Assembly: GCA_029263395.1 (NCBI GenBank)
Contig: JAJCXO010000003.1
Location: 1 to 36,271 of the forward strand
DNA length: 36,271 bases
Direction: 5' to 3'
Source: Acidobacteriota bacterium
GTDB taxonomy: Bacteria > Acidobacteriota > Thermoanaerobaculia > Multivoradales > J023
A program made the position numbers and the translations under genes. Every line of letters starts with the position of its first letter. The first letter of the stretch is position 1. The notes below the pieces were generated by a model. The model saw nothing but the letters and a program-made list of their open reading frames with translations. It was not told where the DNA came from and did not search any database. Below are positions 1 through 36,271 of the stretch, piece by piece.

Positions 1-2
1 TT

Positions 3-1244
3 GCCCGCTTCGCGACCCAACCTCCATTGAGCCTGGTGCTCATCGGCCTGGCGCTGGCGAGCCCGGTACCGGTCCGCCGCCCCCAGGAAACGAACGTCAA
101 AACCTTCGCAATCCGCGGCCTGTTGTGTTGGGGTGAAACCGACGAGCGACGCGCCAGCATTCCCCTGCTGCGGACGCTCCTACGCCTCATCGAATCAACC
201 CATCCACGGCCGCGAGACGGGGCTGCGTCAACGCCGGCCTCTGTAGCTGCAGACCGGGTTGATTCAGACCGGGTTGATTCGGACCTGGTTTTTCCGGCTG
301 GGTATCGGCGGCTGCGCGCCCCGCCGATGGAACATCTTTACGGCCAAATGCGGCGGCTGTTGCGCGGCGATCTGCCGACCCTGATCCTCGGCGAGACAGG
401 GGTCGGCAAGGAGCGCATCGCTCGTATTCTTCACGATTCTTGTGATCGTCGCGCAGCTCCCTTTGTAGCGCTCAACTGTGCTGCTATTCCGGCAGAACTC
501 CTGGAAGCCGAGCTTTTCGGGATCGCTAGCGGTGTGGCCACCGGCGTCCGGCGGCGACGGGGCAAGTTCCAACTGGCAGCCGGCGGCACCTTGTTGCTCG
601 ATGAGATTGGCGAGCTGGCGTCGCCGCTGCAAGCCAAGCTGCTGCGGGTTTTGCAGGAGAAAGAGATCCATCCGGTCGGCGAAGCCCCGAGAGCCATCGA
701 TGTGCGAGTCTTCGCTGCCACCAATGCGGACCTGGCAGAGAAGATCGAAGCCGGGCGTTTCCGCCGCGATCTTTACTACCGCTTGTCTGGATTTGTGCTC
801 GAGATACCGCCGCTTCGCCAGTGTCGCGAAGATATCCCGGCGCTTGTCGAGCACTTCCTCCACCGCTTCTCGGATGAGGCGCAAAAGCGCATCCGTGGGT
901 TGACCGTGAAGGCGATGCATCGGCTGGTTTCCCACCCCTGGCCCGGCAACGTGCGGGAGCTCGAGCATGTGGTCCGCGGGCTGGTCTACCAATGCCCGGA
1001 AGGGCGAGCGATCGAGTCTAGCGCGGTGAGTGGACTCGCCATGTTTGCCGGTGCCACGCCGACGATACCGCTCGATCCCTTGAGTCTCGACGCCAGGATT
1101 CTGGAACTCGAGACGGTGCTGGTTCGCGAAGCGCTGCGCCGTGCAGGTGGTAATCGAGCCGAGGCCGCTCGGCTATTGGGTATCAGCCGTAACGGCCTCG
1201 GCAAGAAATTGAAACGCCTCGGCATCGAACCGAGTCTGGGTTGA
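3..1244 (+). CDS. sigma-54-dependent transcriptional activator (NtrC-type AAA+), 5' end outside window
   Basis: This is an enhancer-binding protein that would use ATP hydrolysis to open sigma-54 RNA polymerase promoters. The reading frame is open to the left edge, so the TTG at 27 is only the first possible start inside the window and an N-terminal sensor (FHA, GAF or receiver) is probably cut off. Visible are Walker A GETGVGKE (about nt 391-414), a central loop GVATGV where the family normally has GAFTGA (nt 531-548), Walker B LLLDEIGEL (about nt 592-618), the RRDLYYRL and WPGNVREL motifs, and a C-terminal Fis-type helix-turn-helix (GNRAEAARLLGISRNGLGKK). The gene ends 1 bp before the convergent small-peptide gene. 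Two sigma-54 promoters lie 230-310 bp beyond its end, so it likely controls the peptide and the ADOP permease. The family call is firm; the target genes are inferred. Confidence 0.93.
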   Translation, partial: ARFATQPPLSLVLIGLALASPVPVRRPQETNVKTFAIRGLLCWGETDERRASIPLLRTLLRLIESTHPRPRDGAASTPASVAADRVDSDRVDSDLVFPAGYRRLRAPPMEHLYGQMRRLLRGDLPTLILGETGVGKERIARILHDSCDRRAAPFVALNCAAIPAELLEAELFGIASGVATGVRRRRGKFQLAAGGTLLLDEIGELASPLQAKLLRVLQEKEIHPVGEAPRAIDVRVFAATNADLAEKIEAGRFRRDLYYRLSGFVLEIPPLRQCREDIPALVEHFLHRFSDEAQKRIRGLTVKAMHRLVSHPWPGNVRELEHVVRGLVYQCPEGRAIESSAVSGLAMFAGATPTIPLDPLSLDARILELETVLVREALRRAGGNRAEAARLLGISRNGLGKKLKRLGIEPSLG

Positions 1245-1382
1245 CTACTCCGCGAAGTCCCCGCCGAGTGGGTTGCCGCCCGCGTGGACGGGCTCAACTG
1301 TCAGACCGAGGCTGAGAAGCCCCGCAGCCAACAGGTAGCCGGTCAACAGCGCAATCTTCAGTTTACGGCTCATCGTCTTCAT
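1245..1382 (-). CDS. small hydrophobic or secreted peptide, 45 residues, unknown function
   Basis: This short gene encodes a peptide beginning MKTMSRKLKIALL, with a basic N-terminus, a hydrophobic stretch (about residues 9-28) and a short polar tail ending GGNPLGGDFAE. That layout fits a signal peptide with a VHA-like cleavage site, or a single membrane anchor. The ATG at 1382 is preceded by AAGGAG with a 5-nt spacer, which decides the start over a longer reading of the frame from 1535. A sigma-54 -24/-12 promoter (1479-1494) points at it from about 85-100 bp upstream. It is convergent with the sigma-54 activator, whose stop is adjacent, and divergent from the ADOP permease. I do not recognise a family. 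If cleaved, the mature product would be only about 11-14 residues, so a signalling or exported peptide is possible, but that is inference. Confidence 0.68.
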   Translation of the reverse strand: MKTMSRKLKIALLTGYLLAAGLLSLGLTVEPVHAGGNPLGGDFAE

Positions 1383-1478
1383 GTCTGCTCCTTGTACGTC
1401 GTGAAGCGGTTTTCGTGAAGCGCATCGCTTCATGGATGGGCACGTCGAAACAAAATCGACGCCTTGGGCGAGCCTTAC

Positions 1479-1494
1479 TGCAAGGAACGTTCCG
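1479..1494 (-). promoter_or_regulatory. sigma-54 (-24/-12) promoter for the small peptide gene
   Basis: On the minus strand the sequence reads CGGAACGTTCCTTGCA. The GG and GC doublets are separated by exactly 10 bases, and the -12 element TTGCA is perfect against the consensus TGGCACG-N4-TTGCW. Transcription would begin near 1468 and reach the ATG at 1382 after about 85 nt. The neighbouring gene is a sigma-54 activator. Confidence 0.62.
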
Positions 1495-1534
1495 GCTGTG
1501 AGGGCGGACCACCGGAACGTGCGTCCCGGGTTCA

Positions 1535-1550
1535 TGGCACGATTCCTGCT
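1535..1550 (+). promoter_or_regulatory. sigma-54 (-24/-12) promoter for the ADOP permease
   Basis: The sequence TGGCACGATTCCTGCT has a perfect -24 block (TGGCACG), a 10-base GG-to-GC interval and a -12 block CTGCT, one base from consensus. The expected transcription start is close to 1561. That leaves only about 19 nt of leader before the ATG at 1580 and argues against the upstream ATG at 1568. Confidence 0.7.
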
Positions 1551-1579
1551 GCCGAATAGGTCTCGAGATGAGGCACATG

Positions 1580-3997
1580 ATGAACCTGCTCGCGATAGAC
1601 CTCCGGTTCGGCTGGCGCTTGCTGCGTAAACAACCGGTGTTCACTGCGGTGATCTTGCTGACCCTGGCTCTTGGCATCGGCGTCAACACCGGCATTGCCT
1701 CGGTGGTCGAGGCGATTCTCCTGGACCCCTTGCCCTACGAGGACGCCAGCGAACTGATCGCCTTGCGGGGCAGCTTTGCGACCACTCCCACCACCTGGGT
1801 CGCCTACCGCGAGTTTCGAGCCTGGCAAGAGAGGAGCCGAGCCTTCGAATCGATTGCGGCACACCGCCTCGCTCGCCACAGCCTGCAACTCGACGGTCGG
1901 CCGAATCCGGTGATCGGAGTCGGTGCGTCAGCGAACCTCTTCACCATGTTGGGCGCCGAGCCCTTGATCGGCCGTAGCTTCACTCCCGAGGACGATCGCT
2001 TCGGCGCCCCGCCGGTGGTCATCTTGAGCTACCCGTTCTGGCAGCGGCGCTTCGGCGGCCGTGAGAGTGTAATCGGTGAGGCGTTGGACATCGACGACGA
2101 TTCCTTCGAGGTCATCGGTGTCATGCCACCGGACGTGTTGTACCCGGGGGATTTTCGTAGCCTCGCTCTGTGGCTGCCGCTCGGCCAGATGGCTGACGAC
2201 GACTGGGGCTGGGACTATGCGACCCATCCAGGGATCTCAGTGACCGGTCGGCTTGCCGACAGGTCCGACCTCGCCACCGCCCGAGCCGACATGGAACGTC
2301 TCGCCAGCGAGTTGGCCGGCGAGCATCCGGACACCCACACCGGGCGTGGCGTCTCCTTGCAGTTGGTCTTGGAACGATCTTTCGGCCAACTGCGACCCAG
2401 GGTGTGGGCTTTGGCCGGCGCCGTGTTGGGTGTCCTCATGATCGCCTGTGTCAATGTCACCAATCTGTTGCTGGTGCGCGGCGCCGGGCGGACGCAGGAG
2501 TTCGCCATTCGCTTTGCGGTTGGCGCCTCGCGGCGACGGATCCTCCAACAGTTGCTGGTCGAGAGTGTCTCACTGGCTCTGGCCAGTGCGATGGTTGGGG
2601 TAGGGGTCGCCTGGGCAACGCTCCGGGGGCTACATTGGGCCGTCGACGTCGAGTCGTTTCCCGCCATCCGCGAGCTGGCGATCGACGGCGGGCTCATGCT
2701 GTTCACCACCGCTGTCACCCTCGTGGTCGGGCTCGCCGCGGGACTCGCTCCTGCACTGAGGGGTGCCGCGGCCTGTCGCTCCGAAGCCCTCACGGGTGGC
2801 ACCCGCGGCTCCATGAGTCGGAGCGGCGGGCGTCTGCAGCGAGGTCTTGTGGTGGTAGAAGTTGCGCTGGCAGTGGTGCTGTCGATCTGCGCCCTGCTTG
2901 CGGTGCGCAGCTTTCACCAGATCGTCAGTGACGACCTCGGTTTTGATCCCGAAGGTCTGTTGACGTTCTCCTTCAGCCTCCCTGACGAGAGTTTCCCAGC
3001 ACCCGAGCAGGCCGTATTCTTCGACGCAATGCTGGCGCGTCTCGAGAGCTTGCCGGGTATCGAATCAGCAACCACGACGCGTCCGATCGCCGCCTATTGG
3101 TCGGCGAGTTTCGAGATCGCCGGACGCCCCGCTGAAGAGAAGCTCTCCGCCAAGGCCTTCCAAGTCAGTCCCGGATACTTTGCAACGTTGGGTGTGAAGA
3201 TCCTGAAAGGCCGAGCTTTTCTACCCACCGATCGTGCCGGGTCGCCACCCGTGCTGGTTGTGGACCGTCAATTCGCCGCCACCTTCTGGCCGCCGAACTC
3301 CGAGGTTGTCAGCGCTCGCATCCGGCTGTCGACCGACCCCCCGGACAGCCCAGGTCGAGAAATCGTCGGCATCGTCGACCGCGCCCATTATCAGGGGCCT
3401 CACCTGGCGTCCGAACCGACGTTCTATCAGCCAGCAGCGCAAGCTCAGGAGGGGTGGGGCTGGGCCGTGCTCCAGACCTCGGTCGATCCGGTGACGCTCG
3501 AGGAGGTGGTGCGGGCGGAAATGACCATGCTCGAGCCCAGTCTCTTGCTCGACGAACTGTGGACGATGGACGATCGCCTGGCCTCGCAACGCGGCCCTCA
3601 GCGCCTGGCAGCAGTCCTGCTGGCAAGCTTCGCCGTTTTGGCGGTCGTGCTTGCCGTCGTCGGCATCTACGGCGTGATCAGTTTCACGGTCGCCTCCCAA
3701 CGCCGCGAGATGGGAATCCGGCAAGCGCTCGGAGCGCGCTCAGGTGACATCGCCAGGCTCATTCTTCGTCGCGGCCTGCGGTTGACCGCCACCGGCGTGG
3801 CCCTGGGATGGCTGTTTTCCTCCGTCGGGGCCAGCCTTTTGAGCAGCCAGCTGTATAACGTTCAGGCCTACGACCCCGGGACTTGGCTCGTGGCAATCGC
3901 CACGATTCTGGCCGCGGCGCTTGCCGCTTGTGCTTTGCCTGCCCAGCGAGCCGGTCGAGTACACCCAACGGCGGCGCTGCGGGACACTGAGTGTTGA
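1580..3997 (+). CDS. ADOP-type (MacB/FtsX duplicated) ABC transporter permease
   Basis: This 805-residue membrane protein is the permease half of a MacB-like ABC system. Two tandem units, each with a MacB-like periplasmic domain and an FtsX permease domain, form one chain (Acidobacterial Duplicated Orphan Permease). Visible are the N-terminal LRFGWRLLRKQP helix leading into a membrane segment (LTLALGIGVNT), a first FtsX block with three membrane segments (about residues 275-400), a second unit opening with GLVVVEVALAVVLS (about 420), and a C-terminal FtsX block with SQRREMGIRQALGA and the terminal PTAALRD motif. About eight membrane helices are expected. The ATG at 1580 is chosen because TGAGG lies 6 nt before it, it follows the sigma-54 promoter sensibly, and it matches the usual family N-terminus; 1568 and 1577 are alternatives. 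No ATPase gene is adjacent, which is usual for this family. The substrate is unknown. Confidence 0.93.
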   Translation: MNLLAIDLRFGWRLLRKQPVFTAVILLTLALGIGVNTGIASVVEAILLDPLPYEDASELIALRGSFATTPTTWVAYREFRAWQERSRAFESIAAHRLARHSLQLDGRPNPVIGVGASANLFTMLGAEPLIGRSFTPEDDRFGAPPVVILSYPFWQRRFGGRESVIGEALDIDDDSFEVIGVMPPDVLYPGDFRSLALWLPLGQMADDDWGWDYATHPGISVTGRLADRSDLATARADMERLASELAGEHPDTHTGRGVSLQLVLERSFGQLRPRVWALAGAVLGVLMIACVNVTNLLLVRGAGRTQEFAIRFAVGASRRRILQQLLVESVSLALASAMVGVGVAWATLRGLHWAVDVESFPAIRELAIDGGLMLFTTAVTLVVGLAAGLAPALRGAAACRSEALTGGTRGSMSRSGGRLQRGLVVVEVALAVVLSICALLAVRSFHQIVSDDLGFDPEGLLTFSFSLPDESFPAPEQAVFFDAMLARLESLPGIESATTTRPIAAYWSASFEIAGRPAEEKLSAKAFQVSPGYFATLGVKILKGRAFLPTDRAGSPPVLVVDRQFAATFWPPNSEVVSARIRLSTDPPDSPGREIVGIVDRAHYQGPHLASEPTFYQPAAQAQEGWGWAVLQTSVDPVTLEEVVRAEMTMLEPSLLLDELWTMDDRLASQRGPQRLAAVLLASFAVLAVVLAVVGIYGVISFTVASQRREMGIRQALGARSGDIARLILRRGLRLTATGVALGWLFSSVGASLLSSQLYNVQAYDPGTWLVAIATILAAALAACALPAQRAGRVHPTAALRDTEC

Positions 3998-4194
3998 ACT
4001 TCACGCGGTGTTCGTGAGTGGCTCGCCGTCCAGTCCACTTTCTGTTTTATGAAAATTGGAAGTCTCGCGAGCTTTGGCAGACACACATGAACGCTCCACA
4101 CCTGGCGGCCTGCATGACAGCAACCGACGGAGCGGTTGCTAATTTCACTATTAACGAAATGAGCCACATTGGCTGAAGGCGAATGGAGAAACCT
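3998..4194. other. intergenic stretch after the permease
   Basis: I see no convincing gene, strong terminator or promoter here. A weak 5-bp inverted repeat (TCACG/CGTGA) lies just after the permease stop. Base composition becomes less GC-rich from about 4040. The start of the next small ORF falls at the right boundary. Confidence 0.5.
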
Positions 4195-4302
4195 ATGACT
4201 TACTACTCAGTTCTAGCCGTCACCCCCACCAACGAGGATTGGATCCCGGGCTACATCGGATCCGCGGGCGATGGTACTGAATACGAACCATCAGAGCCAT
4301 AG
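4195..4302 (+). CDS. candidate 35-residue ORF, unknown (possible remnant)
   Basis: A 35-codon frame starts MTYYSVLAVTPTNEDW and ends with TAG at 4300-4302. GGAG stands 6 nt before the ATG, which is a good ribosome binding site for so short a frame. The opening loosely resembles the first strand and helix of small ferredoxin-like-fold proteins such as DUF1330, so it could be the stump of a decayed gene; it could also be a real micropeptide. No hydrophobic segment or cysteine motif is present. It precedes the VioB-like gene by about 120 bp on the same strand. There is no evidence of function. Confidence 0.35.
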   Translation: MTYYSVLAVTPTNEDWIPGYIGSAGDGTEYEPSEP

Positions 4303-4423
4303 AGATCACGTAAGACATCGTCGGCAACATCACTTCATGGTGCCACACTCCACTGCCGCCTCGATATTTTTGTGTAATACTCTGAGCACTATTTTGAATC
4401 AGCAGACCGATAAGGAGTGATGA
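4303..4423. promoter_or_regulatory. leader of the VioB-like gene
   Basis: This A/T-richer gap contains a plausible but weak sigma-70-like stretch (around TTGTGTAATACT, 4369-4380). It ends with AAGGAG placed 6 nt before the ATG at 4424, which fixes that start codon. I cannot place a confident promoter. Confidence 0.3.
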
Positions 4424-6280
4424 ATGAGCGTCTTTGACTATCCGCGCATTAATGTCCAGGGCACGATCCGCTTGGATCCCGGCACCGCCAACAACGACGA
4501 TTACGCCGCCTCGGTGACGTTCAACGGCGAGGCTCTCGGCCTGATCGACTCGAAGAACGTCGCCGCCCGAACTTACGGTATGTCGGATACCGAGTTCTTG
4601 GCCTGGGTCCAGAAAGCCCACGCGTTCCCAAACGTGGAGGGTGGTGGGACCTCAGACATCATTCCGGCGGAATGGAACTACTACGGCGACATGTCCATGC
4701 AAGCCGACTCGATCAAGTGCGTCGGCACGCAGGCGGGGACGTCTGGTATCGACCTGAGCAGCTGTCTCGGCGCTGACTTGACGCTCAACGGCTGCTTCAC
4801 GGACATCAACCCGGAAGGCTCGCCGCCAGCTACCCAGTTCTTCATCAAGAAGCTCATCTTGGGCTCGGACTTGATCAGCGCCGAGCTCTCTAAGGGTGTC
4901 GGCCAGTGGATCAACTTTTACCGCAACGTCAACCTCAATGCCGATGCCGGTGCCGGTGCCAGTGTGTATCACGGCATTGCCGGGGCGACGGTCAACATCC
5001 CAGGCTGGGAGACGCTCGGCGCTAGCGGCGTCATCTTTCGCTACTACCTTTCCCGGGCGCTACTCGAGAATCCGGAGACCGGTACAACCAATGAGCAAAT
5101 CGAGGCGCTTTACGAGACAGGAACCCAGAACCCCAAGATTCTGGAACTCGTCGGCACGTTTGCGCCGCTGTATGCCACGGAGACGATCGTCGCCGCGCCC
5201 ACCGGTCGCTTGATGACTTGGGACACACCCAATATTACAACCCCACCCGAAAACAGCAACAATGGGCCCGGCGGCAAGATGGCCTTGGGACCGTGCGTCC
5301 TACATCAAAATGGGGACATGGTGACGGCCGATTTCTCCGGCACCTTCCCGGACAACTATGACGCCAACGGCAATGGAGATAATCCGAAGTTTGACTTCGG
5401 GCCGGTGAGTCTGGTGGCCGAGCTCAGTGGTCAACGACTCGGGGTTTGGCCCGTCGATTACGCTGATACGGCGCAGGGCAACGCAGCCGGCTGGCTCTTC
5501 GACTTCGACGTTTCGGCGATCCCGCCGCCGCTGCTCGCCGATGCGACCTTCAAGCTCATCAGTGACACCTTCGGTGACGTTCTCGCCGAGGTGGCCTACT
5601 ACTTCGTCTCGAATCAGCAAGCGATTTACGGCGAGCAGGGTGGCAGCGATCGGCTTTTCCTGAACAATGGCACCAACGAGCCGGCAACGATCGCGGTTTT
5701 CCATCGTGGTGTTGAGCTGACGCCGCAGACTTGTCCTGACATCACAGTCTGGCAATACGCTTCGACACCCTTGCAGAGCCCCGGAGACGCAGTGCCGATC
5801 TCGACCACCTTCAAGCCGGGTGACTCTCTGGTGGTGGATACCAACTTGCCGGGCAACTTCCTGTTCACGTTTACCGTCGAAGGTGCCTCTCCTCCGACCT
5901 CCTACAACCAGTTCATGAATCCGCCGTATGTCACGAACTCGCCGCAGATCAGCCTGCGCATCCTGCCGAATGAGGACTACGACGCCTACTTCGTGGATCC
6001 GAATGCGGAGTTCCCGGTTGCTAATGACCTACTGACTTTCGAATTCCTCTACGACCACGTTCTCCGGGTCTTCTACTTGCTCTATCCGGTGATGCACCCC
6101 TTCTTGCCGCTCAATTCGGAGGAGAAGGTGGCGCAGTATGCCGCGAGTATTCTGCAGCGTACCGATCCCGCTCCGTCGAACTGGCTGTCGAATAAGTACA
6201 TGCCGCCGACCCGTGATCTCTCGAACAGCCGGAGAAAGCTGCTCCAAGCCTGGTGCCGTAAGGCGCTCCAGGGGGACTAG
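4424..6280 (+). CDS. VioB/RebD N-terminal-half-like protein, stand-alone
   Basis: This 618-residue protein opens MSVFDYPRINVQGTIRLD, close in pattern to the 'MSxxDxPRxHFxG' start of the iminophenylpyruvate-dimer synthases VioB, RebD and StaD. Its end also parallels the end of the N-terminal half of VioB: a LPNEDYD stretch, then FLYDHVLRVFYLLYPVM, then YMPPTRDLSNSRRKLL. The full-length family continues with a C-terminal half that is absent here; the frame stops at GD and a hairpin follows. There is no signal peptide. In bisindole pathways such enzymes couple two imines derived from tryptophan, but no VioA/RebO-like oxidase is visible nearby and the missing half may change the chemistry. The similarity is recognised from memory of the family; the function here is unknown. 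The nearby tiny ORF may share its transcript. Confidence 0.7.
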   Translation: MSVFDYPRINVQGTIRLDPGTANNDDYAASVTFNGEALGLIDSKNVAARTYGMSDTEFLAWVQKAHAFPNVEGGGTSDIIPAEWNYYGDMSMQADSIKCVGTQAGTSGIDLSSCLGADLTLNGCFTDINPEGSPPATQFFIKKLILGSDLISAELSKGVGQWINFYRNVNLNADAGAGASVYHGIAGATVNIPGWETLGASGVIFRYYLSRALLENPETGTTNEQIEALYETGTQNPKILELVGTFAPLYATETIVAAPTGRLMTWDTPNITTPPENSNNGPGGKMALGPCVLHQNGDMVTADFSGTFPDNYDANGNGDNPKFDFGPVSLVAELSGQRLGVWPVDYADTAQGNAAGWLFDFDVSAIPPPLLADATFKLISDTFGDVLAEVAYYFVSNQQAIYGEQGGSDRLFLNNGTNEPATIAVFHRGVELTPQTCPDITVWQYASTPLQSPGDAVPISTTFKPGDSLVVDTNLPGNFLFTFTVEGASPPTSYNQFMNPPYVTNSPQISLRILPNEDYDAYFVDPNAEFPVANDLLTFEFLYDHVLRVFYLLYPVMHPFLPLNSEEKVAQYAASILQRTDPAPSNWLSNKYMPPTRDLSNSRRKLLQAWCRKALQGD

Positions 6281-6296
6281 CCCAGCCCACCATGGC

Positions 6297-6327
6297 AACG
6301 AGCCTGTTGTTGTGCAACAGGCTCGTT
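6297..6327 (+). terminator. perfect hairpin after the VioB-like gene
   Basis: AACGAGCCTGTTG and its exact reverse complement flank the 5-base loop TTGTG, giving a 13-bp perfect stem that begins 17 bases after the stop codon. No T-run follows, so it may be a non-canonical terminator or an mRNA-stabilising 3' structure. It could act on transcripts from either side. Confidence 0.7.
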
Positions 6328-6543
6328 AGAGCCCGTCCAAAGACGTCGGTTGTCCGGTCGCCCCTTGGTGGACTGCGCGCACTGCTGTGTAACTCGCCTC
6401 GGTGGTCCTAGTGTCTGCCAACTCTATTATTTACAGTAGTTTGGAGAGCACTGATCTCTTTCTTGCTCATACATACTCGCCGCGTGCTCGCTCCACAGGA
6501 GCCTCCCTGGGAGACGAGAAATGGGTTTCTGGATGCAATCTAG
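6328..6543. other. intergenic gap between convergent genes
   Basis: About 215 bp between the hairpin and the stop of the DedA-like gene. I see no coding frame with a good start, no strong hairpin and no repeat. Confidence 0.5.
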
Positions 6544-7260
6544 TTACTGCTGTAGATGGTCCGCTGGGTCTTGTTCGTCGGACCCCTGAGTGGTGGTCGA
6601 GACGTCGCCCGCCGCTTCGACCGCCACTGAAGGGTGCAGGGACAGCCTGAAGCGGCGGCCCACCGCCCAGAATAGGCCAGCGACGACCATCACCAGGGCA
6701 AAAACCAGGATGGTGTTGTCGAAGCGGCGGGCGGTGGCGCCAGCAACGGCATACATCGCGGCAGCCGGCAGGCAGCCTGCGAAGGTGGCGAGCGCCATGC
6801 GGTGCCAGCGCATGGTCGAGGTGCCGGCGAGGATCGCCACTGTCTCGGCGACGATCGGTACCGGTCGGGTGACGATCACCGCCAGATCTCCCCATTCGGC
6901 GAGCATCGCGTCGGCCTTGCGGCGCTCCTCGGCACTCATCAGGCGGTCGAGCAGCGGGCCACCCCGGCGGCCGAGGAAGAAGCCGAAGAGGCCGGCCCCG
7001 AGACCGCCGATCAGCGACACCAGGGTCCCCGTTGCGATGCCGAAGAGAGCCCCGTGAGCGATCATCACCAGGGTTGCCGGCACCGGCAGAATGATGTCAC
7101 CAACCAACAGGCCGACGCCGACGAGTGCCGCGATCAATCCGCCCCCAGAGAGCCAGGGGTCGGGGTCGGTCAGGATCGGAATCTGGAGCACCTCGACTAC
7201 CAGAAAGAGGCCGAGGAAAACTGCCATCATCGACACCGTCAGGATCCAGTAGCGTCTCAT
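6544..7260 (-). CDS. DedA / VTT-domain (SNARE-associated, TVP38-like) membrane protein
   Basis: This 238-residue integral membrane protein has the VTT-domain pattern: an N-terminal membrane segment (about residues 5-28), the re-entrant block LPVPATLVMIAHGALFG, a glycine-rich helix followed by FFLGRRGGP, and the conserved RPVPIVAETVAILAG with later helices. Family members act in lipid (undecaprenyl- or phospholipid) scrambling and proton-motive-force maintenance; the exact substrate here is unknown. The start at 7260 overlaps the stop of the upstream TonB-dependent receptor (ATGA), so translation is probably coupled. The C-terminus (about the last 25 residues) is polar and probably disordered. 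A long in-frame extension upstream to 7620 is only the shadow of the receptor gene. Confidence 0.88.
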   Translation of the reverse strand: MRRYWILTVSMMAVFLGLFLVVEVLQIPILTDPDPWLSGGGLIAALVGVGLLVGDIILPVPATLVMIAHGALFGIATGTLVSLIGGLGAGLFGFFLGRRGGPLLDRLMSAEERRKADAMLAEWGDLAVIVTRPVPIVAETVAILAGTSTMRWHRMALATFAGCLPAAAMYAVAGATARRFDNTILVFALVMVVAGLFWAVGRRFRLSLHPSVAVEAAGDVSTTTQGSDEQDPADHLQQ

Positions 7261-9254
7261 CGCTGGTCTCCCTCTCGGGCGTCCTGCGGGATTTGGGGGC
7301 GTCCTGCGGAGGACGCTGCGGAAGGCCGGCCACCCGGTCCGAACGTCCGGCGCAAGCCCAAACGCAGCGAGCGGCCGGGGCCCGGGAAGCCGATCAGGGC
7401 TTCGTAATTGTTGTCCGCCAGGTTGTCGATTCGTCCCCGCAGCTGCCAGCCGGGAGCGAGCTCCCACGAGCTGGCGAATGCCAGCAGTCCGTAACCGGCG
7501 GTGGTATTGAGCTCGGGCACCGGAATCTGCTCGTCGAAGCTGCTGGATGTGCCCTGGCTTGAGAGCTCGAGACGCAGGCCGGGTTGGGGCTTCCAGGTGA
7601 GTCTCAGCCCGCCGACCCACTGCGGTCGGTGGCGCAGCCGGACCGGAGAGTCCAAGTTCTCCACCTCCTGCCAGGTCACGTTGACGCGGGCGGTGAAGGT
7701 CGGGCCGGGCCGCCAGGTGAGGTAGCTCTCGATGCCTCGTGCCGCGACCCGCGAACGGTTGACGTGGGAGAAGGTTTCGAAATCGAAGTCCACCAGGTTC
7801 TCGTAGCGGTTGTAGAAGAGAGTCAGGGCGCCCGACAGCGGGGCACTCTCGGAGCCATGCTCGACGCCAAGATCACCGCCGATCATCGTTTCTGGCCGAA
7901 GCTCCGGGTTGCCGCCGAGTTGTGGTGGGCTCGCCAAAGCGAAAAAACTGGGCAGCTTGAACGACCGGCCGGCGGAGGCGCGGAGCCGCGTCGACCCCTG
8001 CCTCCCCAGACGGTAGCGCAGACCCAGCCGCGGGCTCCATTCGACCTTGCGCGAGTCCCCCTCCGAGGAGGCCCCCGCGTTTTCGGGGAAGTCGAGGCGC
8101 GAGCCGACTTCGATCAGCAGATCGCCGTAATCAACCAGCAGCTCGGCGTAGGCGCCAGGGGTCGTGCGGACGAGTTGATAGTCTCCGGGTACTTCGCCGC
8201 CGAGGAAGGCGGGCAACAGAAGGGTGCTGCGATTTTCTCCTTCCTGGCGGCCGATTTCGGTACCGACGGCAAGCTGAAAGCGGTGCGAAGTGTAGATGGA
8301 CCCGGCCCATCCGAGACGGGTGTTGGTGAAGTTGGTGCGTTCGGTGGATGACGGCACCAGCGGAAAAACGGCCGGGCTGACGCGGTCGAGTCGGTGGCGG
8401 TAGACGGCCGCGGTCAGCTTGTGACGCTCGCCGGATCCCAGCAGCAGCTCGACGCCGAGACTCGACTCCTGGTGGTCCGAACGGCGGAGTTCCCCAGAGC
8501 CGAACACCGGGCCGCCGGAAGCGTCCGGGTAGTCGCTGGCCTCCCAGGAAGCGAAGCGGCTCGACAGCCGCAGGCTGGAGCGCGCTCCGAGCGCCAGGTC
8601 GAGGTTGGCGTGGGCGCTGCCTTGCGAAAAGCTCTCCTCAGCCACTCGCTGTTGTTCTTCGTCCAAGGACACCGCTACGAAATAGCTCGCGGTGCCAGCC
8701 GCACCGGCCAGACTGGCCGCCGCGCGCCGCAGCGAGGCGTTGCCGCCTTCCAACTCGACATCGCCGCCGGATCCGTCGCTGCCGCGGCGTGTGATGATGT
8801 TGATGGCGCCAGCAAGGCCGGTGGATCCGTAAAACGAAGAGAGCGGACCGCGGACGATCTCGAGCCGCTCGACCGCCGCCGCCGTCAAACCCTCGAGATC
8901 GAAGACGTCGCCGACCTGGTAGGTGCCGTCGTTGAGCGGTACGCCGTCGAGCAGTACCTGGGTATAGTTGGGATCGCCGCCGCGAATCTGGGCGGTGGCA
9001 AGGGTACCGCGGGTGCCGCCCGAGGTGACGTCGAGCCCCGGGACGAAGCGCAGGAGCTCGGCGACAGTCCGGGCGCCGGTGACCTCGATGGCCTCGCGCT
9101 CGATCACCGTCACCGCTGCCGTCGCCGAGGTCACGGGACGCTCGCGGACGGTGGCGGTAGCATAGAAAACTGTTGCTTCCGGGACCGTCTCGTTGTCTTC
9201 CGCGAGGTTGTCCCCGGTGGTCACCGTTAGCGTTACTGCCAACAGAACCAACAT
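7257..9254 (-). CDS. TonB-dependent outer-membrane receptor (BtuB-like)
   Basis: This outer-membrane gated channel imports a chelate or cofactor using TonB energy. Visible in order are a hydrophobic signal sequence, a TonB-box-like stretch (ATVFYATATVRERPV), a plug domain (AVTVIEREAIEVTGARTVAELLRFVPGLDV, then QIRGGDPNYTQVLLDG and VRGPLSSFYGSTGLAGAINIITRRG) and a long beta-barrel. The plug wording is closest to the BtuB/colicin-receptor style, so cobalamin or a siderophore is likely. The barrel ends in LGLRRTF, but about 27 extra polar residues follow, unusual because the terminal aromatic residue normally closes the protein. The ATG at 9254 lies 17 nt after the GGAGG, whereas an ATC codon at 9266 lies 5 nt after it and would give a basic signal peptide (see findings). 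It is the first gene of a two-gene unit with the DedA-like protein. Confidence 0.92.
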   Translation of the reverse strand: MLVLLAVTLTVTTGDNLAEDNETVPEATVFYATATVRERPVTSATAAVTVIEREAIEVTGARTVAELLRFVPGLDVTSGGTRGTLATAQIRGGDPNYTQVLLDGVPLNDGTYQVGDVFDLEGLTAAAVERLEIVRGPLSSFYGSTGLAGAINIITRRGSDGSGGDVELEGGNASLRRAAASLAGAAGTASYFVAVSLDEEQQRVAEESFSQGSAHANLDLALGARSSLRLSSRFASWEASDYPDASGGPVFGSGELRRSDHQESSLGVELLLGSGERHKLTAAVYRHRLDRVSPAVFPLVPSSTERTNFTNTRLGWAGSIYTSHRFQLAVGTEIGRQEGENRSTLLLPAFLGGEVPGDYQLVRTTPGAYAELLVDYGDLLIEVGSRLDFPENAGASSEGDSRKVEWSPRLGLRYRLGRQGSTRLRASAGRSFKLPSFFALASPPQLGGNPELRPETMIGGDLGVEHGSESAPLSGALTLFYNRYENLVDFDFETFSHVNRSRVAARGIESYLTWRPGPTFTARVNVTWQEVENLDSPVRLRHRPQWVGGLRLTWKPQPGLRLELSSQGTSSSFDEQIPVPELNTTAGYGLLAFASSWELAPGWQLRGRIDNLADNNYEALIGFPGPGRSLRLGLRRTFGPGGRPSAASSAGRPQIPQDAREGDQR

Positions 9255-9284
9255 CGAGATTTTGATTCTGACCTCCCTGCCTAA

Positions 9285-9320
9285 GATCAACTTGCCACGA
9301 TAGATCAATTTGTTACGATA
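9285..9320 (-). repeat. two tandem 18-bp repeats upstream of the receptor
   Basis: GATCAACTTGCCACGATA is followed directly by GATCAATTTGTTACGATA. Fifteen of 18 positions match, and all three differences are C/T. The pair lies just upstream of the receptor's ribosome binding site and could be a double operator or leader element. Confidence 0.6.
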
Positions 9321-9370
9321 AAGGCTCAAAAAAAGCCTAGGTGATACGGCCAATTTTATCAAGCGAAACC

Positions 9371-9390
9371 AGCCGGGCCAAAGCCCGGCT
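9371..9390. terminator. GC-rich hairpin in the receptor/NTF2 divergent region
   Basis: AGCCGGGC-CAAA-GCCCGGCT is a perfect 8-bp stem with a 4-base loop. A second small hairpin (AGGCT/AGCCT around a run of A, about 9332-9348) lies nearby. Both are in the upstream region of the receptor, so they may be leader attenuation structures or an upstream-facing terminator. I found no riboswitch consensus to go with them. Confidence 0.45.
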
Positions 9391-9542
9391 GATTCGCGCA
9401 GTGAATGACCCTGGGATCGAGCCGGTAGTCCTGGCGAGGAGGCGCCAAACGTCGCCACCGCTGGCAGGGATCTAATCGAGTGCCGAGGCGGCGTGTGTCG
9501 GGGAACCGTGGTAGAAATAGAGACCTACCATAGGAGGTTGTT
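9391..9542. promoter_or_regulatory. divergent region between the receptor and the NTF2-like gene
   Basis: No confident promoter can be named. A short inverted repeat (GGTAG...CTACC, about 9509-9530) lies next to the AGGAGG that serves the NTF2-like gene (5 nt before its ATG at 9543). Confidence 0.35.
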
Positions 9543-10079
9543 ATGACCGTGCCGAATCAAGACCGTCCGGCTATCGACAGCCCGGAGCATCGGCTGAGGT
9601 TCCAGGAGATGGTGGCGGTGCACTACCTAGGGTGTGACCTCGGTGACCTGGAGATGGCGACCGAGATGATGCTCGAGGAGGTAAGGTTCACCCTACCTCC
9701 GCTCGGCGAGTCCTTTGCCAACCGAGACGAGGTGAAGGTCGGATTGGCCCAGGTCATCCAGAAGTTACCGCGGGTTGCCCGTCACCGGCCCGCGGGGTTT
9801 CGTTTTGCGGCGGTAGATCAAACCACGTTGCGGGCCTACTTCACGACCCACATCATGTCCTGCCTCAACGGTCGAGTCCATGCCATCGGCGACATCACCG
9901 TCGACGCGGTGTTGCGGGATGGTGCACTGTGGGTTTCCGCCTGGGAGGTCTGTCCGATCTACTTCCGCGGCCTGATCTCTGGTGGCAAGCTCGCAAGGTT
10001 GCCACGGCTGCTGCTCGCGACAGTGCCATTCCTGCTGCCCAGCGATGCCCGGGCGTTGTTTGCCGCGGTGCGCGGGTGA
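9543..10079 (+). CDS. NTF2/SnoaL-like fold protein
   Basis: This 178-residue soluble protein has the layout of the NTF2-like superfamily: helices at the start (HRLRFQEMVAVHYLGCDLGDLEMATEMM), a FTLPPLGESFANRDEV turn, then paired beta strands (FRFAAVDQTTLRAYFTTHIMSCL, AIGDITVDAVLRDGALWVSAWEV). Members include small isomerases, cyclases, dehydratases and binding proteins, so no specific activity can be assigned. The start is supported by AGGAGG 5 nt upstream. It is divergent from the receptor and followed by a long non-coding repeat region, so it looks monocistronic. The C-terminal 35 residues are leucine-rich and hydrophobic (KLARLPRLLLATVPFLL) and could form an amphipathic or membrane-associating helix. 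Confidence 0.7.
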   Translation: MTVPNQDRPAIDSPEHRLRFQEMVAVHYLGCDLGDLEMATEMMLEEVRFTLPPLGESFANRDEVKVGLAQVIQKLPRVARHRPAGFRFAAVDQTTLRAYFTTHIMSCLNGRVHAIGDITVDAVLRDGALWVSAWEVCPIYFRGLISGGKLARLPRLLLATVPFLLPSDARALFAAVRG

Positions 10080-10316
10080 TGTCGTCAACTAGTCAACGAT
10101 TCCGGTGCCACCTCTAGTTGGTCGCTGCAAGAACGTTTTACGCTGAGGGCAGCGAGCACGTTTGATACAGCCAACCAAAGAGCCATCTGGACCTCTTGAG
10201 AACTGAGGCGTTTGACGGACCCACGGCCTTCGAAACAAGCGATGATCGAGCCGTTGGATCGGCACGATGAGCCCGATCATCCGCTGATCGAACACCACGT
10301 TCAAGAAGCGACACCC
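10080..10316. other. non-coding stretch entering the repeat array
   Basis: No credible gene is seen. From about 10240 GATC sites become dense (10244, 10257, 10275, 10286), and short GATC-AGC-like fragments foreshadow the repeat array that follows. A short frame of about 80 codons from 10212 exists but overlaps the array and has no family signature. Confidence 0.5.
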
Positions 10317-10563
10317 GATCAGCGGCGGATCCGGCGCCTCATCTGCAACCAGTCACACGATCTAGCGGCGATCGGACCTCGGATCCGTTCCGCGAGGCTG
10401 GATCAAGCGATGATCCAGCAAATGTCGGTCGACATTTCGCGAATCAGCCGATGATCCAGCAAATGTCGGTCGACATTTCGCGAATCAAGCGGTGATTCGG
10501 CCAATGTCGGTCGACATTTCGCAAATCAAGCCATGATCCAGCGTCGTGTCGTCGACCAGATAG
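10317..10563. repeat. 41-bp tandem repeat array with palindromic core
   Basis: Six head-to-tail units of 41-42 bp start near 10317, 10359, 10400, 10441, 10482 and 10523. Each opens with a GATC/AATC-AGC-like head and usually a second GATC about ten bases later. The three best units carry the palindrome AAATGTCGGTCGACATTT (10420-10437 and 10461-10478 exact; 10502-10519 with one change), spaced exactly 41 bp apart. Flanking units are degenerate in the same register. There are no unique spacers, so this is not CRISPR. It may be a protein-binding array (operator, partition-like or nucleoid site). Confidence 0.85.
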
Positions 10564-10669
10564 CCGATCACCGGCTGATGGAATCTTGGTCTTCCGCCAA
10601 GTGATCCAACTATTGCCGAGTTGTTGGTCATGGCGCGGATGCATGTGGACACCGCGTGCATTTAGCGCT
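10564..10669. other. gap between the repeat array and the carbamoyltransferase stop
   Basis: About 100 bp with two further GATC sites (10566, 10603) and no gene or clear terminator. Confidence 0.4.
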
Positions 10670-11689
10670 TCAGCGATGAGTCTGTTGAAACGAGTGCGCC
10701 TGTCCCATCTTTTGGTGGGCATCATGAACGAGAACCGCTTTCGGAGTCAGGCACCACTCGAGGACAGCCATAGCACTGTACAGCTTGTGCCTGGCCTGTC
10801 GCCAGGCGAGGCTTTGCGGGCCATCGAGAACTTGGTCTAGCACGTCGGCTCCCCGTACAGCAGGAAGGTCGTGAAGAAAAACCGTGCCGGAATCCTTGGA
10901 AACCTTCGCCATCATCTCGGGCGTAACGCAGAAAGGCTCGAAAATCTTTTCCCAGCCAGGGTCCGACTTTGGGGCCCCCATCGTCTGCCATCGTGTGGCA
11001 TAAACCGCATCCACACTGCTCGGCAGCCTTTCGATACGGTGGTGATGCTCGACGACGCTACCATGTAACTGGGCGAGGTTCGCGGCCTCCTCCAATGTGC
11101 GGTCCTTCAGGCCGTAGCCTTTGGGTGTTACAAGGGTCAACTTCATGCCCGGGACTTGAGCGACAGCGTAGGCGAGGGCAGAAGCTGTATTGTTGCCTTC
11201 GCCTACGTAGAGGACATGCAGATCATCGAGTCGACCGAACTTTTCCAAGAGAGTAGAGAGGTCTGCTATTGCCTGAGTCGGATGCTCTTCTGCGCTCATT
11301 GCATTGACGATGGCCATTGCGTCTTGGGAGGCGAGTGCGTCCATTTCAGCTTGCGTCTCATTGGTGCGGACGACCAGGGCGTCGAGATAACCTGAAAGTA
11401 TCCTGGCAGTATCTTCGATCGTTTCGCCGGTGCTTAATTGCAGGTCCCCAGGGCCGAATGAAACGATTCGAGCTCCCAAGCGCATGGCACCTACTGTGAA
11501 AGACGTTCGGGTACGGGTAGAAGACTTGGAAAAGTAGATCCCGATGTACTTGCCTTTGAGTGGTGCATCTTCGCCTGTCCTGGCCGAAGCGAACTCGACC
11601 GATCTGGCAATCAGTTGAGAGAGGCTCTCGGCTCCGAGCTCTGAAAGCGACAGCAGGTGTCGTACCGGCGTTTTTTCCTCTTGGGTCAT
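10670..11689 (-). CDS. ornithine carbamoyltransferase-like enzyme with altered amine site
   Basis: This 339-residue enzyme would transfer a carbamoyl group from carbamoyl phosphate to an amine of a diamino acid. The carbamoyl-phosphate site is intact: SSTRTRTSF (about residues 56-64) and HPTQ (136-139), followed by YVGEGNN. The amine side differs from housekeeping enzymes. The usual HCLP is HDLP (273-276, Cys to Asp), and the usual DxxxSMG loop reads TRWQTMG (232-238). The substrate may therefore be another diamino acid, such as diaminopropionate, diaminobutyrate or lysine, rather than ornithine. No arginine-pathway gene is adjacent; it diverges from the radical SAM and NRPS genes, so a role in making a ureido-type building block is likely but inferred. 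AAGGAG lies 9 nt before the ATG at 11689; a GTG one codon earlier (11692) is also possible. Confidence 0.85.
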   Translation of the reverse strand: MTQEEKTPVRHLLSLSELGAESLSQLIARSVEFASARTGEDAPLKGKYIGIYFSKSSTRTRTSFTVGAMRLGARIVSFGPGDLQLSTGETIEDTARILSGYLDALVVRTNETQAEMDALASQDAMAIVNAMSAEEHPTQAIADLSTLLEKFGRLDDLHVLYVGEGNNTASALAYAVAQVPGMKLTLVTPKGYGLKDRTLEEAANLAQLHGSVVEHHHRIERLPSSVDAVYATRWQTMGAPKSDPGWEKIFEPFCVTPEMMAKVSKDSGTVFLHDLPAVRGADVLDQVLDGPQSLAWRQARHKLYSAMAVLEWCLTPKAVLVHDAHQKMGQAHSFQQTHR

Positions 11690-12110
11690 CACTTCGAACT
11701 CCTTGTGGATCAGCGTTCAGGATGCCTTTGTCAAATGTGTTCATCAGGTCTATGGACAAAACTCTACCATGAGGTAGATTGTACAATGGAAAGCGCATTT
11801 TGGTTGCCCATTGTAGCTAGAAATCCCGGCAATTTGTCATGGGAAGGATGACTGTGTATCGACTTTAACTGAAATAAACTCTAATTTCTGAGCATTAGTC
11901 TCTTTTATTGTCATTAGAGATCCTTCGTATTGCTGTATTCGCAAATAGCAGAGTTGAAATCAAGCCTAGACTAATAGTCCAGTGTATGGGTATGCTTTGA
12001 GTCTAGAGTTTGCCGGCATAGCAACTCTATCCGGGCCCCTGGTGCCAAGGTGGCATCAGCGGAAGGTCTATCCAAACGACACCCTAGTCCAAAGGTGCGG
12101 AGGCCAAAGC
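11690..12110. promoter_or_regulatory. A/T-rich divergent intergenic region of the biosynthetic cluster
   Basis: About 420 bp, clearly less GC-rich than its surroundings, separate the carbamoyltransferase from the radical SAM gene and must hold their divergent promoters. A perfect 6-bp inverted repeat TCTACCATGAGGTAGA (11763-11778) is followed by GATTGTACAATG, a near-palindrome, so an operator is plausible. On the minus strand a perfect -35-like TTGACA lies about 40 bp before the carbamoyltransferase start without a good -10 partner. GGAGG (12099-12103) is the radical SAM ribosome binding site. No gene is seen. Confidence 0.45.
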
Positions 12111-13718
12111 ATGACGAGCAAGACTCACCTCGACTGCGTCGTTGTCGGTCATAATGATGTCGATTTTGCGATGGTCGAGAGAACTCTCGAGAAGACCAGG
12201 AACCATTCGGCCGCTTACCTGGACCTTCAAGCCAACTCGGTGCCTTACCAAGGTCAGCGCACGACCTATATGTCGCTGTTCAACCATGCGGTAACCGAGG
12301 CAACTGGTCGAGACCAAGACCTTCATGAATGCGACCTACCGCATCTCGGCACAGCCTATCTTGCAAGCTTTTTGATGCGGCGCGGCTTTTCAGTTGAGAA
12401 AATCAATTTCTTCAACAAAGAGAAGGATGCTTTCAAAGATATTCTGGAGTCGGTTTCGACCCGAATGGTTGCGATTACTACGACCCTTTATGTCGAGCAT
12501 ACCCCGATCAAGCAGGTGGTCGATTTCGTAAGGGCTCACAGCCCTGAAACCAAGATCGTCGTCGGCGGGCCACATGTCTACAATCTGTGCGAGACGCAAG
12601 CGCCCGAGTCGCTCGATTTCATTTTCAAGGCGATCGGCGCAGATATATATATATTTGATTCTCAAGGTGAGCTCACCTTGTCGCAGGTGCTCGAACAGCT
12701 GCAGGGAAGCGGTGATTTGAGCCGAGTTCCAAATCTCTATTTTTCGAAGAATGGTGGGGACTTCGAGAGTACGCCGCGTCAGTTGGAGAGGAACGACATG
12801 AATTCGGAGGCCGTCGACTGGCGGCTGTTCGACCCTGCAGACATCGTGCCCACGGTTCAGACCCGAACCGCACGAAGCTGCGCTTTCAACTGTTCGTTCT
12901 GCCGCTACCCGGTTACAGCAGGCAAGCTGTCGCTGACTGAGATTGGACACATCGAAGATGAACTCGATCATTTTCACTCGATCGGTGTCAAGAATGTTGT
13001 TTTTATCGACGATACCTTCAATGTTCCCCTGCCGCGTTTCAAAGATATTTGCCGCCTGATGATCAAGAAGCGTTATGGCTTCGAATGGTACTCGTTTTTT
13101 CGGGCCTCGAATTCCGATGACGAGGCGATCGATCTGATGGTGGAAAGTGGTTGTAAGGGTGTCTTCTTAGGTATCGAGTCCGCGGATCCGGACATTCTGA
13201 AAATCATGTCCAAGCGTGCTGATCCTGATAAATATCGATATGCATTGAAACGTTTTAATGAAGTTGGCATAGCGAGTTTTGCTTCGGTTATCGTCGGGTT
13301 TCCTGGGGAAACAAACGAGACCTATCAAAACACCTGGCGATTTCTTGAAGAGGCCCGGCCAACTTTCTATAGAGCTGAGGTCTATTACCACTATACCAAC
13401 GTTCCGGTTGCTAAGAGGTCCGAAGAATTCGGCCTCAAGGGAGCGGGCTACAGCTGGCGTCACAACACCATGGATTGGGTTCGTGCCGGCGAATTGGTGC
13501 GTCACATGTACGCTAATCTCGAAGGCCCACACGTTATGCCTGGGTATCTTTTCGACTTCTGGGCTCTGCCGTATCTCACCGGTAAGGGATTCAGCATCGA
13601 TCAGATCAAGAGTTTCTCGGCGATAGCTCAACAGATGCTGGTGCGTGGCTTTGATTCTCCGAATCACGATAGCGGCCCCGAGATGGCGCGAATGCGCTCG
13701 ATCTTCGCGCCCGCATAG
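12111..13718 (+). CDS. cobalamin-type radical SAM protein, PhpK-methyltransferase-like
   Basis: This 535-residue protein has an N-terminal Rossmann-like B12-binding region (about residues 75-200: GTAYLASFLMRRGF, MVAITTTLYVEHTP, KIVVGGPHV) and a radical SAM domain with the CxxxCxxC cluster ligands C257, C261 and C264. Later motifs are FIDDTFN, GVFLGIESAD and a VGFPGET strand. The opening DCVVVGHNDVDF followed by SAAYLDL recalls the PhpK family of radical SAM methyltransferases, which install methyl groups at unactivated carbon or phosphorus centres. The substrate is unknown. GGAGG 7 nt before the ATG at 12111 fixes this start rather than 11982. It is followed after 65 bp by the NRPS on the same strand, so the two are probably co-transcribed and it probably modifies the peptide or a building block. 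It is visibly richer in A/T than the NRPS. Confidence 0.85.
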   Translation: MTSKTHLDCVVVGHNDVDFAMVERTLEKTRNHSAAYLDLQANSVPYQGQRTTYMSLFNHAVTEATGRDQDLHECDLPHLGTAYLASFLMRRGFSVEKINFFNKEKDAFKDILESVSTRMVAITTTLYVEHTPIKQVVDFVRAHSPETKIVVGGPHVYNLCETQAPESLDFIFKAIGADIYIFDSQGELTLSQVLEQLQGSGDLSRVPNLYFSKNGGDFESTPRQLERNDMNSEAVDWRLFDPADIVPTVQTRTARSCAFNCSFCRYPVTAGKLSLTEIGHIEDELDHFHSIGVKNVVFIDDTFNVPLPRFKDICRLMIKKRYGFEWYSFFRASNSDDEAIDLMVESGCKGVFLGIESADPDILKIMSKRADPDKYRYALKRFNEVGIASFASVIVGFPGETNETYQNTWRFLEEARPTFYRAEVYYHYTNVPVAKRSEEFGLKGAGYSWRHNTMDWVRAGELVRHMYANLEGPHVMPGYLFDFWALPYLTGKGFSIDQIKSFSAIAQQMLVRGFDSPNHDSGPEMARMRSIFAPA

Positions 13719-13783
13719 GGCTCGGAGAAGACACGGCAGGAAGCGAATACGGCATAGCTTTCAGGACTCGAGTCTAAAGCGAT

Positions 13784-15810
13784 ATGGCTAAACGGCATCA
13801 GGCGACATGGGGCGACGTGCTCCGGCAGCAGGTGGCCGACCATCGGGACGAGCTCGCCTTCAGTTTTCTGAAGGACGGAGAAGAGGAGCAAGCGGCCTGG
13901 ACCTTCGGTGAGCTCGAAGTCCATGTTCGATCTGCAGCGCAGCGTCTTCAGGCGTTGGGTGATGTGTTCGGGGAACGAGCGTTGCTGCTTTATCCCGCTG
14001 GCCTCGATTTCATCGCGGCGTTTCTCGGCTGTTTAGTCGCTGGGGTCGTGGCGGTGCCGGCCTATCCTCCACGCCGCGTCCGGCCGGGGCGGAGCCACGC
14101 GATCGACGATCGGATCCGGGTCTTGGTGAGGGACGCCGAAGCGCGGATCGTGATGACGAATTCTGCCACGAAGTCGAAACGGGATGCTTTGTCGCTGCGG
14201 ATTCCCGAGCTGGCTTCTACGACCTGGGTCGCAACCGACGACGTCCACGCTGCCGACCCTGAGACCTGGGGTGAGCCGAGTCTGACCGGCGATTCTCTGG
14301 CTTTTCTGCAGTACACCTCGGGCTCGACGGCGGATCCGAAAGGGGTGATGGTCACCCACGCCAACCTCTTGCACAACGAAGAGGTGATCCGCCGCTGTTT
14401 TGCGATGACGGCCGAATCGGTCGTGGTTGGCTGGTTACCGCTTTATCATGACATGGGACTTATCGGTACCGTCCTACAACCCCTCTATGCTGGTGCGCAT
14501 GCGGTTCTAATGTCGCCGCAAGCGTTTCTGCAGCGACCGGTCCGTTGGCTGGCAGCTATTTCCCGCTACCAAGCGACGACCAGCGGTGCTCCGAACTTTG
14601 CCTGGGACCTGTGCACCCAGCGGGTCTCCGAAGAGCAGAAGGCTGAACTCGACCTCTCGTGCTGGAAAGTGGCCTTCAACGGTGCTGAGCCAGTGCGGGC
14701 AGCGACGCTTGAGCGTTTTGCCGCCGCTTTTGCCGTCTGTGGATTTCGTCGTCGAGCTTTCTTCCCTTGTTACGGTTTGGCAGAGTCGACGCTTTTTGTC
14801 AGCGGCGGCTGGCTCGACGAGACCTCGCAGGTCGTCACGCTCGCCACCCGGGAGCTGGAGAAGGGACGGGCGGTGGAAAGTGACGAGGTGGCTGAAGCGT
14901 CGCAGGTGGTGAGCTGCGGTCCGGCCCGCGGAGCCGGCGAGGTAGTGATCGTGGATCCTGTGAGCCGGCGCCAACTACTGTCTGGTCGGGTAGGAGAGAT
15001 TTGGCTCCGTGGGCCGAGCGTCGCGCGCGGCTACTGGGGTCGGAGCGAGCAAGAAGAGGACCCTTTTGGGGCGCGGCTTGCCGATGCGACAGGAAATGAT
15101 CCTTTTCTGCGCACCGGCGATCTTGGATTTCTGCTGAGTAGCGAGTTGTTCGTCACCGGTCGCTTGAAGGACCTTATCATTCTGCGCGGCCGCAATCACT
15201 ACCCTCAGGATCTCGAATTGACGGCCGAGAGCAGCCATCCTGAGCTGCGGCCTGGCTGCAGCGCGGCGTTCGCGGTCGAGGTCGAAGCCGAAGAGCGCCT
15301 GGTGGTTGTGCTCGAGGTTGCGCCCCGCGGCCTGCGTCGTGGTATTGCCTCTGAACTCTGTCGGGAGATCGCCGTTGCGGTGGTTGAACGGCTGGCCGAG
15401 ATTCATGACGTCGCGGCCCACGAGGTCGTGCTGATCGAACCCGGAACGATTCCCAAGACCTCCAGCGGCAAAATCCGTCGTCAGCCTTGCGGTCGAGAGT
15501 ATCGTGCCGGTCGCCTCGCCACCCTCAGTCGCTGGTGTCCGGAGAAGGACATGGCGATTTCTTCAGCGAGAGCACCACGCACCGAAACCGAAAGCCAACT
15601 AGCGGAAATCTGGCGAGAGGTCTTTGGCCGCAACGTGGGCCTCGATGAAAGCTTGTTCGCCCTCGGCGGAGATTCGCTGCGGGCGGCACAGATCCTGGCC
15701 CGTGTTCGAGACCAGTTTGGTATTGAGATCGATTTCGCTGACCTTGCCGATGCTTCGAACATCGGCGAGTTGGCACAGCTCTTGGCTGCCGAGGCGCCGG
15801 CCGAGACCAC
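13784..15810 (+). other. NRPS loading module: fatty acyl-AMP ligase + carrier
   Basis: Residues 1-583 form a FAAL domain: P-loop YTSGSTADPKGV, the family signature WLPLYHDMGLIG, the extra segment around FFPCYGLAESTLFVSGG that blocks CoA use, HYPQD and the C-terminal KTSSGKIRR. It would activate a free fatty acid as acyl-AMP and pass it to the following carrier. The carrier (about residues 600-669) has FALGGDSLRA with S631 as the phosphopantetheine site. Starting a peptide this way marks an N-acylated lipopeptide. Chain length cannot be read from the sequence. Confidence 0.93.
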
Positions 15811-18800
15811 AGGTCTCCAGCCGCCGCTGGCTCGAGTCGCTGAGGACCGAAGCCTGCCGCTGTCCTTCGCCCAACGTCGGCTATGGTTTTTGCATCAGCT
15901 TGACCCGGCCAATCCGGTGTACAACGTTGCAGCACAGGCGCGCCTGGTAGGCCGTTTGGCGGTGCCGGCCTTAGCCGCCACCCTGGCCGAGATTGAGCAG
16001 CGACACGAGCTACTACGTAGCGTTTACTTGGCTGGGGCTGAGGAGCCGACCCAGGCGATTGCGTCGAGTGGTCGGTCGCTGTCGCTGGTGGACCTCGAAG
16101 CGCTGACGGAGTCCGCCCAGCGTCGGGAGGTGAAACGCGTGACTATGGTGGTGGCGCGTCTGGCTTTCGACCTTGCCCGCGGCCCCGTTTGGCGGACTGC
16201 CCTGCTGCGCCAGCACGACGATCTGCATTCCCTGGTGTTGTCGGTCCATCACATCGCCTGCGATGGCGGCTCGATGGGCATCTTCTGGCGCGAGATGACG
16301 GCTCTTTATCGCTCATTTGTCGCCGGCTGTCCGCCCCATCAGTCCGCTCCGCGGCTGCGGTACGCCGATTACGCAGTCTGGCAGCGCTCGTGGCTCACCG
16401 ACGAGGTGTTGGATTCGTTGCTCAACGCCTCGCGGCAACGCCTCGGGGAAAACCTGCCGGTGACCGAGCTGCCCGCCGATAGGCCGCGTCCGCCAGTCTT
16501 GTCACATCGTGGCCGCTGCCTGGAGACGATGTTGACCGGCGATCTGGTCCAGGCGCTCGATGAGCTTGCCCGGAGCCAGGCTGCCACACCCTTTATGGTT
16601 CTTCTGACGGGCTTTCTGGCCTTGTTGTCACGCTATACCGGCCAGGACGACTTGGCCGTCGGTACCCTGGTGGACGGTCGCGATCGAGTCGAGCTCGAGC
16701 AACTCATGGGGGTTTTCCCCAATACGGTTGTGCTGCGACCCACCGCCAGCGACGCGTTTGTCTTCGTCGACTACCTGGAGCGAGTGCGAGCCGAGATCAT
16801 TGCAGCCTACGACCTTCGGCACCTGCCTTTCGAGGTTCTGGTGGACGAAGTGGCACCCGAGCGAGATCTGTCGCGTATGCCGCTAGTGCAGGTGTTGTTT
16901 GCCGGCCTGAATGCTCCTCTGAGCCGTCAGGAGATTCCTGGATTGTCACTGATCCCGGCGGAGGTAGACACTGGGACTTCTCAATTTGATCTCAGCGTCC
17001 ACGTGGCGCCACGGGATGAAGGCTGGCTCACGACCTGGAAAGTCAGCACTGACCTATTTGATCGGGTGACCGTAGAACGCTGGATGCGCCACTTCATCGC
17101 CGTGCTGCGTTCGGCGGTGACCGGGCCGGCGACTGCGGTGGGTGAGCTCGAGTTGCTGAGCGCCGCGGAGCGCCACCAGCTGGTGGCGGGCTGGAACGAC
17201 AGTGGTCGCGGAACAGTCGAAGTTTGCTTGCACTCGCTGGTCGAGGACCAGGCGCGCCGCACCCCGAACCGTATCGCGGTCCAAGACGGCGTGCGCCGGC
17301 TCACCTACCGTGTGTTGGATCGGCAGGCGGGACAACTCGCGAGTCGCCTGGCGAGGTTGGGCGTCGGCCCGGACTGCCTAGTGGGCGTCGCGCTGGAGCG
17401 TTCCGTCGAGTCGGTGTTGGTGCTGCTCGCTGTCCTCAAAGCGGGCGGAGCTTATGTGCCGCTCGATCCTTCCTATCCGCGCCAGCGCTTGACTTCGATG
17501 CTGGCCGATTGCGGTGCGACGGTAGTGGTGACTCAAAGTCGGCTGCGAGGCCAGCTGCCAATGTCAAGCGGGATCGAAATCTTGTGTCTGGAGCCGGACG
17601 AACTAGACCATGAGCCGGCAGAACACCCTGCGCTGGGCCGACGGCTGTCCGCTGACAGCTCGGCTTATGCAATCTATACCTCGGGCTCAACCGGACGGCC
17701 GAAAGGAGTGGTGATTTCGCACCGCGGGATCGTCAGCCGAATGCTCTGGCTGCAGGAGGCCTATCCGCTGCGGGCGGCCGACCGGGTGTTGCAGAAGACG
17801 CCGTTCAGCTTTGACGTGTCGTTGTTGGAGGTTTTCTGGCCGTTGGCCAGCGGGGCACGGCTGGTAATGGCACCGCCGGGAGTCCACCGCGATCCCAACT
17901 TGCTGGCGGAACAGATTCGAGAACACGAGATCTCCACCCTTTTCTTTGTACCATCGCTGTTGAGAGTGTTTCTGGAGGTCGCGGATCTGGCGTCGCGTTG
18001 CGCCAGCGTCCGGCAGGTGATGGCGACCGGCGAAGCGCTCTCCTCAGCGCTCCAGCAAAGCTTCCACCAGCGTCTCCCCGGCGTGCCGCTCGACAACCTC
18101 TATGGCCCGACCGAGGTTTCGGTCGAGGCGACTTCTCACGCCTGTTCGCACCAGGCAGCCCGAGGGCCAGTACCGATCGGCCGCCCGATCACCGGTGCCA
18201 CAGTGCAAGTGCTGGACCGGCGTATGCGGCCGGTTCCGATCGGGGTTGCTGGGGAGCTGCATCTCGGGGGCGTTGGCTTGGCTCGAGGCTATTTGGAGCA
18301 GCCGCGCCTGACCGCAGATTTTTTCGTGCCGGATCCAGCGGCGCAGGAGCCGGGCCAGCGGCTGTACCGCACGGGAGACCTGTCTCGGTGGGGCGTGGAC
18401 GGCGAGGTGGAGTTCTTGGGCCGGCGGGACCACCAGGTGAAAGTGAGGGGCTTCCGAATCGAGCTGTCGGAGATCGAGGCGGCCTTGACCGTGCTCGACG
18501 AGGTCCGGGAGGTGGTGGTCGTTACACAGACCGAGGGGGCGGCCGCCAACCGATTGGTGGCCTACCTGGTGCCAGCGGCCGCGCCCGGACCGGCGGTCGA
18601 AGATCTGAGGCGGATCCTCGGCGAGCAGCTACCGGAATACATGGTGCCGTCGGTTTTTGTCAGTCTCGATGCCTTGCCACTCACCGCCAGCGGCAAGGTC
18701 GACCGGCGGGCGCTGCCGGCACTCGATACCTCCAGGCCGGATCTTGGCCAGGCGCTAGTCGCGCCACGCACGCCGGTTGAGCAGCAGCTCGTCGACATCT

Positions 18801-21800
18801 GGTCCGAGGTGCTGGGAGTCGAGCAGGTTGGAGTGCATGACAACTTTTTCGCCCTTGGTGGCCACTCGCTGTCGGCCACTCGGGTGATTTCAGCGGTGCG
18901 CGCTGTCTCGGGAGTGGAGCTGCCGTTGCGCTTGCTATTCCAGCACGCCACAGTGGCCGCTCTGGCGACTGAGGTTGCCCAACGCATGCCAGTTGGGGAA
19001 GCGTCGGCGTCGGCGGACACAGCGGTCCAGCCCGTGCCGCGGCCTGCCGACGGCGTCATGCCAGCGGCTCTCGCCCAGCGACGCCTATGGTTCCTCGATC
19101 AGCTGACTCCCGGAATTGCCCTTTACAACCTACCCTGGACCCTGCAGATCACCGGCGAGCTCGACCCGCGCCTGTTGCTGCGGGCTCTGGCCGAAGTCGT
19201 TCGCCGGCACGAAGTGCTCCGCACCACGTTCAAAGAAGAAGACGGCGAGCCCTTGCAGGTGATCGGTGAAACGGTGGCGCCGTTGGTGCCGCAAGTCGAT
19301 CTGTCGGCGTTGGCCGTGCGGGCGCGTCGCGCTGAGCTCGATCGTGCTGTCGCGGCACTTACGGCTCTCCGATTCGACCTGTCCCGCGCCCCGTTGCTGC
19401 GTGCCTGTCTGTTCTCAGGGCTCGAGCCGGAATCCAGCGGCCAGCCGTCGGAGCTTGTCTTGGCGCTGGTCGTCCATCACATCGTGTCGGATGGTTGGTC
19501 TATGGAGGTGCTGGGTCGCGAGCTGGCGACTTTCTGCGCCGCTAGCACTCTCGACCCGGCTGGTGCGTCGGCATCGTTGCCAGAGCTCACCATCCAATAT
19601 GCTGACTTCGCTGCCTGGCAGCGGCAACAGTTGGCGGATGGCCTATTGAGCGAGCAGTTCGAGTACTGGCGTGGGCACCTCGTCGGTGCTCCCACCGTGA
19701 TCGAACTACCGACCGATCACCGTCGTCCGCCGACGCGTACCTATCGCGGCGCGAGCCTGGCCTTCCGGCTGCCGGACGACGTCACCGTGGCACTGCGCAC
19801 GATCTGTCGACAGCAAGGCGTGACTCCGTTCATGTTCCTTCTTGCCGCCTTCGACGTTCTGTTGGCGCGGATGACGGGGGCCGAGGATTTGCTGGTTGGG
19901 ACACCGGTTGCAAATCGGAGACGTCGAGAGTCCGAGACCTTGATCGGCTTTTTTGTCAACACAGTGGTACAGCGTGCTGAGCTGGCTGGTGAGCCCTCCT
20001 TCAGTGCGTTGCTGGGTCAGGTGCGGACCCGGTCGCTGGCCGCCCAGGCCCACCAGGATGTTCCGTTCGAGATGCTAGTCGAAGAGCTCAGCCCCGAGCG
20101 CGACCTCTCCCGCTCGCCATTGATCCAGGTGATGTTTGCCCTCCACCCGCGGCCGGCCATGGTGGAGTTGGGAGGGCTGCGGTTTGCAGCGGTTCCGGTC
20201 GCCAGCACGGCTGCCAAATTCGACTTGTCTTGCCACCTGATCGATGGCGGCGACGCGCTAGATGGGATCGTCGAGTATGCTGCCGATCTGTTCGACGCCA
20301 CAACCATGGCTCGGCTATTTGAACGTTTTGAACGGGTGGTGAGGAGCGCTGCAGACGATCCCGCTAAGCCGGTGTCGTGGCTCGATCTGCTGAGCGCTAC
20401 CGAACGCCACCAGGTTTTCGTCGAGTGGAACGACACCGAGCGTGCGCTGGACTCGGTGGGTTCGTTGCCCGAACTCCTCGAGTCGCAGGTGGGTCGCACT
20501 TCGGAGTCGGTGGCTGTGATCAGCGGCGTCGATCATCTGAGCTATGGCGAGCTGAGTCGTCGTTCGAACCAGCTGGCGCATTATCTTGGCTCGCACGGGG
20601 TGGGTCCGGAGTCACGTGTCGGAGTGCACGTCGGTCGTTCCGCGACGATGTTGGTCTGCCTGTGGGGGATTCTGAAGTCGGGCGGCGCCTATGTTGGTCT
20701 GGATCCGTCGTACCCACCGGAGCGTGTGGAGTACATGCTGGGAGATGCCGACGCCGAGGTGGTGTTGACCGACCAGCCGTCGTCACTAGACGCGATGGTC
20801 GGCTCGGAGGTCCATCACTGGGGATCGATCTCAACGTCGTTGTCGCTGAAGAGCACGACCTCACCAGAGGTGTCGGTGGATGGCGAGAATCTGGCGTACT
20901 TGATCTACACGTCGGGCTCGACGGGTCGACCAAAGGGTGTGGCGATCACCCACCGCAGCGCGTTGGAGTTGGTTCATTGGGCGCTGAAGGCTTACTCGGC
21001 GCCGGAGCTGTCAGCGGTGCTGGGCTCGACATCGATCTGTTTCGACCTGTCGGTCTTCGAGCTGTTCGTGCCGTTGAGCCAGGGTGGCCGTGTGGTACTG
21101 GTGGATGACGCGTTGGCACTAGGGGAGAGCGACATTGGCTCACAGTGTGTGACACTGGTCAACACCGTACCATCAGCGATCTCGGAGCTAGCGTCAGGGT
21201 TGTTGCCGCCGACGTTGCGGACGGTGAACTTGGCGGGTGAGGCTCTGTCGCCTTCGCTGGTGGATCGTCTCTACGCTCACCGTCAAGTGGGCGCCGTATG
21301 GAACCTATACGGTCCGTCGGAAGACACGACGTACTCGACGTGGGTGCGTGTGGAGCGCGGCGCGAACCGGGTGACGATTGGCCGACCCGTTTCGAACACT
21401 CGGTGTTATGTGTTGGATCGTCGGCATCGGCCCACACCGTCGGGTGTGGCTGGTGAGCTGTACCTCGGGGGTCGTGGTCTGGCTCGTGGTTACTTGGGGC
21501 GTCCAGGTCTGACGGCGGCACACTTTGTACCGGATGCCTTTGGTGGTGTACCGGACGCACGGCTGTATCGCACCGGAGATCTGGCGCGGTTGCGTCACGA
21601 CGGCGAACTCGAGTTTTTGGGACGCATCGATCACCAGGTGAAGGTTCGAGGTTACCGGATCGAGCCAGGAGAGATCGAGGCGACGCTGGAGCTTCACGAC
21701 CGGGTTCATGAGTGCGCGGTGGTGGTCAGCGAAGACCCCATGGAGAGTGGCCGACAGTTGATGGCTTGGATTGTGTCGCCAGAGGAGCCGGTGACGGCTG

Positions 21801-24800
21801 CCGAGTTGCGGCGCTGGCTCGCCGAGCGGTTGCCGGACTACATGATCCCCAACACGTTCAGTGTGGTGGCGGAGCTGCCCCTTACCGCCACCGGCAAAAT
21901 TGATCGCCGTGCCCTCAGCCGGCTCGCCACTGGCGAGCGCGACTTACACTCTGGAGAACGAGCTTCGACTGCGGCGCGGACACCGTTAGAGTTGGACTTG
22001 GCTGGGATCTGGTCGGAGGTGCTCGGGGTGGCAAACGTGGGAGTCCACGACAGCTTCTTCGACCTCGGCGGCCACTCGCTTCTCGCCACCCGCATCGTGT
22101 CCCGGGTGCGTTCGGTTTTTGGGGTCGAAGTACCGTTGCGGCAACTCTTCGAGCGTCCTACGGTGGCTGCCTTGGCCGCTGCCGTCACCACGCTGAAGAG
22201 TTCAACCAGTCCCGAAGGCGGAACCTGGTCGGAGCCGATCCGGCCGGTTGACTGTCGGCCCGAAGGCGGCCGCATGCCGGTCGCTTTCGCTCAGCGAAGA
22301 TTGTGGGTACTAGATCGTCTGCAACCCGATTCGGCGGTTTACAACATTCCTCAGGCGGTGGCGATTACAGGGCCGCTGCGGGCGGGGGTGTTGGCCTCTG
22401 CCCTCGCTGAGGTTGTCCGCCGTCACCAGAGCCTACGTACGCACTTCGCGGAAGAGGACGGAGAGCCGGTGCAGGTGATCGTGCCTTCGCTGGTACCGCC
22501 GCTGCCTCAGATCGATTTGTCAGGCCTGGCGTCGGTCGCCCGCCGGGCAGCGTTCGACAGCATCGTGGCACTGCAGGCCGCCCGGCCTTTCAACCTGGCG
22601 ACGGGGCCGCTACTGAACGCCTGGCTGCTCTCGGGCAGCGGGCTTGGGGGCGACGATGAACCGGCAGAGCACGTCCTGTTGCTGGTCGTCCATCACATCG
22701 TATTCGACGGTTGGTCGATGGATCTGCTGGTACGCGAGCTGGCTGAGTTATGTGGCAGTGAGGAGTCGGATGCAGGAGCAAACCTGCCGGAGCTCACGAT
22801 CCAGTATGCTGATTTTGCGTGGTGGCAGCGAGAGACTCTCGATGCCGATCGATTGGCCGCCCAGCTCGAATCCTGGGCGTCGCACCTCGCCGGTGCCCCC
22901 ACCGTGCTCGAGCTGCCCTGCGACCGTCCTCGGCCACCGCTACAGACCACCCGTGGCACCAGCCTGCCCTTCGTCTTGCCTCAGGCTTCCGCGTCGGCGC
23001 TGCGAGCCCTGTGTCGACAGGACGGCACAACGCCTTTCATTTTCCTGCTCGCTGTCTTCGACGTCCTACTCGGGCGATTGACGGGAGCCCGGGACCTGTT
23101 GGTGGGGCTGCCGATCGCCGGTCGTAGCCGCCAGGAGGTCGAGCATCTGATCGGCTTCTTCGTCAACACGTTGGTGTTGCGGGCACAGCTGGTGGATAGG
23201 GTGCCGTTCCGCACCTTGCTGCACGAGGCGCGCGAGACGGCCTTGGCGGCCCACGCCCACCAAGATGTGCCTTTCGAGATGTTGGTCGAGAGAATGAAGC
23301 CGGAGCGGGATCTTTCACGTCCTGCGCTGGTGCAAACAATGTTCGCTCTCCACCCGCGGCCGGCGGCGGTCGAGTCAGGGAATCTGCGCTTCGAGTTGAC
23401 GCCGCTGGCGAGCCAGTCCGCTCGTTTCGACTTGTCTCTGCATCTGTTGGACGACGGCACTTCGTTCAGCGGTTTGATCGAGTACAACAGCGACCTGTTC
23501 GATGCCTCGACGATGAGCCGGTGGCTCGAGCGTTTCGAGCGTTTGGTGAGCGGAGCGGTAGCCAATCCCGATCAACCGTGGCAGGAGCTGCCACTGTTGA
23601 CCGCCAGCGAACGCCGGCAGCTGGTCGTTTGGCAAGTTCCGGCTCCGATCCGCTACCCTGACGTCTGCTTGCAAGACTTGTTTGCGGCTCAGGTCGTGCG
23701 CAGTCCACTGGCCGTGGCGGTGGTCGACGAAAGGGGCGAGCTGAGTTTTGAAGAGCTGGACCGCAGGGCGAGTCGATTGGCGCATCGACTGGTGGCTCTC
23801 GGGGTCGGTGTGGAAAGCCTGGTCGGAGTAGCGATGGAGAGGGCGGCGGAGATGGTGGTGGCCCTGGTGGGCATCCTCAAAGCAGGAGGTGCCTATGTTC
23901 CCCTCGATCCGTCCTATCCCAGTGAGCGACTGGATTTCATGCTGATGGACTCGGGAGTGCAGGTACTTCTGACTCAGAGCTGGCTGGAGCTGGAGGAGCT
24001 GACCAGGTCTGGCGCGACGGTGCTGACGATGGACCCCGGCGCCTTCAGCGAGGAGACCAGCGAAGTCGACGCCGGGTTGATGCCGCGTCCACGTCCTGAG
24101 AATCCGGCCTATGCAATCTACACATCGGGTTCGACCGGGCGGCCAAAAGGGGTTGTGATTCCGCATGCGGGAATCATCAATCGCTTGCTCTGTGTACAGC
24201 AAATATGCGGGCTGGGCGCCACCGACCGGGTGTTGCAGAAGACCCCCTTCAGTTTCGACGTTTCGGTGTGGGAGTTTTTCTGGCCGTTGATGACAGGTGC
24301 GCGCCTGGTCATGGCGCCACCGGAAGCGCACCAGGACCCGGGCCGCCTGGCCGAGTTGATCCAACAGCAGCAGATCACGACTCTGCATTTTGTGCCATCC
24401 ATGCTCCAGGTGTTTCTCGAACAGTCGCAACTGGCGACGCGTTGTGGCTCGGTGCGGCAAGTCATGGCGAGTGGTGAAGCGCTGCCGTTCTCCCTCGAGC
24501 AACGGTTCTTCCAACACTTGCCCGGCGTTGAGCTTCACAATCTGTATGGCCCGACCGAAGCGTCGATCGAGGTTACGTACCATCACTGTCAGCCCGGCAA
24601 TAATCGGCAGATGGTGCCGATCGGACGGCCGATAGCCAACACCGAAACTCACGTCTTGACCGCGATGTTAGAGGTGGCCCCGATCGGTGTGGCTGGCGAG
24701 TTGCTTCTCGGAGGCGTAGGGCTGGCTCGCGGCTACCTTGGGCGGCCAGGTCTTACTGCTGAGCGCTTCGTGCCGCATCCATCGGCGACGCAGGCGGGGG

Positions 24801-27800
24801 CGCGTCTCTACCGGACAGGCGATTTGGCGCGCTGGCAGGCCGCCGGCGAGATCGAGTTTCTGGGGCGGCTGGACTTCCAGGTCAAGGTGCGGGGATTCCG
24901 TATCGAGCTCGGAGAGATCGAAGCAGCTTTGACGTCGCATCCGGAGATCCGGGAAGCGGTGGTGACCCAGCAGGTGGGGCCGAGCGACAGTCGCCTGATA
25001 GCGTACTTCGTTCCTCAGGCCGACGTCGTGCCGGGGATCGGAGCTTTGCGGGCTTATCTAGGAGAGCGACTGCCGGACTACATGATGCCGGCGGTGTTCC
25101 TGTCCCTTCCCGACTTGCCTCTGACCCCCAATGGGAAGGTCGATCGACGGGCCCTGCCGCACCCTGGGACGGCGCGGCCGGAGCTCGAGAGAGAAGCTGT
25201 TCTGCCGCGCAATCCGCTAGAGCAGGCACTCGCCGATGTCTGGTCCCAGGTGCTCGATCTCGAGACGGTCGGCGTCGAGGACAATTTTTTCGAGCTTGGC
25301 GGCGACTCGATTCTGGCCATTCGAATCGCTTCGCGGGCCAACCGGGCCGGCCTGGCTCTGCAGGCGACTCAGCTGTTCACCGTGCAAACTATTCGTGAGC
25401 TTGCTGAGGTTTTGGCTGGCCAGGGTGCTGTCTCGGCGCCGGGCCTGCGGTCCGCGGCTCCGGTCGGTGAGCTTGTCGAGGGCGATCCAGCGAGCCAGGA
25501 GCGCCTAGCCGAGCTCGGGTCTTTCGAAGATGTTTACCCGCTGTCTCCAATGCAGCACGGCATGCTGTCCCAGGCTCTGCTTCAAGTTGGATCCGATCCC
25601 TACCTAAATCAGCTTGTGTTCTTTCTCGAGGAGGCGATTGACCCGGTGCCATTTCGGCGCGCCTTCGAAGCAGCGATCGAGCGTCATGCGATCCTGCGTA
25701 CGGCTTTTGCCTGGGAGGGGCTCGACAGTCCCTTGCAGCTGGTCAGGCCAACCGTGGTGCTCGAGTGGCAGGACCTGGACTGGCGCCGAGCTGGCGCAGT
25801 CGCGGCGGAGGAAACGCTGGAAACATGGTTGCTTGAAGACCATGTGCGCGGTTTCGACTTGTCGCGAGCTCCGTTGATGCGGTGTGCCACGATACGGATC
25901 GACTCTGGGTCCTATTTCGTCTGGACGGTTCACCACCTGTTGCTCGACGCCTGGTCAGTCTCACTCTTGCTCGCGGAGCTGTTCGAGCTTTACTCTGGAT
26001 TGCGTACCGGCGTGTCACCAACACTGGGGCCGGCGCCGGCTTACCGGGACTTTATCGGCTGGCTGCAGCAGCAGAGCAGGAAGCCGGTCGAAACCTTCTG
26101 GCGGCAGGCTTTCGACGAGTTTGAAGGGCCGGCGACGATTGTTCGGGGCTCTTTGGCGGATCGCTCAGGCCAACGCCGGCTGGCGAGCCGGCAGGGCAGC
26201 CTGCAGCGGGCGCCTACGCGGCTTCTGAAGAGTTTTGCCCGCAGCGAGCACCTCACATTGAGTACTCTCGTCCAGGGAGCCTGGTCTTGGCTACTTGCGA
26301 CTTACGGTGGTCGGGAGGATGTGACCTTTGGCGTTGTGACCTCGGGCCGGCCGGCGGATCTCGCTGGTGCGGACTCGATGATCGGCCTGTTCATCAATAC
26401 CTTGGCGACGCGGGTTCGGGCCGATGCCCGGCGAGGGCTGGTGCCCTGGTTGCGTGAGCTCCAGGCGTGGCAGGTCGAAGCTAGGCAGTTCGAGTTCGTA
26501 CCATTGGCGGACGTGCAGCGCTGGAGCGGTGTGCCCGCCAACAGACCGCTCTTCGAGAGCATTGTATCGGTCGAGAACCGAGCGCTTTCGGATGCCACGG
26601 AGGCAGTCCGGGCCAGCCTGCCAGGAGTCCGCCAGGTTTATGGTCTGCAAGGCAGTGACTATCCCTTGAGTGTGGCGGTCACTGAGGACGCGGAGCTGAA
26701 GATCGTCATTCAGCACGAGGTCGAGGTCTTCGATGACATCACCGCGCTGCGCATGCTTGGGCACCTCGAGAATCTCCTCGCGGGTTTCGGCACCGGCTCG
26801 TCCCGGCGCCTCGGCGAGCTGTCGTTGCTCAGCGCAGCGGAGCGTGCGCAGGTGCTGGTCGAGTGGAATGGTGATGCGCGTCCTTGGGACGGCGGGTTGG
26901 TGCCAGGGCTAGTGCTCGAAGTGGCACAGCGGCGTCCCGCGGCCGTGGCGGTAGCGACCGTCGACGGCGTCCTGACCTACGGCGAGCTCGATCGCCGGTC
27001 CAGCCAGCTGGCCGCTCACCTACAGGGACTGGGGGTTGGCCCCGAGGTCCGAGTCGGATTGTGTGTCGACCGCACCTTTGAACTCGCGATCGGCTTGCTA
27101 GGCATCTGGCGTGCTGGCGGCGCCTATCTGCCACTCGACAGCGAGCTGCCGGAGCACCGCTTGCAGTCGATTCTCGAGAGCGCGGAGATAGGCTGTGTGG
27201 TAACGCTCGAGTTGTTGGCCCAGCGACTGCCCCTCGGGGATTTGCGGTCGGTTTTCCTCGATTGGCCGATCGCTCCGCAGAGCACCAACGGGACCCGGTT
27301 GTCGTTGTCGCCGTCCAGCCTGGCTTACACTATTTATACCTCGGGTTCGACGGGTAAGCCGAAAGGGGTTGCGGTCAGTCACGAAGCTCTGGCGAGCTAC
27401 GTCCGGGAAGCGGTTGACCACTTCCGACTGGGACCGGACGATCGCGTCCTGCAGTTTTCACCCCTGTCGTTCAATGTGGTTTTGGAAGAGCTGCTGCCGG
27501 TCTGGCAGGCAGGCGGTGCGGCGGTGCTGGACACCGGCGTGGCCCGCATGGCGCCGCGGCAGCTGGCCGAGCTGATGGCCGCGCAACAGGTCACCGGCCT
27601 GGAGCTGCCGGCGGGTTATTGGCATGAATGGGTCGAGGACCTAGAGCTCACTGGACAGCGGCCGCCGTCCAGCCTTCGTTTTGTGATCCTGGGCTGCGAG
27701 AAACCCAATCCGCAGCGGGTCGCGGCCTGGAGGCAATGGGGTGTCCCGCTGATCAATGTGTTTGGTTTGACCGAAACGACCGTCACCTCGACGTTGTATC

Positions 27801-30800
27801 GCACCGACCGGGGGCCGGCTGACCGGGTGGAGTTGCCGATCGGTCGTCCGATATCAAACAGCCAGGTCTATCTGCTCGACAGCGATGGCTCGCCGGTACC
27901 GGCAGGAATTGTGGGCGAGCTTTTTATCGGTGGAACGGGGGTGGCCCGAGGTTACCAGGGGCAGGCCGCCCTGACGGCGGCGCGTTTCCTACCCGATGGC
28001 TTGAACGGTCGGCGTGGGGCGCGTCTGTATCGCACCGGCGACCTGGCACGATTCGAGAGCGGTGGATTCCTGCAGTATCTTGGTCGGCGTGACCATCAGG
28101 TGAAGGTGAGGGGCTTTCGGGTCGAACTCGGCGAGATCGAGGCGGCGCTGATGGCCCATCCTGCGGTCGGTGAGGCGGTCGCAACTGCCCATGACGACAC
28201 CTCCTCTGGAACCCGCCTGGCAGCCTATGTTACGGCGAGATCCGGTTCCGTGATTCCGCTTTCGGCGCGGGAATTACGACAGTCCCTCGCTGACAGAGTG
28301 CCAGAGTACATGGTGCCAGCGGCGATTACTGTAGTCGTCGCGCTGCCCCGCACCGCTACCGGTAAGGTGGACCGCGACGCGCTGCCGGAGCCGGAGTGGG
28401 GCGGTTCGCAAGATCTCGAGCACGTGGCACCGAGTAACCCGCGAGAGGCCCTGCTGGCCGAGATCTGGTCGGAGGTGTTGGGAGTCGACAAGGTTGGCAC
28501 GGGAGACAGCTTTTTCGAGCTCGGCGGTGACTCGATCCTGAGTATCCAGGTGGTGTCACGACTCCACCGCATGGGTCTAAAGCTGACACCGTGGGATGTG
28601 TTCCAGCACCCGACCGTGGCCGAGCTGGTACCGATGATCGAGGATCTCGAGCCACCCCAGGAGCAGCCTGCAGAGGTCGCGGGCGACGTTCCGCTGACTC
28701 CGGTTCAGCGCTGGTTCTGGGAACAGGCGTTGGAGCGGCCGGCCCATTGGAACCTGCCGTTAATGCTGACCGTTGGCGAACGACTGGTAGCGGCTCCCCT
28801 GGGCAGAACTCTGGCGGCGCTGGTCGAGCATCACGATGCCTTGCGTCTGCGCTACCGGCAGCACGAGGGAGAGTGGCGGCAGACTTATGGTGATGCTGCC
28901 GACGGTTGGCCGCTGGCGGAGGTTGACCTGTCCGCATTGTCCGAGGGCTTGGTCGAGGGTGAGATGCGGCGTTGCAGCCAGGTTGTCCAGGCGAGTCTCG
29001 ACTTGTCGGTGGGGCCATTGGCCAGAGCGGTGCTCTTCCGGCGTAGCCGAGAGGTGACGGATCGCTTGCTGTTGGTGATACACCATCTGGTGGTGGATGG
29101 AGTTTCGTGGCGGATTTTGCTCGAAGACCTCGAGGCCGGATATCGCCATGCCGCGATGGGCAGGCCGCTAGCTCTGCCGGAGAAGACGGCGTCTTTCAAG
29201 GCCTGGTCCGAAGGTCTGGAATCCTACGCAAGCTCGCAGCAGCTGCGCTCCGAGGAAGGTTATTGGGCGGCGGTGGAGCACAGCCCGGTCGCCGAGCTGC
29301 CGTTGGATATTGCTGAAGGGGCCAACATCGAAGGGGCGGTGGAGGTTTTCGAAGCGCAGCTCGACGAGGCCGCGACGCGAGCCCTGTTGCAGCAGGTGCC
29401 AGCAGTCTATCGAACAGAGATCCAAGATCTGCTGCTGGCGGCGCTGGTGGAGAGTTTCGAGAGCTGGACTGGCCAGCGGCATCTGCTGCTGTCACTAGAG
29501 GGGCACGGTCGCGAGCAGGAAGTGGTGCCGGGGGCCGAGCTCACCCGAACCGTCGGCTGGTTCAGCAGCGTTTATCCAGTCTTTTTGGACCTGAGAAACA
29601 CCAGTCGGCCGAGGGAGACGATCCAAGCGATCAAGGAACAGCTGCGAGCGGTACCGCGGCGGGGCATCGGATACGGCCTGCTGCGTTACCTCGCTGACGA
29701 TTCAGCGGTTGCCGCCAGCCAACCTGAGCAGCCGGCGGTGATGTTCAACTACTTCGGCCAGCTCGATCGATCCCTTGCCGGTGACGAGGGTTTCGGTCTC
29801 GCCGAGGAAGACGGTGGCGCCGCGATCGATGCCTGCGCTATGCGACAACCGGTGCTCGAGGTCAACTGCGGTGTCACCGGCGGCCGGCTGAGAGTCGGCT
29901 TCCGCTATAGCCGCCATCTGCACCGCCGGACGACGATCGAGGCGCTGGTGGAGCGTTACCTTTCGAGCCTGCGAGGGTTGCTCACACACTGCCTGTCGCC
30001 GGAGGCCGGCGGCTTGAGTCCGTCTGACTTGCCGTTGGCGGGCCTCGACCAGACTCGCCTCGATCATCTGCTCGAACGCTTCGATCGTCAGCAGATCGAA
30101 GACGTCTACCGTTTGAGCCCGATGCAGCAGGGGATGTTCTTTCACGTCCTCTCAGAGCCTGACCTCGGGCTCTATGTCGGCCGCATGTATGTTGATCTTC
30201 TCGGCCCTCTCGACCGGCAGGCCTTTCGTCTGGCCTGGCGGGACGTTGCCCGCCGTCACCCCTCGTTGCGCATGGCTTTTGTGTGGGAGGACCTCGACGA
30301 GCCACTGCAGGTGGTCCATCGAGAAGTGCCGACCGCCTGGCGAGAACTCGACTGGAGTGGGCTGTCCGGAACCGAACAGGGACGTCGGTTCGAGGCGTTG
30401 CTGCACGACCCGTCAGGGTTCAATTTCGACCTATCGCAGCCACCGCTGACCCGGCTGACCCTGGTCTGTTTGGAAGAGCAAGTCCATCGGCTGGTTTGGG
30501 ACCATCATCAGACAGTGCTGGACGGCTGGAGCCTGCCGATCATCTGGCGAGAGGTTGTAGAGCTTTATCGCGGTCGGGTCCAGGGGGCGGAGATCAAGTT
30601 GCCAGTCGCCACCCCTTACCGTGACTACATCGCCTGGTTGGATCGTCAGGATGACGATGTGGCGCGCGAGTTCTGGCAAGCTGATCTCGCCGGGTTCTCG
30701 CAGCCGACGACAGTCGCTGTCGGGCGCCGCACGTCACAGCTCACCGGCGCTTCGTCTCAGAGCCTGCGTCGAACAGAGTTGGGGCAAGAGCTAACGCAAG

Positions 30801-33800
30801 CTCTCACCTCCCTGGCGCGGGATCGAGGGGTAACGCTCAACGTTCTGATTGTCGGCGCCTGGTCGTTATTGCTGAGCCGTTACACCGACCGCGAAGACGT
30901 GCTCTTCGGGGTCACGATGTCGGGGCGTCCAGGGAATCTCGACGGGGTTGATTCGATCGTTGGGCTTTTCATCAACACACTGCCGTTGCGGATCGCGGCT
31001 CCCGCTCATGAGCGGCTACTGCCCTGGATTTCCTACTTGCAGCGACGGCAGGTCGAGGTCGGCAAGCACCAGCACACGCCGCTGATGCAGATCCAGGGCT
31101 GGAGTGAGCTCGGACGCGGTCGGTCGCTGTTCGAGAGTTTCCTGGTGTTTCAGAATTATCCCACCGGCGAAGGCATAGAGGTGATGGGGCTGCGTCTTGG
31201 CCAGGTGCGCGAGATCGAGCGGGCCAATTATCCGCTGGTGGTGGTCGCGGTGCCTGGTGAGCGGCTGCACCTCGAGATCAGCTTCGACAGCGCGACCATA
31301 GACGGGGTCGCGGTGGGTCGAATGTGTGCCCATTTGCAAAACTTGCTCGGGGGTATGGTGGAGAGCTCGCGAGCCGTCCTGCGCTCGCTGCGGCTGTTGA
31401 GCCGGGCGGAGTGCTGGCAGATGACGGCGGAGTGGAACGGTGGCCCCGCGCTGCCCCAACCAGGACTAGTGCCGCAGTTGCTAGCTGGCGTTGCGCGTAG
31501 TCGGCCGGCGGCAACGGCAGTTGTGGCGGATGGAGAAGAGTTCAGCCACGGTGACCTGGATTCGCGGGTGAGTCGCTTGGCCGCCTACTTGCAAAGCCAG
31601 GGGGTTGGACCCGACGAGCGGGTTGGCCTGTGTGTCGAGCGCACCGTGGATTTGGCGGTGGGCGTGTTGGGGATCTGGCGGGCTGGCGGTGCTTACGTAC
31701 CGCTCGATGCCGGCCTGCCTGAGGTAAGGCTCCAGGCAATGTTGCGAGGGGCGGCGATCCGGGTCGTCGTGACGTTAGGGGCACTGGCTCCAAGCCTGCC
31801 GCTGCAGAGTGAGCGGCTGGTTTGTATGGACGAGGTCGACTGGGACCAGAGCTTCGGTCTGAACGAGCCCGCGCAGGACCCCGCGTCTCTGGCCTACGTC
31901 ATGTACACCTCAGGCTCAACCGGTGAGCCAAAGGGTGTTGCGATCAGCCACGCAGCTCTTGCGAGTTACGCCACTGAGGCCGTGGAACGATTTCGCCTGG
32001 GGCCAGGGGACCGCGTGCTGCAGTTTTCGCCATTGTCATTCAACGTGGTGATGGAGGAGTTGTTGCCGGTCTGGCTGGCTGGCGGTGCCGTGGTGCTAGA
32101 ACGGCAGGTTGACCAGCTGGCACCACGCGATCTCGGCGACCTGATCGCGACGCGTCAAGTCACGGGGTTGGAGCTGCCGGCGGGCTACTGGCACGAATGG
32201 GTTGATGAGCTGGCACATTCCGGCGATCGGCCACCGGCGAGCTTGCGTTTCGTGATCCTGGGTTGCGAGAAGCCGCATCCGGACCGGGTCGCGACGTGGC
32301 TTCCTTGGAAGGTTCCGCTGATCAACATCTTTGGCCTAACCGAGACGTCGATTACCTCGACGCTCTACCGTACCGACGAAGGGCCAGCGGATCGAGTCGA
32401 GCTGCCGATCGGCCGTCCGATTGCCAACAGTCGCGTGTACCTGTTGGCCAGCCAGGGTGAGTTGGTGCCGATGGGAGTAACGGGAGAGCTCTTTATCGGC
32501 GGCATGGGACTAGCTCGCGGCTATCTGGGGCAGCCAGGCTTGACAGCGCAACGTTTTGTTCCCGATCGCCTGAGCAGCGCGCTCGGGGCACGCCTCTATC
32601 GCACCGGGGACTTGGCAAGGTTCGAGCGCGATGGGATCTTGGAGTTCTTGGGCCGTCGCGATCACCAAGTCAAAGTTCGCGGGTTCCGCATCGAGCTGGC
32701 GGAGATCGAGGCCGCCTTGAGGAGCCATCCGGCGGTCGGTGAGGCGGTGGTGGTGGCTCATCACGGCGAAACCTCGGGAGCTCGCCTCGCCGCTTACCTG
32801 GTGCCGCTGAGCACCGGTGCGGAGGAGCTCTCCCAACCAGAGTTGAGGACGTTCCTGGGGCAGATGGTGCCCGACTACATGATTCCGGCAGCCTTGACGG
32901 AGGTGGCGGAGCTGCCGCGTACGGCCACCGGCAAGGTGGACCGAAATGCCCTGCCAGTCCCTGCATGGGGGCGGTCTGAAACGATCGAATACCAGGCGCC
33001 TCGCGACTCGCGTGAAAAACTACTGGCCGAGGTCTGGGCCGAGGTGTTGGGCGTCGATCAGGTGGCCATTGGAGCCAACTTCTTCGAGCTCGGCGGTGAC
33101 TCGATCCTCAGTATCCAGATGGTGTCTCGAGCCCACCGTCGCGGCCTCCGTTTGACCCCTCGGGACATATTCCAGCACCCAACGATCGCCCAGCTGGCGG
33201 TGGTCGCACGAGCTGTCACTGCGGATTCCGCCGTTGACCAGGGACCAGTGGAGGGGTCGGCTGAGTTGACCCCAATACAACACTGGTTCTTCGAGCAGGT
33301 CACTCATCGTCCCGGGCATTGGAACCTGTCGGTTTTCCTGAACGTTAATCAGCATTTGGAGTCCGGCGCCTTAGAGCAGGCACTGGCAGCCTTGGTGATC
33401 CACCACGATGCACTGCGCCTGCGTTTCCCTATGAGTGGCGGCGTCCGCCGCCCGCAGCACGGCGCTGCGCCCGGAGCTTGGCCACTTCTCGTGGTGGACT
33501 GGAGCGGGTTGCCGCCGTCGTCGTCGGATGGGCTGCTGGAAAGCACCGGGACGCAAGTCCAGTCGGCGTTGGATCTCGTGCAGGGACCCCTGGCGCGGGC
33601 GGTGCTCTACCGCACCGCGGCTGGTGACCGGCTGCTGTTGGCGGTTCATCACCTGGTGGTGGATGGGGTGTCCTGGCGGATCCTGCTCGAGGATCTGGAG
33701 ACCGCTTACGGCCAGGTGCTCGCCGGCCGGTCGGTGGAGCTACCGGCCAAGACAACGTCGTTCAAGGCCTGGGCCCAAGGTCTGCAGGCGTACGCCCGCA

Positions 33801-36271
33801 GCGACGAGTCGCGGGCAGAGCTGGCTGTTTGGTACTCGGAGGAGCGATTCGCAGTACCAGGAATTCCGGCGGATCACCCCAACGGCGCCAACACCGAGGG
33901 CTCCGCCGACCGCGTCGAGATTGGTCTCGGGCGGTCCGCTACCAGAGCGCTGCTCGAGGATGTCCCCGCGATCTACCGAACCGAGCTCCAGGACCTGTTG
34001 TTGACAGCGCTGTGTCGAACCGTCGCGGAGTGGACCGGTCAGTCACGGCTGTTGGTTGACCTGGAGAGCCATGGCCGTGAGGAAGAGGTTGTTCCGGGAG
34101 CCGACCTGAGCCGGACCGTGGGTTGGATCTCGACTCTGACGCCGGTGCTGTTGGACCTGGGCTCGGCGGTCGAACTGGGCAATGCCATCAAGGTGGTCAA
34201 GGAGCAAGTACGTTCGGTACCAAAACACGGCATCGGCTACGGCGTGTTGCGCTACCTCGATCCAGAAGGTGGCGAGCGTTTTCGTGAGTTGCCCCAGAGC
34301 GAAGTGATTTTTGAATACATGGGACGCCTCGATCGGGCGCTACCGGAGTCGACGCCGTTCGAGCTGGCTGCGGAATCCGGTGGCCGCGATATCGATCCCG
34401 ACTCAATGCGCCACCATCTGCTCGCAGTGTGGGGCGGAGTGATGGCGGGCGAGCTGCGAATTGCCTGGGGCTATAGTCGCAATCTTTACCGGCGCTCGAC
34501 TGTCGAAAAGCTCGCCAGGCGTTACGTCTCGATTCTCCGAGAGCTTATCCAGCATTGTCTGTCTCCTCAGGCCGGGGGCTTCACACCTTCAGATTTTCCG
34601 TACTCCGGCCTCGACTCGGACAGCCTCGACCGGCTGGTGGCCCAGGTCGGTCGCGAACGGGTCGAGGACGTCTACGCGCTCAGCCCAATGCAGCAGGGCA
34701 TGCTCTTCCACACGTTGTATGAAGAGGGGGCGGGTACCTATGTGAGCCAATTGAGCCTCGAGCTCTCGGGTCCTGTCGATACCCAGGTCGTCGCGCAAGC
34801 CTGGCAATGGGTTGTCGAGCGCCATCCGGTCCTGCGTACCGGCTTCTTCTGGGAAGGTCTAAACGAGCCCGCACAAGTGGTGTTCATCAATCCCGGACTC
34901 GATGTCGATCAGCTGGATTGGCAGGCCTGCTCGTCCGACGAGCGCAACCGACGCCGACACGTCCTGGCTGACCAGTTGCGGGCCGAGCTCGCGCTCGATC
35001 GAGCACCTCTGATGCGGATTACGCTGGTTCGGGTCGAGAAGGATCTGCACCTGATGTTGTGGACCTACCACATGATCCTCTTCGACGGCTGGGCCCAAAC
35101 TCTGATCCTAGACGACGTCTTCCGCAGTTACGCGGCGTTGACCAGCGGGCTGCAACCACCGGTGGCAGCCACTCGCGGCACCTATCGGGATTTCATCGCC
35201 TGGCTCAGTCAGCGCGATCCGGCGGTCAGTCGAGCTTTCTGGCAGGATTACCTCCGAGGTTTCGCGATACCGACGCGGCTGGCGTTGCCGAGGCGGGCGC
35301 AGGCGCCGGAGGATACCCGCCACGGCTCGCTCTCTTCTAGTCTGCCGGCCTCCCTGAGGCTCGCCCTGCAGTCGATAGCGCGTCGCCACCAGGTGACTGC
35401 CAATGTCCTCGCACAAGCTGCCTGGGCGTTGCTGCTCGCTCATTACAGCCGCGAGCAAGACGTCGTCTTCGGCTCCACGGTCTCCGGCCGTCCGCCAGAC
35501 CTCGCCGATGTCGAGTCGATTGTCGGCTTGTTCATCAACACTCTGCCGGTGCGTTCCCGGGTGCCGCTCAGCGGCCAGCTGCGATCGTGGATCTCGAGCC
35601 TGCACCAAGAGCAGGGGGAGATGCGTCAGGTGGAGCACGTGCCGCTGGCCCGCATCCAGCACTGGAGCGACCTGCCGCCAGGGCAGAGCTTGTTCGAGAG
35701 CATCCTGGTCTACCAGAATTTCCCGGCAGAAGACGTTTCTCGGCACGACATCGGACTGACGGTGAGGGCGGTCGACTCCGTCGAGCAAGGCAACTATCCG
35801 ATCGCGTTGACGGTTGCACCGCGGGACCAGTTGGATCTTTACATGTCCTTCGATTCAGGCCGCTTCGAGCCCGCGTTGATCGGCCGTATGATGGACCACT
35901 TCGGCAACCTTCTCCAGGGCCTGGCGGACGGCCTGGAGAGGCCAGTAGGCGCGCTCAGCCTGTTGAGCGACGTCGAGCGCTTCCAGGTGTCGAAAGGTTG
36001 GAACGACAGCGACCAGGACTACGGTGCACCAGCCTGCTTGCCGGATCTGGTGGCCGGGCAGGCGGCTGCCAGCCCCGATAGGGTCGCGGTGGTGATGGAC
36101 GACCAGGCGCTGTCGTATCGGCAGCTAGACCGGCATGCTAATCGGCTAGCCCGCCGACTCCGGTCTGAGTCGGTCGGGCCGGAATCGGTGGTGGCGGTCT
36201 CGCTGCCGCGGTCCTTGGAGCTGGTGGTGGCGCTGCTCGCGGTGCTCAAGGCGGGCGGTGCCTACCTGCCG
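13784..36271 (+). CDS. giant FAAL-initiated non-ribosomal peptide synthetase, 3' end outside window
   Basis: A single uninterrupted frame of 7,496 codons runs off the right edge without a stop. The frame was checked by placing conserved motifs from every module in the same register. It activates a fatty acid and elongates it with at least six amino acids: FAAL-T, three C-A-T modules, two C-A-T-E modules, and a C plus the first 80 residues of an A domain. The ATG at 13784 is the first possible start after an in-frame TAA at 13775; its ribosome binding site is poor, which fits coupling to the radical SAM gene 65 bp upstream. All T domains keep the phosphopantetheine serine. All five complete A domains keep the P-loop and the terminal lysine. 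Chain release is not in view. The product is predicted to be a lipopeptide, fatty acyl-X1-Ala-Ser(like)-D-X4-D-X5-X6; specificity codes were read by hand. Confidence 0.96.
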   Translation, partial: MAKRHQATWGDVLRQQVADHRDELAFSFLKDGEEEQAAWTFGELEVHVRSAAQRLQALGDVFGERALLLYPAGLDFIAAFLGCLVAGVVAVPAYPPRRVRPGRSHAIDDRIRVLVRDAEARIVMTNSATKSKRDALSLRIPELASTTWVATDDVHAADPETWGEPSLTGDSLAFLQYTSGSTADPKGVMVTHANLLHNEEVIRRCFAMTAESVVVGWLPLYHDMGLIGTVLQPLYAGAHAVLMSPQAFLQRPVRWLAAISRYQATTSGAPNFAWDLCTQRVSEEQKAELDLSCWKVAFNGAEPVRAATLERFAAAFAVCGFRRRAFFPCYGLAESTLFVSGGWLDETSQVVTLATRELEKGRAVESDEVAEASQVVSCGPARGAGEVVIVDPVSRRQLLSGRVGEIWLRGPSVARGYWGRSEQEEDPFGARLADATGNDPFLRTGDLGFLLSSELFVTGRLKDLIILRGRNHYPQDLELTAESSHPELRPGCSAAFAVEVEAEERLVVVLEVAPRGLRRGIASELCREIAVAVVERLAEIHDVAAHEVVLIEPGTIPKTSSGKIRRQPCGREYRAGRLATLSRWCPEKDMAISSARAPRTETESQLAEIWREVFGRNVGLDESLFALGGDSLRAAQILARVRDQFGIEIDFADLADASNIGELAQLLAAEAPAETTGLQPPLARVAEDRSLPLSFAQRRLWFLHQLDPANPVYNVAAQARLVGRLAVPALAATLAEIEQRHELLRSVYLAGAEEPTQAIASSGRSLSLVDLEALTESAQRREVKRVTMVVARLAFDLARGPVWRTALLRQHDDLHSLVLSVHHIACDGGSMGIFWREMTALYRSFVAGCPPHQSAPRLRYADYAVWQRSWLTDEVLDSLLNASRQRLGENLPVTELPADRPRPPVLSHRGRCLETMLTGDLVQALDELARSQAATPFMVLLTGFLALLSRYTGQDDLAVGTLVDGRDRVELEQLMGVFPNTVVLRPTASDAFVFVDYLERVRAEIIAAYDLRHLPFEVLVDEVAPERDLSRMPLVQVLFAGLNAPLSRQEIPGLSLIPAEVDTGTSQFDLSVHVAPRDEGWLTTWKVSTDLFDRVTVERWMRHFIAVLRSAVTGPATAVGELELLSAAERHQLVAGWNDSGRGTVEVCLHSLVEDQARRTPNRIAVQDGVRRLTYRVLDRQAGQLASRLARLGVGPDCLVGVALERSVESVLVLLAVLKAGGAYVPLDPSYPRQRLTSMLADCGATVVVTQSRLRGQLPMSSGIEILCLEPDELDHEPAEHPALGRRLSADSSAYAIYTSGSTGRPKGVVISHRGIVSRMLWLQEAYPLRAADRVLQKTPFSFDVSLLEVFWPLASGARLVMAPPGVHRDPNLLAEQIREHEISTLFFVPSLLRVFLEVADLASRCASVRQVMATGEALSSALQQSFHQRLPGVPLDNLYGPTEVSVEATSHACSHQAARGPVPIGRPITGATVQVLDRRMRPVPIGVAGELHLGGVGLARGYLEQPRLTADFFVPDPAAQEPGQRLYRTGDLSRWGVDGEVEFLGRRDHQVKVRGFRIELSEIEAALTVLDEVREVVVVTQTEGAAANRLVAYLVPAAAPGPAVEDLRRILGEQLPEYMVPSVFVSLDALPLTASGKVDRRALPALDTSRPDLGQALVAPRTPVEQQLVDIWSEVLGVEQVGVHDNFFALGGHSLSATRVISAVRAVSGVELPLRLLFQHATVAALATEVAQRMPVGEASASADTAVQPVPRPADGVMPAALAQRRLWFLDQLTPGIALYNLPWTLQITGELDPRLLLRALAEVVRRHEVLRTTFKEEDGEPLQVIGETVAPLVPQVDLSALAVRARRAELDRAVAALTALRFDLSRAPLLRACLFSGLEPESSGQPSELVLALVVHHIVSDGWSMEVLGRELATFCAASTLDPAGASASLPELTIQYADFAAWQRQQLADGLLSEQFEYWRGHLVGAPTVIELPTDHRRPPTRTYRGASLAFRLPDDVTVALRTICRQQGVTPFMFLLAAFDVLLARMTGAEDLLVGTPVANRRRRESETLIGFFVNTVVQRAELAGEPSFSALLGQVRTRSLAAQAHQDVPFEMLVEELSPERDLSRSPLIQVMFALHPRPAMVELGGLRFAAVPVASTAAKFDLSCHLIDGGDALDGIVEYAADLFDATTMARLFERFERVVRSAADDPAKPVSWLDLLSATERHQVFVEWNDTERALDSVGSLPELLESQVGRTSESVAVISGVDHLSYGELSRRSNQLAHYLGSHGVGPESRVGVHVGRSATMLVCLWGILKSGGAYVGLDPSYPPERVEYMLGDADAEVVLTDQPSSLDAMVGSEVHHWGSISTSLSLKSTTSPEVSVDGENLAYLIYTSGSTGRPKGVAITHRSALELVHWALKAYSAPELSAVLGSTSICFDLSVFELFVPLSQGGRVVLVDDALALGESDIGSQCVTLVNTVPSAISELASGLLPPTLRTVNLAGEALSPSLVDRLYAHRQVGAVWNLYGPSEDTTYSTWVRVERGANRVTIGRPVSNTRCYVLDRRHRPTPSGVAGELYLGGRGLARGYLGRPGLTAAHFVPDAFGGVPDARLYRTGDLARLRHDGELEFLGRIDHQVKVRGYRIEPGEIEATLELHDRVHECAVVVSEDPMESGRQLMAWIVSPEEPVTAAELRRWLAERLPDYMIPNTFSVVAELPLTATGKIDRRALSRLATGERDLHSGERASTAARTPLELDLAGIWSEVLGVANVGVHDSFFDLGGHSLLATRIVSRVRSVFGVEVPLRQLFERPTVAALAAAVTTLKSSTSPEGGTWSEPIRPVDCRPEGGRMPVAFAQRRLWVLDRLQPDSAVYNIPQAVAITGPLRAGVLASALAEVVRRHQSLRTHFAEEDGEPVQVIVPSLVPPLPQIDLSGLASVARRAAFDSIVALQAARPFNLATGPLLNAWLLSGSGLGGDDEPAEHVLLLVVHHIVFDGWSMDLLVRELAELCGSEESDAGANLPELTIQYADFAWWQRETLDADRLAAQLESWASHLAGAPTVLELPCDRPRPPLQTTRGTSLPFVLPQASASALRALCRQDGTTPFIFLLAVFDVLLGRLTGARDLLVGLPIAGRSRQEVEHLIGFFVNTLVLRAQLVDRVPFRTLLHEARETALAAHAHQDVPFEMLVERMKPERDLSRPALVQTMFALHPRPAAVESGNLRFELTPLASQSARFDLSLHLLDDGTSFSGLIEYNSDLFDASTMSRWLERFERLVSGAVANPDQPWQELPLLTASERRQLVVWQVPAPIRYPDVCLQDLFAAQVVRSPLAVAVVDERGELSFEELDRRASRLAHRLVALGVGVESLVGVAMERAAEMVVALVGILKAGGAYVPLDPSYPSERLDFMLMDSGVQVLLTQSWLELEELTRSGATVLTMDPGAFSEETSEVDAGLMPRPRPENPAYAIYTSGSTGRPKGVVIPHAGIINRLLCVQQICGLGATDRVLQKTPFSFDVSVWEFFWPLMTGARLVMAPPEAHQDPGRLAELIQQQQITTLHFVPSMLQVFLEQSQLATRCGSVRQVMASGEALPFSLEQRFFQHLPGVELHNLYGPTEASIEVTYHHCQPGNNRQMVPIGRPIANTETHVLTAMLEVAPIGVAGELLLGGVGLARGYLGRPGLTAERFVPHPSATQAGARLYRTGDLARWQAAGEIEFLGRLDFQVKVRGFRIELGEIEAALTSHPEIREAVVTQQVGPSDSRLIAYFVPQADVVPGIGALRAYLGERLPDYMMPAVFLSLPDLPLTPNGKVDRRALPHPGTARPELEREAVLPRNPLEQALADVWSQVLDLETVGVEDNFFELGGDSILAIRIASRANRAGLALQATQLFTVQTIRELAEVLAGQGAVSAPGLRSAAPVGELVEGDPASQERLAELGSFEDVYPLSPMQHGMLSQALLQVGSDPYLNQLVFFLEEAIDPVPFRRAFEAAIERHAILRTAFAWEGLDSPLQLVRPTVVLEWQDLDWRRAGAVAAEETLETWLLEDHVRGFDLSRAPLMRCATIRIDSGSYFVWTVHHLLLDAWSVSLLLAELFELYSGLRTGVSPTLGPAPAYRDFIGWLQQQSRKPVETFWRQAFDEFEGPATIVRGSLADRSGQRRLASRQGSLQRAPTRLLKSFARSEHLTLSTLVQGAWSWLLATYGGREDVTFGVVTSGRPADLAGADSMIGLFINTLATRVRADARRGLVPWLRELQAWQVEARQFEFVPLADVQRWSGVPANRPLFESIVSVENRALSDATEAVRASLPGVRQVYGLQGSDYPLSVAVTEDAELKIVIQHEVEVFDDITALRMLGHLENLLAGFGTGSSRRLGELSLLSAAERAQVLVEWNGDARPWDGGLVPGLVLEVAQRRPAAVAVATVDGVLTYGELDRRSSQLAAHLQGLGVGPEVRVGLCVDRTFELAIGLLGIWRAGGAYLPLDSELPEHRLQSILESAEIGCVVTLELLAQRLPLGDLRSVFLDWPIAPQSTNGTRLSLSPSSLAYTIYTSGSTGKPKGVAVSHEALASYVREAVDHFRLGPDDRVLQFSPLSFNVVLEELLPVWQAGGAAVLDTGVARMAPRQLAELMAAQQVTGLELPAGYWHEWVEDLELTGQRPPSSLRFVILGCEKPNPQRVAAWRQWGVPLINVFGLTETTVTSTLYRTDRGPADRVELPIGRPISNSQVYLLDSDGSPVPAGIVGELFIGGTGVARGYQGQAALTAARFLPDGLNGRRGARLYRTGDLARFESGGFLQYLGRRDHQVKVRGFRVELGEIEAALMAHPAVGEAVATAHDDTSSGTRLAAYVTARSGSVIPLSARELRQSLADRVPEYMVPAAITVVVALPRTATGKVDRDALPEPEWGGSQDLEHVAPSNPREALLAEIWSEVLGVDKVGTGDSFFELGGDSILSIQVVSRLHRMGLKLTPWDVFQHPTVAELVPMIEDLEPPQEQPAEVAGDVPLTPVQRWFWEQALERPAHWNLPLMLTVGERLVAAPLGRTLAALVEHHDALRLRYRQHEGEWRQTYGDAADGWPLAEVDLSALSEGLVEGEMRRCSQVVQASLDLSVGPLARAVLFRRSREVTDRLLLVIHHLVVDGVSWRILLEDLEAGYRHAAMGRPLALPEKTASFKAWSEGLESYASSQQLRSEEGYWAAVEHSPVAELPLDIAEGANIEGAVEVFEAQLDEAATRALLQQVPAVYRTEIQDLLLAALVESFESWTGQRHLLLSLEGHGREQEVVPGAELTRTVGWFSSVYPVFLDLRNTSRPRETIQAIKEQLRAVPRRGIGYGLLRYLADDSAVAASQPEQPAVMFNYFGQLDRSLAGDEGFGLAEEDGGAAIDACAMRQPVLEVNCGVTGGRLRVGFRYSRHLHRRTTIEALVERYLSSLRGLLTHCLSPEAGGLSPSDLPLAGLDQTRLDHLLERFDRQQIEDVYRLSPMQQGMFFHVLSEPDLGLYVGRMYVDLLGPLDRQAFRLAWRDVARRHPSLRMAFVWEDLDEPLQVVHREVPTAWRELDWSGLSGTEQGRRFEALLHDPSGFNFDLSQPPLTRLTLVCLEEQVHRLVWDHHQTVLDGWSLPIIWREVVELYRGRVQGAEIKLPVATPYRDYIAWLDRQDDDVAREFWQADLAGFSQPTTVAVGRRTSQLTGASSQSLRRTELGQELTQALTSLARDRGVTLNVLIVGAWSLLLSRYTDREDVLFGVTMSGRPGNLDGVDSIVGLFINTLPLRIAAPAHERLLPWISYLQRRQVEVGKHQHTPLMQIQGWSELGRGRSLFESFLVFQNYPTGEGIEVMGLRLGQVREIERANYPLVVVAVPGERLHLEISFDSATIDGVAVGRMCAHLQNLLGGMVESSRAVLRSLRLLSRAECWQMTAEWNGGPALPQPGLVPQLLAGVARSRPAATAVVADGEEFSHGDLDSRVSRLAAYLQSQGVGPDERVGLCVERTVDLAVGVLGIWRAGGAYVPLDAGLPEVRLQAMLRGAAIRVVVTLGALAPSLPLQSERLVCMDEVDWDQSFGLNEPAQDPASLAYVMYTSGSTGEPKGVAISHAALASYATEAVERFRLGPGDRVLQFSPLSFNVVMEELLPVWLAGGAVVLERQVDQLAPRDLGDLIATRQVTGLELPAGYWHEWVDELAHSGDRPPASLRFVILGCEKPHPDRVATWLPWKVPLINIFGLTETSITSTLYRTDEGPADRVELPIGRPIANSRVYLLASQGELVPMGVTGELFIGGMGLARGYLGQPGLTAQRFVPDRLSSALGARLYRTGDLARFERDGILEFLGRRDHQVKVRGFRIELAEIEAALRSHPAVGEAVVVAHHGETSGARLAAYLVPLSTGAEELSQPELRTFLGQMVPDYMIPAALTEVAELPRTATGKVDRNALPVPAWGRSETIEYQAPRDSREKLLAEVWAEVLGVDQVAIGANFFELGGDSILSIQMVSRAHRRGLRLTPRDIFQHPTIAQLAVVARAVTADSAVDQGPVEGSAELTPIQHWFFEQVTHRPGHWNLSVFLNVNQHLESGALEQALAALVIHHDALRLRFPMSGGVRRPQHGAAPGAWPLLVVDWSGLPPSSSDGLLESTGTQVQSALDLVQGPLARAVLYRTAAGDRLLLAVHHLVVDGVSWRILLEDLETAYGQVLAGRSVELPAKTTSFKAWAQGLQAYARSDESRAELAVWYSEERFAVPGIPADHPNGANTEGSADRVEIGLGRSATRALLEDVPAIYRTELQDLLLTALCRTVAEWTGQSRLLVDLESHGREEEVVPGADLSRTVGWISTLTPVLLDLGSAVELGNAIKVVKEQVRSVPKHGIGYGVLRYLDPEGGERFRELPQSEVIFEYMGRLDRALPESTPFELAAESGGRDIDPDSMRHHLLAVWGGVMAGELRIAWGYSRNLYRRSTVEKLARRYVSILRELIQHCLSPQAGGFTPSDFPYSGLDSDSLDRLVAQVGRERVEDVYALSPMQQGMLFHTLYEEGAGTYVSQLSLELSGPVDTQVVAQAWQWVVERHPVLRTGFFWEGLNEPAQVVFINPGLDVDQLDWQACSSDERNRRRHVLADQLRAELALDRAPLMRITLVRVEKDLHLMLWTYHMILFDGWAQTLILDDVFRSYAALTSGLQPPVAATRGTYRDFIAWLSQRDPAVSRAFWQDYLRGFAIPTRLALPRRAQAPEDTRHGSLSSSLPASLRLALQSIARRHQVTANVLAQAAWALLLAHYSREQDVVFGSTVSGRPPDLADVESIVGLFINTLPVRSRVPLSGQLRSWISSLHQEQGEMRQVEHVPLARIQHWSDLPPGQSLFESILVYQNFPAEDVSRHDIGLTVRAVDSVEQGNYPIALTVAPRDQLDLYMSFDSGRFEPALIGRMMDHFGNLLQGLADGLERPVGALSLLSDVERFQVSKGWNDSDQDYGAPACLPDLVAGQAAASPDRVAVVMDDQALSYRQLDRHANRLARRLRSESVGPESVVAVSLPRSLELVVALLAVLKAGGAYLP
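15844..18980 (+). other. NRPS module 1: C1-A1-T1
   Basis: C1 (about residues 690-1116) begins LPLSFAQRRLWFL and has intact HHIACDG (H822, H823); as the first C it joins the fatty acyl chain to residue 1. A1 (about 1146-1645) has FDVSLLE with D1344 at the amino-binding position. The pocket code read by hand is D-V-L-F-M-T-L-V-E. Its backbone resembles serine-type A domains but W, H and S are replaced by L, F and T, so I cannot name the substrate. T1 has FALGGHSLSA with S1695. Confidence 0.88.
19040..22200 (+). other. NRPS module 2: C2-A2(Ala)-T2
   Basis: C2 has intact HHIVSDG (first His at residue 1898) and the ordinary L-type opening ALAQRRLWFL. A2 (about residues 2227-2711) gives the pocket code D-L-F-N-N-A-L-T-Y with the conserved Lys (LTATGKIDR), which equals the published alanine code as I remember it; D2421 is the amino-binding Asp. 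T2 has FDLGGHSLLA with S2765. L-alanine incorporation is the best specificity call in this synthetase. Confidence 0.88.
22270..25435 (+). other. NRPS module 3: C3-A3(Ser-like)-T3
   Basis: C3 opens AFAQRRLWVL and has intact HHIVFDG (first His at residue 2970). A3 (about 3293-3791) has D3492 and a hand-read code D-V-W-H-M-S-L-I-E, close to the serine code of EntF (D-V-W-H-F-S-L-V-D), so serine or a near relative is likely. T3 carries FELGGDSILA (S3842). The GGDSI form is usual for carriers that serve an epimerase, yet no E domain follows. Confidence 0.85.
25530..30025 (+). other. NRPS module 4: C4-A4(Asn pocket)-T4-E4
   Basis: C4 opens YPLSPMQHGML, the style of D-accepting C domains, and has HHLLLDA (H4050, H4051; final Gly is Ala). 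A4 (about 4368-4869) has Asn4564 where nearly all amino-acid-activating domains have Asp; the hand-read code is N-V-E-E-I-G-V-V-T. Two Glu in the pocket suggest a basic or amino-bearing side chain. T4 has FELGGDSILS (S4917). E4 (about 4969-5413) keeps HHLVVDGVSWRILLEDL (H5100, H5101), EGHGRE and NYFGQ, so it should epimerise residue 4. Confidence 0.88.
30095..34590 (+). other. NRPS module 5: C5(HQ variant)-A5(Asn pocket)-T5-E5
   Basis: C5 opens YRLSPMQQGMFF. Its active-site motif is HQTVLDG, so the second His is Gln (H5575, Q5576). A5 (about 5895-6391) has Asn6087 at the amino-binding position and code N-V-E-E-I-G-I-I-T, almost the same as A4, so residues 4 and 5 are probably the same compound. 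T5 has GGDSILS (S6440). E5 (about 6492-6934) has HHLVVDGVSW from H6622, ESHGRE and YMGRLD. DNA similarity to module 4 is clear but not recent: synonymous sites differ widely. Confidence 0.88.
34660..36271 (+). other. NRPS module 6: C6(HM variant)-A6 (truncated by window)
   Basis: C6 (about residues 6959-7386) opens YALSPMQQGMLF, as expected after an epimerase. Its motif reads HMILFDG, so the second His is Met (H7096, M7097). A6 begins near residue 7415 and is cut at the window edge just after its first core motif, LKAGGAYLP, before any pocket residue can be read. Confidence 0.85.

Follow-up and report, generated by a model that had tools for sequence, protein, structure and literature searches.

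What do two successive adenylation (A) domains activate when both carry Asn at position 235, the place where an Asp for the alpha-amino group is expected? The question is raised by A4 and A5 of an NRPS encoded in the window (i.e. the whole stretch of DNA that was analysed, 36,271 nucleotides), the domains of which run in the order FAAL-ACP, C-A1-T, C-A2-T, C-A3-T, C4-A4-T-E, C5-A5-T-E and C6-A6, with A6 cut by the contig end (Table 1). A4 and A5 each lie within a C-A-T-E module, and the initial annotation was right in stating that both modules close with epimerases, as the motifs of E4 and E5 are intact and both domains pass the TIGR01720 cut-off. No long repeats were found between A4 and A5, and the composition of the window gave nothing of use.

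Table 1. Coordinates of the NRPS features around A4 and A5 and of two neighbouring genes in the window.
Feature	Position	Strand	Remarks
OTC-like carbamoyltransferase, distinct subfamily	10670..11692	-	HDLP, ATRWQTMG; candidate ureido-acid supplier
B12-binding radical SAM protein, PhpK/BcpD family	11982..13718	+	TIGR04479 616.9 > 600; candidate methyltransferase
NRPS ORF	13784..36271	+	7496 residues; truncated at contig end
C4 condensation domain, upstream of A4	25526..26971 (ends approximate)	+	HHLLLDA 25931-25951
A4 adenylation domain	26984..28402	+	Code NVEEIGVVT; TIGR01733 404.5 > 317.4; structure model
T4 carrier motif LGGDSILSIQV	28520..28552	+	Sequence motif
E4 epimerase	28685..30097	+	HHLVVDGVSW 29081-29110; EGHGRE 29498-29515; TIGR01720 136.1 > 74.2
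C5 condensation domain	30098..31525	+	HQTVLDG replaces HHxxxDG, 30506-30526
A5 adenylation domain	31553..32971	+	Code NVEEIGIIT; TIGR01733 414.0 > 317.4
T5 carrier motif LGGDSILSIQM	33089..33121	+	Sequence motif
E5 epimerase	33257..34663	+	HHLVVDGVSW 33647-33676; ESHGRE 34064-34081; TIGR01720 142.1 > 74.2
C6 condensation domain	34664..36100 (end approximate)	+	HMILFDG replaces HHxxxDG, 35069-35089

Alignment with GrsA (using a reference stretch that exactly matches residues 233-339 of 1amu) bears out what had first been read from the sequence, namely Asn instead of Asp at 235, within an SFNVV motif in both domains, and near-identical pockets (NVEEIGVVT in A4, NVEEIGIIT in A5). The residues concerned are N4564 in A4 (codon AAT, 27473-27475) and N6087 in A5 (codon AAC, 32042-32044). 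Because A4 and A5 are 70% identical, their Asn codons differ and three more Asn235 domains are present in two other genomes (G018 and G031), the Asn is neither accidental nor a sequencing error. It was not found at 235 in any of 215 A domains from the 79 named-genome loci among the matches listed (209 Asp, 3 Ser, 3 Val; the five window domains removed, a few loci overlapping), nor in any of the 234 domains obtained by a second detection on the same loci (222 Asp, 3 Ser, 3 Val, 1 Ala, 5 rows gapped), which were picked by their likeness to the window and are therefore not a random sample. A phylum-wide search with the Asn pattern gave matches in 115 of 396 genomes, with no pattern site in an A domain among the 30 loci listed, while a sixth Asn match within the order (G018:C198:4994) lies outside both A domains of its contig and was dropped.

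A4 and A5 belong to a class characterised by the pocket [DN]VEE[LI]G[VI][VI]T (hereafter the VEE class) and by FGLTET as motif A5. At E <= 1e-40, a 145-position profile found at least 29 members, of which 24 have Asp and 5 have Asn at 235, spread over 5 of 148 genomes; the count is a lower bound, because at most 27 candidates were scored per genome and G018 has 223. Val236, Glu239, Glu278, Gly301 and Thr331 are common to the Asp and the Asn members; positions 299, 322 and 330 vary conservatively, and 330 is Cys in one member. When 19 members (14 Asp, 5 Asn) are aligned over the whole domain, 235 is the sole pocket column that splits Asn from Asp, the other Asn-specific column being a Val near the C-terminal end. 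The Asn members fall into two groups in an A-domain tree (23 of the 29 members and 6 outgroup rows, pocket columns kept), in which a single origin is not rejected (p 0.064); the five divergent Asn domains probably have two origins. The A-T-E-C cassettes of the class recur in tandem, so that the repeated character of the "unusual, repeated building block" proposed earlier is supported, whereas Asn as a sign of an odd side chain is doubtful, since the remaining code is the same or conservatively changed in Asp and Asn members and resembles published arginine codes. A search of the accessible literature for the code strings of the class (DVEELGV[IV], DVEEIGV[IV], DVEELG and NVEELG) matched only an unrelated venom paper.

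The Asp at 235 that serves as criterion for an alpha-amino group is absent from A4 and A5, though both pass TIGR01733. No other acid appears to take its place: another Asp in the role of residue 235 had been named beforehand as the finding that would speak against the initial annotation, and sequence alignment revealed no replacing acid, and no column of the whole-domain alignment combined an acid in four or all five Asn members with an acid in 40% or fewer of the 14 Asp members. One linker position (without GrsA number) is acidic in all five Asn members in the pocket stretch, but also in 13 of the 24 Asp members, and was therefore taken as background. Asp is not strictly required, given that, in the accessible part of PMC11253843, a solved domain with Val at the corresponding place binds Phe, and Val is known there in McyG. 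In the literature, as far as its texts were accessible, no alpha-amino-acid A domain with Asn235 was found.

With regard to the substrate, the pocket points to arginine. In the accessible portions of the sources, the arginine codes given for ApnA A1 are mostly DVED or DVES-IG, with Ala, Val or Gly at 322 and Glu or Ala at 331 (PMC5311044), and the arginine consensus is D-[AV]-E-D-[IVL]-G-A-[VI]-[TD] (PMC12283262). Both A4 and A5 have the side-chain part of this code (Ala/Val236, Glu239, an acid or Ser at 278, Gly301; PMC12283262, PMC5311044), but not Asp278 and Ala322 of the consensus, the residues being Glu278 in both and Val322 (A4) or Ile322 (A5) (PMC12283262). ApnA A1 is also the top single-domain PDB chain by sequence (339.5 bits) and the first by Foldseek and by VIA (Z 45.0, rmsd 3.5, 438 aligned). 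The serine domain Txo1 ties with it in VIA (Z 44.3), which means that the fold match by itself does not indicate arginine. Multi-domain PDB chains above ApnA A1 in total score were LgrA (best domain 256 bits) and 8xjz (410.3 bits in total); a short query against the PDB gave no match at 1e-15. At close to even chances, A4 and A5 would be D235N variants of arginine-type domains, with arginine or one of its guanidino relatives as substrate, the residue then being epimerised. Each would accept a guanidino-bearing L-alpha-amino acid (in the simplest case L-arginine), the side-chain head of which would be held by Glu239 and Glu278, while the amide oxygen of Asn and backbone carbonyls would hold the alpha-amino group in place of the Asp carboxylate. 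The residue would be loaded on T, converted to the D form by the E domain of the module itself and then transferred by a C domain in which the second active-site His is replaced by Gln (C5) or Met (C6).

This second His of the canonical HHxxxDG is missing in both C5 and C6. Its absence follows the VEE class closely: among 147 C domains of more than 300 residues with their donor in the same ORF (profile-split C domains dropped), it is lacking in 21 of 21 that follow a VEE-type A domain with E, compared to 0 of 26 after another A domain with E, 0 of 1 after a VEE-type A domain without E and 2 of 99 after another A domain without E. When the profile-split C domains were inspected later, they yielded one further domain after a VEE-type A domain with E (HQ) and one after another A domain with E (HH), each fitting the pattern. 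One HQ C domain in G010 has no donor in view, and one in the named locus L116 has neither E nor donor in view. In a quick tree the C domains with Gln or Met cluster together (SH-aLRT 94), the cluster also containing a single His row whose donor is unknown; as this is a single group and the rows are related, the linkage between VEE-E and His loss may be a matter of cassette inheritance. In the accessible literature no text was found that pairs HQxxxDG with a condensation domain, a near form (HQxxxDM) being printed for ORF18 (PMC11546977). It is quite unlikely, but conceivable, that in the cassette (VEE-type A, T, E and HQ/HM-xxx-DG C) the guanidino or ureido side chain of the donor assumes a role of the His, with Asn235 as a repeatedly evolved switch that admits a block altered at the alpha position, e.g. 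an alpha-hydroxy or N-modified guanidino acid.

The main rival to arginine is a ureido amino acid (carbamoyl-2,4-diaminobutyrate, citrulline or ureidoalanine) provided by the adjoining OTC-like enzyme, since its subfamily is found near NRPS or diamino-acid genes in three of five places (four when hydroxylase genes are counted too); we nevertheless consider it rather unlikely. The enzyme is set apart from the true OTC of the genome (TIGR00658 438.1; 29% identical) by a TIGR00658 score of 246.8 bits, under the cut-off of 280.85, and by HDLP instead of HCLP, whereas it shares 60-65% identity with the four other copies of the subfamily. This subfamily is present in 3 of the 5 genomes with the VEE class and in 1 of the 143 without (Fisher p 7e-5), an association confounded with NRPS richness. 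The second copy in the same genome lies with a diaminobutyrate transaminase (619.3 > 552.2) and an aspartate kinase (TIGR00657 292.4 > 208.7), together with a cupin/JmjC protein and a KedN5-like radical SAM protein (293.4, below the cut-off of 700), and the copies of G026 and G011 adjoin TauD dioxygenases; in G011 an ornithine-cyclodeaminase-family gene and also an NRPS are found in the vicinity. On the other hand, G010 and G031 have the class without a close copy (best 36% and 31%), G011 has a copy and no class domain at E <= 1e-40, none of the ten ORFs scanned around the G018 copy is biosynthetic, and A6 or later modules past the contig end could load a ureido residue instead. The hint originally drawn from the carbamoyltransferase thus gains some support for the VEE class, but not for Asn; G031 (82% complete) bears Asn without a copy. 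The radical SAM gene was rejected as a partner of Asn235: TIGR04479 is present at E <= 1e-90 in 7 of 71 genomes of the order, and in neither other Asn genome (G018, G031). A P-methyltransferase of the PhpK type would call for a phosphinate substrate formed through PEP mutase, for which TIGR02320 gave no hit at E <= 0.001 within the genome itself (a draft, 96% complete).

The split at 235 alone within the pocket, a residue that elsewhere is the alpha-amino ligand, could also mean that an arginine-like side chain is combined with an altered alpha position (alpha-hydroxy or N-modified), Asn being the accepting switch. A Streptomyces tendae relative (WP_150157711.1, 44.7% identical and the best-ranked on plasmid records) carries Ser at 235 within the similar pocket SAEEVGVAT; its cluster also encodes capreomycidine synthase, a TauD dioxygenase and a D-2-hydroxyacid dehydrogenase. 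Known alpha-hydroxy-acid domains replace Asp235 (PMC11253843, accessible part). Those cases, however, use Ala or Gly, not Asn (same part), and the intact E motifs of both modules fit an alpha-amide, which makes this explanation improbable. Loss of the usual alpha-amino ligand might instead have left A4 and A5 weak or idle, with carriers loaded in trans by another domain; as motifs A3, A5, A7 (YRTGD) and A10 (TGKVDR) are present in both, and Asn is kept across its divergent bearers, this is still more improbable. The link to aryl-acid domains mentioned in the initial annotation, based on the Asn235 of DhbE that contacts the 2-hydroxyl of dihydroxybenzoate (PMC11253843, accessible part), is not supported: A4 passes TIGR01733 and scores 119.2 bits against the 723.55 of TIGR02275 (DHB_AMP_lig), a family absent from the best 25 listed for A5, motif A5 is not of the aryl type, Asp-bearing sisters have the same remaining pocket and both domains sit in in-chain C-A-T-E modules. 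An aryl acid is therefore extremely improbable.

Code-based prediction takes Asp235 to be nearly invariant in alpha-amino-acid domains, and Asn-bearing arginine-type domains may therefore be mispredicted or set aside. The natural Asp/Asn series, with its pocket difference at 235 alone, is a clean test of the role of this residue, and the linked His loss in the C domain that follows is directly relevant to the still unsettled function of the second His (PMC11546977, accessible part).

Of the known systems, ApnA A1 (anabaenopeptin synthetase; PDB 4d4g/4d4h/4d4i/4d56/4d57; arginine/tyrosine) shares Val236, Glu239, Ile299 and Gly301 in the material available, from which A4 and A5 differ by Asn for Asp235, Glu for Asp/Ser278, Thr for Ala/Glu331 and FGLTET as motif A5. 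The DVEELG[VI][VI]T domains of the same order (G010, G018, G026, G031 and contig C269 of the genome itself) have the same pocket and motif A5 and mostly stand in tandem C-A-T-E modules as well (the G026 member being without E), with Asp rather than Asn at 235. The S. tendae domain resembles A4 and A5 in Glu239, Glu278 and an uncharged residue 235, but has Ser there, is followed by a C domain with HHLIFDG and has no detected E domain. DhbE and EntE share Asn235, while family score, motif A5 and the remaining pocket differ (PMC11253843, accessible part). Finally, the C domain of streptothricin ORF18 resembles C5 in having Gln for the second His and a basic donor, but ORF18 is, in the accessible text, a C-PCP protein of beta-lysine chemistry, whereas C5 and C6 follow an E domain (PMC11546977).

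A4 and A5 (fourth and fifth adenylation domains) carry Asn at residue 235 (GrsA numbering) and form part of a branch of what appears to be an arginine-type adenylation class, embedded in a cassette that recurs and whose C domain is unusual. Alignment to GrsA returned exactly the Asn residues (N4564 and N6087) and pockets that the initial annotation had read. The window is an entire contig (36271 bases, from a 10.68 Mb draft genome) and ends within the NRPS, whose layout is listed in the table. In module 3 the carrier motif is of the E-type, with no E domain before the next C domain, which itself clusters with post-E C domains, and the module may have lost its E domain.

Features and their coordinates (L-numbers are compared loci)
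Feature	Position	Strand	Remarks
Protein of 618 residues	4424-6280		without Pfam family; weak match to VioB C-terminal part, 32.8 bits
OTC-like carbamoyltransferase	10670-11692	-	under OTC cut-offs; HDLP in place of HCLP
Further subfamily copies	L176 2142-3107; L210 11142-12074; L212 1033-1962; L216 9841-10779		
B12 radical SAM protein	11982-13718		PhpK family, above its cut-off
NRPS ORF	13784 to contig end		FAAL-ACP, 3x C-A-T, C4-A4-T-E, C5-A5-T-E, C6, cut A6
A1; A2; A3			DVLFMTLVE; DLFNNALTY; DVWHMSLIE (GrsA alignment)
A4; A5			NVEEIGVVT; NVEEIGIIT (GrsA alignment)
Module 3 carrier	25295-25561		LGGDS
Altered C domains, window	30506-30526; 35069-35089		HQTVLDG; HMILFDG (Gln or Met for second His)
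Altered C domains, elsewhere	L161, L162, L164, L165, L166, L167, L032, L033, L034		Gln or Met for second His
S. tendae NRPS protein	L206 9383-12751 (NZ_CP043960.1)		SAEEVGVAT

Arginine codes in print combine Val or Ala at 236 and Glu at 239 with Gly at 301, position 278 being acidic or Ser (codes given in PMC5311044 and PMC12283262), and A4 and A5 differ from the published consensus by Glu278 and Val/Ile322. The top single-domain PDB chain against A4 is ApnA A1, an arginine/tyrosine domain (339.5 bits). Only multi-domain chains rank above it in total score, namely LgrA, with 256 bits for its best domain, and 8xjz. ApnA A1 also ranks first against the predicted A4 structure (mean pLDDT 85.1) by Foldseek, and by VIA (Z 45.0), where a serine domain is level with it (Z 44.3). 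A review describes a Phe-binding domain with Val at position 235 (passage in PMC11253843), so Asp235 is not strictly required. What the initial annotation observed holds, and its interpretation is supported in part. The aryl-acid family, in which it had noted Asn at this place, scores far under its cut-off on A4. Taken together, we infer with moderate confidence that A4 and A5 select an arginine-type alpha-amino acid, which would then be epimerised by the E domain.

Searching with the A4 pocket gave close relatives from the same order sharing DVEELG[VI][VI]T and an FGLTET motif (the VEE class), three of them in a second NRPS of the same genome. An eleven-member alignment picked out at least 29 class members, spread over 5 of the 148 genomes searched in the taxonomic class; this is a lower bound, with at most 27 candidates scored per genome. 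Residue 235 is Asp in 24 and Asn in five, namely A4, A5, two from genome G018 and one from G031. Within the pocket stretch of the 29, no other position cleanly divides the two sets; across a whole-domain alignment of 19 members, the sole other Asn-specific column is a Val close to the C-terminal end. No acid was gained in that alignment (present in at least four of five Asn members and at most 40% of 14 Asp members), so that another Asp filling the role of residue 235, which the initial annotation had named as contrary evidence, did not appear. In a maximum-likelihood tree (23 class members, six outgroup rows) the Asn domains fall into two groups, A4 with A5 and the three from G018 and G031, joined in 0 of 200 bootstrap trees, with a single Asn clade not rejected (p-AU 0.064). 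Whether of one origin or two, Asn persists along long branches, which argues against decay. A Streptomyces tendae protein has Ser235 in a Glu-Glu pocket; its cluster also holds capreomycidine synthase and a D-2-hydroxyacid dehydrogenase.

The main rival is that A4 and A5 load a ureido acid, one of the possibilities that the initial annotation had raised from the two pocket Glu and the nearby carbamoyltransferase. A true OTC is present elsewhere in the genome, and the OTC-like subfamily (HDLPAVRG and TRWxTMG in four aligned copies) occurs in 4 of 148 genomes (E <= 1e-90), three of which are among the five VEE-class genomes (p 7e-5, confounded by NRPS richness). One further copy is grouped with diaminobutyrate transaminase and aspartate kinase, another is next to a TauD dioxygenase, and a third has TauD, an NRPS and a gene of the cyclodeaminase family around it; around the G018 copy no biosynthetic link was seen. 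NRPS, dioxygenase or diamino-acid genes lie nearby in four of five places, and it is this occurrence and neighbourhood that keep the ureido acid in contention, although such a residue may be loaded by some other module. The radical SAM gene does not track Asn235. Its P-methyltransferase label is doubtful in this draft genome, where PEP mutase has no match; C-methylation by another member of the broad cobalamin radical SAM class is described in a norcoronamic acid paper (PMC7277169).

Returning to the VEE class, the HHxxxDG motif of each C domain was compared with its donor module. Unexpectedly, every one of the 21 C domains whose donor combines a VEE-class A domain with an E domain lacks the second His (20 have Gln, one Met), whereas with other A domains plus E it is retained in 26 of 26 (25 HH, one SH; Fisher p 8e-14, rows not independent). 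Two C domains split by the profiles, and hence outside this table, are both consistent, one per side, and after a VEE module without E in genome G026 the C domain reads HH (n=1). The C domains with the altered motif cluster together, and the cluster also contains one His exception whose donor is not in view. Given this linkage, A-T-E-C seems to move as one unit, Asp and Asn members alike. Among E domains of VEE-class modules, 18 of 22 have T, N or A instead of G after HHxxxD (at the nine loci listed for altered C domains elsewhere), unlike the window's two, which retain DG. The same Gln occurs in the C domain of streptothricin ORF18, for which PMC11546977 gives beta-lysine as the donor.
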